The notes below the pieces were generated by a model that was not told the origin of the DNA, did not search any database, and saw only the letters and a list, made by a program, of their open reading frames with translations. Shown here one piece after another: positions 1 through 64,000 of a stretch of DNA of 64,000 nucleotides (its first letter is position 1; each line of letters starts with the position of its first letter). The stretch lies in assembly GCF_014230305.1 (NCBI RefSeq), contig NZ_JACLAU010000001.1, positions 186,001 through 250,000 on the forward strand, read 5' to 3'. This DNA is from Novosphingobium aerophilum (GTDB lineage Bacteria; Pseudomonadota; Alphaproteobacteria; Sphingomonadales; Sphingomonadaceae). Position numbers and translations under genes: made by a program.

Positions 1-481
1 GCTTGACCGCAGCATAGGCGCCATAGCCGGTCATGTCCCAGCGGATGCCGGCCGAGGAGCAGAAGTTCAGGATCGTCCCGCCGCCGCGCGCGACCATGTG
101 CGGCCGGGCCAGCTTCATCAGGCGCAAGGTCGCCAGGGGGCCGGATTCGAACCCCGCCAGGAAGGCCTCGTCTGTCACGTCGTCGAGCTTGCCGAGCGGC
201 ACCTCCTGGGCATTGTTGACCAGGATATCGATGCCGCCCAGTTCGGCCACGGTGCGACCGACCGCCGCGGCCAGATCGTCTGCCGCCTTGACGTTGCAGG
301 CGAGGGGCAGGGCGGTGCCGCCGCGCTCGCGCACCAGCCGGGCCGTTTCCTCGACCTTTTCGGGGGTCCGTCCGCTCACCGCCACGGCCGCTCCGGCGGC
401 TGCCATGGCCAGCGCCGTGCCCTGGCCGATCCCCTGTCCGGCCCCGGTGATCAATGCTACCTTGCCCGTCAGATCGGTCAT
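1..481 (-). CDS. SDR family oxidoreductase, 3' part cut by window edge
   Basis: Short-chain dehydrogenase/reductase read leftwards from ATG at 481; the C-terminal part lies outside the window. The N-terminus has the nucleotide-binding glycine motif TGAGQGIG, then VNNA, and the last visible residues are the catalytic YAAVK (YxxxK), so roughly 160 of about 250 residues are seen. The family uses NAD(P)(H) to oxidise or reduce hydroxyl/keto groups; the steroid-gene context suggests a hydroxysteroid dehydrogenase, but the substrate cannot be told. A GGGAG-type ribosome binding site precedes the start. It is divergent from the flavoprotein at 638, sharing an intergenic region with an inverted repeat. 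Confidence 0.85.
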   Translation of the reverse strand, partial: MTDLTGKVALITGAGQGIGQGTALAMAAAGAAVAVSGRTPEKVEETARLVRERGGTALPLACNVKAADDLAAAVGRTVAELGGIDILVNNAQEVPLGKLDDVTDEAFLAGFESGPLATLRLMKLARPHMVARGGGTILNFCSSAGIRWDMTGYGAYAAVK

Positions 482-543
482 CGCTCTCCCTTCCGGCCCT
501 CCTTCCGGACGAGGCCGCAGCGGTTCATCCGCTTGTCGAATGT

Positions 544-569
544 CGTAGAATACCTTGTCGCATTCTACG
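544..569. promoter_or_regulatory. Inverted repeat, candidate operator between divergent genes
   Basis: Perfect 8-bp arms CGTAGAAT (544-551) and ATTCTACG (562-569) separated by 10 bp, in the 156-bp region between the divergent SDR and the flavoprotein gene. The right arm continues as TACGCAT, close to the TACGCAAAT motif found in other intergenic regions of the window. The left arm CGTAGAAT recurs exactly at 55183-55190. Likely a repressor or activator site; the protein is unknown. Confidence 0.5.
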
Positions 570-637
570 CATGGAGTTGACACCATGGCAAGGGAGGCCG
601 CAAGTTGCGTTTTGCATAAGGCAATGGACGGGATGCA

Positions 638-2329
638 ATGACGGGCAACTGGGACAAGGAAGTCGATGTGGTCGTCGTGGGCTCCGGCGCGGGCGGGATG
701 CTCTCGGCGCTGGTCGCGGCGAAGAACCACGCGCAGGTGCTGATCGTCGAGAAGGACAAGCGCTGGGGCGGCACCAGCGCCACCTCGGGCGGCGGCATCT
801 GGATTCCGGGGAGCGACCAGGCCAAGGCCGCCGGGTTCGAGGACAATCTGGACGACGCGTTCACCTATGTCCGCGCGCTGTCGGCCGACAACGTGCCCGA
901 TGCCAACATCCGCGCCTTCATCGACAATGCCGCGCCGATGCTGCGCTGGCTGACCGCGAACACCCCGGTGGTCTACACCGCGCAGCCCTATCCGGATTAC
1001 CATGCCGAAAATCCCGGCGGATCGGTCACCGGCTTCCGCACGCACCTGCCCGAACTGCTCGACGGATCGAAGCTGGGGAATGACCTCAAGACGCAGCAAT
1101 TCCCCTCGCCCGCGGCAAGCCTGTTCGGCTATCTCAACTGGACCTTCGCCGAAACCTACCAGTTGCTTTACCGCAGCAAGGGCTGGGCGCTGGGGCTGGC
1201 GCGCAACATGGCCAAGTACTGGCTCGACTGGCCGCTGCGCTTCACCTCGGGCAAGGACCGGCGGCTGACCCTGGGCAATGCCCTGACCGGCGGCATCCGC
1301 ATGGCCCTCAACGAGGCGGGCGTGCCGCTGTGGCTGAACGCCCCGATGCGCGAGCTGGTGCGGGAGGATGGCCGCGTCGCCGGGATCGTGATCGAGCGGC
1401 AGGGCAAGCCCTTCCGCATCCGGGCTCGCAAGGGCGTGCTGATCGCCACCGGCGGGTTCGACAAGAACAAGGCGATGCGCGAGGCCCATGCCCCGCTCTA
1501 CACCCAGACCCACCTGTCGGGCGGGGTGAGCAGCAACACCGGCGACGGGATCCGCGCGGCAACCGCGCTGGGCGCGGCCACGCGCAACCTGCAGTCGGCC
1601 TGGGCGGCCCCGGTGTTCTACGTCCCCGGCGAGGATCGCGGCCGGCTCTGCACGATCGAGCGGGCCCTGCCCGGCTGCATCATGGTCAACCAGGCAGGCC
1701 AGCGCTACCTCAACGAGGCCGCGTCCTACCACGTCACCGGCCAGATCATGGCCCGCCGCCACCTGGAACATGGCGATGCCAGCCCGAGCTGGATGGTGTT
1801 CGACGGGCGCTACCGCCAGCAGTTCCCGATGGGCCCGCTGCTGCCGCTGGTGCCGGACTGGGCCCAGGCCGGGGCGGTCAAGACCATCCTCAAGAAGGGC
1901 CGCACGATCGAGGAGCTGGCCCGCGAGATGGGGGTCGATCCCGCCACCCTGGCGGTGACCATCGCGCGCTTCAACCAGTTCGCGGAGAAGGGCGAGGACC
2001 CCGATTTCCATCGCGGCGAGGCCGCCTACGACAAGATGTACGGCGACTATCGCCACCAGCCCAACCCGTGCCTGCGGCCGCTGACCGAGGCGCCGTTCTA
2101 TGCCATGCCGATCTATCCGGGCGACATCGGCACCAACGGCGGGATCGTCACCGACGAGCGCGCGCGCGTGCTGGACGAGGCCGGCCAGCCGATCCCCGGC
2201 CTGTTCGCCACGGGCAACACCACGTCATCGGCGATGGGCGAATCCTACCCCGGTGCGGGCGTCACGCTGGGCCCGGCGATGACCTTCGGCTACATTGCGG
2301 CGCGCGAGATGACCGGGGCGAACGCCTGA
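638..2329 (+). CDS. KstD-type FAD-dependent 3-ketosteroid dehydrogenase
   Basis: 563-residue flavoprotein of the fumarate reductase/3-ketosteroid dehydrogenase family. Residues 9-20 form the ADP-binding beta-alpha-beta with GSGAGG, with an acidic residue at E38, followed by GGTSATSGGGIWIPG (44-58), typical of this family. The C-terminus has DIGTNGG, GLFATGNT and YPGAGVTLGPA, the hallmark end of KstD proteins. Such enzymes remove hydrogens at C1-C2 or C4-C5 of 3-ketosteroid ring A and pass electrons to a quinone or other acceptor. Whether this one is a delta1- or delta4-dehydrogenase cannot be decided from sequence by eye. The start at 638 is the first ATG that includes the FAD fold. It is a single-gene unit on the plus strand with an inverted repeat upstream. 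Confidence 0.85.
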   Translation: MTGNWDKEVDVVVVGSGAGGMLSALVAAKNHAQVLIVEKDKRWGGTSATSGGGIWIPGSDQAKAAGFEDNLDDAFTYVRALSADNVPDANIRAFIDNAAPMLRWLTANTPVVYTAQPYPDYHAENPGGSVTGFRTHLPELLDGSKLGNDLKTQQFPSPAASLFGYLNWTFAETYQLLYRSKGWALGLARNMAKYWLDWPLRFTSGKDRRLTLGNALTGGIRMALNEAGVPLWLNAPMRELVREDGRVAGIVIERQGKPFRIRARKGVLIATGGFDKNKAMREAHAPLYTQTHLSGGVSSNTGDGIRAATALGAATRNLQSAWAAPVFYVPGEDRGRLCTIERALPGCIMVNQAGQRYLNEAASYHVTGQIMARRHLEHGDASPSWMVFDGRYRQQFPMGPLLPLVPDWAQAGAVKTILKKGRTIEELAREMGVDPATLAVTIARFNQFAEKGEDPDFHRGEAAYDKMYGDYRHQPNPCLRPLTEAPFYAMPIYPGDIGTNGGIVTDERARVLDEAGQPIPGLFATGNTTSSAMGESYPGAGVTLGPAMTFGYIAAREMTGANA

Positions 2330-2360
2330 GCGGCCGGGAGCCCCGCTCGCGTGTGGGCGT

Positions 2361-2483
2361 CGACAGGCTCAGCCTGAGCGGATTTTGGTGGTATCCCCGC
2401 GGCGGAATGGGGCGGCCGTGCGTCTGGCTTTGCGCCTTCTTCGCCAACCCGACCCGCCACCGCCGCTCAGGCTGAGCTTGTCG
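2361..2483. repeat. Inverted pair of REP-like elements
   Basis: Two 21-nt elements in opposite orientation at 2361-2381 and 2463-2483, matching each other in 20 of 21 positions when one is reverse-complemented. Each holds the core GCTCAGCCTGAGCGG, itself partly palindromic. They flank an 81-bp spacer with no gene. This is the architecture of REP doublets (REPINs) spread through many bacterial genomes by a RAYT transposase; no RAYT is visible here. Confidence 0.6.
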
Positions 2484-2537
2484 GAGCCCGCGGGCCGCCG
2501 AAGGACCGGGCCACTTGACCCGCGCGCGGAGGGGTGA

Positions 2538-2564
2538 GGGCCGGTGCAACGCACACACCGGCCC
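2538..2564. terminator. Hairpin between converging genes
   Basis: Stem GGGCCGGTG (2538-2546) and CACCGGCCC (2556-2564) with a 9-nt loop, located ten bases before the stop codon of the minus-strand Coq4-like gene and downstream of the plus-strand flavoprotein. A short T-containing tract (TTTCT) follows on the plus strand. It may terminate both converging transcripts. Confidence 0.45.
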
Positions 2565-2573
2565 AGACCGTTT

Positions 2574-3452
2574 CTACTCCGCCGCCTGGGCCAGCGGCTC
2601 GCCGTAGTGCGGATCGTCCTCGTTGCAGAGGCGGTTGGTGTCGTCCCAGCGGTCGTCGATCACCGGGGTGATGTTGAGCTCGCGGCGGATGTCCTCGATC
2701 GGCGTGTCGACGTACTTCCGCCAGTCGACCAGCATCAGCGGATAGGCCCAGTTGCGACCCTGTTCGGCGCCCAGGTACTCGGCCTCGAGGTTGACCACCA
2801 TGGCCTCGGGATAGTGGAGGCCGTCCTTCATGATCGTCTTCGCCTTCAGGTAGTAGGCGATGCGGTTGAAGAAGGCGGTGAGCTCCGGGTGGAAGTAGCG
2901 CGCCTTGGCGTGCATGTTGGCGGTGAGCAGCGCCACCTCGCCGCCGTGGTTGGGGCCGAAGCCGGTGATCATGTGTTCGATGTCATGGGTCAGCGCGGTC
3001 TGGCGCAGGTAGAAGGTGAAATCGTTGACGACCTGGATTTCCTGGAAGAACAGGTCGAGCTGGTAGCCCGAATTGGCCATGAAGTTGTGGATCGCCGCGC
3101 CCAGCGTGCCGGGGGCGCAGTGTTCGGTCTCGGCCAGGGTGAAGTTCGACAGGCTGCGCGTCTCCAGCCATTCGCGGAAGCGCGGCAGGCGCGCCTTCTC
3201 CATCTCGAACAGCCCGATGATCCGCGGCATGTCCTCCAGATCGTGGAGGATCTGCGCGACCTCGGGGATATAGGCGGTGTTCGGCAGGTCGGGGCCGTTG
3301 CGGCGCAGCATTTCCTGCGCGATCAGCGCGCGCAGCATCGGGTGGTTCAGGTACTTGGACGAACTGACCAGCACCGAGCTTTCGGTGGTCACGGTCTTGA
3401 TGCCGCCGTTGAAGTAGGCGCGATCCGCATCGCCGATCTGGGCTTCGCTCAT
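2574..3452 (-). CDS. Coq4 family protein
   Basis: 292-residue protein with the diagnostic Coq4 metal motif HDxxH-x11-E: H156, D157, H160 and E172. Coq4 acts in ubiquinone biosynthesis, where it is linked to ring decarboxylation/hydroxylation at C1 of the quinone precursor and binds a metal. The rest of the protein looks longer than a minimal Coq4 domain, with about 100 extra N-terminal residues and an acidic C-terminus. It lies 79 bp downstream of the amidohydrolase on the same strand, so the two are probably co-transcribed. In a steroid-gene setting a housekeeping ubiquinone role is doubtful; a related reaction on a steroid or other isoprenoid-derived substrate is inference. No signal peptide or membrane segment is evident. 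Confidence 0.75.
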   Translation of the reverse strand: MSEAQIGDADRAYFNGGIKTVTTESSVLVSSSKYLNHPMLRALIAQEMLRRNGPDLPNTAYIPEVAQILHDLEDMPRIIGLFEMEKARLPRFREWLETRSLSNFTLAETEHCAPGTLGAAIHNFMANSGYQLDLFFQEIQVVNDFTFYLRQTALTHDIEHMITGFGPNHGGEVALLTANMHAKARYFHPELTAFFNRIAYYLKAKTIMKDGLHYPEAMVVNLEAEYLGAEQGRNWAYPLMLVDWRKYVDTPIEDIRRELNITPVIDDRWDDTNRLCNEDDPHYGEPLAQAAE

Positions 3453-3493
3453 GATGGGGTCCTCTCTCCGCTTGTTCTGGATTCGGCGCGGTG

Positions 3494-3521
3494 GACGGGG
3501 GCGCCGCCTGGCACCCCCGTC
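3494..3521 (-). terminator. Intercistronic hairpin after amidohydrolase gene
   Basis: Stem of GACGGGGG (3494-3501) with CCCCCGTC (3514-3521), extended by GCC/GGC after one mismatch, with a GCCT loop, ten bases past the amidohydrolase stop. No U-tract follows on the minus strand, so it may act as a partial terminator or an RNA stabiliser between the amidohydrolase and Coq4-like messages. Confidence 0.35.
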
Positions 3522-3531
3522 CCCGCCACGG

Positions 3532-5274
3532 TTACTCGGCCGCGACGGCCACCGGCACGTCGTCGTTGGCGGGCGAAAGGAATTCGCCCGGGGTGGCGCC
3601 GGTGTAGGCGCCGTTCTCGAAGGTTGGCACGCCGTTGACCAGGGTCAGGCGGGTCGGCATCGCCTTGCGGGTGAAGCGCCAAGTGGTGCCGCCGCGCCCG
3701 TCGGGCACGTCGTGGGCCTTTTCCATCTCGCGGCGCTGGATCTCGTCCATGTTGAACACCGCAATGTCGGCGCGCTTGCCCACCGCGATCACCCCGCGGT
3801 CATGCAGGTTGAAGTGATCGGCGAGCTTGCCGGTCATCACGTTGACGGCCTCCTCGAGGGTGAGCTTGCCCTGCTCGCGGACGTACTGGGTCAGCAGCAG
3901 CGCGTTCTCGCCGCCACCGCACAGCATCTGCAGGTGGGCGCCCGCGTCCGAGATGTTGCCGACGGTCTTGGGGTCCTTCATCAGCCCGAGGGTCAGCTCC
4001 TCGTCCTTGGGGAAGGGCGCCATGTGCACGGTCGAGCGGGTGCCGTTCTTGAGGATCCAGTCGGCCATCGCGTCGGAGCGGTGCAGGCCCAGGCTGTCGG
4101 CATATTCCTTGAGCGTGATGCCGAGCGGACCGGTGCCGTTCTCGCTGTCGAGCAGGAACAGCTCGTGCGGGTTCTTGAGCGGCGAGTGATCCCAGGCCTG
4201 GGTGTCCCAGCTCTCGCGGGCGCGGGCGCGCCAGTCCGGATCGGCCAGCAGCGCCGCCTTCTTGCTGTGATCGTCCTCCAGCACGACCTCGTGCCAGACA
4301 TAGTCGTTCGACTGGGCGAAGATCAGCGACTTGACCAGGCTGAGCGTGGACGTGGGCGAGACGTGGGCATAGCCCGGCCATACGTCGACCCCGGCCTCGC
4401 GCATCTTGCGCACCGATTCCTGCATGGCGGGCAGGATGCCCTTCTGGAACTCCAGGGTCGGGATGGCGCCGGCGATCTGGCACTTGATCTTGCGCCCGCC
4501 GAGCAGCTTCGCCAGCCGTTCGAGATTGGCCGGGCCGGTCATCCGCATGAAGGTGTCGACGATCACCTGGTAGCAGCAGCCCGGATACTTCTCCATCACG
4601 TCGAACAGGGCGAGGAACTCGTCGTCGCTGGCCTTCAGCGTCGGGACCGGGCGGTTCTGGCCGTCATGATCGTGCATGTTGTCCGACAGGCCGAGCGCGC
4701 CGGCGGCGAGCGCATCGTCGAGCAGCTCGCACATCTTGGCGATCTCGCTCGGCGTGGCCTCACGGTCCCACGCCTCGACGCCCATCGCCGCCAGGCGGAT
4801 CGCGATGTGCCCGACATAGGCCGCATAGTTCAGCGGCACGCGGACGTTCTTCTCGACCGAGGCGCGGTATTCGCTCCACGTGTTCCAGTCCCACGGCAGG
4901 TTCTGCATGAACGGGCCTTCGGGAATGTCCTCGAAGAACGAGAAGATCCCGATCATTTCGCGCTGGGCCGGCATGTAGCGGTGCAGCGGCGCCGGGGAGA
5001 ATCCGCAGTTGCCGAGGATCATCGTGGTTGCGCCATAGCCCGGCAGCGGATCGAGATCGGGCTGCCACCACATCGTCCCGTCGTAATGGGTGTGGCTTTC
5101 GATGAAGCCCGGGGTGACGTGGCAGTCGGTCGCGTCGAACACCCGCTCGCCCTGCGGCGCGAGGTTCTCGCCGACTTCGGCGATGACGCCGCCGCGCACC
5201 CGCACGTCCGCCTTGAAGGCCGGAGCGCCGGTGCCGTCGACGACGGTGCCGTGCTTGATCAGGATATCGGACAT
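3532..5274 (-). CDS. N-acyl-D-amino-acid deacylase-type amidohydrolase
   Basis: 580-residue metal-dependent amidohydrolase of the D-aminoacylase/dihydroorotase superfamily. The first strand has the HxH metal ligands in ESHTHYDG (H61, H63) and a late SDAGAH supplies the catalytic aspartate; GKRADIAVFN near the end is the usual closing beta-sandwich strand. Family members hydrolyse amide bonds of N-acyl amino acids or cyclic amides. I chose ATG 5274 (MSDILIKHG) over an ATG at 5379 because it has a GGGAGAA ribosome binding site and matches the family N-terminus. In this steroid cluster, cleavage of an amide-linked (conjugated) steroid is possible, but that is inference. A paired 17-bp repeat lies in its leader. 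Confidence 0.8.
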   Translation of the reverse strand: MSDILIKHGTVVDGTGAPAFKADVRVRGGVIAEVGENLAPQGERVFDATDCHVTPGFIESHTHYDGTMWWQPDLDPLPGYGATTMILGNCGFSPAPLHRYMPAQREMIGIFSFFEDIPEGPFMQNLPWDWNTWSEYRASVEKNVRVPLNYAAYVGHIAIRLAAMGVEAWDREATPSEIAKMCELLDDALAAGALGLSDNMHDHDGQNRPVPTLKASDDEFLALFDVMEKYPGCCYQVIVDTFMRMTGPANLERLAKLLGGRKIKCQIAGAIPTLEFQKGILPAMQESVRKMREAGVDVWPGYAHVSPTSTLSLVKSLIFAQSNDYVWHEVVLEDDHSKKAALLADPDWRARARESWDTQAWDHSPLKNPHELFLLDSENGTGPLGITLKEYADSLGLHRSDAMADWILKNGTRSTVHMAPFPKDEELTLGLMKDPKTVGNISDAGAHLQMLCGGGENALLLTQYVREQGKLTLEEAVNVMTGKLADHFNLHDRGVIAVGKRADIAVFNMDEIQRREMEKAHDVPDGRGGTTWRFTRKAMPTRLTLVNGVPTFENGAYTGATPGEFLSPANDDVPVAVAAE

Positions 5275-5360
5275 GGTGATTCTCCCGTTGTGTTGTTCTT
5301 CTTCGATTGTGCGCAGCATAAGGTGCAGCAGGGGATTCCCGAAGCGCAGCCAGGGTGATC

Positions 5361-5399
5361 GGATCGTCTGGTAATCCATTGCGGATCATCTGGCGATCC
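5361..5399. promoter_or_regulatory. Tandem 17-bp repeats, candidate operator
   Basis: Two copies of GGATC(G/A)TCTGG(T/C)(A/G)ATCC at 5361-5377 and 5383-5399, differing at three positions and spaced exactly 22 bp (two helical turns). Each unit is an imperfect palindrome bounded by GGAT/ATCC. They lie about 90-125 bp upstream of the amidohydrolase start, where a dimeric regulator could bind twice on one DNA face. The regulator is not identified. Confidence 0.5.
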
Positions 5400-5489
5400 G
5401 ATGCCGCAAGGTCAGATGATCAGCCACCCCTCGCCGAACACCTTGCCGAACACCAGGCTGGCGGCGCGATGGCGGCGCGGCCTTTCGCC

Positions 5490-6653
5490 TCAGGAGTGGA
5501 TGAACCGTTCGCGATAGGCCGCGAAGGCCTGGTTGATGGCGGCCTCGTCCAGACCGAACCGGGCGAGCGAATAGTCGTGAGTCGGCCGCTGCTCGCGCTG
5601 GTTGCCCGCCATGAACTCGGCGAGCGCGGCCTCGATCCGATCGTCCACGGGAATCCCCATCCGTTCGAGTACCCGCTGCGCCTGGGCCAGCGGCTCGCGC
5701 GCGACCTCGCGGTAGTCGATGTCGATGAACCGCGCCTCGCCGATGCGCTCCCGGGCGGCCATGAAGCGGTCCATCCACGCCGCCAGCCGGGGAAACCAGA
5801 ACGCGCCCACAGCCTTGTCATCTTGTACCGAGTTCAGCTTGTAGAGCGCCGCCTCCATCGACACGTAGCTCGGCACCACGTCCAGCGGATCGCGGTGCGT
5901 CATGATCAGCAGCGCGTCGGGGAAGGCCCTGGCGGCGACTTCGGTGTAGGGCAGGTTGGTCGGGCTCTTCAGAATCCACTTGGCGCCGCGGCGCGACGGG
6001 TCCTGCCACTGCAGGTATTGCAGGATCGTGCGCAGATCCTCATGGCCCCTGCTCTGGTCGTAGGCATCGAGCCAGGCGGCGAACGACGGCGCGAAGGTCA
6101 TCGCCTCGACCGCGGTGCCGACGAACATCTGGCCCAGCACGATCACCTCTTCGTCCGGCGCATCCGGGTCGAGCGGATGGATCGAGGCGAGTTCCGGCGA
6201 CAGTTGCAGCCAGCCGTCGATCATCGCCTGGGCATAGGCGCGCCGCTGCGGCGCCTCGCCCCGACCCTCGCCCGGGAAGGGCGCGAAGTTCTGGCATTCG
6301 AACCAGCGCAGCGCGGTCATGCCCGGGGCGCTGGCGAGCAGGCGATGGAAGATCGTGCTGCCGGTGCGCGGCAGGCCCAGGATGATCCCGGCGACCTCGA
6401 CCCGCTCCTCCCGAATCTCGGGGTGGCGGTGCAGGTCGTCGATCATCCGCAGGCGGCTGGCCAGGCCCTTGACGATCCCCTCGACCTGCCCGGCCAGGCC
6501 CTCAGGGGTCAGCTTGCCCTCGGCATGGGCCGCCGCGATGTAGGCGTCCATCGGTTCGATGAACCACTCGTCCCCGAAATCGGTCAACCCGGTCCGCTGG
6601 CGAGCGGCGGTGAGCAGCCAATCGCGGTCGAGACGAGGGGTGGAGTCGATCAT
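5490..6653 (-). CDS. Sulfotransferase family protein
   Basis: 387-residue PAPS-dependent sulfotransferase-like protein. GLPRTGSTIFHRLL near residue 115 is the 5'-phosphosulfate-binding loop and MTHRDPLDVVPSY near residue 235 is the 3'-phosphate-binding segment of the family. Such proteins move a sulfuryl group from PAPS onto a hydroxyl; several sphingomonad members are annotated only by fold. Start ATG 6653 has a GGGAGA site a few bases upstream and a better N-terminus than the upstream ATG at 6704. The leader contains the ATTTGCGTAG motif at 6678-6687. Its role among steroid genes is unknown: sulfation of a hydroxysteroid or use of the fold for another reaction are both open. Confidence 0.8.
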   Translation of the reverse strand: MIDSTPRLDRDWLLTAARQRTGLTDFGDEWFIEPMDAYIAAAHAEGKLTPEGLAGQVEGIVKGLASRLRMIDDLHRHPEIREERVEVAGIILGLPRTGSTIFHRLLASAPGMTALRWFECQNFAPFPGEGRGEAPQRRAYAQAMIDGWLQLSPELASIHPLDPDAPDEEVIVLGQMFVGTAVEAMTFAPSFAAWLDAYDQSRGHEDLRTILQYLQWQDPSRRGAKWILKSPTNLPYTEVAARAFPDALLIMTHRDPLDVVPSYVSMEAALYKLNSVQDDKAVGAFWFPRLAAWMDRFMAARERIGEARFIDIDYREVAREPLAQAQRVLERMGIPVDDRIEAALAEFMAGNQREQRPTHDYSLARFGLDEAAINQAFAAYRERFIHS

Positions 6654-6677
6654 GGGCCAGTCTCCCGAGTCGCGCCA

Positions 6678-6687
6678 ATTTGCGTAG
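6678..6687 (+). promoter_or_regulatory. ATTTGCGTAG motif upstream of sulfotransferase gene
   Basis: Exact copy of the motif seen at 16866 and 58023, located 25 bp upstream of the sulfotransferase start codon at 6653. A nearby ACAATGCGCATTATGC segment (about 6701-6716) is also partly palindromic. A candidate operator, inferred only from recurrence. Confidence 0.45.
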
Positions 6688-6772
6688 CGCGCATGGCGCC
6701 ACAATGCGCATTATGCAGGCATCATGGCAGGACATCGTGCTTCGCGCAAACCTCCAACGCGGCTTGCGGCGC

Positions 6773-7192
6773 TCAGCCCTCGTTTTGCGCCCCGGCCGCG
6801 CCGGTTGCCGGAGCGAGATCGCCCGGACCCCAGTACGCCCGCAGCGCCGTGATCCGGCCGTCGGCATCGAAGGTGCAGGCATCGGCCGTGCGGATCCGCA
6901 GCCGCTCTCCGCCCGGCGGCGTGAACTCCACGTCGAACACCACCAGCGCCTCGTTGCCATGGCTGCCACGCAGCGGGGCGACCGGGGTGATGCGGGTGCC
7001 GAAGGCAACGGTGTCGGCGAACCAGCGGGGCAGGTCCGCGCCCTGCTTCGGCGGACTGCCGATCGGATCCTCGATCACCGCGCCGGGGGCGAACAGGGCC
7101 AGCACGCCGGCCACGTCTCCGGCATTGATCCGGTCGACATAGGCCTGAAGCCCGGCCTTCATCGTCGCTTCGTCGGGGCCGGGGCTGGGCAT
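6773..7192 (-). CDS. Steroid delta-isomerase-like NTF2-fold protein
   Basis: 139-residue protein resembling ketosteroid isomerase (KSI). The general acid tyrosine aligns as Y18 (LQAYV), the catalytic base as D42 (IEDPIG) and the second acid as D104 (TADAC), matching the Y14/D38/D99 set of the classical 125-residue enzyme. The activity would move a delta5 or other beta,gamma double bond into conjugation with the 3-ketone. The start ATG 7192 gives the normal family length; an upstream in-frame start would add an atypical tail. It diverges from the TonB receptor at 7562. A closer KSI homologue is encoded at 44694, so this copy may act on a different intermediate. Confidence 0.75.
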   Translation of the reverse strand: MPSPGPDEATMKAGLQAYVDRINAGDVAGVLALFAPGAVIEDPIGSPPKQGADLPRWFADTVAFGTRITPVAPLRGSHGNEALVVFDVEFTPPGGERLRIRTADACTFDADGRITALRAYWGPGDLAPATGAAGAQNEG

Positions 7193-7561
7193 GGTCGTGG
7201 TCCGTACCGGAAGGGATCGGGAGGGAAGTGGCCGATCCGCCGCAGCGGAGCAAGGGGGCGCTGCGATGTTGCACAAATACACCATCGTATCGCTGTCACG
7301 TGCGGGAGAGGTGCTACGCAAACTTCAAGACGAATTCGATCTTGCGCATAATTTGCGTAACGACTACTGTCCCCGAAGCGAAAAAAGACCGGGCTGGCAC
7401 GATCCGGATCCGAGCGATGGGCAAGGGATGCTGACTGCTGCGTGAGCGCGAGAGCCTGCTGCCAAACTGTGTGGCGCCTCGCCTGGGCAATGAGCCTTTC
7501 CTCCCCGCGCCCGGCGGACCGTGGTTCCCACGGGGCACTTGGGTTTTGGAGGAGGAAAGGC
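7193..7561. promoter_or_regulatory. 369-bp divergent promoter region with two motif copies
   Basis: No gene is seen between the KSI-like gene (minus) and the TonB receptor (plus). A relatively AT-rich stretch at about 7262-7370 contains TACGCAAA (7315-7322) and ATTTGCGTAA (7351-7360) in opposite orientations, 36 bp apart, an arrangement fitting a two-site operator. A strong purine-rich ribosome binding site (GGAGGAGGAAAGG) ends just before the receptor ATG. Confidence 0.55.
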
Positions 7562-10087
7562 ATGGGTAAATCAATGGAGTACGGTCTGGCCCGCAAGGCC
7601 CTGGTGGCCGCTCTGCTGGCGAGCGCGGGCACGGTCGCCCCCCAGGGCGCCATGGCGCAGGAGGCCGGCGAGGCCGCATCCAGCGAAATCATCGTCACCG
7701 CCCAGCGCCGTGAAGAGCGCCTGCAGGACGTGCCCATCTCGATCACCGCGATTTCCCGCGATTCGATCCGCGAGCGCGGCCTGAACAGCCTGCAGGACCT
7801 GCAGGCTTCGGTCCCCTCGCTGGTCGTCGCACCGAACGGCCAGGCCTCACGCGACGTGATGTCGCCCTCCATCCGCGGCCAGAGCGCCTCGTTCCAGGGT
7901 TCGCCCGCGGTCGTGGTCTACATGAACGAAGTGCCGCTGCCGGCGGCGATCACGCTGTCGGGCCAGGGCGGTCCGGGCACCTTTGTCGATCTTCAGAACA
8001 TCCAGATCCTGGCAGGTGCGCAGGGCACCCTGTTCGGCCGCAACACCACCGGCGGCGCGATCCTGCTGACCCCGGCCAAGCCGACCGACCGGCTTGAGGG
8101 CTACCTGCAGGGCGGGCTCGGCAACTACCGGATGGCCGAGCTGGAAGGCGTGATCAACGTGCCGCTGTCGGACCGCGCGCGCATCCGCGTGGTCGCCGCC
8201 TCGCGCGACCGCAACGGTTTCACCCGCGACGTGAACTGGAACAAGGACCGTGACGACCAGCACTGGCGCATGGCCCGCGTCGGCCTGTGGCTCGAACCCG
8301 TCGAAGGGGTCGAGAACTACACCATGGCCTATTATGGCAAGTCGCACAGCAATGGCTCCGGCTCGATCGCCAAGAGCTTCAACACGCCCTACTTCATCGG
8401 CCTGGCGACCCGCCCGATCCCGGTCGGCGGGGGTGTCAACCTGCCGCTCGGCGCGATCGCCCCGCAGTTCAACTTCTGCGGCGCCGGCACTGGCCCGGCG
8501 AATTGCAGCTACTACAACAACCTGATCACGCAGCAGCAGCAGTTGGGCATCCGCAAGGTCGCCCACGGCGTGGACGATTTCGCCAGCGTCGAAAGCTGGG
8601 GCATCACCAACACCACCGATGCCGAGCTGAACGATGCGCTGAAGTTGCGCAACATCATCAGCTATGCCGAGCTGAAGTCCTACTATTCGAACGACCAGGA
8701 CGGCACGATCGCTCCGATCTACGACACGGGCTTGACCGCGCTCAGCCGCACTGCCCCCCGCGACTGGTACAAGTTGTTCACCGAGGAACTGCAGTTGCAG
8801 GGCACCGGCCTGGACGGCAAGCTGACCTACACGGTCGGCGGCTTCTACTTCAAGCAGTCGCCCGCGGGCCGGATGATCTCCTATTCGACCAACGTCTGCG
8901 GTTCGCAGAACCCGGCGGCTTGCCCGATCGGTCAGTCGGAGATCGCGGTCACCAACGAATCGAAAGCGCTTTACGCCCAGGCAACGCTCGATCTCGGGGC
9001 CCTCACTCCGGCTCTCGACAAGGTGCGGCTGACCGGCGGCTATCGCTACACCTGGGATTCGGTGGTCGGCACCAACTCGTCGTGGTCCTACTTCCAGCTC
9101 GCCAACGGCACCCAGGTGCAGAACGGCTGCTCGTGGAAGCAGGGCACGGTCACCGATCCGCGCACCCAGTGCGCCTTCGGGGCAACACTGAACAGCAAGG
9201 CGCCGAACTGGACGATCGGGCTCGATTACCGGCCGAGCGACAACCTGCTGCTGTATGCCAAGGTCACCCGGGGCTACAAGGCGGGCGGTTTCAACGGCTA
9301 CGCCGTGTTCGAGACCACCCGGACCTTCCAGCCCGAATATGTCACCGACTACGAAGCGGGCTTCAAGTCCGACTTCAACCTGAACGGCATGCGCGGGCGC
9401 TTCAACGTCAATGGCTTCTGGATGGACTACAAGGACATCCAGCGCGCCGCGGGCGACTTCAACCGGGCGACCGGCGGCAACGGTGCGGTCACGCTCAACG
9501 CCGCTTCGGCCGAGATCAAGGGTGTCGAAATCGACGCCATGGTCCGTCCGGCCGAGTTCCTCGAGGTGGGGGGCAACTACAGCCACATTTCGGCGAAGTA
9601 CAAGAGCTTCGTCTTCAACTCGAGCTCGGGCGTCTATGACTGCCGGTCGCAGCAGCTGGGTGACCTGTCGTTCGCCAATGCCAACATGACCTGCCGTCCG
9701 CTGCAGTACCTCTCGCCGAACATCTTCTCCGCCTATGCCCGGTTCAGCCTGCCGATCCCCGAGAAGGCCGGCAAGATGAGCCTGCTGATGAGCTATAGCT
9801 GGTCCGACCGTCAGCCGACCGCGCCGCTCTCGGTCGAAACCTTCCCCAACGGGACCCCGCTCGAGCCGGGCGTGCTGCTGCCCAGCTTCGGGCTGCTCAA
9901 CGCCACGCTGGACTGGAAGAACGTGCTGGGCCAGCCGTTCGACCTCAGCCTGTTCGGCACCAACCTGACGAACAAGGAATACATCATCACCAACACCGGT
10001 GTGTTCCAGTCGATCGGTGCGCAGAGCGTCATGTACGGTGAGCCGCGCATGTACGGCATCCGTCTGCGGGTCCACTTCGGCGGCTGA
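7562..10087 (+). CDS. TonB-dependent outer-membrane receptor
   Basis: 841-residue outer-membrane receptor. The signal peptide spans about residues 1-33 (hydrophobic ALVAALLASAG, cleavage after AMA). EIIVTAQRREERLQDVP is the TonB-box/plug start, RGQ and GTLFGRNTTGGAI are plug-domain hallmarks, and the C-terminus ends in an aromatic-terminated beta strand (RLRVHFGG). It should import a large substrate, here probably a steroid, using TonB-ExbBD energy; substrate identity is inference from neighbours. ATG 7562 is preceded by a strong GGAGGAGGAAAGG site; an earlier in-frame ATG at 7442 would bury the signal peptide. A GNRA-loop terminator follows directly, then an NTF2-like gene. Confidence 0.92.
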   Translation: MGKSMEYGLARKALVAALLASAGTVAPQGAMAQEAGEAASSEIIVTAQRREERLQDVPISITAISRDSIRERGLNSLQDLQASVPSLVVAPNGQASRDVMSPSIRGQSASFQGSPAVVVYMNEVPLPAAITLSGQGGPGTFVDLQNIQILAGAQGTLFGRNTTGGAILLTPAKPTDRLEGYLQGGLGNYRMAELEGVINVPLSDRARIRVVAASRDRNGFTRDVNWNKDRDDQHWRMARVGLWLEPVEGVENYTMAYYGKSHSNGSGSIAKSFNTPYFIGLATRPIPVGGGVNLPLGAIAPQFNFCGAGTGPANCSYYNNLITQQQQLGIRKVAHGVDDFASVESWGITNTTDAELNDALKLRNIISYAELKSYYSNDQDGTIAPIYDTGLTALSRTAPRDWYKLFTEELQLQGTGLDGKLTYTVGGFYFKQSPAGRMISYSTNVCGSQNPAACPIGQSEIAVTNESKALYAQATLDLGALTPALDKVRLTGGYRYTWDSVVGTNSSWSYFQLANGTQVQNGCSWKQGTVTDPRTQCAFGATLNSKAPNWTIGLDYRPSDNLLLYAKVTRGYKAGGFNGYAVFETTRTFQPEYVTDYEAGFKSDFNLNGMRGRFNVNGFWMDYKDIQRAAGDFNRATGGNGAVTLNAASAEIKGVEIDAMVRPAEFLEVGGNYSHISAKYKSFVFNSSSGVYDCRSQQLGDLSFANANMTCRPLQYLSPNIFSAYARFSLPIPEKAGKMSLLMSYSWSDRQPTAPLSVETFPNGTPLEPGVLLPSFGLLNATLDWKNVLGQPFDLSLFGTNLTNKEYIITNTGVFQSIGAQSVMYGEPRMYGIRLRVHFGG

Positions 10088-10108
10088 TCCCGCAGCACCG
10101 CAACCAGG

Positions 10109-10132
10109 GGGCCGGTTCGCAAGAACCGGCCC
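10109..10132 (+). terminator. Rho-independent-like terminator after TonB receptor
   Basis: Perfect 10-bp stem GGGCCGGTTC / GAACCGGCCC closed by a GCAA tetraloop (10119-10122) and followed by TTCT. It lies 22 bp past the receptor stop and before the SnoaL-like gene, so receptor mRNA probably ends or is attenuated here. Confidence 0.7.
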
Positions 10133-10193
10133 TTCTGCTGAGGCGCGGCGCGGTGATCCGCGGGCTGCGCCGGATCTTCCCGGGAGAGTGCCC

Positions 10194-10646
10194 ATGCTCA
10201 GTCTGCAGGAAATCTCCGACCGTCTGGAAATCGACGATCTGCTGGCGCGCTATTGCCATGCGATCGATTCCCGCGACTGGGATGCGCTGGACGCGGTGTT
10301 CACCCCCGACGCGCGGATCGACTATTCCGAAACCGGCGGAGCCGCCGGCTCCTATCCCGAGATCAAGGCCTGGCTGCCCCGCGCGCTGGAACGGTTTCCC
10401 GCCTACCAGCACATGATCGCCACGACCCGGCTCGAGCTGGAAGGCGATGGCGCGCGGGCCCGGACGATCCTGTTCAATCCGATGGTCCACCGCGACGAGG
10501 CGGGCCGGGAGCAGGTGTTCTTCATCGGCCTGTGGTATCGCGACCGGCTGGTCCGGACGGATGCGGGCTGGCGGATCGCGGAACGCCACGAAGAGATGAC
10601 CTATGCTCACAACGTGCCGGCGATGAGCCCGGCACCGGGGCTCTAG
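10194..10646 (+). CDS. SnoaL/NTF2-like protein
   Basis: 150-residue alpha+beta-barrel protein of the SnoaL-like/scytalone dehydratase group. The first helix LARYCHAIDSRDWDAL carries the tyrosine and aspartate found in BaiE-type dehydratases, YQHM supplies a central histidine and the last strand has DRLVRTDAGWRIAERH. Such proteins dehydrate, isomerise or hydrate polycyclic substrates; the exact activity is not predictable. Start ATG 10194 follows a CGGGAGAG ribosome site. The next gene, an SDR, starts 49 bp downstream on the same strand, so the two probably form a unit behind the receptor terminator. Confidence 0.75.
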   Translation: MLSLQEISDRLEIDDLLARYCHAIDSRDWDALDAVFTPDARIDYSETGGAAGSYPEIKAWLPRALERFPAYQHMIATTRLELEGDGARARTILFNPMVHRDEAGREQVFFIGLWYRDRLVRTDAGWRIAERHEEMTYAHNVPAMSPAPGL

Positions 10647-10695
10647 GCGCCCAACCGACACCCACATGCAAACGCAGGCAAAGGACAAGGACAAG

Positions 10696-11475
10696 ATGGG
10701 AAGACTGGACGGCAAGGTGGCGATCGTGACCGGCGGCGCGCGCGGGATGGGTGCGGCGACCGTGCGGCGCTTCGTGGCCGAAGGGGCCAAGGTGGCCATT
10801 GCCGACGTGCTGGACGAGGCCGGCCAGGCCCTGGCCGCCGAGCTGGGCGAGGCCGCGGCCTTCTGGCATCTCGACGTGACCAGCGAACCGGCCTGGGCCG
10901 AGGTGGTCGCCGCGGTCGAGGCGCGCTTCGGCGGGATCGACGTGCTGGTCAACAACGCCGGGGTGCTGCTGTTCAAGAGCCTGCTCGACACCACCAAGGC
11001 CGATTACGAGCGCGTGCTCGGGGTCAACCTGGTGGGCGAATTCCTGGGGATCAAGGCCGTGGCCCCGGGCATGATCGCGCGGGGCAAGGGCTCGATCGTC
11101 AACATCTCGTCGGTCGACGGGATGAAGGGCGCCAACAGCCTGGTGGCCTATGCCTCGTCCAAGTGGGGCGTGCGCGGGCTGACCAAGGTTGCGGCGATGG
11201 AGCTGGGGCACAAGGGGGTGCGGGTCAACTCGGTCCATCCCGGCGGGGTCGATACGATCATGTCCAACCACGACAACCGGCCCCGGACCGAGGTCGACAA
11301 GGCCTATACCAACGTCCCGATGCAGCGCATCGGCGGCCCCGAGGAGATCGCCGCGGCCAGCTTGTTCCTGGCGAGCGACGATGCCTCCTATCTCAATGGC
11401 GCGGAGATCGTCGTCGACGGCGGGATGATCGTCGGCACCTACTACGATGGCTTCCCCGGCGCCCCGGGTGTGTGA
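10696..11475 (+). CDS. SDR family oxidoreductase, 3-alpha/20-beta-HSD-like
   Basis: 259-residue classical SDR: TGGARGMG cofactor motif, acidic D after the second strand (IADV, suggesting NAD(H)), VNNAG, catalytic S of ISSVDG and YASSK. The GGEADxxY-like C-terminus ends in a VDGG motif. The overall pattern resembles bacterial 3-alpha,20-beta-hydroxysteroid dehydrogenases, so a steroid hydroxyl is a reasonable substrate, though specificity is inferred. ATG 10696 (MGRLDGKV) is chosen over an ATG at 10666 because it starts at the usual SDR beginning and has AAGGACAAGGA upstream. It converges on the SDR at 11525. Confidence 0.85.
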   Translation: MGRLDGKVAIVTGGARGMGAATVRRFVAEGAKVAIADVLDEAGQALAAELGEAAAFWHLDVTSEPAWAEVVAAVEARFGGIDVLVNNAGVLLFKSLLDTTKADYERVLGVNLVGEFLGIKAVAPGMIARGKGSIVNISSVDGMKGANSLVAYASSKWGVRGLTKVAAMELGHKGVRVNSVHPGGVDTIMSNHDNRPRTEVDKAYTNVPMQRIGGPEEIAAASLFLASDDASYLNGAEIVVDGGMIVGTYYDGFPGAPGV

Positions 11476-11492
11476 TGCCTGACCGCAGGGGC

Positions 11493-11516
11493 GACCCCGG
11501 GGGCGACCCCGGGGTC
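11493..11516. terminator. GC-rich hairpin between converging SDR genes
   Basis: GACCCCGG (11493-11500) can pair with CCGGGGTC (11509-11516); the right part also holds the 12-bp palindrome GACCCCGGGGTC (11505-11516). It occupies the 49-bp gap between two converging SDR genes and has no T-tract, so it is only a weak terminator candidate. Confidence 0.35.
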
Positions 11517-11524
11517 CCGCTCCG

Positions 11525-12277
11525 TCAGAACGAGCGGACCTGTCCGCCGTCCACCATCAGGGTCTGGCCGGTGACATAGCTGGCGGCCTCGCTGGCCAGG
11601 AACACCGCCGCGGCGCCGATGTCGCTCTCGCAATCGCCGATGCGGCGCAGCGGCACCTTGCCGATCTGCGCGGCGTAGGCCTCGGGGAAGTGCTGACGCC
11701 AGATCTCGACCCCGGGGGAGTTGGCGAAGGGGCAGATCACGTTGATCCGCACCCCCTCGGGCCCCCATTCGACCGCTGCGGTCTTGGACAGCGAGCGGAT
11801 CGCTTCCTTGGCGGCACCATAGGAGGCCTGGGTCGGCATGCCCTCGATCCCGGCCCCGCTGCCGAAGTTGATGACGCTGCCCCGGCTGGCGACCAGATGC
11901 GGATAGGCGGCCTGCATCAGCAGGAAGGTGGCCCACAGCCCGGTCCCCAGGGCGAGGTCCATCGCCTCGACCGTCGTGTCCTTGAGCAGCAACTGCTGCG
12001 AGGCCTGGGCGGCATTGACCAGGGTATCGAGCCGGCCGAAGCGACGCACGGCCTCGTCCACCACGCCCGGCAGGGCGGCCCGGTCCATCAGGTCGACGGC
12101 CAGGAAGGCGACATCCCCGAAGGCACCCAGCTCGGCCGCGGTCGCCTCGCCCAGGTCCTGTTCCCGATCGACGATCAGCACCTTGGCCCCGGCCTTGACG
12201 AAAGCGGCGGCCACCCCCTTGGCGACGCCCCGGGCTCCGCCGGTCACGATCGCGACCTTGCCGTCGAGCTGCTTCAT
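11525..12277 (-). CDS. SDR family oxidoreductase
   Basis: 250-residue SDR: TGGARGVAKG cofactor loop, NAAQ in place of the usual NNAG, catalytic serine in FGSGAG and YGAAK. VDGG closes the protein. ATG 12277 (MKQLDGKV) gives the standard N-terminus and is preceded by GGGGAATC; a longer in-frame version from 12364 would add a leader with no SDR character. It diverges from the SDR at 12415 across 137 bp. Probable NAD(P)-dependent hydroxysteroid dehydrogenase, substrate unknown. Confidence 0.83.
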   Translation of the reverse strand: MKQLDGKVAIVTGGARGVAKGVAAAFVKAGAKVLIVDREQDLGEATAAELGAFGDVAFLAVDLMDRAALPGVVDEAVRRFGRLDTLVNAAQASQQLLLKDTTVEAMDLALGTGLWATFLLMQAAYPHLVASRGSVINFGSGAGIEGMPTQASYGAAKEAIRSLSKTAAVEWGPEGVRINVICPFANSPGVEIWRQHFPEAYAAQIGKVPLRRIGDCESDIGAAAVFLASEAASYVTGQTLMVDGGQVRSF

Positions 12278-12414
12278 CTCCGATTCCCCTCTGATTGCCG
12301 AAATGCGTTCTGCAGATGCGCTGCGGCTATCATGAATGATGATTATTGGTCTATAGATGACCAACGATTGCGCAGAACAAGGCCGTATCGCGTGACGAAC
12401 TGGAGAGATGAACG

Positions 12415-13194
12415 ATGACCGATCTCGATCCCCAGCTTGGTGCCCCCGGAACCGGGGTGGTGGTGACCGGCGGTGCCTCGGGCATTGGCCTTGCGGCGGC
12501 GCGGGCGCTGGCCGCGGTCGGGCGGCCGGTGTCGCTGTGGGACATCAACGCCGAGGGCGCCAACGCCGAGGCGGCGGCGATCAGCGCGCGCTATGGCGTG
12601 GCGGCGAACGGGCTCGCGGTCGACCTGCGCAATCCACAGGCGGTGACCCCGGCGGCCCTCGCCACGCGGGCGGCGCTGGGCCCGATCGGCGGCTTCGTCC
12701 ACTGCGCCGGTACGGCCCCGATGACCGGGATCGACGGGGTCACTCCCGATCTGTTCGATGCCGGCATGGCGCTGCACGTGCGCGCGATCGTGCTGCTCGC
12801 CCAGGCCTTCCGCGAGGACATGCGCGCCAATCCGGGCAGCGCCATCGTTGCCACCGCCTCGATCAATGCCTGGTTCGGCAATGCCGGAATCCCGATCTAC
12901 ACCGCCGCCAAGGGGGCGGTGATCTCGCTGGTCCGGTCCATGGCCGACGAACTCGCCGCCGATGGCATCCGCATCAACACGGTCAGCCCCGGGATGATCG
13001 ACACGCCGATCATGGACGAGCAGACCAAGGCCTACATGCACGGCGTCTTTGACCGGCGCATCCTGCTGGGCCGCTTCGGCCAGCCCGAGGAGCTGGGCCG
13101 CATGATCCGCTTCCTGATGTCGAACGAGGCCAGCTACATCACCGCCAGCGAGTTCCTGGTCGACGGAGGCATCCGCCACTCGCAGCGGCCCTGA
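12415..13194 (+). CDS. SDR family oxidoreductase
   Basis: 259-residue SDR with TGGASGIG cofactor motif, W-D-I-N after the second strand (acidic, NAD-type), HCAGTAP in the NNAG position, catalytic serine in TASIN and YTAAK. VDGGIRHSQRP ends the protein. Start ATG 12415 follows GGAGAGATGAACG. It is alone on the plus strand between a divergent and a convergent neighbour. Likely oxidises or reduces a steroid hydroxyl/keto group; positional specificity cannot be read from sequence. Confidence 0.83.
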   Translation: MTDLDPQLGAPGTGVVVTGGASGIGLAAARALAAVGRPVSLWDINAEGANAEAAAISARYGVAANGLAVDLRNPQAVTPAALATRAALGPIGGFVHCAGTAPMTGIDGVTPDLFDAGMALHVRAIVLLAQAFREDMRANPGSAIVATASINAWFGNAGIPIYTAAKGAVISLVRSMADELAADGIRINTVSPGMIDTPIMDEQTKAYMHGVFDRRILLGRFGQPEELGRMIRFLMSNEASYITASEFLVDGGIRHSQRP

Positions 13195-13231
13195 GCGCTG
13201 GGCAGCGCAGCGGCGGGCGCGCGGCCGGTCG

Positions 13232-14080
13232 TCAGTCCGGAGCGGGATAGAGCACGCCGGGATCGCCGCTGTGGCTCTGCCAGACCGCGTCGCGCCGGAC
13301 GATCCGCCAGCCCTCCGGTCGCAGCGCCCAGCGGTCGCGGTATTCGCCGTTGGTATCGAACACCGGGCCGACCGGATCGTCACGGCGCTGGTGGCGGGCC
13401 TGGACATAGGCCCGGCTGACGGCGCTCTGCCGGTCCGGGCCGATCTCCACCACGATGCTGCCGATCAGGTGCTGCGACGGGCCGCAGAGGTCCAGGAAGC
13501 GCCGCATGTTCGCGGTCAACGCCGCCATGCCGGCCTGCTCGCCCAGGCCATAGTCGAAGGTCAGGTCGGCGGCGAACACGTCGCCCAGGGCGGCCCAGTC
13601 CTTGGTGTCGAGCACGCGGGCAAAGCGCGCGAGCCCGTCGCGCACGGCCCGTTCGGCGCGCAGCACGGCCAGCTCGTCGGCCAGCTCGGCGATCCCGGCG
13701 GGGAGGGCGCCCACCGCGGTCTCGGAGACGACGAACATCCGCGTCGCCGCCCGGTCGAACAGGTGTTCCTCGTCCTCGGCGATGGCGCGGGCGATGGCCG
13801 GATCGGCCGCCCGGGCGACGAACCGGTCGTAGGTCGCGCGATCGGCAAACCGCAGTTCGCTGACACAGTCGAAGTCGATCGCCGCCACCGGACTGGTGAA
13901 GGCCCCCGCCGGCTCGACGTAGTTGCGGCGGTACTCGCCGATCTCGGGGAGGAGCGCGCGGATCAGCGGGGCATGGCGGGTTTCGTAATAGGCCACGAAC
14001 GCCTCCCGGCTCAGCCCCGGCTTGCAGCGCAGCAGCGCGATGGCCTTCACCGGCCGCCCTCCGGGGGCGGGCCCGCTCAT
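13232..14080 (-). CDS. EthD-domain / SnoaL-like fusion protein
   Basis: 282-residue two-domain protein. Residues about 10-115 look like an EthD ferredoxin-like domain (KAIALLRCKPGLSREAF, then YYETRHAPL). Residues about 140-275 are a SnoaL/NTF2-like domain (ARFARVLDTKDWAALGDVF, SQHLIGS, REYRDRW-like strand). EthD domains accompany oxygenase systems and some cyclases; SnoaL folds do dehydrations and isomerisations. I do not know a characterised protein with this fusion. Its ATG overlaps the stop of the upstream alcohol dehydrogenase (ATGA), so translation is coupled to the ADH-GMC operon. Confidence 0.7.
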   Translation of the reverse strand: MSGPAPGGRPVKAIALLRCKPGLSREAFVAYYETRHAPLIRALLPEIGEYRRNYVEPAGAFTSPVAAIDFDCVSELRFADRATYDRFVARAADPAIARAIAEDEEHLFDRAATRMFVVSETAVGALPAGIAELADELAVLRAERAVRDGLARFARVLDTKDWAALGDVFAADLTFDYGLGEQAGMAALTANMRRFLDLCGPSQHLIGSIVVEIGPDRQSAVSRAYVQARHQRRDDPVGPVFDTNGEYRDRWALRPEGWRIVRRDAVWQSHSGDPGVLYPAPD

Positions 14081-15183
14081 GCTCCCTCTCCGCCGAAGCG
14101 GACCACCGTGCGCACCGCCTCGCCGCGCTTCATCATCGCAAACCCCTCGTTGACCCGATCCATCGGCAGGCGGTGAGTCACCAGGTCGGCCAGGTTGAGC
14201 CGCCCGGCGACATAGTGGTCAAGCAGGCCGGGGAGCTCGCTGCGGCCTTTCATGTTGCCCATGAACGATCCCTTCACGGTCCGCCCCAACTGGAGCTGGA
14301 ACGGCACCAGCGACAGGGTCTGGCCGTCCGGCGGGACCCCCAGCACCACGGTGCAGCCCCAGCCGATCCGCGTGCAATCGACCGCCTGGGCCATCAGCGC
14401 CGCGTTGCCGACGCATTCGAAGGCATAGTCCGCGCCCGCGCCGCCGGTCAGGGCCCTGATCGCCGCGACGGTATCGGTTTCGCCGCCATGAACAAAGTCG
14501 GTCATCCCGAAGCGGCGGCCCTGGCCATCGCGCAGCGGATTGATGTCCACCCCGATGATCCGGCTCGCCCCGGCCAGCCGCGCGCCCTGGACGACGTTGA
14601 GCCCGATCCCGCCCAGCCCGAACACGGCGACCGTGGAGCCGGCGGTCACGTGGGCGGTGTGGAGCACCGCGCCGACCCCGGTCGCGACCGAGCAGGCGAT
14701 CGTGCAGGCGAGGTCGAACGGGACGTCGCGGCGGATCTTTGCGACGTTGCGTTCGGCCATGACCAGGTGCCGGGCCAGGGCGCCGACCCCGGTGTAGGCC
14801 GACACCTTCCGCCCGTGCAGCGCGAAGGGCGAGGGCTGGGCTGCCATGTCGGCCAGGAACAGTTCGCACAGGTTGGTCCGTCCCGAGCGGCAATGGCTGC
14901 ACTGCCCGCATTCGCCGATCCCCAGCGCGATGACATGATCGCCGACCGCCAGGCTGGTCACCGCCGCGCCCGCCGCGCGGACCACGCCGGCGGCCTCGTG
15001 TCCGACCACCACGGGGAAGGGATAGGGCGCGGCCTTGCCCTCGATCTGGCTGAGATCGGTGTGGCACAGCCCGCTGGCCATGACCTCGATTAGCACCTCG
15101 TCCGGGCCGGGGGGTGCAAGGTCCAGCTCTTCCAGCACCAGCGGGGCGTTCGGCGCATGGCACACCATCGCGTGGGTCTTCAT
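14077..15183 (-). CDS. Zinc-dependent alcohol dehydrogenase (MDR family)
   Basis: 368-residue medium-chain dehydrogenase. Catalytic zinc ligands C40-H41 (GLCHTD) and H62-E63 (GHEAAG), structural zinc cysteines in ECGQCSHC...NLC near residues 92-107, and NAD site GLGGIG followed by an acidic D in GVDIN. Resembles class III/benzyl-alcohol-type enzymes that oxidise primary alcohols to aldehydes with NAD. It sits between a GMC oxidoreductase (5 bp upstream) and an EthD-SnoaL fusion (4-bp overlap downstream), forming a three-gene minus-strand operon. A role in oxidising a steroid side-chain or substituent alcohol is inference. Confidence 0.88.
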   Translation of the reverse strand: MKTHAMVCHAPNAPLVLEELDLAPPGPDEVLIEVMASGLCHTDLSQIEGKAAPYPFPVVVGHEAAGVVRAAGAAVTSLAVGDHVIALGIGECGQCSHCRSGRTNLCELFLADMAAQPSPFALHGRKVSAYTGVGALARHLVMAERNVAKIRRDVPFDLACTIACSVATGVGAVLHTAHVTAGSTVAVFGLGGIGLNVVQGARLAGASRIIGVDINPLRDGQGRRFGMTDFVHGGETDTVAAIRALTGGAGADYAFECVGNAALMAQAVDCTRIGWGCTVVLGVPPDGQTLSLVPFQLQLGRTVKGSFMGNMKGRSELPGLLDHYVAGRLNLADLVTHRLPMDRVNEGFAMMKRGEAVRTVVRFGGEGA

Positions 15184-15188
15184 CCCTG

Positions 15189-16829
15189 TCAGCTCCTTGG
15201 GCGGGGGTCTTCGGGCGCGGGCGCGGGGCGGCCCAGGATCAGGTCGGCCGCCTTCTCGGCGATCATCGCCACGGGGATCGCCGTGTTGCCTCCGGGCAGG
15301 TGCGGCATCACCGAGGCATCGACCACGCGCAGCCCGGCCAGCCCGTGGACCCGCAGCTCGGCATCGACCACCGCCAACCGGTCCGCGCCCATCCGGGCCG
15401 TGCTGGTCGAATGATAGTCCGCCTCGGCGGCCGCGCGGATGTGGGCATCAAGTTCGGCATCGCTCCGGATCTCGGGCCCGGGTGCCAGCTCCTCGCCGCG
15501 CACCTCGTCGAAGGCGGGCTGGGCGAAGATGTGCCGGGCGATGCGGATGCCCGCGCGCATGACCTCGCGATCGCGTTCGGTGCCGTTGTAGTTCTGATCG
15601 ATAACCGGCGGGATGGTCGGGTCGGGGCTCGCCAGAGTCACCTGCCCGCGCGCTTCGGGGCGGGCCACGTTGATATGGGCATAGAAGCCGTGCATCGGCA
15701 CCAGCGTCTGCCCGTTGTGCGCAAACAGGGCCGAAACCAGCAGCATCTTGATGTCAGGCTCGTCGAGCACCGGATCGGAGCGGACGAAGCAGGCCACCGA
15801 CATGCCCGGATCGGCCAGCGGCCCGCGGCGGGTCATCAGGTACTGGCCCATGGCGAGCGCCCCGCGCAGCGGGTTGAGATAGCGCAGCATCGACCACGGC
15901 TTGGTCGAGCGATGCTTGACGTGAGTGGCGAGGTGATCCTGCAGGCCCTGCCCCACGCCGGGAAGATCGGCCACGACGGGGATGCCATGCTCGGTAAGAT
16001 GGCCACCCGGTCCGACTCCCGAGATCATCAGCAGTTGCGGGGTGTTGATCGCCCCGGCCGAGAGGATCACTTCGCGTCGCGCCACCGCTGTGCGCAAGGC
16101 GCCGTCCTGGGTGAATTCCACCCCGGTGGCCCGCGGCCCGTCGAACCGGACCCGCCGGGTCAGGGCCCCGGTCAGCACGGTCAGATTGCGCCGTCGCAGC
16201 ACAGGGCGCAGATAGGCCGATGCCGCGCTCGACCGTCGCCCCCGCCCGATGGTGAGGTCGACCGCGCCGAACCCGTCGCGCTGGGCGCCGCTGAGATCGT
16301 CGCTGAGCGGATAGCCCGCCTGGGCCCCGGCCTGCAGGAACGCGCGGGCGAAGGGGTGGTCCTGGCCGGCGCGGGTGACCTGGATCGGCCCCTCCGCCCC
16401 GTGCCACGCATTCCGGGCCGGATGGAAGCTTTCCAGCCGGCGGAAATAGGGCAGGACCTCGGCGAAGGACCAGCCGCGGTTGCCGGCCTGGGCCCAGCGG
16501 TCATAGTCCGAGGCGAACCCGCGGTCATAGGCCATGCCGTTGATCGACGATCCGCCGCCCAGCACCTTGCCGCGCGGCAGGTAAAGGACGCGGCCGTCCA
16601 GATGCTCCTGCGGCGCCGAGACATAGGGCCAGGCGTGGCGGCCGGACATCATCAGCGGCAGCAGCCCGCCCGGCGCAGCGATCAGCGGGCTGGAATCGCG
16701 TCCCCCGGCCTCGATCAGGAGGACGCGAAGGGCTGGGTCCGTGGACAGCCGGTTGGCGAGAATGCATCCGGCGACCCCGCCGCCGACGATCACGTAATCG
16801 AAATCCAGCGGGTCAGCAGCCTGGTTCAT
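15189..16829 (-). CDS. GMC family FAD-dependent oxidoreductase
   Basis: 546-residue glucose-methanol-choline oxidoreductase. FAD fold DYVIVGGGVAGC at 11-22, GMC signature 1 in PRGKVLGGGSSINGM, signature 2 in GAINTPQLLMISGVGP, and the active-site histidine and asparagine in YHSTSTARMG and PGGNTAIP. Such enzymes oxidise alcohols using FAD, with oxygen or quinone as acceptor. ATG 16829 (MNQAADPLD) follows GGGAGAGGCAC and is the first start compatible with the FAD fold; the long upstream extension is non-family. First gene of the minus-strand operon with an ADH and the EthD-SnoaL protein. Two TTGCGTAG motifs lie upstream. Confidence 0.87.
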   Translation of the reverse strand: MNQAADPLDFDYVIVGGGVAGCILANRLSTDPALRVLLIEAGGRDSSPLIAAPGGLLPLMMSGRHAWPYVSAPQEHLDGRVLYLPRGKVLGGGSSINGMAYDRGFASDYDRWAQAGNRGWSFAEVLPYFRRLESFHPARNAWHGAEGPIQVTRAGQDHPFARAFLQAGAQAGYPLSDDLSGAQRDGFGAVDLTIGRGRRSSAASAYLRPVLRRRNLTVLTGALTRRVRFDGPRATGVEFTQDGALRTAVARREVILSAGAINTPQLLMISGVGPGGHLTEHGIPVVADLPGVGQGLQDHLATHVKHRSTKPWSMLRYLNPLRGALAMGQYLMTRRGPLADPGMSVACFVRSDPVLDEPDIKMLLVSALFAHNGQTLVPMHGFYAHINVARPEARGQVTLASPDPTIPPVIDQNYNGTERDREVMRAGIRIARHIFAQPAFDEVRGEELAPGPEIRSDAELDAHIRAAAEADYHSTSTARMGADRLAVVDAELRVHGLAGLRVVDASVMPHLPGGNTAIPVAMIAEKAADLILGRPAPAPEDPRPRS

Positions 16830-16865
16830 TGTGCCTCTCCCGCGACACGGAGCGATTGTCTGCCC

Positions 16866-16977
16866 ATTTGCGTAGCAGATAATCCGCTCTCTGACGCATG
16901 TTTCGATCAAGCCCGGGGCCGTGTCAAATCCTCCGCGTCCTGACCCAGTCACGCCGGGGTGTTGCAGAATTGCGTAG
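16866..16977 (+). promoter_or_regulatory. Two TTGCGTAG motifs in divergent promoter region
   Basis: ATTTGCGTAG at 16866-16875 and AATTGCGTAG at 16968-16977, same orientation, 102 bp apart, in the 276-bp region (16830-17105) between the GMC gene (minus) and the second TonB receptor (plus). The second copy lies in a relatively AT-rich stretch close to the receptor side. Candidate operators for both transcripts. Confidence 0.5.
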
Positions 16978-17105
16978 CTTATGGACAATTCACACAGCGA
17001 AATAACTAGCAACATTGCGGTTCCTTGCGAGAAACACTAAGGACCAACGCAATCAAGGCTACGCGGCTGTCGTCAGTGACGCTTGCCCATCAGGAGAGGA
17101 AAACC

Positions 17106-19472
17106 ATGAGAACCCTGTTGAACGCCACGGCGCTTGTCACCCTGGCCTCCTTCGCCGTTCCCGCGGCTGCTCAGAACGCATCGCAGCCGGCGACCCAGGC
17201 CTCCCCGCAGGATCAGGCGGACGACGGACTCGGCGCGATCGTGGTGACCGCGCAGAAGCGGGCCGAAAACGTGCAGGACGTGCCGATCGCGATCTCGGCG
17301 GTGGGCACGGCCTATCTGGAAAGCCGCGGGGTCGATTCGATCGACAAGCTCGGCGCGATTGCCCCGAACGTGAAGATCGAACGCGCGCCCTCGTCCAAGA
17401 CGATCTCGCAGATCTCGATCCGCGGCTCGGTCACGATCAATCCGGCGATCACCTGGGAACCCGCGGTCGGGCTCTATCTGGATGGGGTCTACATCGCCAA
17501 GGCGCAGGGTTCGATCTTCGATGTCGCCGACCTTGAACGGGTCGAAGTGCTGCGCGGGCCGCAGGGCACGCTCTATGGCCGCAACGCGCTGGCCGGCGCG
17601 GTCAACCTGGTCACCAAGAAGCCCTCGGGCGAGGCCGGCGGCCTGGCCGAGGTGACCTATGGCAGCTTCAACGAAGTGAAGGTCCGCGGCGTGCTCGACC
17701 TGCCGCAGATGGGCATCCTCTCGGCCAAGGTCTCGGGCCAGTACCGCCGCCGCGACGGCCTGATCAACATTGTGCCGAACCCGGTGCCGGGCGTCCCCGC
17801 AGCCGGCGCCCCCAAGGTCTCGGAGACCGACACGATCCGCAATGGCAGCTTCATGGTCCAGCTGCGCGCGGAACTGTCCGATGCGCTGACCGCCGACTAC
17901 ACCTTCGACTATTCCGAGGCCGACCAGACCCCGCCGTTCTCGCAGCTCCTGTCGGTCAACCGCAACCGCGATCCCCGGGATATCTTCGATCCGGCCGGGC
18001 CGAGCTATGCCTTCGGCGGGGCCTTTTTCCCGCTCGACAAGTACACCAACCGCACCCGGGTGGAGACCGCTTCGATCGACGGGCAGGTCTATGAACGGTC
18101 GCGCAGCTATGGCCATGCGCTGACCCTCACCGCCGATCTGGGCGCGGCGACGCTCAAGTCGATCACCGCGTACCGCAACCTCAAGTGGTCCGACGGGCTC
18201 GACCTCGATGGTTCGCCGCTGCCGGTCGCCTACACCCAGCGCATCACCAACTACCATGCCTGGAGCGAGGAACTGCAGCTGACCGGCAACGCCTTTGCCG
18301 ACCGCCTGTCCTATGTCCTCGGCGCGTTCTATTTCGACGAGACCGCCTTCACCAACAATCCGCAGTCCTATTTCGGCGGCGGCACCGATCTGGATTCGCG
18401 CTACGGGGCGCTGACCAAGGCCTTCGCGCTCTATGCCCAGGCCGACTACAAGCTGACCGACGCGCTCAAGCTGACGCTCGGGGCCCGCTACACCCACGAG
18501 AAGAAGGACATGTCGCGCTTCTTCCGGGTCAACCGCGATGTCGCCAACGGCATCCTGACCCCGCTGGTGGTCGCCGATATCCCCTACAGCAAGGTCAACG
18601 ACGCCAAGTACAACGACTTCTCGCCCGCCGCGACGCTGAGCTACGAGATCACGCCCGAGATCAACACCTACGCGCGCTTCGCCAAGGGCTTCAAGTCGGG
18701 CGGTTTCAACGGCGAAACCAACGTGTTCGGCGCGCCGTCCGCGGCCTGCCCCTCGGGCGCGGCCGAACTGTGCAATCCCTACAAGCCGGAGAAGGTCGAC
18801 AGCTACGAGATCGGCTTCAAGACCCGCCTGCTCGACAACCGCCTGGTGCTGAACGTCGCGGCCTTCCGGGATGAGCACAAGGACATCCAGCTTTCGATCT
18901 TCACCGCCAGCACCGGCGCCGCCTCGGTCGTGCGCAATGCGGCGGCGGCGCGGATCCAGGGCCTGGAGTTCGAGGCCGTGCTGCGGCCGATCGATGCGAT
19001 CACGATCAACGGTTCGCTCGCCTTCCTCGATGCGACGTACAAGAGCTACATCGACGGTGGTGTGGACGTGTCCAAGAACCGCGCCTTCCCCCATGCGCCC
19101 AAGACCACGGCCTCGGCCGGGATCGACTGGAAGGTCATCCAGGGCGATTGGGGCAAGCTCAACATCTATGGCGATCTCAGCTACGTCTCGAAGTACTATA
19201 CCTTCCCCTATGCCCTGACCGCTCCGGCCCGATCGGACCAGGTGGCCGGGACCACCGAGTCGCCCGGCCGGACCATCGTCAACTTGCGCGCCACCGTCGG
19301 CGAGATCCCGCTCGGCGGTGCCACGGTCGACGTCTCGGCCTTCGTCCGCAACCTCACCAAGGAACGCGATCCCAGCAACTTCATCGATTTCGGCCCCGGT
19401 TTCGGTGGTCTGCTGCTGGGCTACTTCCCTGATCCCCGCACCTTCGGGGTGACGGCGGGGATCCGGTTCTGA
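17106..19472 (+). CDS. TonB-dependent outer-membrane receptor
   Basis: 788-residue receptor with a signal peptide ending AVPAAAQ (about residue 22), a TonB box/plug start IVVTAQKRAENVQDVP, plug markers RGPQGTLYGRNALAGAVN, and a C-terminal strand ending in F (TAGIRF), typical of outer-membrane barrels. Distinct from the receptor at 7562, so it may serve a different steroid or a different conjugate. ATG 17106 follows AGGAGAGGAAAACC and begins the signal peptide; an upstream ATG at 17025 is less fit. Followed by a strong terminator and then an SDR and a TIM-barrel gene in the same direction. Confidence 0.92.
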   Translation: MRTLLNATALVTLASFAVPAAAQNASQPATQASPQDQADDGLGAIVVTAQKRAENVQDVPIAISAVGTAYLESRGVDSIDKLGAIAPNVKIERAPSSKTISQISIRGSVTINPAITWEPAVGLYLDGVYIAKAQGSIFDVADLERVEVLRGPQGTLYGRNALAGAVNLVTKKPSGEAGGLAEVTYGSFNEVKVRGVLDLPQMGILSAKVSGQYRRRDGLINIVPNPVPGVPAAGAPKVSETDTIRNGSFMVQLRAELSDALTADYTFDYSEADQTPPFSQLLSVNRNRDPRDIFDPAGPSYAFGGAFFPLDKYTNRTRVETASIDGQVYERSRSYGHALTLTADLGAATLKSITAYRNLKWSDGLDLDGSPLPVAYTQRITNYHAWSEELQLTGNAFADRLSYVLGAFYFDETAFTNNPQSYFGGGTDLDSRYGALTKAFALYAQADYKLTDALKLTLGARYTHEKKDMSRFFRVNRDVANGILTPLVVADIPYSKVNDAKYNDFSPAATLSYEITPEINTYARFAKGFKSGGFNGETNVFGAPSAACPSGAAELCNPYKPEKVDSYEIGFKTRLLDNRLVLNVAAFRDEHKDIQLSIFTASTGAASVVRNAAAARIQGLEFEAVLRPIDAITINGSLAFLDATYKSYIDGGVDVSKNRAFPHAPKTTASAGIDWKVIQGDWGKLNIYGDLSYVSKYYTFPYALTAPARSDQVAGTTESPGRTIVNLRATVGEIPLGGATVDVSAFVRNLTKERDPSNFIDFGPGFGGLLLGYFPDPRTFGVTAGIRF

Positions 19473-19484
19473 TCGGCTGACCGG

Positions 19485-19523
19485 GACAGCACCGAGACCC
19501 GCGAAACCGGGCCCGGTGCTGTC
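19485..19523 (+). terminator. Rho-independent terminator after TonB receptor
   Basis: GACAGCACCG (19485-19494) pairs perfectly with CGGTGCTGTC (19514-19523), with an inner CCCG/CGGG stem in the loop, and is followed by GGTTTTT. It lies 12 bp past the receptor stop and just before the ribosome binding site of the next SDR. Confidence 0.75.
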
Positions 19524-19544
19524 GGTTTTTGCGGGAGAGAGAGA

Positions 19545-20300
19545 ATGACAGGTACAGGCGAATTCGCCGGCAAGACGGTTCTCGTCACCGGAGCTGCCTC
19601 CGGCATCGGCCGGGCCACGGCGATCCGCTTCGCCGCCGAAGGGGCCCGGGTCACCATCGGCGACCGGAACGTGGCCGGGCTGGAGGAGACCGCCGGGATG
19701 ATGGCCGGTGCCCCGATCGTCCAGCCTTATGACGCGGTCGATCCGGCCTCTTGCCGCGCCCTCGTCGCGGCCGCGGCGGGCGACGGGCTCGACGTGGTGT
19801 GCAACATCGCCGGCATTCTCAAGTGGGGGCCCTCGGAAACCTTCGCGGTCGAGGATTTCGAACTCGTCCTGAAGATCAACACCACCAGCGTCTTCGCGGT
19901 CAGCCAGGCCGCCTTGCCCCACCTGATCCGCAGCAAGGGGGTGATCGTCAACACCGCCTCGGCCGCAGGCCTGTCCGGGATTGCCTACAATGCCGCCTAC
20001 TCGGCGTCCAAGCACGCGGTGGTCGGTCTGACCAAGAGCATGGCCGTCGAATTCGCGGCCAAGGGCGTGCGCGTGAACGCGATCTGCCCCGGCCACGTCG
20101 AAACGCCGATGACCGCCCAGGTCCCGCCGATGGAGGGCGACATGGACTGGGCGCTGGTGATGCGCAACGCGCCCAAGCTGCTCGACGGGTCCTGCTCGCC
20201 CGACGATATTGCCGACCTGTTCGCCTTCCTCGCCAGCGATCGGGCCCGCAAGATCACCGGGGCCACCTTCGCCGTCGACGGCGGGCAACTGGCGGGTTGA
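19545..20300 (+). CDS. SDR family oxidoreductase
   Basis: 251-residue SDR: TGAASGIG cofactor motif, GDRN with acidic D after the second strand, CNIAG in the NNAG position, catalytic serine in TASAAG and YSASK. VDGG near the C-terminus. ATG 19545 follows GGGAGAGAGA. Lies between the TonB receptor terminator and a sugar-phosphate-isomerase-like gene 52 bp downstream. Likely a hydroxysteroid dehydrogenase by context; the position of the hydroxyl is not known. Confidence 0.84.
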   Translation: MTGTGEFAGKTVLVTGAASGIGRATAIRFAAEGARVTIGDRNVAGLEETAGMMAGAPIVQPYDAVDPASCRALVAAAAGDGLDVVCNIAGILKWGPSETFAVEDFELVLKINTTSVFAVSQAALPHLIRSKGVIVNTASAAGLSGIAYNAAYSASKHAVVGLTKSMAVEFAAKGVRVNAICPGHVETPMTAQVPPMEGDMDWALVMRNAPKLLDGSCSPDDIADLFAFLASDRARKITGATFAVDGGQLAG

Positions 20301-20352
20301 CCGGCGGGTCCGGGCCGATGAGGCTGCCGATCGTGCCCATCAGGACCGGATC

Positions 20353-21162
20353 ATGACCCGCCGCCTCGCGCTCGACCATATCACCGTCCCCGATGCCGGT
20401 CCGGTGGCGCTGGTCGAGCTTGCCGCCGCCACCGGTTGTGCCGGGATCGGGCTGTTCCTCCATCCGATGGAGGTGCTGCCGCTGATGCCGGCGTTCGAGC
20501 TGATCGGCAGCGCCCCGGCCCGGCGCGAGCTGCGCGCCGCGCTGCGCGATCGGGGCGTGACGCTCGACCTGGCCTATCCGTTCACCCTGGCCAGCCGGAC
20601 CGAGCTGGCCGGGCTCCTCCCGACGCTCGATTGCGCGGCCGAGCTGGAGGCAGAGGCGATCAACGTGCTGGTCTATGATCGCGATCCGGCGCGGCGGGCC
20701 GATCACTTCGCGGGGCTTTGCGATCTGGCCCGGGCGCGCGGGCTGAACGTCGCGGTCGAGTTCTTCCCGGCCAGCCAGGTGCCCTCGCTGGCCGCCGCGA
20801 TCGACCTGGTGGCACCCGTGGACCGGCCGGGCGAGGTCGGGATCAATGTCGACCTGCTCCACCTGATGCGCAGCCACACCACCCTGGCGCAGCTTGCTGC
20901 GGCCCCCGCCGGGACCGTGCTCTATGCCCAGGTGGCCGACGGCCCGATCGCGGCCCCGTCCGACCCCGCCGGCGAAGCGCGCGGTGCGCGTCGCCTGGTG
21001 GGGGACGGGGTCTTCGACGTGGCCGGGTTCGTCGCGGCCCTGCCCTCCGACTGCCCGATCGGCGTCGAGATTCCGCGCGACGCGCTGGTCGGGCAGGAGC
21101 CCGCGCTGACGCGGGCCAAGGCGGCGGTCGCCAGCCTGCGCGGCGCCCTGGGCGAGGGTTGA
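20353..21162 (+). CDS. Xylose-isomerase-like TIM-barrel protein
   Basis: 269-residue protein of the sugar phosphate isomerase/epimerase (AP endonuclease 2) superfamily. It has the alternating beta-alpha pattern, AINVLVYDRD on an inner strand, AVEFFPAS with the metal-binding glutamate, GINVDLLHLMRS, and GVEIP on the last strand. Family members bind a divalent metal and isomerise or epimerise hydroxyketones; a few act on non-sugar substrates. ATG 20353 starts shortly before the first strand (LALDHITVPD). It ends six bases before the converging BaiE-like gene. In this context an isomerisation or epimerisation of a steroid-derived keto-alcohol is possible but unsupported. Confidence 0.7.
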   Translation: MTRRLALDHITVPDAGPVALVELAAATGCAGIGLFLHPMEVLPLMPAFELIGSAPARRELRAALRDRGVTLDLAYPFTLASRTELAGLLPTLDCAAELEAEAINVLVYDRDPARRADHFAGLCDLARARGLNVAVEFFPASQVPSLAAAIDLVAPVDRPGEVGINVDLLHLMRSHTTLAQLAAAPAGTVLYAQVADGPIAAPSDPAGEARGARRLVGDGVFDVAGFVAALPSDCPIGVEIPRDALVGQEPALTRAKAAVASLRGALGEG

Positions 21163-21168
21163 GGCGGC

Positions 21169-21702
21169 CTACTCCTCCCAGGTGATCAGGTGGCTGATGT
21201 CGGTGCGCTCTTCCGGCTTGCGCCCGGTGGTGGCGAGGCGCGCGACGCTGGCCCGGCCGCCCATCGCGCTGAACTTGGTCAGGACCTCGATCACCCGGTC
21301 GTAATAGGTCGAGGCGATCCGCCAGATCCCGCCCTCGCGCCGATAGACGTCGGTGTAGATCGCCGTGCCGAAGGTGTGATCGTCCTTCTCCAGATCGATG
21401 AACACGTCCTCCAGGTACCAGATGCCGGTGGCGGAGTTGTCGCCGGTCACCGCGATCTCGGGCATGTGCCCGTGGTGCATGGCCAGGCAGCCCGAATGGA
21501 ACGAGTTGCACAGGAACTCGACCATCGCCTCGCGCCCCTTGAGCGAGACCTTGTAGGTGCCGCCGTTGTAAGTGCAGGCCACGTCGGCGGTGAACAGGTC
21601 GGGCAGCATGGCCCAGTCGCCGGTGTCGATCGCGCGGAAGTAGCGGTGCTTGAGGATCTTGATCTCCTCCATGTCGGACAGCTGCTGCAGCGTGAAGGGC
21701 AT
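21169..21702 (-). CDS. BaiE-like steroid 7-alpha-dehydratase (SnoaL family)
   Basis: 177-residue SnoaL-fold protein that matches the clostridial bile-acid 7-alpha-dehydratase BaiE in pattern. KHRYFRAIDTGDW provides Y21 and D26, AMHHGHMPEI provides H76, ATGIWYLEDVF matches the BaiE strand ATGRWYLED, and TYYDR supplies R136; these align with BaiE Y30, D35, H83 and R146. BaiE removes water across C6-C7 of 7-alpha-hydroxy-3-oxo-delta4 bile acids; aerobic and denitrifying bile-salt degraders use a SnoaL-type homologue called Hsh2. This strongly hints at 7-hydroxy steroids as substrates and delta4,6-dienone intermediates. Last gene of the minus-strand meta-cleavage operon, 5 bp after a SRPBCC gene. 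Confidence 0.78.
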   Translation of the reverse strand: MPFTLQQLSDMEEIKILKHRYFRAIDTGDWAMLPDLFTADVACTYNGGTYKVSLKGREAMVEFLCNSFHSGCLAMHHGHMPEIAVTGDNSATGIWYLEDVFIDLEKDDHTFGTAIYTDVYRREGGIWRIASTYYDRVIEVLTKFSAMGGRASVARLATTGRKPEERTDISHLITWEE

Positions 21703-21707
21703 GGTGG

Positions 21708-22244
21708 TCAGGCTCCGTGGTTGGTCTGGGCGGCGTGGATCGCCTCGGCCCGGGCCTTCAGCGCGCGGGCGGTGTCATCGAAGGCGCGCTTCACCCAGGG
21801 CCCGGCGAAGCGGAACACGTGGATGCCGTTGGCGCCGAGGAAGGCGTCGGTGGAGAAGTACCGGCACGACGTCTCGCCGGTCGGCTCGATCACCTGGTCG
21901 CGCCGGGCCGGGTAGGGCCAGAAGTCCGAATGCTTCATCTCCCACGAGATCAGCCGCTCGGGCACCTTGGCGCAGATGTACTCGCAATTGGGCACCAGGG
22001 TGCCCGGGACGGCGTAGTTGACCAGCGTCATGTCGACCGCGGCCCCCATGTCCAGCGTCGAGACCGCGCGGACGCAGAAGGGGTTCCATTCGGCGTAGCG
22101 CGGCATGTCGCACAGGATGTCCCAGACCACCCGCGCCGGGGCGGCGATCTCCACGGTCTCGCTGACCGTCACCGCGTCGGGGTCGAACCCCTGCACCGGG
22201 TCCTCGGCCAGGGTCGGCGCCGTTGTCATCCAGTCGAGCAGCAT
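21708..22244 (-). CDS. SRPBCC (START-like) domain protein
   Basis: 178-residue helix-grip fold protein. SETVEIAAPARVVWDILCD is the standard SRPBCC beginning, with YAEWNPF next and a long C-terminal helix (KRAFDDTARALKARAEAI). The fold makes a deep hydrophobic pocket that binds lipids or polyketides and sometimes performs cyclase/aromatase reactions. ATG 22244 has a GGAGGA ribosome site. Between an SDR (13 bp upstream) and the BaiE-like gene (5 bp downstream), so a steroid-binding or chaperoning role is plausible but unproven. Confidence 0.7.
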   Translation of the reverse strand: MLLDWMTTAPTLAEDPVQGFDPDAVTVSETVEIAAPARVVWDILCDMPRYAEWNPFCVRAVSTLDMGAAVDMTLVNYAVPGTLVPNCEYICAKVPERLISWEMKHSDFWPYPARRDQVIEPTGETSCRYFSTDAFLGANGIHVFRFAGPWVKRAFDDTARALKARAEAIHAAQTNHGA

Positions 22245-22257
22245 GGCTTGGTCCTCC

Positions 22258-23031
22258 TCAGGCCGCGACCCAGTCGCCGCCGTTGACGTCGAGCATGGCG
22301 CCGGTGATCTCCGAGGCATAGTCCGACAGCAGGAAATAGACCGCCTTGGCGCAGTCCGCGTCGGGCGGGATGTGGCCCACCGGAATCTCCGAGCCGCGCT
22401 GCGCCAGGAAGGCCGCGCCCGCCTCCGGGCCCATGGTGTCGGCGAAGCCCTGGAGGGGGGCGCCGAGCATCCAGCCCATCAGCGCGGTGTTGACCCGGAT
22501 CCCGGTCCCGGCGAACTCGATCGCGAGGTGGCGGGTCAGGTGGTTGAGCGCGCCTTTGGCCATGCCGTAGCCGCCCTCGCCGGGAAACGGCTTGCGGGTG
22601 CACAGGGTCGAGATGTTGACGATCGCGCCCGACCCTTGCGCTTTCATCGCCGGATAGACCGCCTTGCACATCCGGAGCGCCCCGGCTGCACCCACGTTGA
22701 ACGCCTGGAGCACCTGCTCCAGATCGTGCTCGATCAGCGGGCCCCAGTCGGGATGGTAGTAAGCCGAGTTGACCAGGCCGTCGATCCGTCCCCACTTGGC
22801 CAGCGCGGCGGCGGCGGCGGCCTCGCACTGGTCCTGCTGGGTCACGTCGAGCGGGACGGCGATCGCCTCGCCGCCGCTGCTGACGATGTCGTGGGCGACG
22901 GCTTCGATGGCCTCTCTCGAACGGGCGGTGACCACCACCCGGGCGCCTTCGCGCGCGGCGCCGCGGCAGGCGGCCTGGCCCATGCCGGGGCCTGCCCCGG
23001 TGACGATGACGACCTTGTCCTTGAGGATCAT
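22258..23031 (-). CDS. SDR family oxidoreductase
   Basis: 257-residue SDR with TGAGPGMG cofactor motif, TARSRE (basic R after strand 2, suggesting NADPH), VNSAYYHPD in place of NNAG, catalytic serine in ISTLC and YGMAK. VNGGDWVAA is the end. The altered NNAG segment and the GWMLGAP loop set it apart from the other SDRs in the window. Part of the minus-strand operon, 25 bp after a KstD-type flavoprotein gene. Confidence 0.82.
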   Translation of the reverse strand: MILKDKVVIVTGAGPGMGQAACRGAAREGARVVVTARSREAIEAVAHDIVSSGGEAIAVPLDVTQQDQCEAAAAAALAKWGRIDGLVNSAYYHPDWGPLIEHDLEQVLQAFNVGAAGALRMCKAVYPAMKAQGSGAIVNISTLCTRKPFPGEGGYGMAKGALNHLTRHLAIEFAGTGIRVNTALMGWMLGAPLQGFADTMGPEAGAAFLAQRGSEIPVGHIPPDADCAKAVYFLLSDYASEITGAMLDVNGGDWVAA

Positions 23032-23056
23032 GGCAGGCTCTCCCGTTGTCGGCGGC

Positions 23057-24508
23057 TCAGGCGGCCGCTTTGATGCCGGCCTGACGGCCGAAGAAGGTGC
23101 AGTCGGCCAGGCTCATGCCCGACGAGTAGCCATGGCCCCAGGCCGGCAGGCCCGAGGTGCAACGGCCGGCAGCGAACAGGCCGGGGATCGGCGTCCCGCC
23201 GTGGTCCAGCACCTCGGCATCGGCACTGGTGCGAAGCCCGCCGAGGGTGAAGAAGCTGAAGTAGCTCGCCTCGAAGTTGAGTTCGAGCGCCACGAACGGA
23301 CCCTGGTCCAGCGGGGTGAGGATCGGCGGCTGCTTGTCGAACAGCGGATCACGGCCCTCCCGCGCATGGCGGTTGTAGAGGTCCATGGTCGCGGCCAGTG
23401 TGCCGGCCGGCATCTCCAGCTCGGCCTCGACCTCGTCCCAGGTCTCGCCGGTTCCGGCGATGGACATGCGGGCGAAGTCCATCGGCTGGACGAAGTGGGC
23501 ATTGTCGAGCAGCAGGTAGACCTTGCCCCCCGGCTGGTCGACCGCGCAGCGGCTGACCCGGCCGTGGTAGCAGTCCTCGTTGATGAAGCGCTGCCCCATC
23601 ACATTGACGAAGACGCCGTAGGCATGGCTTTCCGGCATGGTCCACGGGCAGGTGGTGAAGAATTGGTCCATATGGATCGCCTCGCCGCCGACCGACTGGC
23701 CCAGCTCGATCCCGACGCCGTCGTCCTTGTCGCCAATGGGATCACGCAGCTTGAACGTCTCGGGGCAGTGCTTGCGCCGCATCGCCTCGTTGAACACGAA
23801 GCCCCCGGTGGCGAGCACCACGCCCTTGCGGGCGGAGACGAAGCGGTCGCGGTTGTCGATCCGCACCACCGCGCCGACCACCCGCGGGCCTTCGACGATC
23901 AGGGCCACCGCTCGGGCATCGGGGACGATCGTCGTGCCGAGATCGCGGGCGCGGGCCTCCAGCACGTCGACCAGCGGGCGCCCGCCGCCCCAGCCCATGT
24001 GCTGGATGACGTGGCCGCGCGGCGCCGGCCTGGCCTGCTTGTAAAAGGGGGCGGCCGCCTCGCTGCCCGACCAGATCAGGGTGGAATCATCGGTCGGTTC
24101 GATCACCTTGCCGGGCAGGTAATTGCCGCGATAGGGCACGCCCTGGTCCTTGAGCCACTGGTAATGGGCCAGCGCCTCACGCCCATAGCGTTCGCACTTG
24201 GCCTCGTCGACGCAGGGCCCGCCGGCCAGCTTGAGATAGGTGGTGAAGTCCTCGACCGTGTCGGTGAACCCGGCCGCGACCTGCGCATCGGTGCCGCCGC
24301 CGATATAGATCTCGCCCCCGGACAATGCCGAGGCGCCCCCGCTGCCCGAGCTGCGCTCGAACAGCATGACCTCGGCCCCGGCTCCGCGCGCCTCGATCGC
24401 GGCGCAGGCCCCGGTCGCGCCGAAGCCGATCACCGCCACGTCGGTCTCGAAATCCCACTGCGGGACATCAGCGGCGTTCAGCGGCCGGTACTGCGAATAG
24501 TCGCCCAT
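23057..24508 (-). CDS. KstD-like FAD-dependent oxidoreductase
   Basis: 483-residue flavoprotein of the fumarate reductase/KstD superfamily. DVAVIGFGATGACAAIEA is the FAD beta-alpha-beta, GGASALSGGEIYIGGG follows, GVVLATGGF marks the central strand and GLFAAGRCTSGLPAWG with GYSSGMSLADC closes the FAD site. It is shorter and clearly different from the KstD-type protein at 638, so the two probably desaturate different positions or act as delta4-dehydrogenase/reductase. ATG 24508 has GGAGAGG directly upstream and was preferred over ATG 24520. Belongs to the minus-strand operon with the Hsa genes. Confidence 0.8.
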   Translation of the reverse strand: MGDYSQYRPLNAADVPQWDFETDVAVIGFGATGACAAIEARGAGAEVMLFERSSGSGGASALSGGEIYIGGGTDAQVAAGFTDTVEDFTTYLKLAGGPCVDEAKCERYGREALAHYQWLKDQGVPYRGNYLPGKVIEPTDDSTLIWSGSEAAAPFYKQARPAPRGHVIQHMGWGGGRPLVDVLEARARDLGTTIVPDARAVALIVEGPRVVGAVVRIDNRDRFVSARKGVVLATGGFVFNEAMRRKHCPETFKLRDPIGDKDDGVGIELGQSVGGEAIHMDQFFTTCPWTMPESHAYGVFVNVMGQRFINEDCYHGRVSRCAVDQPGGKVYLLLDNAHFVQPMDFARMSIAGTGETWDEVEAELEMPAGTLAATMDLYNRHAREGRDPLFDKQPPILTPLDQGPFVALELNFEASYFSFFTLGGLRTSADAEVLDHGGTPIPGLFAAGRCTSGLPAWGHGYSSGMSLADCTFFGRQAGIKAAA

Positions 24509-24562
24509 AATCCTCTCCATGCGCGCCGGATTCTTGTCCGGTCCGGTCATCGTGTTCCCAAA

Positions 24563-24631
24563 CCCCGTTCGCCTCGAGCGCCGTCGAGAGGCCGCGCGCC
24601 ATGTGTCTCGACTACGCTCGACACGAACGGG
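24563..24631. repeat. REP-like inverted pair upstream of flavoprotein gene
   Basis: Two 27-nt elements face each other at 24563-24589 and 24605-24631, matching in 23 of 27 positions after reverse complement; the shared core is TCTCGACtxCGCTCG followed by CGAACGGGG. The same element occurs as a second pair at 25711-25779. Together the pairs flank the aldolase gene. REP/REPIN type, non-coding. Confidence 0.6.
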
Positions 24632-24659
24632 GGTGGATGTCGTTGTGTCTTGCCGCCGC

Positions 24660-25700
24660 TCAGCCCTCGCGCGCCTTGAGCATGTCGAGCGCGACGTCGA
24701 CGATCATGTCCTCCTGTCCGCCCACCATCTTGCGCCGGCCCAACTCGACCAGGATCGCCCGCGTGTCGATGCCATAGGTCTCGCTGGCCTTCTCGGCGTG
24801 GCGCAGGAAGCTGGAGTAGACCCCGGCATAGCCCAGGCTCAAGGTCTCGCGGTCGACCCGCACCGGGCGGTCCTGCAACGGGCGGACCAGGTCCTCGGCA
24901 GCATCCATCAGCAGGTTGACGTCGCACCCATGGTTCCAGCCCTTGCGGTCGGCGGCGGCGATGAAGACCTCGAGCGGGGCATTGCCCGCGCCCGCGCCCA
25001 TGCCGGTCAGCGAGGCGTCGATCCGCACCGCGCCGCACTGCGCGGCGACGATCGAGTTGGCGACGCCGAACGACAGGTTGTGGTGCGCGTGCATGCCGCG
25101 CTGGGTCTCGGGCTTCAGCACCCGGTCGTAGGCCTCGAACCGCGCCCGCACGCCGTCCATGTCGAGCGCGCCGCCGCTGTCGGTGACATAGACGCAGTGC
25201 GCGCCATAGCTTTCCATCAGCAGCGCCTGCTGCGCCAGGGCCTCGGGCTCGATCATGTGGCTCATCATCAGGAAGCCCGAGACGTCCATGCCCAGATCGC
25301 GGGCGATGCCGATGTGCTGCTTGGACACGTCGGCCTCGGTGCAGTGCGTCGCCACGCGGACCGAGCGCACGCCGATATCGTAAGCACGGCGCAGTTCCTC
25401 GACCGTGCCTACGCCGGGCAGGATCAGCGTCGTCAGCACGCACTTGTCGAGCACCTCGGCCACGGCCTCCAGCCATTCCCAGTCGGTGTGCGCGCCGAAG
25501 CCGTAATTGAAGCTGGCGCCCGACAGGCCGTCGCCGTGCGCCACCTCGATCGCGTCGACCCCCGACGCCTCGATGGCCGCGGCGATCGCCTTGACATGAT
25601 CGATCCCGTACATGTGGCGGATCGCGTGCATCCCGTCGCGCAGGGTGACGTCCTGCAGGTAGAGCTTGTCGCCAGCCTCGACGTTAAACTTCTCGGTCAT
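24660..25700 (-). CDS. hsaF: 4-hydroxy-2-oxovalerate aldolase family (HsaF-type)
   Basis: 346-residue DmpG/BphI/HsaF aldolase. [10 protein letters not shown] supplies the R21, D22 and H25 active-site set, [15 protein letters not shown] the two metal histidines, and [10 protein letters not shown] the family loop. It splits a 4-hydroxy-2-oxoacid (4-hydroxy-2-oxohexanoate in steroid degradation) into pyruvate and an aldehyde that is channelled to the partner dehydrogenase encoded just upstream at 25811. Metal-dependent, cytosolic. Unusually, the gene is separated from its partner by about 110 bp carrying a REP pair, and another REP pair lies after its stop. Confidence 0.9.
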
Positions 25701-25710
25701 TCAATTCACT

Positions 25711-25779
25711 CCGTTCGTGTCGAGCGAAGTCGAGACACGAGGGGCGCGAACGGTTCTCGACTTCGCTCGAACCGAACGG
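25711..25779. repeat. REP-like inverted pair between hsaG and hsaF
   Basis: Elements at 25711-25735 and 25755-25779 face each other and share TCTCGACTTCGCTCGA followed by CGAACGG. Same family as the pair at 24563-24631. They fill the 110-bp gap between two genes whose products normally form one complex, and could fold into a stable hairpin in the polycistronic mRNA. Confidence 0.6.
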
Positions 25780-25810
25780 GGGAGGGTGGGGAAGGGGGTG
25801 GGGAGGGGCA

Positions 25811-26746
25811 TCACGCTGCCGCCATCCGCCGTGCGGCGAGCAGCTCGCCGGTGGCCTTGGCCGCGGCGGTCATGATGTCGAGGTTGCCCGAATAGCTCGG
25901 CAGGTAGTCCCCCGCGCCCTCGACCTCGAGCATGATCATCGACTTGATCCCGGTGAACTCGCCCAGACCGGGAATCTTGAGGCGGTTGTTGTCGCCATAG
26001 CGTTCGAACTGGACCTCCTGCTTGAGGCGGTAGCCGGGGACATACTTCTGCACCTCGGCAACCATGTCCGCCACCGACTGGCGGATCGCCGCCTCGTCGC
26101 CGCCCTCGGACAGGGTGAACACCGTGTCGCGCATGATCATCGGCGGTTCGGCCGGGTTGAGGATGATGATCGCCTTGCCCCGCGCCGCGCCGCCGACCAC
26201 CTCGATCGCGCGCGCGGTGGTGCGGGTGAACTCGTCGATGTTGGCGCGGGTGCCCGGTCCGGCCGAGCGCGACGAGACCGAGGCGACGATCTCGGCATAG
26301 TGGACCTTGCTCGAGACCCGGGCCACGGCGGCGACCATCGGGATCGTCGCCTGGCCCCCGCAGGTCACCATGTTGACGTTGGGCTGGTCGAGGTGGGCCT
26401 CCATGTTGACCGGGGGCACGGTGAAGGGGCCAAGCGCGGCCGGGGTCAGGTCGACCACCTGGATCCCGTCGGCGCGCAGCGCCGCGTCGTGGACCTTGTG
26501 GGCATAGGCGCTGGTCGCGTCGAAGGCGATGCCGATGTCCTTGTAGAGCGGATGCGCGCGCAGCCCTTCGAGCCCCTCGTGCGTGGTGGCGATGCCGTGC
26601 TGGCGGGCCAGGGCCAGCCCCTCGGACGCCTCGTCGATCCCGACGACGATCGCCAATTCCATGTTCTGCGGATACTTGATCATCTTGATCATCAGGTCGG
26701 TGCCGATGTTGCCCGAGCCGATGATCGCGGCCTTCACGCGTGTCAT
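25811..26746 (-). CDS. hsaG: Acetaldehyde/propionaldehyde dehydrogenase, acylating (HsaG-type)
   Basis: 311-residue DmpF/BphJ/HsaG enzyme: NAD fold [13 protein letters not shown] at the N-terminus, catalytic cysteine C129 in [10 protein letters not shown], and [12 protein letters not shown] in the family core. It oxidises the aldehyde released by the HsaF aldolase to acyl-CoA (propionyl-CoA in steroid breakdown) with NAD and CoA. The two proteins form a channelled heterotetramer in characterised systems. Eleven bases downstream of the HsaE-type hydratase gene in the same operon. Confidence 0.93.
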
Positions 26747-26757
26747 TCCGTTTGGTC

Positions 26758-27570
26758 CTATGCGAAGCGGGCGACGCAGGAGCCGATCGCGCGGTCTCCG
26801 TCGCTGAGGGTCAGGGCGAAGGTGTCCCCGGCCACGGCCGGGGCGAGCGGGACGAGGCTGCCCGAGAGGATCACGTCGCCGGCATCGAGGGTGACGCCAT
26901 AGGCGCCCAGCGTGTTGGCCAGCCAGGCCACGGCCTGGGCCGGATCGCCCTGCACGGCATGGCCATAGCCTTCGGACAGCGGGGCGCCGTTCTTGGTCAC
27001 CGCGACATGCAGCCCGGGCAGGTCGAGCCCGGCCGGATCGAGCCGTTCGGCCCCCAGCACGAAGACCCCGCAGGAGGCATTGTCGGCGACCGTGTCGACG
27101 ATGGCGATCTTCCAGTCGTCGATGCGGCTGTCGACGATCTCGAAGCAGGGGACGATGCTCTCGGTCGCCGCGATCACGTCGGCGGCGGTTACCCCCGGGC
27201 CGTTGAGGCCGGACTTGAGGATAAAGGCGATCTCGGCCTCGGCGCGCGGGGCGATCAGGCCCTTGGCGGCGATGTCGATGGGGCCATCAACGTGCATCCA
27301 GTCGGTCAGGAAGCCGAAGTCGGGCTGGTGGACCCCCAGCATGTCCTGCACCGCCTTGCTGGTCACCCCGATCTTCTTGCCGACCACCCGTTCCCCGTCG
27401 GCCAGGCGCCGGCCGAGGAAATCGAGGCTGATCGCATAGGCATCGTCGACCGTCAGCGAGGCATCCTGCTGGATCAGCGGCGCAATGGTGCGTCCGGCGC
27501 GCAGGGCCGCGTAAAGCGCGGCGCCATAATGCGCGGCCTTGCCGCCGGCAGGGGCCTCAGCGGCGGGCAT
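26758..27570 (-). CDS. hsaE: 2-keto-4-pentenoate hydratase family (HsaE-type)
   Basis: About 270 residues; MhpD/HsaE-type hydratase. [27 protein letters not shown] (acidic metal ligands) and [15 protein letters not shown] are family signatures. It adds water to a 2-hydroxydienoate (2-hydroxyhexa-2,4-dienoate in steroid degradation) to give the 4-hydroxy-2-oxoacid for HsaF. Start is uncertain: ATG 27570 gives a normal family length with a 14-bp overlap with the hydrolase gene; ATG 27588 has GGAG at a workable distance. Metal-dependent, cytosolic. Confidence 0.88.
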
Positions 27571-28387
27571 CGAGGAACTCGGTGACATAGGCATTGAACT
27601 CCGCCGCCCGCTCGACCTGGACCCAGTGGCCGGTGCGGCCGAACGTGATCGCGCGGACATCGGGGCAATGGTCCAGGAACAGACGGGCATGGGCTTCGGG
27701 GCAGAACTCGTCGTTGAGGCCCCACAGCACGAAGACCGGTTGCGTGATGTCGGCCAGCCGCGGCGACAGGTCGGGCGTGCGCATGCGCATCAGCACGTCC
27801 TTGGGCTGGGTGCGCGCCACGGCGAACCGTTCGGCGACCAGCGCGTCGGGGATCTGCGGGGCGAAATCGGGATGGACCAGGTTGGTCACCAGGCGCTTCT
27901 GCTCGGCCAGGTCGAACTCCGGCCCGCCGAAGCTGGAGACCATCTTGGTGATCCCCGGCATCACGAAATAGGCCTCGCGCGGGGCGACGCAGCCGGGCGC
28001 CATCAGCACGAGGTTGTGGACGAAGTCCGGATGGTCGAGCGCCAGTTGCAGCGCGACCCCGCCGCCCAGCGAATTGCCGACCAGACTGGCGCGGGTCAGG
28101 CCATGGGCGACCAGCGCCTCGTACAGGGTGTCGGTGAACAGTTGCAGGGTGTAGTCGATCCCCTCGGGCTTCGACGAGCCGCCATAGCCGATCATGTCGG
28201 GCAGGATCACGCGATAGCCCGCGGCCACGAAGGCGGCGATGTTCTGGCGGAAATTGGACGCCCCCGAAGCGCCGGGGCCGCTGCCGTGGATGAACACCAC
28301 CGCGGGTCCCGAGCGGTCGCCCGCTTCGGCGACCACGATGTCATAGCCCGCGCTGACGCGGTGCGTGGTCGTGGCGATATCGGTCAT
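27557..28387 (-). CDS. hsaD: Alpha/beta hydrolase, meta-cleavage product hydrolase (HsaD/TesD-type)
   Basis: 276-residue C-C bond hydrolase. Oxyanion-hole HGSGPGASG, nucleophile S106 in GNSLGGG, acid D226 in LWGLNDEF and H254 in GHWVQVE form the triad; the overall pattern is that of BphD/HsaD. It cleaves the extradiol ring-opening product of the A/B-ring seco-steroid into the C/D-ring propionate and a 2-hydroxydienoate. First gene of the minus-strand operon and divergent from the operon starting at 28721, which carries the matching dioxygenase as its second gene. Confidence 0.9.
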   Translation of the reverse strand: MTDIATTTHRVSAGYDIVVAEAGDRSGPAVVFIHGSGPGASGASNFRQNIAAFVAAGYRVILPDMIGYGGSSKPEGIDYTLQLFTDTLYEALVAHGLTRASLVGNSLGGGVALQLALDHPDFVHNLVLMAPGCVAPREAYFVMPGITKMVSSFGGPEFDLAEQKRLVTNLVHPDFAPQIPDALVAERFAVARTQPKDVLMRMRTPDLSPRLADITQPVFVLWGLNDEFCPEAHARLFLDHCPDVRAITFGRTGHWVQVERAAEFNAYVTEFLDARR

Positions 28388-28720
28388 GGACGCACTCCGG
28401 ACTGGTCCGCGGGGCCATTCGGGCCGGGCGAGAAGGGGTGGGGCGCAGGCAGGGCGTCGATACCTGCGACGCAGGCCAAGCGGCCGGGGTATCCCGCTGC
28501 GCCGACGGTCCGCGCCGCCGGCATGCTCGCCGCAGGGGTGACCATGATCTGATGCGTCTCCCAGGATCGAATCATTTTTCGTGAATGCCGCCGCATTCGT
28601 AATCTGAATTGCCAGTGGGTACGCAAATCGTCAATTGAAAAGCACATTGGCTTTCGATATTGGCAATTTTCGAATCCGGTGTACCGTCACGGCGGTAAGT
28701 CCGAAACAAGCTGGGAGAGC
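28388..28720. promoter_or_regulatory. 333-bp divergent promoter region of the two main operons
   Basis: No gene is seen. The left half is GC-rich; 28560-28700 is the most AT-rich stretch of the area and holds TACGCAAAT (28620-28628), the reverse of the ATTTGCGTA motif, followed by paired ATTGGC/TTTCGA repeats. It must drive hsaD leftwards and the long 23-gene run rightwards, so this motif copy is the best target for testing regulation. Confidence 0.55.
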
Positions 28721-29491
28721 ATGCCGGTGACCGCGCGGTCCGCGATCGATCTGACTGGCCAGGTGGCGATCGTCACCGGTGGCACCCGGGGGCTCGGCCG
28801 GCAGATGGCGGCCGTCCTCGCGGCGGCCGGAGCACGGGTGACCGTGTGCGGCCGGAATGCGCCCGAAAGCCTTCCCGCCGGTGTCAGCTTCCGGGCGGCC
28901 GACGTGCGGGACGCCGATCAGGCGCGCGAACTGGTCGATGCCGTGGTGGCCGAGCATGGCCGCATCGATATCCTGGTCAACAATGCCGGCGGGTCGCCCC
29001 AGGCCGAAGCGGCGACGGCCTCGCCCCGCTTCTTTGATGCGATCATCCGGCTGAACCTCCATTCCGCGATGTTCATGTCGCAGGCGGCATTCGGCCCGAT
29101 GCGGGCGGCGGGGTCGGGCAGCATCATCAACATCGCCAGCGTCTCGGGCATCCGTCCGTCGCCGCTGACCGCGGCTTACGGGGCGGCCAAGGCCGGCCTG
29201 CTCAACCTCACCCAGAGCCTGGCCCAGGAATGGGGTCCCGACGGGGTGCGCGTGAATGCCATCATCGTCGGCCTGATGCAGACCGAGGACAGCGCCCAGA
29301 CCTATGGCGACAGCGAGGCCCAGGCCGCCGTCGGTCGATCGCTGCCGTTGCAGCGGATGGGCACCGGCGAGGATGTCGCCGGGGCGGTGCTGTGGCTCTG
29401 CTCGGACCTGGCCGGCTGGGTCAGCGGGGCAAGGATCAATGTCGATGGCGGGGGCGAGCGGCCCTATTTCCTCGACCTGGTGAAAGGATGA
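28721..29491 (+). CDS. SDR family oxidoreductase, first gene of 23-gene operon
   Basis: 256-residue SDR: TGGTRGLG cofactor motif, CGRN after strand 2 (NADPH-like), VNNAGG, catalytic serine in IASVSG and YGAAK, VDGGGERPYF end. ATG 28721 follows CTGGGAGAGC. It heads the long plus-strand operon; its stop codon overlaps the dioxygenase start. Likely a hydroxysteroid dehydrogenase or a keto-reductase for a ring-cleavage intermediate. Confidence 0.85.
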   Translation: MPVTARSAIDLTGQVAIVTGGTRGLGRQMAAVLAAAGARVTVCGRNAPESLPAGVSFRAADVRDADQARELVDAVVAEHGRIDILVNNAGGSPQAEAATASPRFFDAIIRLNLHSAMFMSQAAFGPMRAAGSGSIINIASVSGIRPSPLTAAYGAAKAGLLNLTQSLAQEWGPDGVRVNAIIVGLMQTEDSAQTYGDSEAQAAVGRSLPLQRMGTGEDVAGAVLWLCSDLAGWVSGARINVDGGGERPYFLDLVKG

Positions 29492-30429
29492 ATGCAGCCA
29501 TGGGGATCAAGGCGCTTGGCTATGTCGTTGTGGAGACCGCCCGTCCCGCGGAGTGGGACCGCTTCCTGACGGCCTTCGTCGGCACCATGCGGGTGGCCGA
29601 CGCGGCCGACGGGGCAGCCCTGTACCGCGTCGATGACCGCGTGTTCCGCCTGCGCGTCCAGCCGGGCGAGCGCGAATGGTTCGTCGCCGCGGGCTACGAG
29701 GTGGACAGCCGTGCCGCGCTCGACGCCCTGGCCGACAAGGTGGCCGCGGCGGGACGCCCGGTCGACTGGGCCAGCGCCGGGGAAGCCGCCGGTCGCGGCG
29801 CCGAGGCGCTGTTCCGCACCACCGATCCGGCGGGCAACGGGCTGGAGCTCTATTGCGGCGACGCCCGCACTGCCGAACCCTTCGTCTCGCCGATCGGCGT
29901 GCCGGGCTTCGTCACCGGCGCCATGGGCATGGGCCATGCGGTGTTCTCCGCGCCCAACTTCAACGAAACGATTGCGTTCCATTGCGACGTGCTGGGTTTC
30001 CACCAGACCGACATGCCGCGCTTCCAACTGTTCGGACCGGAAGGCCCCTCGATGGGCTTTGCCTTCCTCCACGCCGACAACGGCCGCCACCATTCGATCG
30101 CCTTTGGCGAAGGCCCGATCCCGCCTTCGGGCGCGGTGCACATCATGCTCGAGCTGCCCAGCCTGATCGAGGTGGGCAAGGCGCACGACCGGATGAAGGC
30201 GATGGGCTATCCCGAAAGCGCCACCCTGGGGCGGCACGTCAATGACGAGACCACCGGTTTCTATGTGCAGACGCCGTCCGGCTTCGACCTGGAGATCGGG
30301 TGCGACAGCCTGGTGATCGATCCGGCCACCTGGCAGACCACCCGGCACGAGGCAATCAGCGTCTGGGGCCACGAATGGGCCTGGCAGAAGGCGATGAAGC
30401 AGCAGCAGGAACAAGGAGAACACGCGTGA
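29488..30429 (+). CDS. hsaC: Type I extradiol dioxygenase (HsaC/TesB-type)
   Basis: 313-residue two-domain vicinal-oxygen-chelate dioxygenase. Iron ligands H150 (GMGHAVF), H202 (NGRHHSIAF) and E269 (GFDLEIG) match BphC/HsaC. In steroid degradation it opens the catecholic ring A of the 9,10-seco intermediate (3,4-DHSA) with Fe(II) and oxygen; HsaD then hydrolyses the product. Start could be ATG 29488 (overlapping the SDR stop) or ATG 29500 (four residues shorter); neither ribosome site is decisive. The C-terminal tail is Q-rich (KQQQEQGEHA) and includes the strong ribosome binding site of ipdA. Confidence 0.88.
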   Translation: MNAAMGIKALGYVVVETARPAEWDRFLTAFVGTMRVADAADGAALYRVDDRVFRLRVQPGEREWFVAAGYEVDSRAALDALADKVAAAGRPVDWASAGEAAGRGAEALFRTTDPAGNGLELYCGDARTAEPFVSPIGVPGFVTGAMGMGHAVFSAPNFNETIAFHCDVLGFHQTDMPRFQLFGPEGPSMGFAFLHADNGRHHSIAFGEGPIPPSGAVHIMLELPSLIEVGKAHDRMKAMGYPESATLGRHVNDETTGFYVQTPSGFDLEIGCDSLVIDPATWQTTRHEAISVWGHEWAWQKAMKQQQEQGEHA

Positions 30430-31319
30430 CGGTGCCAGCCGGCCTCGACAAGCGGATGAGCGCGGCCGACATCGTCGCGCAGCTGGATGACGGGATGACC
30501 CTGGGCATCGGCGGCTGGGGCCCCCGGCGCAAGCCGATGGCGCTGGTCCGAGAGATCCTGCGGTCCGATCTCAAGGACCTGACCGTCGTGGCCTATGGCG
30601 GTGCGGATGTCGGCATGCTCTGCGCCGCGGGCAAGGTCCGCAAGCTGGTCTTCGCCTTCGTCAGCCTTGATGCCATTCCGCTGGAACCCTGGTTCCGCAA
30701 GAGCCGCGAGTCCGGGGCCCTCGAGGTGCTCGAACTGGACGAGGGCATGTTCCAGTGGGGGCTCAAGGCCGCGGCCTTCGGTCTGCCGTTCCTGCCCGCC
30801 CGGGTCGGCCTGGGCACCGACCTCGCCGAGCTGGGCGGATTGAAGACCGTGCAGAGCCCCTATGCCGATGGCGAGACGCTGATCGCCATGCCGGCGCTCA
30901 AGCTCGATGCGGCGCTGCTCCACGTCAACCGCAGCGACTGGCGCGGCAACGTCCACGTGTTCGGTCCGGACGTCTACTATGACGAATGGTTCGCCCGTGC
31001 GGCGGCCAAGACCTATGTCTCGTGCGAGGAGCTGGTCGATCGGATGGAGGATCACTATCCCGACCAGGCCCAGGCCAACATCGTCGAGCGCAGCTTCATT
31101 TCGGGCGTGGTCGAGATCCCGGGCGGGGCCCATCCCAGCTCGATGCCCCCGCACTATGGCTGGGACATGAAAGCGTTCAAGGCCTATGCCGATGCCGCCC
31201 GCGATCCGGGTGACTGGGCAGCGGTGCAGGACCGCTTCGTCGGCGCGTCGGAAACGGCCTATTGCGATACCTTTGGCGGAAAGGAGGCGGTGGCGGCTCT
31301 TCCGCTCCCGATTTTCTGA
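30426..31319 (+). CDS. ipdA: IpdA, alpha subunit of C-ring hydrolase (CoA-transferase fold)
   Basis: 297-residue protein with the IpdA pattern: GMTLGIGGWGPRRKPMA near residue 28, VVAYGGADVGMLCAAGKV, DEGMFQWGLKAAA and LIAMPALKLDAALLHVN. With IpdB it forms a heteromeric enzyme of the class I CoA-transferase fold that hydrolytically opens the last steroid ring in COCHEA-CoA, rather than moving CoA. The GTG start at 30426 is chosen because AAGGAG stands seven bases upstream and it overlaps the dioxygenase stop (GTGA). Often misnamed glutaconate CoA-transferase. ipdB follows with a one-base overlap. Confidence 0.93.
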   Translation: MTVPAGLDKRMSAADIVAQLDDGMTLGIGGWGPRRKPMALVREILRSDLKDLTVVAYGGADVGMLCAAGKVRKLVFAFVSLDAIPLEPWFRKSRESGALEVLELDEGMFQWGLKAAAFGLPFLPARVGLGTDLAELGGLKTVQSPYADGETLIAMPALKLDAALLHVNRSDWRGNVHVFGPDVYYDEWFARAAAKTYVSCEELVDRMEDHYPDQAQANIVERSFISGVVEIPGGAHPSSMPPHYGWDMKAFKAYADAARDPGDWAAVQDRFVGASETAYCDTFGGKEAVAALPLPIF

Positions 31320-32122
31320 TGACTGAACCCAGCCCCCCAGAAGCGAGCCTGGCAGAGCTCTGCATCTTCGCCTGTTCGGAAGCCTTTCGCGGCAATGGCG
31401 AGGTGATCGCCACCGGGGTCGGCCCGGTGCCGCGCCTGGCCGCCGGCCTCGCCAAGCTGACTCACAGCCCCGAGCTGATGATGACCGACGGCGAGGCCTA
31501 CCTGGTCGAGCAGCCGGTCCCGATCGGCCCGCGCGCCTATGACGATCGCAAGCCGGCCGGCTATCTGCCGTTCTCGCGCTTCTTCGACGCGGCGGTGTGG
31601 ACCGGGCGGCGCCATGCGATGGTCACGCCCACCCAGCTCGACCGCTTCGGCCAGATCAACCTGTCCTACATGGGCGGGACCTATGACAAGCCGAAGACCC
31701 AGATGCTGGGCGTGCGCGGCTTCCCGGGCAACACGATCTACCACCCCAACTCGTTCTTCTTCCCGGCCCATTCGCCCCGCGTCTTCGTGCCCGAGGTCGA
31801 CATGATCTCGGGCGTCGGCCACAACCCGGCCAAGCGCACGCCGGGCGGGAACTTCACCGGGGTGGACCTGCGGCTGATCGTCACGAACCTGTGCGTGATG
31901 GACTTCGGCGGCCCTGACCACGCGATCCGGGTGGTCTCGCTCCACCCCGGGGTGACCTTCGACGAGGTGCAGGCCGCCACCGGGTTCGAACTGGCCCGGG
32001 CCGAGACCCTGACCGAGACGCCCCTGCCCGATGCCGCAGCGCTGGAGATCATCGCCCGGCTCGATCCGCATGGCATCCGGACCAGCGTGATCAAGGACAA
32101 TCCGCCGGCGCGACAAGGGTGA
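31319..32122 (+). CDS. ipdB: IpdB, beta subunit of C-ring hydrolase (CoA-transferase fold)
   Basis: 267-residue partner of IpdA. ELMMTDGEAYLVEQP, QLDRFGQINLS, GVRGFPGNTIYH and DFGGPDHAIRVVSLHPGV are IpdB signatures. The ATG at 31319 shares a base with the ipdA stop, implying coupled translation and equal stoichiometry. The complex acts on the CoA-bound C-ring intermediate late in steroid degradation. Ten bases separate it from the enoyl-CoA hydratase gene. Confidence 0.93.
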   Translation: MTEPSPPEASLAELCIFACSEAFRGNGEVIATGVGPVPRLAAGLAKLTHSPELMMTDGEAYLVEQPVPIGPRAYDDRKPAGYLPFSRFFDAAVWTGRRHAMVTPTQLDRFGQINLSYMGGTYDKPKTQMLGVRGFPGNTIYHPNSFFFPAHSPRVFVPEVDMISGVGHNPAKRTPGGNFTGVDLRLIVTNLCVMDFGGPDHAIRVVSLHPGVTFDEVQAATGFELARAETLTETPLPDAAALEIIARLDPHGIRTSVIKDNPPARQG

Positions 32123-32132
32123 GGAACCAGCG

Positions 32133-33032
32133 ATGAAGGATCTTGTCGAGCCCCGCCAGGTGGACATCGCTTACGAAACCGACGAGCCGGTGCGCTATGC
32201 GGTCGAGGAGGGGGTGGCCTGGATCACCCTGAACCGTCCGCAGTTCAACAATGCGCAGAACGGGCAGATGACCTATGCCCTGGACGATGCGTTCAACCGC
32301 GCGGTCCAGGATGATGCGGTGCGCTGCATCGTGCTGGCGGGCGAGGGCAAGCACTTCTCGGCAGGGCACGACATCGGCACCCCCGGGCGCGATCTCCACC
32401 ACGAATTCGACAAGCGGCTGATGCTGCCGCCGCACACCAACAAGCCCGCGGCCGAGCTGCTCTACACCCGCGAGCACGAACAGTACCTGGGCATGTGCCG
32501 CCGCTGGCGCGACATCCCCAAGCCGACCATCGCCATGGTCCAGGGCGCCTGCGTGGCGGGCGGGCTGATGCTCGCCTGGGTCTGCGATCTGATCGTCGCC
32601 TCGGACGATGCCTTCTTCCAGGACCCGGTCAATCCGCTGATGGGGATCCCGGGGGTCGAGTACTTCGCGCATGGCTTCGAGCTGCCGCCGCGCGTGGCCA
32701 AGGAATTCCTGCTGCTGGGCGAACGGATGAGCGCCGAGCGGGCCTATTCCTTCGGCATGATCAACAAGGTGGTGCCGCGCGCCGAACTGCGCGAGGCGAC
32801 CGCCGCCTGGGCGAAGAAGCTGGCCGGGCAGGGCCGCCTGGGCAACTGGCTGACCAAGCAGTCGATCAATCACGTCGAGGAGCTGCGCGGCAAGCGCACC
32901 GCCATGGATGCGGTCTATCACATGCACCACTTCGCCCATGCCCAGAACGACCTGGTCACCGGCAACTCGATCGCCGGGGTGAGCGGAAAGTCGGCCGCGA
33001 GCGCCAACAAGTCGGCGGCCGGCGAGGACTGA
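32133..33032 (+). CDS. Enoyl-CoA hydratase/isomerase family protein
   Basis: 299-residue crotonase-fold protein, longer than the usual ~260. VAWITLNRPQFNNAQN, FSAGHDIGTPGRD (oxyanion glycine) and GACVAGGLMLAWVCDLIVASDDAFFQDPV are family marks. C-terminal A/S-rich tail (SGKSAASANKSAAGED) looks disordered. It lies between ipdB and ipdC. It is not the EchA20 orthologue, which is encoded at 34127; it may hydrate a C/D-ring enoyl-CoA like the ScdY step of Comamonas, but that is a guess. Confidence 0.83.
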   Translation: MKDLVEPRQVDIAYETDEPVRYAVEEGVAWITLNRPQFNNAQNGQMTYALDDAFNRAVQDDAVRCIVLAGEGKHFSAGHDIGTPGRDLHHEFDKRLMLPPHTNKPAAELLYTREHEQYLGMCRRWRDIPKPTIAMVQGACVAGGLMLAWVCDLIVASDDAFFQDPVNPLMGIPGVEYFAHGFELPPRVAKEFLLLGERMSAERAYSFGMINKVVPRAELREATAAWAKKLAGQGRLGNWLTKQSINHVEELRGKRTAMDAVYHMHHFAHAQNDLVTGNSIAGVSGKSAASANKSAAGED

Positions 33033-34099
33033 TGCGCGATCCCCTGCACACCGTCCTGGTCGAGCGGCTGGGCTGCCGCGCGCCGATCATCCAGACCGCG
33101 ATGGGCTGGGTGGCCGAGCCGCCGCTGGTGATCGCCAGCTGCAACGCCGGCGCCTTCGGCTTCCTGGGTGCGGCGGTGATGACCCCGGACGAGACGCGCA
33201 CCAAGATCGCCCGGGTCCGTGCCGGCACCGATCGGCCGTTCGGCGTCAACTTCCACATGTTCCAGCCCGGCGCGGCGGAGATCGTCGAGACGATCATCGC
33301 CAACAAGGACCAGGTCCGCGCGGTCTCGTTCGGACGCGGCCCCGACGCGCGGATGATCGCGCGGTTCAAGGACGCCGGGATCCTCTGCGTGCCGACCGTG
33401 GGAGCGGTCAAGCACGCGCAGAAGATGGAGCAACTGGGCGTCGACATGGTCGTGGTCCAGGGCGGCGAGGGCGGCGGGCACACCGGGTCGGTGCCCACCA
33501 CGGTGCTGTTGCCGCAGGTGCTCGACAAGGTCGGCATCCCGGTGATCGCTGCGGGTGGCATGGCCGACGGACGCGGGCTGGCGGCAGCGCTGGCCTATGG
33601 CGCGGTCGGCATCGCCATGGGCACGCGGTTCCTCCTGACCCGGGAATCCCCTGCGCCGGACAAGGCCAAGGCGGCCTATCTGGCGGCCGGGACCGACGGG
33701 ATCGTCCTGACCACCAAGATCGACGGCATGCCCCAGCGCATGGTCCGCACCCCGCTGGTCGACCGGATCGAGGCTTCGGGCAGGCTGGGCATGTGGCTGC
33801 GCGCGATCGAGGCCGGGGCCGAGATGAAGCGCCAGACCGGCGCATCGTGGCTGCAGATGATCCGCTCCGCCCGCGGGATGACCGCCCATGGCGAGATGCC
33901 GCTGGCCCAGGCCATGCTGTCGGCCGCGGCGCCGATGCTGATCCAGAAGGCGATCGTCGAGGGCGATATCGTCAATGGCGCCATGGCGACCGGCGTGGTC
34001 GGCGGGCGCATCACCGACCTGCCGACCTGCCAGGAGCTGGTCGACCGCGTGGTTGCCGAGGCGCGCGGGCGGCTGGCCGCGCTCTGCGCCGGCGACTGA
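33032..34099 (+). CDS. ipdC: IpdC, NAD(P)H-dependent reductase (nitronate monooxygenase-like fold)
   Basis: 355-residue FMN TIM-barrel protein. PIIQTAMGWVAEPPLV, VVQGGEGGGHTGSVPTT, PVIAAGGMADGRGLAAAL and GIAMGTRFLLT are the IpdC/NPD pattern, and the order of genes matches the actinobacterial ipdABC block. In Mycobacterium IpdC reduces a C-ring keto-CoA intermediate during hydroxyindane propionate breakdown; nitronate monooxygenase is a misleading fold-based name. ATG 33032 overlaps the preceding stop (TGATG). The frame is open far upstream but without family sequence. Confidence 0.92.
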   Translation: MRDPLHTVLVERLGCRAPIIQTAMGWVAEPPLVIASCNAGAFGFLGAAVMTPDETRTKIARVRAGTDRPFGVNFHMFQPGAAEIVETIIANKDQVRAVSFGRGPDARMIARFKDAGILCVPTVGAVKHAQKMEQLGVDMVVVQGGEGGGHTGSVPTTVLLPQVLDKVGIPVIAAGGMADGRGLAAALAYGAVGIAMGTRFLLTRESPAPDKAKAAYLAAGTDGIVLTTKIDGMPQRMVRTPLVDRIEASGRLGMWLRAIEAGAEMKRQTGASWLQMIRSARGMTAHGEMPLAQAMLSAAAPMLIQKAIVEGDIVNGAMATGVVGGRITDLPTCQELVDRVVAEARGRLAALCAGD

Positions 34100-34126
34100 A
34101 CCGAACCGAGATCCAGGGGAAAACCG

Positions 34127-34882
34127 ATGCCCATCACGCTTACCGTCCAGGACCGCATCGCCGAAATCGTGTTCGACGTTCCGCCGGTCAACGCCTTCGA
34201 CAGCGCCACCTACATGTCGCTGCCGGGGATCGTGAAGGAGGCTGCCGCCAATCCCGAGGCCCACGTCATCCTGATCCGCGCCGCCGAGCACGCGCGCGGG
34301 TTCTGCGGCGGGGTCGACATCAAGGAAATGCAGGCTCACCCCGAGCGGATCACCCTGCTCAACCGCGGCAACTACCTGACCTTCAAGGCGATCCACGAGG
34401 CGGAGATCCCGGTCGTGACCGCGGTGCACAAGTTCGTCATCGGCGGCGGAATCGGCATCTGCGGGGCCAGCGACACGATCATCGCGGCGGACGATGCCTA
34501 CTTCTCGCTGCCCGAGGTCGATCGCGGGGCGATGGGCGGAGCCAGCCACCTGTCGCGCATGCTGCCGCTCCACAAGGTCCGCGCCGCCTTCTTCACCGGT
34601 GGCCAGATTCCCGCCGAGGAGGCCTATCGGCTGGGCGCGGTGGAAATGGTCGTGCCCCGCGCCGATCTGGTCACCGAAGCCCGCGCCTTCGCCGCGCGGA
34701 TCGCCGCCAAGAGCCGCAAGGCGCTGGTCATCGCCAAGGAGGCGCTGAACGGGCTCGAGGCGCGCGATGTCGATCGCGGCTATCGCTGGGAGCAGGGCTT
34801 CACGCTCGAGATGTACATGCACGAGGACAGCCAGAAGAGCCGCGACGCCTTTGTCGAGACCGGCAAGGCCGCGTCGTTCTGA
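34127..34882 (+). CDS. echA20: EchA20-type crotonase (C/D-ring hydrolase)
   Basis: 251-residue crotonase-fold enzyme with EchA20 signatures: CGGVDIKEMQ near residue 60, FVIGGGIGICGASDTI, SLPEVDRGAMGGASHLSRM and YRWEQGFTLEM near the end. EchA20 hydrolytically opens ring D of the bicyclic CoA ester, producing the substrate for IpdAB. Starts at ATG 34127 after an AGGGGAAA ribosome site. Position directly after ipdC repeats the actinobacterial functional block. Confidence 0.9.
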   Translation: MPITLTVQDRIAEIVFDVPPVNAFDSATYMSLPGIVKEAAANPEAHVILIRAAEHARGFCGGVDIKEMQAHPERITLLNRGNYLTFKAIHEAEIPVVTAVHKFVIGGGIGICGASDTIIAADDAYFSLPEVDRGAMGGASHLSRMLPLHKVRAAFFTGGQIPAEEAYRLGAVEMVVPRADLVTEARAFAARIAAKSRKALVIAKEALNGLEARDVDRGYRWEQGFTLEMYMHEDSQKSRDAFVETGKAASF

Positions 34883-34896
34883 ACAAGGCCCCGACC

Positions 34897-36057
34897 ATGG
34901 ATCTGACTTACACCCCCGAACAGCAGGCCTTCCGCGCCGAGGTCCGTGCCTGGCTGGAAGCCCATGTGCCGGCCCAGCCGCTCGAACACTTTGACGCCAA
35001 CCGCGCCGGGTTCGAGGCCCATCGTCAGTGGGAGGCGACGCTCAAGAGCGGCGACTGGGGCATGGTCACCTGGCCCCGGGAGTACGGCGGTCGCGGGGTC
35101 GACCTGATCCAGTGGCTGATCTTCGAGGAGGAGTACTACCGCGCCGGGGCGCCGGGCCGGGTCAACCAGAACGGCATCTTCCTGCTGGGGCCGACCCTGA
35201 TGGAATTCGGCACGCCCGAGCAGAAGCAGCGCTTCCTGCCGCCGATGGCCGCCGGCGAGGAAATCTGGGCCCAGGCCTGGTCGGAACCGCAGGCCGGGTC
35301 GGACCTCGCCGGAATCCGCGCCACCGCCCAGCGGGACGGCGACGACTATGTGCTGAACGGCCACAAGATCTGGTCGAGCCGCGGCGCCTTTGCCGACTGG
35401 GCCTTCGGCCTGTTCCGCGAACCGGGCAGCGAGCGGCACAAGGGCACCAGCCTGATCTTCTTCCGGCTCGACCAGCCGGGCGTCACCCGCAACCCGATCC
35501 GCAAGATCAACGGCCACCCCGGTTTCGCCGAGATCGTGCTGGAGGACGTGCGCGTGCCGGCCTTCAACCGGCTGGGCGAGGAAGGGCAGGGCTGGCACAT
35601 CTGCATGGCCACGGCGGGCTTCGAGCGGGGCCTGATGCTGCGCAGCCCGGCGCGCTACCAGGTGGCCGCGGCGCGGCTCGCCGACCTGTGGCAGGCCCGC
35701 AAGGCCGGCGCCGATCCGGTGCTGGAGGCGGACGTGGTCCGCGCCTTCATGAATGCCGAGGCCTATGCCCTGTCGATCTACCAGACCGCCTCGCGGCTGA
35801 TCGCCGGGGCCAGGATCGGCCCGGAAGCCTCGACCAACAAGATCTTCTGGTCGGAACTCGACATCCACCTCCACCGCACCGCGCTGGCGATCCTGGGGGC
35901 CGAGGCCGAACTCCTGCCCGATCCGGCCCGCATCGCCGCGGGCGATCCCGACTGGCTGGACGATTACATCTTCTCGCTCGCCGGGCCGGTCTATGCCGGG
36001 TCGAACGAGATCCAGCGCAACATCATCGCCGAGCGCATGCTCGGCCTGCCCCGCTAA
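34897..36057 (+). CDS. Acyl-CoA dehydrogenase (FadE32/31 group)
   Basis: 386-residue acyl-CoA dehydrogenase, full-length. AQAWSEPQAGSDLAGI, GHKIWSSRGAFADWAF and YAGSNEIQRNIIAERMLGLPR are family motifs (flavin contacts and C-terminal quality). Steroid-type ACADs often work as alpha2beta2 pairs; the 343-residue ACAD that follows after 17 bp is the natural partner. Step: FAD-dependent alpha,beta-dehydrogenation of a C/D-ring or side-chain CoA ester. Which step is not determinable here. Confidence 0.87.
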   Translation: MDLTYTPEQQAFRAEVRAWLEAHVPAQPLEHFDANRAGFEAHRQWEATLKSGDWGMVTWPREYGGRGVDLIQWLIFEEEYYRAGAPGRVNQNGIFLLGPTLMEFGTPEQKQRFLPPMAAGEEIWAQAWSEPQAGSDLAGIRATAQRDGDDYVLNGHKIWSSRGAFADWAFGLFREPGSERHKGTSLIFFRLDQPGVTRNPIRKINGHPGFAEIVLEDVRVPAFNRLGEEGQGWHICMATAGFERGLMLRSPARYQVAAARLADLWQARKAGADPVLEADVVRAFMNAEAYALSIYQTASRLIAGARIGPEASTNKIFWSELDIHLHRTALAILGAEAELLPDPARIAAGDPDWLDDYIFSLAGPVYAGSNEIQRNIIAERMLGLPR

Positions 36058-36074
36058 GGCCGGAGGAGCGCGCG

Positions 36075-37106
36075 ATGGACTTCACCCTATCCGACGAGCA
36101 GATCATGTTCGCCGAAACCGCCCGCACCCTGCTGGGCGACACCTGCAATTCCGAGCACTGGCGCAAGCTGATGGAGCAGGACAGCGCCTTCGATCCGGCG
36201 CGCTGGGCCGCGCTGGTGGAGAACGGCTTCACCCTGCTGATGCTGCCGGAAAGCGCGGGCGGGCTGGGCCTGGCCGAGCTCGACATGGCGCTGATCGCGC
36301 AGGAGGCCGGCTATGTCGCCCTGCCCGAACCGCTGGCCGAAAGCGCCGGGGTGGCCATGCCGATGCTGGCGGCCCTGGCGCCCGAGCATCCGTTGCTGGC
36401 CGATCCGGCCGCGATCGTCGCCCCGGCCCCGGCGATCAACCCGGTGGTGGCCGCGGCCGACCAGGCCCGGGCGATCCTGATCGAGCGGGATGGCCATGCC
36501 TGGCTGGCCCCGCGCGAGGCGGTGACGCTGGTTGCGGCGCCAACCATCGACCCGCTGCGCCGGGTGTTCCGGATCGAGTGGAATCCCGCCACCGCCGAGG
36601 ATCTCGGCCCGGCCGACTGGGGGTTGGCCTACGACCGGGCGGCGCTGTTCGCCGCGGCCCAAGGGCTGGGCATGGCCCAGCGCAGCGTCGATCTGGCGGT
36701 GGCCTATGCCAAGGATCGCACCCAGTTCGGCAAGCCGATCGGATCGTATCAGGCGGTCAAGCACCACCTCGCCAGTGCCCAGGTGGCCATCGAGTTCGCC
36801 CGCCCGGTGGTGCTGGCGGCCGCCGCCGGGATCGGCGCGCAGGACGTCTATTCGCGCGCCCGGGTGAGCCACGCCAAGATCGTCGCGCTCGAGGCGGCGG
36901 ACCTGGCCGCGCGGTCGGCGATCCAGGTCCATGGCGGCATGGGCTATTCGTGGGAGGTCGACGTCCACCTGTTCCTCAAGCGGACCCTGGCGCTGACCCA
37001 TGCCTGGGGCACGCCCGCCCATCATCGCGGCCGCGTGGCCGAACGGCTGTTCACCCGCACCGCCGGCCCCGACCAGACCTTTGCCAGAGAGGCGAGACAT
37101 GCCTGA
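36075..37106 (+). CDS. Acyl-CoA dehydrogenase, short partner subunit
   Basis: 343-residue ACAD-like protein, shorter than the usual ~380, with the middle beta domain reduced (PTIDPLRRVFRIEW). C-terminal DRTQFGKPIGSYQAVKHHLA and AIQVHGGMGYSWEVDVHLFLKR are intact. Such short, divergent members pair with a full-length subunit in heterotetrameric steroid ACADs. Its stop overlaps the start of the thiolase gene at 37099. Confidence 0.85.
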   Translation: MDFTLSDEQIMFAETARTLLGDTCNSEHWRKLMEQDSAFDPARWAALVENGFTLLMLPESAGGLGLAELDMALIAQEAGYVALPEPLAESAGVAMPMLAALAPEHPLLADPAAIVAPAPAINPVVAAADQARAILIERDGHAWLAPREAVTLVAAPTIDPLRRVFRIEWNPATAEDLGPADWGLAYDRAALFAAAQGLGMAQRSVDLAVAYAKDRTQFGKPIGSYQAVKHHLASAQVAIEFARPVVLAAAAGIGAQDVYSRARVSHAKIVALEAADLAARSAIQVHGGMGYSWEVDVHLFLKRTLALTHAWGTPAHHRGRVAERLFTRTAGPDQTFAREARHA

Positions 37107-38250
37107 AGCCTATATCATCGATGCGGTCCGCACCCCGGTCGGCCGCAAGAAGGGCACGCTCGCCCAGGTCCATCCCGCCGATCTTGGCGCGCACCCGATC
37201 AAGGCGCTGGTCGCCCGCACCGGGATCGATCCCGCCCGGGTCGATGACGTGGTCTGGGGCTGCTGCGACACGATCGGGCCGCAGGCGGGCGACATCGGCC
37301 GCACCGCCTGGCTCGCCGCGGGCATGCCCGAGGAGGTTCCCGGGGTGACGATCGATCGCCAGTGCGGATCATCGCAGCAGGCGGTACACTTCGCCGCCCA
37401 GGGGGTGATGAGCGGCACGCAGGACCTGGTGGTGGCGGGTGGAAGCCAGGCGATGAACGCGATCCCGATCTCGGCCGCGATGTTCGCGGGCGAGCCCTAT
37501 GGCTTCACCAGTCCGTTCCTCGGTTCGCGCGGGTGGGACGCGCGTTATGGCGACGAGGAGGTCAACCAGATCCGCTCGGCCGAGATGATCGCCGCCAAGT
37601 GGGGCATCAGCCGCGAGGCGATGGAGGCCTTCGCCCTGGCCAGCCACCAGCGCGCCCAGGCCGCCTGGGACGCCGGGTGGTTCGCGGACGAGGTGGCACC
37701 GCTCGAGGGGCTCGACCACGATGAGACGATCCGTTCCGGCACCACGCTGGAGGGTCTTGCCGCACTGAAGCCCGTGCGCGAGGGCGGGGTGATCACCGCT
37801 GGCGTCGCGAGCCAGAACTGCGATGCCGCCGCGGCCATGCTGATCGCGGGTGAGCGGGCGGTCAGGGAACTGGGCCTGAAGCCCCGCGCCCGCATCCATC
37901 ACATTTCGGTGCGCGCGGCGAACCCGGTGTGGATGCTGACCGGGCCGATCCCGGCGACGCAGTATGCGCTGCACAAGGCCGGGATGAGCGTGGCCGACAT
38001 CGATCTGTTCGAATGCAACGAGGCCTTCGCTTCGGTGCCGATGGCCTGGATGCAGGAACTGGGGATCCCGCACGAGAAGGTGAACGTCCAGGGCGGGGCG
38101 ATCGCGCTGGGGCACCCGATCGGCGCCACCGGGGTCCGGTTGATGACCACGCTGCTCGGCGCGCTGGAGCGGACCGGCGGGCGCTATGGCCTGCAGACCA
38201 TGTGCGAGGGCGGCGGCCAGGCCAACGTCACGATCATCGAACGGCTGTGA
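37099..38250 (+). CDS. fadA6: FadA6-type acetyl-CoA acyltransferase (thiolase)
   Basis: 383-residue thiolase. Nucleophile C89 in IDRQCGSSQQA, GHPIGATGVR with the catalytic histidine, and CEGGGQANV with the second cysteine near the C-terminus. MPEAYIIDAVRTPVGRKKG is the usual start; ATG 37099 overlaps the preceding stop. FadA6 in actinobacteria cleaves the C-ring-opened keto-CoA in the hydroxyindane propionate pathway, and context with IpdABC/EchA20 supports that assignment; a general thiolase role is not excluded. Confidence 0.85.
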   Translation: MPEAYIIDAVRTPVGRKKGTLAQVHPADLGAHPIKALVARTGIDPARVDDVVWGCCDTIGPQAGDIGRTAWLAAGMPEEVPGVTIDRQCGSSQQAVHFAAQGVMSGTQDLVVAGGSQAMNAIPISAAMFAGEPYGFTSPFLGSRGWDARYGDEEVNQIRSAEMIAAKWGISREAMEAFALASHQRAQAAWDAGWFADEVAPLEGLDHDETIRSGTTLEGLAALKPVREGGVITAGVASQNCDAAAAMLIAGERAVRELGLKPRARIHHISVRAANPVWMLTGPIPATQYALHKAGMSVADIDLFECNEAFASVPMAWMQELGIPHEKVNVQGGAIALGHPIGATGVRLMTTLLGALERTGGRYGLQTMCEGGGQANVTIIERL

Positions 38251-38269
38251 GGCGGGACAGGACGCTCCG

Positions 38270-38713
38270 ATGAGCCCGGAAACCCCCATCACCAACCTGC
38301 TCTACCGCTACGCCGAGCTGATGGATGCCGGCCGGCTGGAGGAGACCGCCGCCCTGTTCGCCCGGGCCCGGGTGACGCTGAGCGGCGGGGTGGTGCTGGA
38401 GGGTGCGGCTCCCATGCTCGAGCAGTGGCGGCGGTTCGTGCGGATCTATCCCTGCGGCACGCCGCGGACCCGTCACGTGGTGACCAACCCGATCGTCGAG
38501 ATCGACGCGGCGGGCGGCACGGCGACCTGCCGGTCCTGCTACACCGTGTTCCAGCAGACCCCGGACCTGCCGTTCCAGGCGATCTGCGGCGGTCGCTATC
38601 ATGACAGTTTCGCGCGCGGCGAGGACGGCACCTGGCATTTCGCCACCCGGGATTACTCGCTGCTCGATTTTCTGGGCGACGTCTCGCAGCACCTGTTGCT
38701 GCCGGTCGGCTGA
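38270..38713 (+). CDS. SnoaL/NTF2-like protein
   Basis: 147-residue NTF2-fold protein: NLLYRYAELMDAGRLEETAALF first helices, TRHVVTNPIVEID core strand, YHDSFARGEDGTWHFATRDYS end. Lacks the full BaiE-type Y/D/H/R set in an obvious way. Between the thiolase and an SDR in the C/D-ring operon. It may be a dehydratase, isomerase or binding protein; no specific function is claimed. Confidence 0.72.
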   Translation: MSPETPITNLLYRYAELMDAGRLEETAALFARARVTLSGGVVLEGAAPMLEQWRRFVRIYPCGTPRTRHVVTNPIVEIDAAGGTATCRSCYTVFQQTPDLPFQAICGGRYHDSFARGEDGTWHFATRDYSLLDFLGDVSQHLLLPVG

Positions 38714-38739
38714 TCCATCGCATTTCAAGGAGAGTTCCG

Positions 38740-39645
38740 TTGGGTATCTGCGACAACCGCACCGTCATCATCACCGGCGCCGCGCGCGGGCTGGGCCGGG
38801 CCTATGCCCTGGCCTTCGCCGCCGAGGGCGCCAACGTGGTGGTCAACGACATCGGCACCTCGCTGGGCGGCGACGGGCGCGACACCAGCGCGGCGGACGC
38901 GGTGGTCGAGGAGATCCGCGCGGTCGGCGGCCGGGCCGTCGCCAATTACGAGGACATCACCGACTGGGATGCCGCCGGACGGATCGTCCAGGCCGCGCTC
39001 GACGCCTTCGGGGACCTCCATGCCGTGGTCAACAATGCCGGGATCGTGCGCGACCGGATGTTCGTCTCGGCCACGGTCGAGGAATGGGACGCGACGATGC
39101 ACGTCCACCTGCGGGGGCACTTCTGCCTGTCGCGGCACGCGGTCAATTACTGGCGGGCCAAGCAGAAGGACGGGCATGATCCGCAGGCCCGGATCATCAA
39201 CACCTCGTCCGGCGCCGGCTTGCAGGGGTCGATCGCCCAGGCCGCCTATTCGACCGCCAAGGGCGGGATCGCCGCGCTGACCCTGGTCCAGGCGGCCGAG
39301 CTGGCGCGCTATGGCATCACCGCCAATGCGCTGGCCCCCTCGGCCCGGACCCGCATGACCGAGCAGGCCTTCGCCGAGAAGATGGCGACCGAGGGCCAGG
39401 CCTTCGACGTGATGGACCCCGCCAATGTCGCCCCCACCGTGGTCTGGCTGGGCAGCGCGGCGAGCGGGCACGTCACCGGCTGCGTGTTCGAGCTGGAGGG
39501 CGGCAAGATCATGCTCGAGGACGGCTGGCGGGAAGGCCCGGTGGCCGACAAGGGCGCCCAGTGGCAGCCGGCCGAGGTCGGCGCCGTGGTCGATCGCCTG
39601 CTGGCCGAGCGCGTCCCGCCGCGCAAGGTCTGGGGCACGGCCTGA
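38740..39645 (+). CDS. SDR family oxidoreductase, HSD17B4-like
   Basis: 301-residue SDR with a longer C-terminus than the others. TGAARGLG cofactor motif, VVNDIG with acidic residue (NAD), VNNAGIVRDRMF, catalytic serine in TSSGAG and YSTAK. NDIGTSLGGDG resembles multifunctional-enzyme type 2/HSD17B4 dehydrogenase domains that oxidise 3-hydroxyacyl-CoA. It starts with TTG at 38740, supported by AAGGAGAG at 38727-38734. Likely 3-hydroxyacyl-CoA dehydrogenase for a steroid CoA ester; not the IpdF orthologue, which is at 41960. Confidence 0.84.
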   Translation: MGICDNRTVIITGAARGLGRAYALAFAAEGANVVVNDIGTSLGGDGRDTSAADAVVEEIRAVGGRAVANYEDITDWDAAGRIVQAALDAFGDLHAVVNNAGIVRDRMFVSATVEEWDATMHVHLRGHFCLSRHAVNYWRAKQKDGHDPQARIINTSSGAGLQGSIAQAAYSTAKGGIAALTLVQAAELARYGITANALAPSARTRMTEQAFAEKMATEGQAFDVMDPANVAPTVVWLGSAASGHVTGCVFELEGGKIMLEDGWREGPVADKGAQWQPAEVGAVVDRLLAERVPPRKVWGTA

Positions 39646-39662
39646 GCAGGAACCCGGCAGCC

Positions 39663-40736
39663 ATGGAATTTGCCTTCACCGAAGAACAGGCGATGATCGG
39701 CGAGACGGTGCGCACCTTCTTCGCCGACAACGCGACGAGCGACCGCACCCGCGCCGCCATGGCCGCGACCGGCCGCGACGCCGGGCTCGACCGCGCCTTG
39801 TGGAGCGCCTTCGCCGGTGAACTGGGGCTCGCCGGGGTGGGACTGCCCGAGGCCCATGGCGGGGCCGGGCTGGGCATGGTCGAGTTTGCCCAGGTCGCCG
39901 AAGCCGCCGGAGCCCGGGTGGCGGCGCTGCCGCTGCTCGGCACGGCGATGCTGGGTCGCGCCATCGCCGCCGGGGGGAGTGCTGCCCAACAGGAGGCATG
40001 GCTGCCGCGTCTCGCCGCGGGCGAGGTGATCGGCACCGCCGCCTGGGGGGGAGAGCTGACCCTGGCCGCTGGCAAGCTGTCGGGGATGGTGCCCTATCTG
40101 CCCCATGGCGCCGCGGCCAACCTGCTGCTGGTGCCGGCCGCCGGCGAGGCCTGGCTGGTCGATCTGGCCGCCCCGGGGGTTACGGTCACCGGCCATGTGA
40201 CCATGGACCAGACCCGCCCGCTCGCCACCGCCCGGCTGGACGGCGTGGTGGCGGAGCGCCTGGCCGATGGCGCCGCGGCGCTGGCGGCGGCCCATGCCGC
40301 CGGATGGATCGGGCTGGCCGCCGAGGCGCTGGGCGGCGCCCAGGCGGCGCTGGACCGGACGGTCGCCTATTCGCGCGAGCGCGTGCAGTTCGGCCGCCCG
40401 ATCGGCAGTTTCCAGGCCTACAAGCATCGCCTGGCGGACATGATGGTCGAGATCGAGCAGGCCCGCTCGGCGGTCTACTGGGCGGCCTGCGCGGTCGACG
40501 AGGGCTCGCCCGAGGCACTGCTGGCGCTTCATGCCGCCAAGGCCTTCTGCGCCGAGACCTTTCACATGTGCGCGGGCAACATGATCCAGTTGCACGGCGG
40601 GATCGGCTTCACCTGGGAGCATGACGCGCACCTGTTCTTCAAGCGCGCGCGCTCGATCCTGTCGCTCTACGGTTCGCCGCAATGGCACCGCGAACGGATC
40701 GCCGCCCTGGTGATCGATCAGGGAGCCGCGGCATGA
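39663..40736 (+). CDS. Acyl-CoA dehydrogenase, short partner subunit
   Basis: 357-residue ACAD-like protein with a reduced middle domain (KLSGMVPYLPHGAAANLLLV) and intact C-terminal RVQFGRPIGSFQAYKHRLADMMV and QLHGGIGFTWEHDAHLFFKRA. Overlaps fadE30 by the ATGA junction at 40733-40736, suggesting the two proteins pair. Second of two short/long ACAD pairs in this operon. Likely FadE31/33-like by architecture. Confidence 0.85.
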   Translation: MEFAFTEEQAMIGETVRTFFADNATSDRTRAAMAATGRDAGLDRALWSAFAGELGLAGVGLPEAHGGAGLGMVEFAQVAEAAGARVAALPLLGTAMLGRAIAAGGSAAQQEAWLPRLAAGEVIGTAAWGGELTLAAGKLSGMVPYLPHGAAANLLLVPAAGEAWLVDLAAPGVTVTGHVTMDQTRPLATARLDGVVAERLADGAAALAAAHAAGWIGLAAEALGGAQAALDRTVAYSRERVQFGRPIGSFQAYKHRLADMMVEIEQARSAVYWAACAVDEGSPEALLALHAAKAFCAETFHMCAGNMIQLHGGIGFTWEHDAHLFFKRARSILSLYGSPQWHRERIAALVIDQGAAA

Positions 40737-41923
40737 AGCTGGGCTTTTCCGCGGCGGACGAGGCCTTCCGCGCCGAATGCGCCGCCTGGTTGCACGAACA
40801 GATGGCCGGGCCCTTCGCCGACATCCGCGGCATTCCCAACCTGTGCGACGCGATCCCGCGGCGGAAGGAATGGGAACAGCAGCTCGCGGCGCACCGCTGG
40901 TCGTGCATCGGCTGGCCGGAGGAATGGGGCGGCCGCGATGCCACGCTGGCGCAGCAGGTGATCTTCGCCGAGGAGTATGCCCGCGCCGGGGCTCCGAACC
41001 GGATCAACCACATCGGCGTCGAGCTGGCCGGGCCGACGATCCTGGCCTTCGGCAGCGCGGAACAGAAGGCCCGCTACCTGCCGGGGATCGCGGCCGGCAC
41101 GGCGATCTGGTGCCAGGGCTATTCGGAACCGGGCGCCGGATCGGACCTGGCCAACGTCAAGACCCGGGCCCGGCTGGAAGGTGAGCCGGGCGCCGAGGAA
41201 TGGGTGGTCAACGGCCAGAAGGTGTGGACCAGCCTGGCCCATTACAGCGACATGATTTTCGTGGTCGCCCGCAGCGAGGAGGGCTCGCGCGGGCCCAAGG
41301 GCCTGTCCTTCCTGCTGATGGACATGGACCAGCCGGGGATCGAGGTCCGTCCGATCGGCCAGATGAACGGCGAGGCCGAGTTCAACGAGACCTTCCTGAC
41401 CGACGCGCGCTGCCCGGCCGATGCCATGCTGGGCGCGCAGGGCGAGGGCTGGCAGGTGGCCATGGCCCTGCTCGCCTTCGAGCGCGGGGTTTCGACCCTG
41501 GGCCAGCAGATGCAGTTCCGCAACGAGCTGGACGCGGTGATCGCCGCGGCCCGGGCCAATGGCCTGGCCGCCGATCCGGTGGTGCGCCAGCGCATCGCCC
41601 GGGCCGAGACCGGCCTGCGCCTGATGCGCTATGGCGCGCTGCGCATGCTGTCGGGCACGGACCTCGCGGCGATCGACGGGGCGGCCCTGACGTACAAGAT
41701 CCAGTGGGCGACCTGGCGGCGCAACCTGGGCGAGCTGGCGATGGACGTGCTGGGCCAGGCCGGCGAGATCGCCCCGGGCGAGGAATACCGGTGGCCGCTG
41801 CTGCCGAACATGTATCTCTTCAGCCGGTCCGACACGATCTACGGCGGCACCAACCAGATCCAGCGCAACCTGATTGCCGAGCGCGGACTCGGCCTCCCGC
41901 GCGAGCCGCGCGGCACCCCATAA
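40733..41923 (+). CDS. fadE30: FadE30-type acyl-CoA dehydrogenase
   Basis: 396-residue ACAD matching FadE30 in many places: WSCIGWPEEWGGRD, IWCQGYSEPGAGSDLANV, VWTSLAHYSDM, FERGVSTLGQQ and DTIYGGTNQIQRNLIAERGLGLPRE. FadE30 dehydrogenates HIP-CoA in the propionate side chain at the start of C/D-ring breakdown. ATG 40733 overlaps the previous stop. In the same operon as fadD3, which makes its substrate. Confidence 0.9.
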   Translation: MKLGFSAADEAFRAECAAWLHEQMAGPFADIRGIPNLCDAIPRRKEWEQQLAAHRWSCIGWPEEWGGRDATLAQQVIFAEEYARAGAPNRINHIGVELAGPTILAFGSAEQKARYLPGIAAGTAIWCQGYSEPGAGSDLANVKTRARLEGEPGAEEWVVNGQKVWTSLAHYSDMIFVVARSEEGSRGPKGLSFLLMDMDQPGIEVRPIGQMNGEAEFNETFLTDARCPADAMLGAQGEGWQVAMALLAFERGVSTLGQQMQFRNELDAVIAAARANGLAADPVVRQRIARAETGLRLMRYGALRMLSGTDLAAIDGAALTYKIQWATWRRNLGELAMDVLGQAGEIAPGEEYRWPLLPNMYLFSRSDTIYGGTNQIQRNLIAERGLGLPREPRGTP

Positions 41924-41959
41924 CCGGCGCCGCCGCGCCGACCATCACGAGGTACGTCC

Positions 41960-42745
41960 ATGAGTGTTCCCGTTCCCGCCTATCCGACGCCGCTGGGCAT
42001 GCTGAAGGGCAAGACCGTGGTGGTGACCGCCGCAGCGGGCACCGGCATCGGCTTCGCCGTGGCCAAGCGCGCGGCCGAAGAGGGTGCGCGCGTCATGATC
42101 AGCGATTTCCATGAGCGCCGCCTGGGCGAGGCGGCCGACCGGATTGCCGCCGAGGTGGGCTGCGAACGCCCGCTCACCGTGGTCTGCGACGTGACCAGCG
42201 AGGAGGCCGTGCAGGCCCTGCGCGATGCCGCCCTGGCCCAGCTCGGCCGGGTCGACGTGCTGATCAACAATGCCGGCCTGGGCGGCGAGGTCGAGGTGGT
42301 CGACATGACCGACGACCAGTGGAACCGGGTGCTCGACGTGACCCTGACCAGCCTGTTCCGCATGACCCGCGCCTTCCTTCCCGCGATGTACGCCGCCAAG
42401 TCGGGGGTGATGGTCAACAACGCCTCGGTCCTGGGCTGGCGCGCGCAGAAGGGGCAGGCGCACTATGCCGCCGCCAAGGCCGGGGTCATGGCCTTCACCC
42501 GCTGTTCCGCGCTGGAGGCGGCCGACCACGGCGTGCGCATCAACGCGGTCGCGCCCAGCCTGGCGATGCATCCCTTCCTGGCCAAGGTGACCACCGAGGA
42601 GCGCCTGGCCGAACTGGTCAAGACCGAGGCCTACGGTCGTCCGGCCGAGGTCTGGGAGGTGGCCAACGTGATGATGTTCCTCGCCAGCGACCTGTCCAGC
42701 TACATGACCGGCGAGATCGTCGCCGTGTCGAGCCAGCGGGCCTGA
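41960..42745 (+). CDS. ipdF: IpdF, 5-hydroxy-HIP-CoA dehydrogenase (SDR)
   Basis: 261-residue SDR with the IpdF signature: VVTAAAGTGIG instead of the common TGGxxGIG, ISDFHERRLGEAADR, NNAGLGGEVEVVDMTDDQW, NNASVLGWRAQ, YAAAK and the cysteine-free SSYMTGEIVAVSSQ end. IpdF oxidises the 5-hydroxyl of the C/D-ring CoA ester. Followed after 4 bp by a MaoC hydratase with a GTG start. Confidence 0.92.
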   Translation: MSVPVPAYPTPLGMLKGKTVVVTAAAGTGIGFAVAKRAAEEGARVMISDFHERRLGEAADRIAAEVGCERPLTVVCDVTSEEAVQALRDAALAQLGRVDVLINNAGLGGEVEVVDMTDDQWNRVLDVTLTSLFRMTRAFLPAMYAAKSGVMVNNASVLGWRAQKGQAHYAAAKAGVMAFTRCSALEAADHGVRINAVAPSLAMHPFLAKVTTEERLAELVKTEAYGRPAEVWEVANVMMFLASDLSSYMTGEIVAVSSQRA

Positions 42746-42749
42746 CCCG

Positions 42750-43229
42750 GTGGCCGCGCTGATCTTCGCCCGCCCGGCCGACCTGCTGGGCCAGGAAGGC
42801 ACCCGCCTGGGGCCGAGCGACTGGCTGGCGATCGAGCAGGACCGCGTCGACGGCTTTGCCGAGGTGACCGGCGATCACCAGTGGATCCATGTCGACGTCG
42901 AGCGGGCCAAGGCCGGACCCTTCGGCGGGACGATCGCCCACGGCTATCTGACGATGAGCCTGGTCAACCTGTTCCTCCCCCAGTTGATCGAGGTGCGCGG
43001 CTTCGCCCACGCGGTGAACGTCGGCGCCGATCGTCTGCGCTTCCTGGCCCCGGTCCGGGTCGGCAGCCGCATCCGCGGCACGGGCGAGATCGTCACGGTC
43101 GAGGAGATCAAGGGCGCGATCCAGGCCGTGGTGCGCGTCACCGTGGAGATCGAGGGCGGCGAGGGTCAACCGACCGATAAGCCGGCCTGCGTGGTCGACA
43201 CGATCAGCCGCTACTTCCCCGAAGGCTGA
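42750..43229 (+). CDS. MaoC-like (R)-enoyl-CoA hydratase
   Basis: 159-residue hot-dog-fold hydratase. VTGDHQWIHVDVERAKAG supplies the D and H of the catalytic site, GGTIAHGYLTMSLV and LRFLAPVRVGSRIRG the core strands. Hydrates enoyl-CoA esters of bulky substrates; steroid clusters use MaoC proteins for side-chain enoyl-CoAs. GTG start at 42750 directly follows the ipdF stop. The next gene also starts with GTG, 4 bp downstream. Confidence 0.88.
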   Translation: MAALIFARPADLLGQEGTRLGPSDWLAIEQDRVDGFAEVTGDHQWIHVDVERAKAGPFGGTIAHGYLTMSLVNLFLPQLIEVRGFAHAVNVGADRLRFLAPVRVGSRIRGTGEIVTVEEIKGAIQAVVRVTVEIEGGEGQPTDKPACVVDTISRYFPEG

Positions 43230-43233
43230 GGCG

Positions 43234-44688
43234 GTGGGCTGGCCCGAAATCCTGGCGGCGCTCGAAGCCAAGCGGGCCTTTTCCCGGCGGATGGGCGGGG
43301 ACGAGCGGCTGGCGCGCCATCATGCGGCGGGCAAGCTCGACGCGCGGGCACGGGCCGCGGCGCTGTTCGACGAGGGCCGCTTCGTCGAGATCGGGGCCCT
43401 GGCCGGCAACCGCAGCGAGGATGGCCCGGCTCCGGCCCCGGCCGATGGGCTGATCGCTGCCTTCGGGCAGGTGGGCGGTCGCCCGACCCTGGCCGGGATC
43501 GAGGATTTCACCGTGCTTGGCGGATCGATCGGCGATGCCGGATCGGCCAAGCGCCACCGGCTGGCCCAGCTCGCCCGGCAGGAGCGGGTGCCGCTGGTTT
43601 TCATGCTCGAAGGGGCGGGCCACCGGCTCGACAACCGGCACGGCACGCCCGCCCCCAACGATCTTCAGGCCCTGGTCGAGCTGTCCGGGCTGGTCCCGAT
43701 GGTCTGTCTGGTGCTGGGCGCTTCGGCCGGGCACGGCGCCCTGACCGCGCCGCTGAGCGATTTCGTGGTGATGACCCGCGCCGCAGCGATGTTCGTGGCC
43801 GGTCCGCCGCTGGTCAAGGCGGCCCTGGGCGAGACCGCGACCAAGGAGGAACTGGGCGGTCCCGCGGTCCATGTGGTCCAGTCCGGCGTCGCCCACAACC
43901 TGGCCGAGGACGATGCCGCGGCGATTGCCCTGGCGCGGCGCTGGCTGGGCTATGTTCCGGTCAACCGGGTTGCCGGGGATGATCAGGGCCCGCGCCGGAT
44001 CGAGGCGCTGCTCGATCTGATCCCGCCCGATCCGCGCGTGCCGTTCGACATGCGGCAGGTCCTGGCCCTGCTGGCCGATGCGGGCACCCTGCTGGAAGTG
44101 CAGCCCGACCATGGCGGGGCGGTGGTCACCGCACTGGCCCGGCTGGGCGGACTGGCCGTGGCGATCCTAGCCAACAACCCGGCGGTGGGCGCCGGGGCGA
44201 TCGACGCCGCGGCGGCCCAGAAGGCGACGCGGTTCCTCACCCGCGCCGAGGCCTTCGGCCTGCCGGTGATCTTCCTGGCCGACAATCCCGGGGTCCTGCC
44301 CGGCACCGCGGCAGAGCGCGCCGGGGCCCTGCGCCATGCCGCCGACATGTTCGCCGCGCAGCATCGCCTGACCGTGCCCAAGCTGCACGTGACGGTGCGC
44401 AAGGCGTTCGGCTTCGGGTCCTCGGTGATGGCGATGAACCCGTTCGACGGGCAGAGCCTCAACCTGGCCTTCCCTGCCGTCACCCTGGGCGCCATGCCCG
44501 CCGACAGCGGCGGCCGCGCCGCCGGGCTGGACGAGGCCGAGCGCGCCCGCATCGCCGCCGACCAGGCGGGCGGGGCGCTCAACCTGGCCGACCGGATGGT
44601 CTTCGACGACGTGATCGACCCGCGCGACCTGCGCAACGCCCTGCTCGACGGCCTGATGCTGGCCGCCAATCGCCTGCCGAAAGGATGA
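43234..44688 (+). CDS. Orphan acyl-CoA carboxyltransferase (carboxylase beta subunit)
   Basis: 484-residue carboxyltransferase-domain protein, somewhat short for the ~510-540 family norm. RLARHHAAGKLDARARAAALFD start, VLGGSIGDAGSAKRHR, oxyanion-type GAGHRLDN and GASAGHGAL glycine motifs, and FLADNPGVLPG with KAFGFGSSVMA in the C-half. Partners normally are a biotin carboxylase/BCCP subunit, which is not in this window. It may borrow a genomic alpha subunit, or act as a decarboxylase. Context: inside the C/D-ring operon, which releases propionyl-CoA. GTG start at 43234. Confidence 0.82.
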   Translation: MGWPEILAALEAKRAFSRRMGGDERLARHHAAGKLDARARAAALFDEGRFVEIGALAGNRSEDGPAPAPADGLIAAFGQVGGRPTLAGIEDFTVLGGSIGDAGSAKRHRLAQLARQERVPLVFMLEGAGHRLDNRHGTPAPNDLQALVELSGLVPMVCLVLGASAGHGALTAPLSDFVVMTRAAAMFVAGPPLVKAALGETATKEELGGPAVHVVQSGVAHNLAEDDAAAIALARRWLGYVPVNRVAGDDQGPRRIEALLDLIPPDPRVPFDMRQVLALLADAGTLLEVQPDHGGAVVTALARLGGLAVAILANNPAVGAGAIDAAAAQKATRFLTRAEAFGLPVIFLADNPGVLPGTAAERAGALRHAADMFAAQHRLTVPKLHVTVRKAFGFGSSVMAMNPFDGQSLNLAFPAVTLGAMPADSGGRAAGLDEAERARIAADQAGGALNLADRMVFDDVIDPRDLRNALLDGLMLAANRLPKG

Positions 44689-44693
44689 GAGAG

Positions 44694-45071
44694 ATGCCCA
44701 ACCCCGATCGCATGGAAGCCGCCGTCCACGCCTATGTTGCCGCCTTCGATCATGGCGATGCCGATGCCGTCGCCGCGCTGTTCGCCGAGGATGCCACGGT
44801 GGAGGACCCGATCGGCACCCCACCGCACGTGGGGCGCGAGGCGATCCGGGCCTTCTACGCGGCCTCGATGCAGACCGGCGCCAAGCTCAAGCTGGATGGC
44901 CCGGTGCGGATCGCCAGGCCCTATGCCGCCTTTGCCTTCCAGGTCGTGCTGCACTGGGAGGGCAAGGACCAGCGGGTCGACGTGATCGATACCTTCCGCT
45001 TCAACGACGATGATCAGGTCGTCGAGATGCGGGCCTATTTCGGCCCGACCAACATGCACGGCTTTGCCTGA
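44694..45071 (+). CDS. ksi: Delta5-3-ketosteroid isomerase (KSI)
   Basis: 125 residues, the exact length of the classical Comamonas enzyme. Catalytic residues fall at the classical positions: Y14 (VHAYVAAF), D38 (TVEDPIG) and D99 (DVIDTFRF); [10 protein letters not shown] and [14 protein letters not shown] follow the same pattern. It shifts the C5-C6 double bond of 3-keto-delta5 steroids to C4-C5. ATG 44694 is preferred over 44685 because AAAGGATGAGAG stands at a proper distance. Between the carboxyltransferase and a thiolase. Confidence 0.92.
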
Positions 45072-45085
45072 GAAGGACCCTGACA

Positions 45086-46288
45086 ATGCGTGAAGCAGCC
45101 ATCGTTTCGACCGCCCGCACGGGCGTGGGCAAAGCCTATCGCGGGGCGTTCAACGATACCGAGGCCCCGGTCCTCTCGGCCCACGTGGTCAATGCCGCGA
45201 TCGCGCGCGCCGGGATCGATCCGACGCGGGTCGATGACGTGTACCTGGGGGTGGGCAACCACTGGGGCACCCAGAGCTACAACCTCGGCCGGCTCACGGT
45301 CCACACCTCGTGCCTGCCCGACACCACCGGCGGCTTTACGCTCGATCGCAAGTGCTCGTCCGGGCTGAACGCCATCGCGCTGGCCGCGCGGGGGATCATC
45401 TGCAACGAGATCGACGTGGCCGTCGCCGGCGGCATGGAATCGGTCTCGCTCACGATCAACAAGCACGTTCCGGCGTTCCGCAACCGCTCCGAATTCGTCA
45501 AGCAGCACGATCCCTATGCCTACATGGTGATGATCGAGACCGCCGAGATTGTCGCCGAGCGCTATGGCGTCAGCCGAGAGGCGCAGGATCGCTTCGCCGC
45601 CCTGTCGCAGCAGCGCGCCGCCGCGGCCCAGGAGGCCGGGCGCTTTGCCGACGAGATCGTGCCGATCACGGTGACCAAGGCCCTGTTCGACAAGGAGGGC
45701 AACGAGACCGGCAAGGAAGAGGTCACGCTCGACCGCGACGAGGGCGTCCGGGCCGGCACCACTTACGAGGCGCTCGCCGGACTCAAGCCGGTGTTCAGGA
45801 ACGGGCAGGTCATTGCCGAGGGCAAGCACGTCACCGCCGGCAATGCCAGCCAGTTGTCTGACGGGGCCTCGGCCCAGGTCGTGATGGACCTGGCGACCGC
45901 GCAGAAGGAAGGCCTGCCGGTGCTGGGGCTTTATCGCGGGTTCCAGGTGGCCGGGTGCGGCGCGGACGAGATGGGCATCGGCCCGGTCTTCGCGATCCCC
46001 AAGCTGCTGGCCCGCGCCGGGCTCAAGCTCGACGACATCGGCCTGTTCGAGATCAACGAGGCCTTCGCCAGCCAGGCGGTCTATTGCCAGGAGAAGCTGG
46101 GGATCGATCCTGAGCGGCTCAACGTCAACGGCGGTGGCATCGCCATCGGCCATCCCTTCGGGATGACCGGGTCACGCCTGGTCGGCCATGCCCTGATCGA
46201 GGGGAAGCGCCGCGGGGTGAAGTATGTCGTGGTCTCGATGTGCGTGGCCGGCGGCATGGGCGCGGCCGGCCTGTTCGAAGTCGCCTGA
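45086..46288 (+). CDS. Acetyl-CoA acyltransferase (thiolase), second copy
   Basis: 400-residue thiolase. Nucleophile C90 in [30 protein letters not shown] with a catalytic-loop asparagine, [10 protein letters not shown] with the histidine and [12 protein letters not shown] with the second cysteine. Cleaves 3-ketoacyl-CoA; steroid thiolases FadA5 (side chain) and FadA6 (ring) are the natural comparison. With the FadA6-type protein at 37099 there are two thiolases, so this one likely handles a different chain. Preceded by AGAAGGACCC. Confidence 0.87.
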
Positions 46289-46310
46289 CGGGCCTGCGGA
46301 GACACAGCCG

Positions 46311-47867
<1,557 letters not shown>

Positions 47868-47891
47868 ACCAGACAAGACGGGAGAAACGGG

Positions 47892-48686
47892 ATGAACGGC
47901 AAGGCGGGATCGGGGACGGGCGCAGGGTTTTCGGGCAAGGTCGTGCTGGTCACCGGGGCGGCCTCGGGCATCGGTCGCGCCGCGGCGATCCGCTTTGCCG
48001 AGGAGGGCGCGCGGGTGTTCTGCGCCGATCTCAACCTGGCCGGGGCCGAGGCGGTGGTGGCCGAGATCGGGGGAATGGCCGCGGCCGTCCCGGTCGATGT
48101 GGCTGACTCCGCCAGCAACCGGGCCATGGTCCAGACGGTGATCGATGCCGCCGGGCGGCTCGACGTGGCCTTCCTCAACGCCGGCTACTATGGCCAGGCC
48201 GACGGCCTCGCCACGGTCGACGAGGACCTGTTCGACCGGCTGGTCGCGATCAACCTGAAGGGCGTGTTCAACGGGATCAAGGCGGTCGAGCCGGTGATCG
48301 CCCAGGGCGGCGCCGTGGTGGTCACCGCGTCCGCGGCGGGGGTGATCGGCCATCCCGGCAATCCCGCCTACTGCGCGGCCAAGCACGGTGCGGTCGGCCT
48401 GGTGAAGTCCTGCGTCGATGCCTTCGCCGCGCGCGGGGCGCGGATCAACGCGATCTGCCCGGGCGGGGTGGAAACCCCGCTGGTCGGCGCGCCCGACGTG
48501 GCCATGGTGCCGGTGGGCGATCTGCCGCGCGTGCCGCTGCGCGGTTTCGGCCAGGCCCAGCACATTGCCGAGGTGGCCTTGTGGCTGGCCAGCCCCGCTG
48601 CCGGCTTCGTCAACGGCCAGGCCCAGGTGGTCGATGGCGGCCTGCTCTCCACCTTTGCGCCGGTGACCCTGCCGGTCGGCCCCTGA
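47892..48686 (+). CDS. SDR family oxidoreductase
   Basis: 264-residue SDR: TGAASGIG, CADLN (acidic, NAD), LNAGYYGQADG in the NNAG position, catalytic serine in TASAAG, YCAAK and VDGGLLSTF. ATG 47892 follows GGGAGAAACGG. Last enzyme before a 110-bp gap and the LuxE/LuxC pair. Probable 3-hydroxyacyl-CoA or hydroxysteroid dehydrogenase. Confidence 0.83.
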   Translation: MNGKAGSGTGAGFSGKVVLVTGAASGIGRAAAIRFAEEGARVFCADLNLAGAEAVVAEIGGMAAAVPVDVADSASNRAMVQTVIDAAGRLDVAFLNAGYYGQADGLATVDEDLFDRLVAINLKGVFNGIKAVEPVIAQGGAVVVTASAAGVIGHPGNPAYCAAKHGAVGLVKSCVDAFAARGARINAICPGGVETPLVGAPDVAMVPVGDLPRVPLRGFGQAQHIAEVALWLASPAAGFVNGQAQVVDGGLLSTFAPVTLPVGP

Positions 48687-48796
48687 CGGGGGGCGGCCCA
48701 TCGGATTGGTCGTGCGGCATCATCCATTTGGCGGATGCGCGCTGCATCACGCTCGGCCAGGCTGCTTCCCGACACCACTTTGCGGGAGCCTGCCCA

Positions 48797-50218
48797 ATGT
48801 CCATTGCCGCCGCCCAGCTCCACCCTGGCCTGGCTGCCCTGCTCGAGGGCGATTTCGGGCGAGGCTACCGGATGGCCCGCGCCGAGCGCGAGCCGCTCCA
48901 GCTTGCCTCCCTGCGCGATCGCTTCGCCGCGCTGCGCGGGCCGATCGGGGCGCTGGGCCGCCTGGCCGATGAGCAGGGCCTGGCCGACATCACCTGGCTC
49001 GAGGATGTCGTGCCGCTGCTGTTCCCGCACACGGTCTACAAGTCCTATCCGCTGTCCTTCCTCGAACAGGGTCGGTTCGACCGGTTGACGCGGTGGCTGG
49101 ACGGATTGACCACGCTGGATCTGTCCGGCTTCGACAGCGCCGGGATCGACACGATCGATGACTGGGTGCGCCGGCTCGACGCGCAGACCGAGCTGGCCGT
49201 GATCCACACCTTCGGAACCAGCGGCAAGCTGTCGTTCCTGCCGCGCACCAAGGCCCATACGCCGCTGGCGGTGGCGCTCAATGCCCGGGCGATCCGGGAT
49301 TTCCACGGCCACGGTTCGGGCCCGGACCTGCTGGTCGAACGGCGGCCGGTGATCTCGCCATCCTATCGCCTGGGTGCGAGCTCGATCGCGCGGGGCATGG
49401 CCCGGATGGCGCAGGACTATGCCGGCGGGCTCGACCAGGCCTTGTTCCTTTATCCCGACGCCTGGTTCAGCGCAGATGTCGCCTCGCTCGCCGGGCGGAT
49501 CAAGGCGGCCGAGGCGCGCGGCGAGATGGGGCAGTTGCAGATCTCGCCCGCCCTGCTGGCCCGCCGCGCCGAGTTCGCGGCCCGGGAGGCGAGCCGTGCC
49601 GAGGACATGGACCGCTTCTTCGCCGAGGCCTCGCGCCGCTTCGCCGGGCAGGACGTGTTCCTCTTCGCGGTCTGGCCGATCCTGTTCGAATGGGCCGAGG
49701 AGGGCCTGCAGCGCGGGCTGCGCGGACTGTTCGGGCCGGGCAGCGTCCTGACCACCGGCGGCGGATCGAAGGGCCGCGTCCTGCCGCCCGACTACAAGGA
49801 CCGGATTTTCGAGTTCCTCGGGTTCGAGCGCCACTTCGAATTCTTCGGGATGAGCGAACTGATGGCCAATGCGCCCCGCTGCGAGGCGGGCCATTTCCAC
49901 TTCCCGCCGCTGGTCGTGCCCTTCGTGCTCGATCCCGAGACCGGGGCCTGCCTCCCGCGCCAGGGCACCCACACCGGTCGGCTGGCGCTGATGGACCTGG
50001 TGCCGGAAAGCTATTGGGGCGGGTTCGTGACCGGCGACGAGGTGACCCTGAGCGGTTGCGACGATGTGCCCTGCGCTTGTGGCCGCACCGGTCCGCGGCT
50101 CCACCCCGAGATCCGCCGCTTCAGCGAGGCGCGCGGGGGTGACGACAAGATCAACTGCGCCGGCGCGCCCGAGGCCCATGACCGGGCGGTGGACTTCCTG
50201 CTGGAGCAGGCCCGGTGA
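48797..50218 (+). CDS. luxE: LuxE-like acyl-protein synthetase
   Basis: 473-residue member of the LuxE/acyl-protein synthetase family within the adenylating superfamily. HTFGTSGKLSFLPRTK is the adenylate (P-loop-like) segment, FLYPDAWFSADV and GGSKGRVLPPDY core motifs, EFFGMSELMAN the adenylation-enzyme mid motif, and PCACGRTGPRLHPEIRRFSEARGGDDK...NCAG with a late cysteine that could carry the acyl thioester. In luminous bacteria LuxE activates a fatty acid with ATP and passes it via a cysteine thioester to LuxC. Here it precedes a LuxC-like gene (4-bp overlap). ATG 48797 follows GGGAG. The 110-bp gap upstream, largest in the operon, could hold an internal promoter. Confidence 0.75.
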   Translation: MSIAAAQLHPGLAALLEGDFGRGYRMARAEREPLQLASLRDRFAALRGPIGALGRLADEQGLADITWLEDVVPLLFPHTVYKSYPLSFLEQGRFDRLTRWLDGLTTLDLSGFDSAGIDTIDDWVRRLDAQTELAVIHTFGTSGKLSFLPRTKAHTPLAVALNARAIRDFHGHGSGPDLLVERRPVISPSYRLGASSIARGMARMAQDYAGGLDQALFLYPDAWFSADVASLAGRIKAAEARGEMGQLQISPALLARRAEFAAREASRAEDMDRFFAEASRRFAGQDVFLFAVWPILFEWAEEGLQRGLRGLFGPGSVLTTGGGSKGRVLPPDYKDRIFEFLGFERHFEFFGMSELMANAPRCEAGHFHFPPLVVPFVLDPETGACLPRQGTHTGRLALMDLVPESYWGGFVTGDEVTLSGCDDVPCACGRTGPRLHPEIRRFSEARGGDDKINCAGAPEAHDRAVDFLLEQAR

Positions 50219-51696
50219 GCGCGGCGGCGGAGGCCAGCTACCGGGTGCCGCTGCTGCTGCGCGGCGAGATCGTCGAGGGCGGGGACATGGCCTTCGGCGG
50301 GCGGCGCGGCGGGGTGTCCTTCACCGCGCCGGACGTGGCCGGGCACCTCGGCAAGCTGGTCCTGTCCACGCCGTCGCGGATGGCGGACATCGCCGGCCTG
50401 CCGTTCGCCGAGATCGAGCGGTTCCTGGCCGCGCTGGGGGAACGGCTCGATCCCGCGACCAATCCCCACCTGGCCGAGGCCTTCGCGCTGGCCTGCCACA
50501 CCTCGGGCCTGTCGCGCAGCCTGCTGGTGGAGTACTATCGCGGCATTCCCGGCATGCTCCAGCCCGACGCGGTGCGCGACGTGGCCGAGCGAATGGTCGG
50601 GCTGGACTACCTCAACGGCTGGGTCGAGCAGCCGCGCGGACGCAACCGCCACGGCACCCTGCGGATCCGCGCGGTCGGCTCGCGCGCGGTCCATATCATT
50701 GCGGGCAATGTGCCGGTGGTCGGCGTCGCGACCGTGCTGCGCAATGCGATCACCCGGTCGGATGCGATCATCAAGACCCCGTCCAACGATCCGCTGACCG
50801 CCGCGGCTATCGTCCGGACCATGATCGAGCTCGATCCCGGGCACCCGATCACGCGACACACCAGCGTGGCTTACTGGAAGGGCGGCGATGCGCGGATCGA
50901 GGACGCGCTGTATGATCCCCGCCGGATCGAGAAGATCGTCGCCTGGGGCGGTTTCGCCGGTATCCGGCACCTGACGCAGTACCTGCAGCCGGGGCTGGAC
51001 CTGATCACGCTGGACCCCAAGCACTCGTCCTCGCTGATCGGGCCCGAGGCCTTCGCCGACGAGGCGACCCTGCACGAGGTGGCGCTCCGGCTGGCGCTCG
51101 ACATCGGGACGATGAACCAGGAGGGCTGCGTCAACGCCCGGGTGATCTATGTGCTGTCGGGCACCGATCCGGCCGGTCTCGAACGGGCGAACCGGCTTGG
51201 CGCCGCGACTTACGCTGCGCTCCAGCGCCTGCCCGACAGCGTGTCCACTCCGCACAAGGCCTTCGACCGCGACCTGCGCGAGGAGATCGCCGCGCTGGCC
51301 TTTGTCCCCGATGCCTACCGCGTGTTCGGTGGCCAGGGGAACGAGGGCGCGCTGATCGTGTCGCAGGACGGCGCCCCGGTGGACTTCGCCCGCCAGTTGG
51401 CCTGCCGGGTCGGCAACATCGTCCCGATCGACCGGGTCGAGGAGGCGATCCTGTCGGTCAACGCCTATACCCAGACGATCGGCATCTATCCCGATAGGCT
51501 GAAGGCATCGGTCCGCGACCGGCTGGCCTGGCAGGGAGCCCAGCGGCTGGTGTCATTGGGCGGTGCCGGGCTGGACCAGACGCCCGGTCCCCAGGACGGG
51601 ATCGAGCCGCTCCGCCGCATGGTCAAGTGGATCACCGACGAGGATCTGGGCGCGGAAACCTTCGCGCCGTTCCGGGCGGGTCAGGAACCGCGCTAG
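50215..51696 (+). CDS. luxC: LuxC-like acyl-CoA/acyl-protein reductase
   Basis: 493-residue LuxC-type reductase of the aldehyde-dehydrogenase superfamily. GNVPVVGVATVLRNAITRSDAIIKTPSNDPLTA is the family core, IVAWGGFAGIRHL follows, MNQEGCVNARVIYV carries the probable catalytic cysteine, and VGNIVPIDRVEEAILSVNAYTQTIG the C-terminal part. LuxC reduces an acyl group handed over by LuxE to an aldehyde with NADPH. GTG start at 50215 overlaps the luxE stop (GTGA). Stop TAG at 51694-51696 overlaps the stop of the converging TetR gene in a CTAG palindrome. Substrate here unknown, plausibly a steroid-derived carboxylic acid. Confidence 0.8.
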   Translation: MSAAAEASYRVPLLLRGEIVEGGDMAFGGRRGGVSFTAPDVAGHLGKLVLSTPSRMADIAGLPFAEIERFLAALGERLDPATNPHLAEAFALACHTSGLSRSLLVEYYRGIPGMLQPDAVRDVAERMVGLDYLNGWVEQPRGRNRHGTLRIRAVGSRAVHIIAGNVPVVGVATVLRNAITRSDAIIKTPSNDPLTAAAIVRTMIELDPGHPITRHTSVAYWKGGDARIEDALYDPRRIEKIVAWGGFAGIRHLTQYLQPGLDLITLDPKHSSSLIGPEAFADEATLHEVALRLALDIGTMNQEGCVNARVIYVLSGTDPAGLERANRLGAATYAALQRLPDSVSTPHKAFDRDLREEIAALAFVPDAYRVFGGQGNEGALIVSQDGAPVDFARQLACRVGNIVPIDRVEEAILSVNAYTQTIGIYPDRLKASVRDRLAWQGAQRLVSLGGAGLDQTPGPQDGIEPLRRMVKWITDEDLGAETFAPFRAGQEPR

Positions 51697-52361
51697 CCGG
51701 GCCGTCCGAAAGCGGCGATCAGACCGCCGACCAAGCGGCTCTGTTCGGTCAGCAGCTCGGGCTCCGCGCATCCCGCGCCGAGCAGCGACTGCAGCAGCGG
51801 CGCCGCGGCGAAATAGCCGAACAGCACATTGAACACGGCGATGACCTGCAGGCCCAGCAGGCCATCAGCCATGTCATAGCCGGCCTTGCGGGTCAGCCGG
51901 CGGCCATAGTCGACCAGTTGCCCAAGCCACTGCACGGCGATGGCATCGGTTTCGGTCGCGGGACTGGTGGCGGCGCGGACCAGCAAGCGCGCGATGTTGG
52001 GGTGCAGCGCCAGCAGGTCGATCATGCGGTCGGTCAGGTCGGCGGGCACGGCGGTCAGGTCGGGCTGGGCGAGAACGCCGTCCATCAGATCGAACAGCGG
52101 ACGCAGCGCGCGTTCGAACACGGCCCGGTAAAGCTCCTCCTTGCCGGCGAAGTGGCGGTACAGGCCCGGCTGCTGGATGCCCACGGCCGTGGCGATATCG
52201 CGCAAAGACGTCCCGGCAAAGCCGTGCTGGGCGAACAGCGCCTCGGCCTCGTCGAGAATGCGCGCCGTGGTCCGCTCACCCTTGGCGGGGCGATGGGGAT
52301 GCCGGGGGGGATGCCGGGGGGGACGCCGGAGGGGAGACAGCGGAGCGTTCGGCATGGTCAT
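51693..52361 (-). CDS. TetR family transcriptional regulator
   Basis: About 222 residues. Helix-turn-helix in ARILDEAEALFAQHGFAGTSLRDIATAVGIQQPGLYRHF, typical TetR DNA-binding region, then a C-terminal ligand-binding helical domain. The N-terminal tail has a PRHP repeat (from GGGGATGCC-type DNA repeats, 52291-52333) and may not be part of the fold. Start ATG 52361 or 52355, weak ribosome site. Convergent with luxC. Candidate regulator of the steroid operons and of the recurring TTGCGTA motif, but no direct evidence. Confidence 0.82.
   Translation of the reverse strand: MTMPNAPLSPLRRPPRHPPRHPHRPAKGERTTARILDEAEALFAQHGFAGTSLRDIATAVGIQQPGLYRHFAGKEELYRAVFERALRPLFDLMDGVLAQPDLTAVPADLTDRMIDLLALHPNIARLLVRAATSPATETDAIAVQWLGQLVDYGRRLTRKAGYDMADGLLGLQVIAVFNVLFGYFAAAPLLQSLLGAGCAEPELLTEQSRLVGGLIAAFGRPG
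52291..52333. repeat. Short GGGGATGCC-type tandem repeat within tetR start
   Basis: Three imperfect copies of a unit near GATGCCGGGGGG in the N-terminal codons of the TetR gene, encoding PRHP-like repeats. Slippage-prone in this GC-rich stretch. Not a CRISPR array (units are contiguous and short). Confidence 0.5.
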
Positions 52362-52413
52362 GGGGCAACCATGCCGCGCCGCCCGCCGGAATGCAAAGCG
52401 AGCGGGACGCCAC

Positions 52414-52812
52414 TCAGTGCCCGCCCAGCATCTGCACGTTCTCACACAGGGCGCCCTCGGGATCGACCGAGAAGACCACCCTTACGCCGTGCTCCGGCTC
52501 GTTCCGGATCGGGCCGACCAGCCGGCCGCCGTTGGCCTCGATCCGCGTGACCAGATCGTCGAGATCGGCCACGGTGAAACCCAGGATCACCTGCTGGTCG
52601 CGCGGGGCCTCGCGCGCGGTGAAGTTGAACATCACCAGCGACCCCTTGGTCCAGTCGCCTCCGGGCGCGAGGATCACCTCGCGGTAGGGTTCGCCATCGC
52701 TGTCGCCGGCAACGCGCTGGACCACGTCAAGGCCATAGACCGCGCCGTAATAGGCGGCCATCGCCTCCTCGTCGCGACAGATCAGCTTGGTGAACAGACC
52801 GAGTGCGGTCAT
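52414..52812 (-). CDS. VOC family protein (glyoxalase/dioxygenase fold)
   Basis: 132-residue vicinal-oxygen-chelate protein: GLFTKLICRDEEAMAAYYGAVYGLDVV start, QVILGFTVADLDDLVTRIEANGG core, FSVDPEGALCENVQM end. One betaalphabetabetabeta module pair. VOC proteins include extradiol dioxygenases, glyoxalases and isomerases; metal ligands cannot be fixed by eye. 25 bp upstream of the BVMO gene on the same strand order, so possibly co-transcribed. Confidence 0.75.
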   Translation of the reverse strand: MTALGLFTKLICRDEEAMAAYYGAVYGLDVVQRVAGDSDGEPYREVILAPGGDWTKGSLVMFNFTAREAPRDQQVILGFTVADLDDLVTRIEANGGRLVGPIRNEPEHGVRVVFSVDPEGALCENVQMLGGH

Positions 52813-52837
52813 TGCCTTCTCCTTGAAGGGGTGCGGG

Positions 52838-54325
52838 TCAGGCCGGCACCTGGCCTCCGAACAGATCGTATTCCTCCAGCCGCGGCCGGCTCATCGCATC
52901 GGCGAAGTCGTCGTAGGACCAGGGCCAGCTTGCCGGCACGCCCTCATCGTCGAGGTACCAGCTGGTGCAGCCGGATCCGAAGATCGTCCGCCGGGCGGCG
53001 GCGATGCGGCGTTCCTCGTAATCGGCGTGGGCGGCCACCGACGGAGCGACCGAGCGGGCGCCCCCCCGTCGGATGAGGTCGACCAGTTGGTCGATGTAGT
53101 CCCACTGGCGCTCGGCGATGTCGATCAGCGAGAAGTTGCCGACCGGACCGGTCGGGCCGTTGAGCATGAAGAAATTGGGGAACCCCGGCAGCGTCACCGC
53201 ATAATGCGCGGTCGGGCGGCGGGCCCAGAACTGGTCGAGCGTCAGTCCGCCCTGGCCGGTCACGCCGGCCGGGCGGATGAAGCGATCGGCCTGGAAGCCG
53301 GTGGCCAGGATCAATGTGTCCAGCTCATGCAGGGTGCCGTCGGCCATGCGCACCCCCTGCGGTTCGACCCGCGCGATCCGTCCGGTCTCGACATGGACCG
53401 CCGGATGCTGGACCTCCTGGTAATAGCACCACGAATAGATCAGCCGCTTGCACGCCGCGCGATAATTGGGCCGCAGCTTTTCCTTCAGCTCGCCCTCGGG
53501 CAGCGAGGTTTCGAAGTGTTCGCGGCAGATGTCCTCCACCTGCTTCATGTCGGGGCCGTCGATGTCCATGATCGCCCGGGTGAAGCGGCGCACATTGCCC
53601 ATGTACTCGTCCGAGAACCGGATCGCGTCGATCAACGCGGGATCGGCGCGGAAGGCGGCGCGGTCCTCGTCGGAATAGGTGTGGTAGGGCACCGGCATGA
53701 TCCACTGCGGCGAGCGCTGGAAATGGACCAGCCGATCGACCTGCTTGTTGATCGCGGTGACGATCTGGATCCCGGTCGAGCCCGACCCGATCAACCCGAC
53801 CCGCGCCCCGGCGATCGGCGCGTCGTCGTTCCAGCGCGCGGTGTGGAAGGCCGGTCCGGCGAAGCTGTCGAGGCCCTCGATCTCGGGCAGGCGCGGATGG
53901 TGCAGCACCCCCGAGGCGACGATCACCACGTCGAACACCTGACGCTCGCCTCCGGCCAGGGTCAGGGTCCAGGTGTGACCGGTCTCGTCCCAGTCGAGCC
54001 CGGTCACCTCGGCGTTGAAGCGGATCGCGGGCCCGATGCCGTACCGGTCGACCAGCCCTTCGAAGTAGCGCTGGATCTCGGGCCCGGTCGCATAGAGCGC
54101 GCTCCACTCGGGGTAGGGCGCGAAGGAGAAGGTGTAGGCATGGGCCGGCACGTCGCAGGTCAGCCCGGGATAGCGGTTCTCCCGCCAAGTGCCGCCGATC
54201 CGTCCGGCCTTCTCGAACACGGTGTAGCGCTCACCGCGCTCCTGCAGCTTGATCGCGGCCAGGATGCCGGCCATGCCGGCGCCGACGACCGCGAAGCGCA
54301 GTCCGGAAGGGGTGGGGTCCGTCAT
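52838..54325 (-). CDS. Baeyer-Villiger-type flavin monooxygenase
   Basis: 495-residue FAD/NADPH monooxygenase. FAD motif GAGMAG at 15-20, the Baeyer-Villiger fingerprint FxGxxxHxxxW at 155-165 (FAGPAFHTARW), a GTWRENRYPGLTCD segment of the family and a second Rossmann motif GSGSTGIQ for NADPH. Enzymes of this type insert oxygen next to a ketone, e.g. in the D-ring 17-ketone or an acyl side chain of steroids; which ketone is used here is inference. 53 bp after an SDR gene on the minus strand. Confidence 0.85.
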   Translation of the reverse strand: MTDPTPSGLRFAVVGAGMAGILAAIKLQERGERYTVFEKAGRIGGTWRENRYPGLTCDVPAHAYTFSFAPYPEWSALYATGPEIQRYFEGLVDRYGIGPAIRFNAEVTGLDWDETGHTWTLTLAGGERQVFDVVIVASGVLHHPRLPEIEGLDSFAGPAFHTARWNDDAPIAGARVGLIGSGSTGIQIVTAINKQVDRLVHFQRSPQWIMPVPYHTYSDEDRAAFRADPALIDAIRFSDEYMGNVRRFTRAIMDIDGPDMKQVEDICREHFETSLPEGELKEKLRPNYRAACKRLIYSWCYYQEVQHPAVHVETGRIARVEPQGVRMADGTLHELDTLILATGFQADRFIRPAGVTGQGGLTLDQFWARRPTAHYAVTLPGFPNFFMLNGPTGPVGNFSLIDIAERQWDYIDQLVDLIRRGGARSVAPSVAAHADYEERRIAAARRTIFGSGCTSWYLDDEGVPASWPWSYDDFADAMSRPRLEEYDLFGGQVPA

Positions 54326-54379
54326 CGCTTGGGTTCCTTCTCCCGTGGTCGATCAAGGCCGGCAGCTGGCCCGCTCCGC

Positions 54380-55153
54380 TCAATACAATCCCGCACCGCC
54401 GTTGACGTGGAACACCTGGCCGGTGATCCAGCGGCCGTCCTCCGAAAGCAGGTGCGCCGCCATCGCGGCGATGTCGCTGGCCTGGCCCAGCCGGGTGCTG
54501 CGGGTGGCGCGGATGCAGTGCGCGATCCAGTCCTCCGGCACCTGGCCCCCGGCGATCATTTCCGGGGTCATCACGAAGCCCGGGGCAATGGCATTGGCGG
54601 TCAGGCCGTGCTTGCCCCACTTGCTGGCGACATGGCGCATCAGCGCATTGATCCCGCCCTTCGACACCGCATAGCTCGGCCGCTCCGGCTCGCCCGCATC
54701 GGCCGCGTCGGAACTGGTGTAGACGATCGCGCCGCCGCGGGCGCTGGCCAGCAGGTGCGGCAGCGCGGCCCGGGTGCACAGCAGGTGACCGCGCAGGTTG
54801 ACCGCCAGGGTGCGGTCGAACACGTCGAGATCGACCGCTAGGGCGTCGCTGTCGCGAAAGATCGTGCGCAGGTCGGCCGCGTTGACATGGGCCCCGTCGA
54901 GGCCGCCAAGCCGCTCCACCGCGGCGGCGAAGGCGCCTTGCACCGAGGCCTCGTCGACGATGTCGACCTCGACCGCGAAGGCCTCGTGCCCTTCGCTCGC
55001 GAGTCGGGTGGCCAGGGCCTCGGCGGCAGCCAGGTTGATGTCGGCCAGGCAGACCCGCGCGCCTTCCGCGCAGAGCCGTTCGGCCGTGGCGGCGCCGATC
55101 CCGGTTCCGGCTCCCACCACGATGATGGCCCGTCCGGCCAACCTGTCGCGCAT
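54380..55153 (-). CDS. SDR family oxidoreductase
   Basis: 257-residue SDR: GAGTGIG (one residue off TGxxxGIG), LADINL acidic (NAD), HVNAADL in the NNAG position, catalytic serine in TSSDAA and YAVSK. VNGGAGLY end. ATG 55153 (MRDRLAGRA) gives the family start. Divergent from the OYE gene across 177 bp; upstream of the BVMO gene, likely same transcript. Substrate unknown. Confidence 0.82.
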   Translation of the reverse strand: MRDRLAGRAIIVVGAGTGIGAATAERLCAEGARVCLADINLAAAEALATRLASEGHEAFAVEVDIVDEASVQGAFAAAVERLGGLDGAHVNAADLRTIFRDSDALAVDLDVFDRTLAVNLRGHLLCTRAALPHLLASARGGAIVYTSSDAADAGEPERPSYAVSKGGINALMRHVASKWGKHGLTANAIAPGFVMTPEMIAGGQVPEDWIAHCIRATRSTRLGQASDIAAMAAHLLSEDGRWITGQVFHVNGGAGLY

Positions 55154-55182
55154 CCGTCGCCCCCGCCATTCCTCTTGATTAT

Positions 55183-55212
55183 CGTAGAATGATCCCGCAT
55201 TGATTACGCAAT
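55183..55212. promoter_or_regulatory. CGTAGAAT / TACGCAAT motif pair in divergent region
   Basis: CGTAGAAT (55183-55190) and TACGCAAT (55205-55212) in the 177-bp region between the SDR and OYE genes. The arrangement parallels the pair at 544-572. Candidate operator shared by the island. Confidence 0.5.
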
Positions 55213-55330
55213 GGCAAGCCAAAACGGCTAGGGAAGAGGATAAATGCGCTCCATTCGCCGGCCGACTGCATCTGATGCCAGATCAGCGCGCCGGGTTCCT
55301 CCCGCGCTCCACTGAAGGACCAAGACGGCC

Positions 55331-57466
55331 ATGGCCTCGAACCTCTATCCCCATCTGCTGGCCCCGGGCCGCATCGGCACGCTGGAGCTGAAGAACCGCA
55401 TCGCGGTGACGGCGATGGGTGTCAGCCTGTCCGAGGACGATGGCACCGTGGGGGAACAGTTGATCGCCTACCACGAGGAACAGGCGCGCGGCGGCGCGGG
55501 CCTGATCATCTGCGGCGTGGCCGGGGTGGCCTGGCCGGTTGGCGCGGTGGCGGTGGGCCAGACCGCGATTTCGGACGACCGCTTCATTCCCGGGTTGCGC
55601 CAACTGACCGACCGGGTCCACGCCGCGGGCGGCAAGATCGCCACCCAGTTGCACCATGGTGGTTTCGTCGCGGGCTATTCGCACGCGCGCTGGGGCCATC
55701 CGTTGTGGGGTCCGGCGATCCCGCCGGCGCCCAAGGGCAATTTCACCGACTATTTCCTGACCGAGGAGCTTGCCCGGCTCGCCGGGATGAAGGCGCCCGA
55801 GATCAAGGTGCTGGAACAGGCCGATATCGATCTGGCGGTCAGCCAGTTCGCGGCCGGTGCCCGCCGCGCCAAGGAGGCCGGGTTCGACGGCATCGAGATC
55901 CACGGCGGCCATGGCTACCTGCTGTCGTCATTCACCTCGCCTTACACCAACACCCGCACGGACCAGTACGGCGGCAGCGTCGAGAACCGCCTGCGCCTGA
56001 CGCTGGAGGTGATCGCCGCGATCCGCGCGGAGGTGGGTCGAGACTTTCCGCTGTGGATCAAGCTCGACTCGCGCGAAGTGGGCAAGCCGGGCGGTATCAC
56101 CATGGAGATGGCGAAGGAGGCGGCGCGCCTGGTTGAGGCGGCCGGGGTCGATGCGATCACCGTCACCGCCTATCACGACACCGGGCAGGGCAAGCTCCAT
56201 TCGGAATCGAACATCCCCCACGTCGAGAACACCAACCTTCCGGCCACGGCCGAGCTGCGCAAGGTCGTGTCGATCCCGGTGATCGGATCGGGCCGGATCG
56301 AGGTGGCCACCGCCGACGAGACCATCGGCCGGGGCGAGGCCGATTTCATCGCGATGGGGCGCAAGCTGCTGGCCGATCCGCACCTGCCCGCCAAGCTCGC
56401 CGCGGGCGAGCCGGACAAGGTGCGGCCCTGCATCTATTGCTACACCTGCGTCAGCGCGATCTACATGGGCGAGCCGGCGCGCTGCGCGGTCAACTCCTCG
56501 CTCAGCTTCGAATTCCGCGGCGAACCCGGACCGGCGCCGGCCGGCGCCGCTCCGGTCGCGGTCATCGGGGGTGGCCCGGGCGGCATGGAGGCCGCCCGCA
56601 AGCTGGCCGGGCTGGGCTACAAGGTCACCCTGATCGAAAAGTCCGACCGTCTCGGCGGGACCCTGCGGTTCGCCAGCCTGGCCTACGAGCCGAACGAGCG
56701 CATCCTCGAATGGTTGCGGCGCGAGGTGCGGGATGCCGGGGTCGAGGTGCGCTTGGGCACGGTTGCCACGCCGGCATTGCTGCGCGAGATCGGCGCCCGG
56801 CATGTGATCGTCGCGACCGGGGCGAACCGCGGGATGCCGCCGATCCCGGGCAACGATCAGGACCACGTGTTTTCGGGCGACGATATGCGACGGATGATGC
56901 TGGGCGAAAGCTCGGACGAGCTGAAGCGCAAGACCGGCCTGTTCACCCGCCTTGCCACCAAGGTCGGGGCGGCGACCGGCGCCACGGCCAATCTCGCGCT
57001 GGTGCGCAAGGCGACCCACACCTGGATGCCGCTGGGCGAATCGATCGCGATCATCGGCGGCGAGCTGGTCGGGCTCGAGCTGGCCGAGTTCCTGACCGAG
57101 CGCGGCCGCAAGGTCCAGGTGATCGAGGAGGCGCCCCGGCTCGGCAAGGGCCTGACCCTGGTCCGGCGGATGCGCTTGCTGGCCGAACTGGCCGAGCACG
57201 GCGTGGGGCTCCATGGCGGGGCGACCGGGGTGACGATCGGCAAGGACAGCGTCTCGTTCACCGATGTCAAGGGCGAAGCGCGCACCGTTCCGGCCGATCA
57301 CGTCATCGTTGCCCGGGGCGCCGAAGGCGATCTCAGCCTGGCGCAGGCGCTCGAGAGCGAGGGCTTCACCGTGCACAGCGTCGGCGATGCGCTGGGCGTG
57401 GGCTACATCGAAGGGGCGATCCGGGGCGCGGGCGAAGCGGTCCGGGCCGTGGCCAGCGCCGCCTGA
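55331..57466 (+). CDS. NADH:flavin oxidoreductase / dienoyl-CoA reductase-type (OYE family)
   Basis: 711-residue fusion of an FMN TIM-barrel (residues about 1-370) and an FAD/NAD pyridine nucleotide domain. Barrel: HHGGF, EIHGGHGYLLSSFTSP and GSGRIEVATADE. Iron-sulfur cysteines CIYCYTC...ARC near residues 375-395 with spacing CX2CX2CX11C. FAD-binding AVIGGGPGGMEAARKL and a later IIGGELVGLELAEFL. The same architecture as 2,4-dienoyl-CoA reductase and BaiCD/BaiH, which reduce or oxidise delta4/delta6 double bonds in bile acids. Followed 16 bp later by an Lrp-type regulator gene. Confidence 0.85.
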   Translation: MASNLYPHLLAPGRIGTLELKNRIAVTAMGVSLSEDDGTVGEQLIAYHEEQARGGAGLIICGVAGVAWPVGAVAVGQTAISDDRFIPGLRQLTDRVHAAGGKIATQLHHGGFVAGYSHARWGHPLWGPAIPPAPKGNFTDYFLTEELARLAGMKAPEIKVLEQADIDLAVSQFAAGARRAKEAGFDGIEIHGGHGYLLSSFTSPYTNTRTDQYGGSVENRLRLTLEVIAAIRAEVGRDFPLWIKLDSREVGKPGGITMEMAKEAARLVEAAGVDAITVTAYHDTGQGKLHSESNIPHVENTNLPATAELRKVVSIPVIGSGRIEVATADETIGRGEADFIAMGRKLLADPHLPAKLAAGEPDKVRPCIYCYTCVSAIYMGEPARCAVNSSLSFEFRGEPGPAPAGAAPVAVIGGGPGGMEAARKLAGLGYKVTLIEKSDRLGGTLRFASLAYEPNERILEWLRREVRDAGVEVRLGTVATPALLREIGARHVIVATGANRGMPPIPGNDQDHVFSGDDMRRMMLGESSDELKRKTGLFTRLATKVGAATGATANLALVRKATHTWMPLGESIAIIGGELVGLELAEFLTERGRKVQVIEEAPRLGKGLTLVRRMRLLAELAEHGVGLHGGATGVTIGKDSVSFTDVKGEARTVPADHVIVARGAEGDLSLAQALESEGFTVHSVGDALGVGYIEGAIRGAGEAVRAVASAA

Positions 57467-57482
57467 TCCGCGACGCGCGGTC

Positions 57483-58004
57483 GTGTCGGGCGATACCAGC
57501 CGGCCGGGTCGCGCGCCCGATGCCATCGATCGGCACATCATCGCGGAGCTGCGCCGGGATGGACGGGCGTCCAACCTGCAGCTCGCCGACCGGCTCGGTC
57601 TGAGCGCGGCCACGGTCTCCGCCCGCATCCGCCGGATGGAGGAGGCCGGTCAGCTGCGCGTGGTCGCGGTGTCCGATTTTGCCGCTCATAGCGTCTCGGT
57701 CCTGCTGCGCCTGACGATCACCGTAGCGGGGCGCCCGGCATCGGCCGTGGCTGCCGATCTGGCCGTCCTGGCCGAGGTCCTGGCGGTCCATCTCGTGACG
57801 GGACGGCACGATATCGATCTGCTGGTGGCCCTGCGCGGTTATGGCGATCTGGACAGCTTCCTGCTGGACCGCCTGTCGCCCATAGCCGGGATCAGGATGG
57901 TGGTGCCCGCCGTGGTGGTGGACATCGCCAAGTACGCATTCGACGTGGCCCCGATCCTCGTGTCAGAGGAAACCGGGCCGGTGGAACCGTCCAGGCACGC
58001 CTGA
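57483..58004 (+). CDS. Lrp/AsnC family transcriptional regulator
   Basis: 173-residue regulator. DNA-binding HTH around IDRHIIAELRRDGRASNLQLADRLGLSAATVSARIRRMEEAG, then an effector-binding RAM domain (VLLRLTITVAGRPASAV and VHLVTGRHDIDLLVALRGYGDLDSFL). GTG start at 57483. Co-directional with the OYE gene. Local regulator or the one that reads the recurring motif. Confidence 0.83.
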   Translation: MSGDTSRPGRAPDAIDRHIIAELRRDGRASNLQLADRLGLSAATVSARIRRMEEAGQLRVVAVSDFAAHSVSVLLRLTITVAGRPASAVAADLAVLAEVLAVHLVTGRHDIDLLVALRGYGDLDSFLLDRLSPIAGIRMVVPAVVVDIAKYAFDVAPILVSEETGPVEPSRHA

Positions 58005-58021
58005 AGGCGGCGTTCCTGCAC

Positions 58022-58059
58022 GATTTGCGTAGGAAAATATGTGCCGTTCAGCGCAAATC
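58022..58059. promoter_or_regulatory. Inverted repeat GATTTGCG...CGCAAATC, candidate operator
   Basis: Perfect 8-bp arms GATTTGCG (58022-58029) and CGCAAATC (58052-58059) with a 22-bp spacer; the left arm continues as ATTTGCGTAG (58023-58032), the island-wide motif. Located about 53-90 bp upstream of the flavin reductase GTG start. The only place where the motif forms a full palindrome. Confidence 0.6.
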
Positions 58060-58111
58060 ATGTATGATTGCGCGCTGACGTGGTTGAACGACCAATTTTG
58101 ATGAGGATGAC

Positions 58112-58627
58112 GTGAGCGATATCTCCACCCTGCCGATCGACCAGCGTCTCAAACGCGTGCTTCGCCACATGCCGGCGCCGGTCGGGATCGTGACCAGCAC
58201 CACCGATGGCGGCGAGCCGATCGGACTGGCCATGTCGGCCCTGATGCCGGTCTGCCTCGAACCCCCGGCCATGGCGATCTGCGTCAACCGGTCGGCCTCG
58301 GCCCATGCACCGCTGGTGGAGAGCGGACAGTTCTGCATCAACCTGCTTCATTCGGGGCTCGATGCGCACATGCGCCCCTTCGCCGATCCCGCCGAGCGCG
58401 CGAGCCGCTTCACCCAGGCGGACTGGCAGCGGCATGATCCCAGCGGCCTGTGGTACATCGTCGGGGCGGCGGCGAACCTGTTCTGCACCATCAGCGAGCG
58501 GGTGGCGCATGGCACCCACGATCTGATCATCGGCCGCGTCGACGCACTCTATGCCGCCGAGGGTGACGACGTGCTCGGTTGGGGCAACGGCGCGCTCGGC
58601 CGGTTGCAGCCGCTGGTCACCGCCTGA
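58112..58627 (+). CDS. hsaB: Flavin reductase (HsaB/TesA1-type)
   Basis: 171-residue FMN-binding split-barrel flavin reductase: MPAPVGIVTSTTDGGEPIGLAMSAL, LEPPAMAICVN and FCINLLHSG are family motifs. In steroid degradation HsaB supplies FMNH2 to the HsaA monooxygenase. GTG start at 58112 with GAGGA upstream. Converges on the HsaA-type gene across a strong terminator, instead of being its operon neighbour. Confidence 0.78.
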   Translation: MSDISTLPIDQRLKRVLRHMPAPVGIVTSTTDGGEPIGLAMSALMPVCLEPPAMAICVNRSASAHAPLVESGQFCINLLHSGLDAHMRPFADPAERASRFTQADWQRHDPSGLWYIVGAAANLFCTISERVAHGTHDLIIGRVDALYAAEGDDVLGWGNGALGRLQPLVTA

Positions 58628-58647
58628 GGGCGATGGCGCATGGGACA

Positions 58648-58680
58648 AGCGCCCGGGTTCGATCGCCGAACCCGGGCGCT
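58648..58680. terminator. Strong bidirectional hairpin between convergent hsaB and hsaA
   Basis: Perfect 14-bp stem from 58648-58661 with 58667-58680, loop ATCGC (58662-58666). Lies between the converging flavin reductase and HsaA-type genes. No T-tract, but the long perfect stem fits a bidirectional terminator. Confidence 0.7.
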
Positions 58681-58700
58681 GCCCCGGGAGCCGTTTCGAT

Positions 58701-59813
58701 TCACAGGAAGTAGTCGGTGTTCTCGCCGCCCATCAGCACCTTGGCATAGTTGCGGGCGAAGCCGACCGGGTTGTTGGCGACGTGGGCACGCGCCATCCGG
58801 ACATCGAGCCACAGGTTCTGCAGATCGTTTCCGGCAAAGACCGAACGCCCGCCGGCCACGTCCATCAGCAGTTCCATCGCCTCGATGCAGCGATCGGCAA
58901 CCAGCGCGGCGTCGTAGCGATAGCGCACCCGGTCGATCAGGGCGGGCTTCCACCCGGCCGCTTCCATCTCGCGGAAATTGGCGATCATCGTGCGCGCGCT
59001 GCTCTCGGCCAGTTCGGCGGCGCGGGCGATGCGGTCCAGCACGTCGGGATCGGTGCTGCTCTTGGTCGTGTCGGTCGAGCCCAGGTTGATCCGCGCGCGG
59101 AACAGGTTGATGGCATGGCGCACGGCGCCGATCGCGCTGGTGTTGACCACGCGGATGAAGGTCTGGGCCCAGGGCAGGTCGTAGACCGGATTGCTCTGCT
59201 CGTGGATACCGTTGAAGCCGTCGAGCTGCTTGTGCGACCGGTAGTCGGGAACGAACACCGGCGTGTCGATCACCACGTCGTTCGATCCGGTCCCCTGCAG
59301 GCCCATGGTGTGCCAGGTGTCCTCGATCCGGTAGTCGCTCGCCGGCACCAGGAAGGTGCGGTGCCCCTCGCCCGGGACGATCCCGCCGAGCAGCACCCAG
59401 TTGCAGTGCAGGCTGCCGCTCGACCAGCCCCAGCGGCCCGACAGCATGACCCCGCCGTCCACCACTTCGACCTTGGCACCCACGGGGTTGTAGGACGAGG
59501 AGACCATCGCATCCGGACCATCGGCAAAGACCTCGTCCTGGGCGCGGCGGTCCATCAGGGCGATCTGGTAGCTATGCACCGCGATGATGCCCATGGCCCA
59601 GGCCGTGCTCATGTCGCGTTCGGCCAAGGCGATCTGGTCGGTGAAGAAATCCTGCGGCTTGCCCTCGCGCCCCCCATAGCTCGCAGGGGTGAAGTGGCGG
59701 AAGAATCCCTCGGCGGTCAGCGCGTCGACCACGTCCTGCGCAATTCTCCGGTCCCGGCGGCCTTGGTCGGCGCGGGTGGCAACGAGGTCCAGCGTGGCAG
59801 CGGAAATGGCCAT
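58701..59813 (-). CDS. hsaA: HsaA-type flavin-dependent monooxygenase (ACAD fold)
   Basis: 370-residue ACAD-fold monooxygenase. SSSYNPVGAKVEVVDGG, GRWGWSSGSLHCNW, TWHTMGLQGTGSNDV and YDLPWAQTF are marks of the HsaA/TesA2 group of two-component hydroxylases. It hydroxylates the phenolic 3-HSA to the catechol 3,4-DHSA, using FMNH2 from HsaB; the catechol is then opened by HsaC. ATG 59813 is preceded by GAGAGGAT. The gene is the last of the catabolic island on this side; a vir operon begins after 224 bp. Confidence 0.8.
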   Translation of the reverse strand: MAISAATLDLVATRADQGRRDRRIAQDVVDALTAEGFFRHFTPASYGGREGKPQDFFTDQIALAERDMSTAWAMGIIAVHSYQIALMDRRAQDEVFADGPDAMVSSSYNPVGAKVEVVDGGVMLSGRWGWSSGSLHCNWVLLGGIVPGEGHRTFLVPASDYRIEDTWHTMGLQGTGSNDVVIDTPVFVPDYRSHKQLDGFNGIHEQSNPVYDLPWAQTFIRVVNTSAIGAVRHAINLFRARINLGSTDTTKSSTDPDVLDRIARAAELAESSARTMIANFREMEAAGWKPALIDRVRYRYDAALVADRCIEAMELLMDVAGGRSVFAGNDLQNLWLDVRMARAHVANNPVGFARNYAKVLMGGENTDYFL

Positions 59814-60037
59814 GGTCTATCCTCTCGACTTATCTATTGCGCACATCGCTGAGTGAATCGATGCGCATTCGTTGCCTCTATCTAGATGAAATGGCCGATA
59901 CGCGCAATTGCAAACCGAATGGTCGCGCGAATTCGTCAGGTGCGGGCCCATGTGGGCGCACCCGGCACCGCGACCCTGTCGGGCTGGAATGGCAATCGGA
60001 GTGGTGCCCTTCGGGCTGACAGCGCGAGGAAGCGGCG
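59814..60037. promoter_or_regulatory. 224-bp region between catabolic island and vir operon
   Basis: No gene is supported. Upstream of hsaA (minus) there are TATTGCGCACATCG (about 59835-59848) and GATGCGCATTCG (about 59860-59871), weaker relatives of the TTGCGTA motif, in an AT-richer stretch. The rest up to the virB11 stop is unremarkable. This is the boundary of the catabolic island and the secretion operon. Confidence 0.4.
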
Positions 60038-60991
60038 TCAGTCCCCGGCGCAGATCAGGAGGTCGCTGACCTGGCGGCGCCCGCCGCTGCGGTCGAGCTG
60101 GACCACCACATCGATCACGCTGCGCGCATAGGTGATCGTCTCGTCATGCGACAGGCCAAGCCCGGCCTGCATGACCATCAGCGCGAGCTGCTCCAGCGCC
60201 GCCGCCGGGGAGTTGGCATGAATGGTCGAAACACTGCCGGGGTGGCCGGTGTTGATCGCGCGCAGGAAGCTGACCGCCTCCTCGCCACGCAGCTCGCCCA
60301 GCACGATCCGGTCGGGCCGCATTCGCAGCGAGGCCTGGAGCAGATCGTTGGTGCTGAGCCGCGCCTCGCCCATCTCGCCCTTCACCGCCACCAGTTGGAC
60401 GGCATTGGCATGGCGCAGCCGGACTTCCGGCGTATCCTCGACCACGATCACCCGCTCGTCCGCGGGGACCAGTCCCAGCAGGGCGTTGAGGAAGGTGGTC
60501 TTTCCGCTCGAGGTGCCGCCGCTGACGAGGATGGTGGCGCGGGCCGCGACCGCCTCGGCCAGGAAGCCGACCGGATCGCGCAGCGCCTCAGCCCGGCGGA
60601 ACACCGGCCGGGCGGGCGGAGTGACCGGACCCGCGGCGAAGTCGCTCAGGGGCACGTCGCGCAGGCGATGGCGGCGCACCGCCAGGCACCAGTGGCGGGG
60701 CGTGGCCGGCGGCGCGATGATCTGGATGCGGGCGCCGTCGGGCAGGGTCGCGGCCAGCACCGGGCGCTCGCGATTGATCCCCTGGTGGGTCTCTCGCGCG
60801 ATCTGGTAGGCCAGTTGCTCGATCAGCCGATCATCGATCGCGGGGGCCGGCTCGCGCTGCAGGCCGGCGGCCCCCGAGGTCTCGATCCAAGCCTCGCCCG
60901 GGCGATTGACCATGATCTCGGTCACGTCGTCGCGCTCCAGCCAGGGCTGGAACGGCGCGAGCAGCGCGGCGAGATAGACGCCCTCGGTCAC
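60038..60991 (-). CDS. virB11: VirB11-type ATPase of type IV secretion
   Basis: 317-residue secretion ATPase. Walker A in SGGTSSGKTTFLNALL, Asp-box in VVEDTPEVRL, Walker B in RIVLGELRGEEAVSFL and His-box in GHPGSVSTIHANS; N-terminal EIMVNRPGEAWIE is the typical VirB11 start domain. Hexameric ATPase at the cytoplasmic face powering substrate transfer and pilus assembly. I set the start at GTG 60991 (AGAGG upstream) rather than a TTG at 61054 that would overlap virB10 by 44 bp. Last gene of the operon in this window. Confidence 0.92.
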   Translation of the reverse strand: MTEGVYLAALLAPFQPWLERDDVTEIMVNRPGEAWIETSGAAGLQREPAPAIDDRLIEQLAYQIARETHQGINRERPVLAATLPDGARIQIIAPPATPRHWCLAVRRHRLRDVPLSDFAAGPVTPPARPVFRRAEALRDPVGFLAEAVAARATILVSGGTSSGKTTFLNALLGLVPADERVIVVEDTPEVRLRHANAVQLVAVKGEMGEARLSTNDLLQASLRMRPDRIVLGELRGEEAVSFLRAINTGHPGSVSTIHANSPAAALEQLALMVMQAGLGLSHDETITYARSVIDVVVQLDRSGGRRQVSDLLICAGD

Positions 60992-61010
60992 GGCATCGGC
61001 CTCTGCCGGC

Positions 61011-62156
61011 TCACTTTCCGTCGAAGCCCGAGAAGTCGAGATCGCGCGCGACAAAGATGCGGATCGGGGTCCCGGCGGCGACCCTGACGGTCGGCGGGAT
61101 CATGATGTCGCGCTGGGCGGCGGTCGAGGCGGCCTGCGAGGGCGCCGCGATGATCACCGCTCCGCCGCCGCCGATCGCCTGGCCGCCGGCACTGATCAGC
61201 GACATCAGGATCGCCGCGCCAAAGCGCTTGCCGAAGTGGCTGTTGACCTTGCCCGGCAGGCCGTTGCTGCCAGCCGTGTCGGTGGCCGGGGAACCGAGGG
61301 CCACCGACACGCCGTCGGGCCGGAGCAGCCGGGTCCAGAGGACGAAGGCGCGGGTCTGGCCGACCGCCAGGCCGCTCTTGTACTCGCCGATGACGTGCGA
61401 TCCGCGCGGGATCAGCACCTTGCGACCATCGAAGCTGCGCACCTCGCGGCTGATCACCGCGCGGACATAGCCCGGCAGATCCGAGTTGATCCCGGTTTCG
61501 AGCACGGCCGCGATAAGCGTGCCCTGGGCCACCGTCTCGCCGGGCGCCGCCATGGGTGTGGCGCTGGCGCTGGTTCCCTCGCCGGCCAGACGGCGGACGA
61601 ACTGTTCGTCCGGGGTCAGACCCTCCGGCATGGCCCGCGGGGCGGGACGCGGCGTTTCGACCGATGGAGCAGCGGCGACGGGCGCCCCGCCCGCCCCTTC
61701 GCCCACCCCCGGGGCATCGAAGACCAGGGCGGGCGCGCGGGGCGCCTCGGCATTGGGCACGGCCGGGGGCATCATCACCGGGGGGACCGGCGGTACGGTC
61801 AGACCGGCGGCCGGTGGGGTCGGTGCGAGCACCGGCTGCGCCAACGGAGGAACCGCGCCCATTGTCGCCGCGGTTCCCGCCGGGACGGCACTGGCCACGG
61901 CCGCTGCGTCGCTGGCCGTGCCGCGCGGCGCGGTCGCGGCCGAGCGCGAGACGGTCAGGCCGAACAGGGTCACGGCGCCCAGCAGCATCGCGATCCCGGC
62001 ACCGAACAGCAGCCCGGCACGATCGCGGCGCGCGAACTGGCCTGCCACCACCGGATAGGCGTTGGTCGAGGCTTCGGCCAGGTCATCGCCATCGAGCGCG
62101 AGGCGCGGGTCCGTCGCATCCGGATGCGCGGCCTTGTGGGAAGGGAGCCGGGTCAT
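61011..62156 (-). CDS. virB10: VirB10/TrbI-type type IV secretion protein
   Basis: 381 residues. One N-terminal transmembrane segment (AGLLFGAGIAMLLGAVTLFG, about 38-57), a long Pro/Ala-rich periplasmic linker, and the conserved C-terminal domain with VIGEYKSGLAVGQTRAFVLW and RLLRPDGVSVALGSPATD. Spans inner and outer membranes and senses ATPase energy to gate the channel. ATG 62156 overlaps the virB9 stop (ATGA). Confidence 0.9.
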   Translation of the reverse strand: MTRLPSHKAAHPDATDPRLALDGDDLAEASTNAYPVVAGQFARRDRAGLLFGAGIAMLLGAVTLFGLTVSRSAATAPRGTASDAAAVASAVPAGTAATMGAVPPLAQPVLAPTPPAAGLTVPPVPPVMMPPAVPNAEAPRAPALVFDAPGVGEGAGGAPVAAAPSVETPRPAPRAMPEGLTPDEQFVRRLAGEGTSASATPMAAPGETVAQGTLIAAVLETGINSDLPGYVRAVISREVRSFDGRKVLIPRGSHVIGEYKSGLAVGQTRAFVLWTRLLRPDGVSVALGSPATDTAGSNGLPGKVNSHFGKRFGAAILMSLISAGGQAIGGGGAVIIAAPSQAASTAAQRDIMIPPTVRVAAGTPIRIFVARDLDFSGFDGK

Positions 62157-62947
62157 CTTGTGCGCTCCACGGTATCGCCGGGCGTGAGCGGAGCCAGCCG
62201 GGCCAGAACGGCACTGGCCTTGCCGATGCGCAGCACATAGCGCGGCGCCACGCCGTCGATCACGATCGTGCCCTCGCGGACGGTGAAGTTGACCGGGCCT
62301 TCCTGACCGTCGGCGCCGACCGCCAGGATCGCCGGCAGGTCGCGGGCCGCACTCCACTGCAGATAGGTGGCCTGGCCATCGTCAGACACCGCCTCGGGCG
62401 CGAGGGTCCGGTCTCCGGTGACGCGCCAGGCGGTGTTGCGGGGGGGCTCGGCGGGACGAGGCGGAACGGCGGCCGCGCCCGCCGGAGAGGCCGTGGCCGC
62501 GCCGGTCGCAGGGCCGGATACAGCTTCGCCCGCGCCCGGCGCAGCGGCGGGAAGCAGCAGCAAGGGCTCGGGATAAGTGAAGCGCAGCACGTAGACTGGC
62601 CGCACCCCGGCGCCCGCGCTGACCAGTTCGAACAGGTAGCGGCGTTGATCGGTGACCACGGTCATGTTGGTCCGTGCCCGAGCGCCCTGCGGCTTGAGGA
62701 ACAGGAGGTTGCCGCGCTTGTTCGGGGTGACCTGCCAGGCCGCCGAATCGCCCACGGCGATGTTCTCGATCCGCTCGTCCGGGGCGAACTCGATCATCGT
62801 CTGGACATTGCTCTGGCCGCGCAGCGTGACCACGCGGTCGGCATCGTAGCGCACCCGTTCGATCCGCGGGTCGGCCGCCGCCGGAGCCACGGCCGCGCCC
62901 GTGGCCAGGGCCGCAGCGATCAGGAGGGAAGGGAAACGCACGGTCAT
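62153..62947 (-). CDS. virB9: VirB9-type type IV secretion outer-membrane complex protein
   Basis: 264 residues. Signal peptide ending APAAA then DPRIERVRYD, N-terminal domain with VTLRGQSNVQTMIEFAPDE and IAVGDSAAWQV, a Pro/Ala-rich linker (PGAGEAVSGPATGAATA), and a C-terminal domain with RNTAWRVTGDRTL and GTIVIDGVAPRYVLR. Forms the periplasmic/outer-membrane core with VirB7 and VirB10. ATG 62947 overlaps the virB6 stop. Confidence 0.88.
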   Translation of the reverse strand: MTVRFPSLLIAAALATGAAVAPAAADPRIERVRYDADRVVTLRGQSNVQTMIEFAPDERIENIAVGDSAAWQVTPNKRGNLLFLKPQGARARTNMTVVTDQRRYLFELVSAGAGVRPVYVLRFTYPEPLLLLPAAAPGAGEAVSGPATGAATASPAGAAAVPPRPAEPPRNTAWRVTGDRTLAPEAVSDDGQATYLQWSAARDLPAILAVGADGQEGPVNFTVREGTIVIDGVAPRYVLRIGKASAVLARLAPLTPGDTVERTR

Positions 62948-64000
62948 GCGGGAGCCTTTGCACGGGCGCGACTGATCTGGGTCGCCGGACGGATGCGCGG
63001 ATCGAGGCGCGAGGGGAGGGGGCCGGCTTCGCTCTCCGGGCCTGCGCCGGAGCCACCCTGACCCGACCGGGGGGACCAGGCCCGCACGGCGGAGCCGTCG
63101 AGCCGGATCGCCAGGTCCTGGTCCCGCGCACCGGCCGCCACGATCGTGCCCCGCAGCCGTTCGTCGCCGAGGGCCGGATCGCCGGCCAGGGGGGCGGGCC
63201 CGGCACCTGGCGCGGCGAGCGGGGAGGCAAGTGGCACGGCGACGGCGCCCGCCGGGTCCCGTCCGCCAAGGTGCCACGATCCCGCGATCAGCCGGGCTGC
63301 CCGCGTCGCCAGGACCATCAGCGCGACATAGACGAAGGCGGCGAGGAAGATCGACGCGGCGAGGCCGATCGGGACCTGGCCCCCGGCCTGGACGAGCGCC
63401 CCGATCATCGGATTGATCATCACCATCGTCGCGCCGCCGAGCAGCACCGCGAGGATCGGGGTGATCGCCAGCATCAGCGCCGCCTTCAGCCAGCCCTCGA
63501 ACAGTCCCCGCGTGCCGCGGAACAGGGCCAGGACGATGAACAGCGGCCCCAGTGCCATGACCGCGGCGAGCGCGATCCGGGCCACGACCAGCACGCCGAC
63601 GGTGCCGAGCAGCAGCAACAGGCTGGCCAGCCACAAGAGGTCGGCCGGGCGCGCCGGGGTGCCGGCGAACTGCGGCACCGGGCTGCCCGGCGCGGGGGCC
63701 ATGGCATTGGCGCCCTGGGCCATTTGGGCCGAGCGGGCGAGCACGTCGAACAGCCCGTCGAGCCGCAGCGCGAAGAGCTGGGTGGCGCTGCCCTTGGTGC
63801 CGAGCAGCAGGCTGGCGACCTGATCGGGCGCCTCGACCAGGAGGTTCCACGCGACGCTCTGGTAAGCCACCCATGAGGTGGCGAAGGTCAGGGCGAGCCC
63901 GAGCTGGAGCATGCGCGGGGTCAGCATGTCCATGGTCAGCCGCCCGCGCCCGGCCAGCAGGTTCAGCGCGAACAGGGCGACATAGATCGTCAGCAGGATG
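62944..64000 (-). CDS. virB6: VirB6/TrbL-type inner-membrane protein, 5' end beyond window
   Basis: At least 351 residues; translation continues openly through position 64000, so the start lies outside. Several hydrophobic segments (YVALFALNLLAG at the edge, LLWLASLLLLLGTVGVLVVA, ALAAVMALGPLFIVLAL, MLAITPILAVLLGG, IFLAAFVYVALMVLA) fit VirB6, a polytopic channel component. The polar C-terminal tail is long and low-complexity (Ala/Gly/Pro). Stop overlaps the virB9 start. An internal ATG at 63933 would remove the first membrane segment, so I do not call it the start. Confidence 0.85.
   Translation of the reverse strand, partial: ILLTIYVALFALNLLAGRGRLTMDMLTPRMLQLGLALTFATSWVAYQSVAWNLLVEAPDQVASLLLGTKGSATQLFALRLDGLFDVLARSAQMAQGANAMAPAPGSPVPQFAGTPARPADLLWLASLLLLLGTVGVLVVARIALAAVMALGPLFIVLALFRGTRGLFEGWLKAALMLAITPILAVLLGGATMVMINPMIGALVQAGGQVPIGLAASIFLAAFVYVALMVLATRAARLIAGSWHLGGRDPAGAVAVPLASPLAAPGAGPAPLAGDPALGDERLRGTIVAAGARDQDLAIRLDGSAVRAWSPRSGQGGSGAGPESEAGPLPSRLDPRIRPATQISRARAKAPA

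Follow-up and report, generated by a model that had tools for sequence, protein, structure and literature searches.

A LuxE/LuxC-like gene pair behind an ipd-type steroid operon of Novosphingobium aerophilum: candidate two-part carboxylic acid reductase of a steroid-linked clade

Why should a LuxE-like and a LuxC-like gene stand at the end of a steroid-degradation operon? The window, by which we mean the whole stretch of 64,000 nucleotides of N. aerophilum DNA that was analysed, has its called genes on the plus strand throughout from 28679 to 51696. This run ends in ORFs for a LuxE-like (PaaK-fold) acyl-adenylating protein of 473 amino acids with Cys454 near its C terminus (48797-50218, +) and a LuxC-like NAD(P)H acyl-thioester reductase of 493 amino acids with a predicted catalytic Cys305 (50215-51696, +; PF05893). 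Both ORFs have a codon composition of the coding type, and the GTGA at 50215-50218 is common to the stop of the first and the GTG start of the second. A sequence-only reading of this DNA had described a GTGA-coupled LuxE/LuxC-like pair closing a 23-gene steroid operon; the ORFs, the overlap and the plus-strand run bear this out, with the count of 23 taking in two acyl-CoA dehydrogenase frames (~34.9-37.1 kb) whose split is inferred from relatives. It had also noted that luxA and luxB are missing from the locus, and indeed a luciferase-like gene is absent among the scanned neighbours.

The genes upstream of the pair (28679-48686, +) form an ipd-type operon for the steroid C/D rings, recognized from family matches, PDB matches and relatives. 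IpdA (30300-31316, +) has 6co6_A as its best PDB match (1.1e-78) and IpdB (31262-32119, +) has 6con_B (8.7e-56), entries that we take to be IpdAB. The set also includes an HsaC-type extradiol dioxygenase, enoyl-CoA hydratases, thiolases, IpdE1/E2-like dehydrogenases, SDRs and FadD3, with the IpdC position filled by a nitronate-monooxygenase-family protein; several of the Ipd names are presumptive, assigned by gene order and recall. The FadD3-type acyl-CoA ligase (46224-47867, +), which scores over the NCBIfam cut-off of NF005801 and has homologues in other operons, is the usual end of an ipd operon. It is followed by an SDR (47892-48686, +; Pfam and homologues in relatives), whose 81-82% homologues also come after FadD3 in three other genomes, with the pair absent there. 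The gap upstream of the LuxE-like ORF is 110 bases, in which neither a sigma-70-like promoter nor a terminator was found, so the operon and the pair are likely, judging from these bases, to lie on one transcript.

How far can the lux names be trusted? By its sequence, the LuxC-like protein is a clear member of PF05893 (E 6.7e-38, 131 bits, with the curated cut-off of 21 bits passed), and it matches Photobacterium LuxC, 7xc6_A, at 2.1e-33. Its C305, in an NQ-x-x-C motif, is present in 79 of 79 aligned rows and aligns with DQQAC of 7xc6_A; we take it to be the catalytic Cys of the LuxC family. The equivalog for long-chain fatty-acyl LuxC, NF052251, was missed by far (142.6 bits against an NCBIfam cut-off of 750).

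The partner protein had zero Pfam matches up to E 10, PF04443 included, and a PDB search with its single sequence returned nothing up to E 1. A 43-sequence profile of its family found a phenylacetate-CoA-ligase-like protein (6.1e-6) and LuxE 7xc6_E (1.4e-5), and weak matches occur among the 43 relatives, to LuxE (PF04443) in seven (best 0.0014) and to AMP-binding in nine. Its AlphaFold model (pLDDT 88, pTM 0.88) has an adenylating domain, for which VIA-align gave a PaaK-like acyl-CoA ligase as the closest fold (Z 24.2, rmsd 3.2, 316 aligned) and matched LuxE 7xc6_E with Z 13.0 and rmsd 1.6 over 117 of the library chain's 118 residues. The GGG-x-K and H-x-PP-W motifs of the family align with 7xc6_E, the window protein having PP-L in the second. 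The PaaK-type structural matches end near residue 340 out of roughly 430, and the CoA-ligase C-terminal subdomain is therefore missing. Just beyond the end of this match sits Cys454, invariant in 43 of 43 relatives; it is unaligned to the LuxE Cys, and residues 449-457 of the model have pLDDT below 50. In true LuxE the acyl group is accepted by a Cys near the C terminus, and Cys454 may be the acceptor here. A classic LuxE label was rejected, since the family models were missed and the adenylating fold is related to both PaaK and LuxE, and we kept "LuxE-like"; as modelled, this is a divergent adenylating protein of PaaK/LuxE fold, far from true LuxE.

Is the pair tied to steroid catabolism beyond this one locus? 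A pattern scan of an 84,980-species collection gave 79 loci. In a LuxE tree of 96 rows, with SH-aLRT support alone, the window sequence and eight others form a clade (SH-aLRT 98), the others being from Sphingomonas formosensis, two Rhodospirillales MAGs, Novosphingobium sp. B 225 (G034), a Pseudomonadota MAG, a Thauera MAG, Burkholderiaceae bacterium 16 and a Proteobacteria MAG. All eight of these genomes encode IpdB at 57-82%, making nine of nine with the window's own. The nine lie in a larger clade of 17 members. Of 15 genomes tested from it (these eight included), 12 reach 54% IpdB and one more has 42%, the members without ipdB being G017 (57%, incomplete genome), L114 and L116; outside the 17-member clade, ipdB at 54% or more occurs in 6 of 35 genomes (against 8 of 8 other genomes in the clade of nine, p 2e-5), with three more at 40-45%.

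Steroid orthologues, counted at 50% or more and within 10 kb, occur at 5 of the 8 non-window clade loci. Among the comparison regions 1 of 20 has one (p 0.003), and among the other LuxE loci none of 64 does (p 4e-6); the 7 sister loci have none either. The clade loci with none within this distance are L106, L107 and L109, the last of which has one just beyond. In Thauera, LuxC-LuxE lies immediately ahead of hsaC-ipdA-ipdB homologues, and in Burkholderiaceae bacterium 16 the pair is near 56-59% homologues of the window's HsaE/F/G-type genes (Pfam) and a PF00724 homologue. The LuxE and LuxC trees recover an identical 12-member clade, and the pair was therefore inherited together; in the LuxC tree, the nine members of the LuxE clade are not exactly one clade. 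The clade of nine is tied to steroid catabolism. The link that had been proposed from the window is supported for this clade, on ipdB and steroid neighbours alike, but does not extend to the wider family in the 64 other loci examined. A housekeeping locus was rejected for the window clade; one deep-clade locus, L072, is near release-factor and methyltransferase genes.

The further suggestion, that the pair belongs integrally to the C/D-ring operon, found no support. At E 1e-10, neither a LuxE nor a LuxC match came up in twenty ipd stretches from other genomes, some incomplete; a FadD3 homologue (55% or more) is present in 12 of them. Among 148 relatives (own genome included), 22 have IpdB at 56% or more, and of these 22 G034 and the own genome alone carry window-type LuxE. 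The sister Novosphingobium has the pair 29 kb away from ipdB. A survey of 396 evenly drawn Sphingomonadales, with IpdB called at E 1e-80 and LuxE at E 1e-130, found 38 IpdB-positive genomes, of which the same two have the pair, so growth on steroids is possible without it. LuxE was called in five of the 396, namely these two and three genomes of another genus; the sequences of the latter (51-54% identity) are sister to the window type, their genomes are without IpdB at E 1e-80, and no steroid orthologue was found near the three loci. On these figures (0/20, 2/38, 29 kb) the pair was rejected as a core ipd operon gene. It is a rare accessory, and the operon is complete without it. Two further LuxE/LuxC pairs of the own genome are distant, at 31-35%.

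Downstream, a TetR regulator (51693-52445, -; PF00440) is convergent with the LuxC-like gene and overlaps its end, and a small glyoxalase/VOC-like protein (52414-52812, -; family scan) lies between it and a type I Baeyer-Villiger monooxygenase (BVMO) of the progesterone (pdc) type (52838-54325, -), 1.1 kb from the LuxC-like gene. The sequence-only reading had placed such an enzyme nearby; its FAGPAFHTARW fingerprint confirms the call, and the enzyme recurs near the pair in relatives. It shares 79.8% identity with the pNL2 BVMO of N. aromaticivorans, SARO_RS19410, which by position and its TetR neighbour is probably Saro_3708 and would provide the tie to pdc. In the excerpts of PMC12239570, Saro_3708 is named as a homologue of the Caenibius progesterone BVMO, and the Caenibius pdc BVMO, together with a luciferase-like monooxygenase (LLM), converts progesterone to testosterone acetate. 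The window TetR failed an orthologue test with the TetR beside the pNL2 BVMO (just 36% over 67 aa), and a pdc-type LLM was not found in the own genome at E 1e-80. Beyond the BVMO are an SDR (54380-55222, -), placed by sequence comparison at 77% to the SDR adjoining the pNL2 BVMO, and an OYE/dienoyl-CoA-reductase-like flavoprotein (55331-57466, +; PF00724), whose 66-77% homologues are also near relatives' ipd operons.

We favour, at somewhat better than even confidence, a two-part carboxylic acid reductase that a steroid-degrader clade recruited into an accessory role in steroid catabolism. In this scheme, the LuxE-like protein would use ATP to turn a free carboxylic acid into acyl-AMP, the acyl group would then move onto its Cys454, and the LuxC-like protein would take it on Cys305 and, using NAD(P)H, reduce it to the aldehyde. 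The substrate would most likely be a steroid acid or a steroid-derived (side-chain) acid. This explanation builds on the gene pair, its folds, its conserved and likely catalytic residues and the steroid link of its clade, and its case is stronger for the enzyme class than for the substrate. Of the acid-to-aldehyde route put forward earlier, the enzyme class stood (LuxC family, LuxE-like adenylating fold with a conserved C-terminal Cys), whereas the steroid acid as substrate, the acyl transfer, the cofactor and independence from CoA are what we infer. The enzyme class itself is not new; the variant linked to steroid catabolism is.

It is possible, if unlikely, that the pair is instead a general-purpose acid reductase, acting on fatty, aromatic or terpenoid acids, that was moved by transfer beside steroid genes. 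The wider LuxE family is multi-copy in the genus, with up to 10 matches per genome, and its contexts are varied catabolic and even polyketide. The rarity of the pair among steroid degraders, whose operon is complete without it, would fit such a history as well. However, every genome of the close clade, which spans alpha- and betaproteobacteria, has ipdB, and steroid neighbours recur in it; other clades do not show this. A different division of labour, which we consider very unlikely, would have the LuxC-like protein act on steroid acyl-CoA from beta-oxidation, with the LuxE-like protein just reactivating hydrolysed acids and the aldehyde going on to an alcohol in overflow or detoxification. 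Such a scheme would suit the Pfam name of PF05893 (acyl-CoA reductase), the CoA-based operon upstream and the presence near LuxE, in the Rhodospirillales loci L217 and L229, of a gene of the zinc-type dehydrogenase family. Yet LuxE and LuxC are paired throughout the clade, which fits acyl transfer between them, and oxygenases are among the recurring neighbours.

These oxygenases bring in a sub-case of the two-part acid reductase, doubtful in our view, in which acid reduction is coupled to Baeyer-Villiger oxidation and the aldehyde becomes a formate ester and then a one-carbon-shorter alcohol and ketone. BVMO action on aldehydes, including steroid aldehydes, is assumed here on general chemical grounds. 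For example, a C22 20-carboxylate would give the 20-ketone progesterone and then the 17-acetate, the last step by the same BVMO, in keeping with the Caenibius conversion. Besides the 1.1-kb spacing in the window, L229 has LuxE, LuxC and BVMO in this order on a single strand, with 22 bases from LuxC to BVMO, and BVMO orthologues (55-71%) are near the pair, at up to about 16 kb, there and in L039, L220, L223 (Thauera) and L227; G034 and G151 have a BVMO, a LuxR-type regulator and an LLM near it. A BVMO or LLM lies within 10 kb at 5 of 9 clade loci. Other LuxE loci have one in 8 of 63 cases (p 0.008 against the clade) and comparison regions in 1 of 20 (p 0.005 against the clade); for sister loci and ipd stretches the counts are 2 of 7 and 2 of 16. 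Also in favour of the coupling, a 356-aa piece of a Thauera MaoC-DUF35 protein, likely a canonical side-chain hydratase, has full-length matches in Thauera and G154 and a half match in G155, and a full-length match is absent in 6 of 9 clade genomes, with partial matches there. DUF35 proteins as such were found in 9 of 9 clade genomes, which says little on the canonical aldolase route. Against the coupling, many genomes of the genus have BVMO orthologues but not the pair, and progesterone use explains these enzymes, so their nearness may merely mirror a shared steroid region. Other LuxE clades are not enriched for BVMO or LLM relative to comparison regions (8/63 against 1/20, p 0.68), and a link of the entire LuxE family to BVMOs was rejected. 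A BVMO fingerprint protein was not found in the stretches read of L107 and L111, and L106 has a single distant one (31%, 13 kb off). In L227 an LLM, 60.8% to the pNL2 LLM, adjoins LuxC-LuxE on the same strand, but an LLM-LuxC-LuxE operon was rejected on account of a strong GC-rich terminator-like hairpin and eight T between LLM and LuxC; the own genome, too, is without the LLM. The full "steroid lux" route, in which a free side-chain acid would pass through the aldehyde to a formate ester via the BVMO and lose one carbon with no CoA beta-oxidation or aldolase, seems to us quite doubtful and speculative.

In open-licence papers, a search of which is no proof of absence, we found no role for LuxE/LuxC in steroid degradation, nothing on LuxE or acyl-protein synthetase/acyl-CoA reductase in Novosphingobium and nothing directly useful on BVMO chemistry with aldehydes. 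Excerpts of a review (PMC8399759) describe the enzymes of bile-acid side-chain degradation in Sphingomonadaceae as yet unknown and their elucidation as a key aspect, and in the excerpted text of PMC12882949 (2026) Caenibius tardaugens still has no induced aldolase for the side-chain step. Keeping company with steroid genes and a BVMO, the pair is a testable side-chain candidate for a minority of degraders, and its clade association may point to a side route of steroid breakdown that has yet to be described. If this proves true, LuxCE chemistry would be extended from bioluminescence to catabolism. Under the full "steroid lux" route, C22 acids would lead to progesterone-type ketones, which could partly answer the Sphingomonadaceae side-chain question for a minority of strains. 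The pair might also yield a CoA-free biocatalyst for steroid acids.

How does the pair compare with known systems? It shares with carboxylic acid reductases the expected overall reaction from acid to aldehyde, but it consists of two separate proteins, with no carrier domain in Pfam scans. PaaK-type acyl-CoA ligases provide the best structural matches of the LuxE-like protein (Z up to 24.2), which, unlike them, is without the C-terminal CoA-ligation subdomain and has the invariant Cys454 instead. The LuxC-LuxE fatty acid reductase of luminous bacteria (7xc6) likewise places an adenylating protein beside a Cys-dependent reductase, with LuxC homology, a LuxE-related fold and GGG-x-K in common. 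It differs in that the window has no luciferase genes among the scanned neighbours, the pair is linked to steroid genes, and the 473-aa LuxE-like protein is PaaK-like and escapes PF04443. The pdc progesterone cluster of Caenibius tardaugens has BVMO, TetR, LuxR and LLM genes in the excerpts of PMC12239570, which do not describe LuxC/LuxE for it; the window genome is without LLM, and its TetR is not the pNL2 TetR. In contrast, the window BVMO is of pdc type, 80% to the pNL2 BVMO, and G034 and G151 combine the pair with a BVMO, a LuxR-type regulator and an LLM.

Within the steroid ipd operon, between a MaoC and a KSI gene, lies a carboxyltransferase gene (window 43234-44688; PF01039, 6.8e-87). 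Because none of the 20 ipd stretches from other genomes holds a match to it at E 1e-10, this gene looks like a second lineage-specific insertion in the operon.

The sister LuxE/LuxC pairs L276, L277 and L278, whose LuxE proteins are 50-54% identical to that of the window, come from genomes without ipdB, and each adjoins an amidohydrolase gene resembling the one at window 3535-5379. This neighbour suggests that the sister pairs have a role other than that of the window pair. The N. aerophilum genome itself carries two additional LuxE/LuxC pairs at 31-35% identity, L038 (G000:C46:27940-30605) and L037 (G000:C31:399008-401691); a P450 and an alpha/beta hydrolase gene neighbour one, and a TauD dioxygenase gene the other.

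LuxE genes stand in tandem at L066, L069 and L070. At L048, L052, L053, L061 and L075, the sequence read around the LuxE-like gene contains nothing that matches LuxC. One LuxC-like ORF (L043:14331-16844) encodes 838 aa, with ∼340 additional residues at its end. At L227, where a luciferase-like monooxygenase gene lies beside LuxC-LuxE, a strong hairpin and T run resembling an intrinsic terminator (L227:4790-4929, minus strand) separates the monooxygenase and LuxC genes. LuxE/LuxC-like pairs from Hodarchaeota/Heimdallarchaeota MAGs (Asgard archaea; L121, L126-L131, L138, L149 and L171) form a single clade, and several of them have similar-sized neighbours in common.
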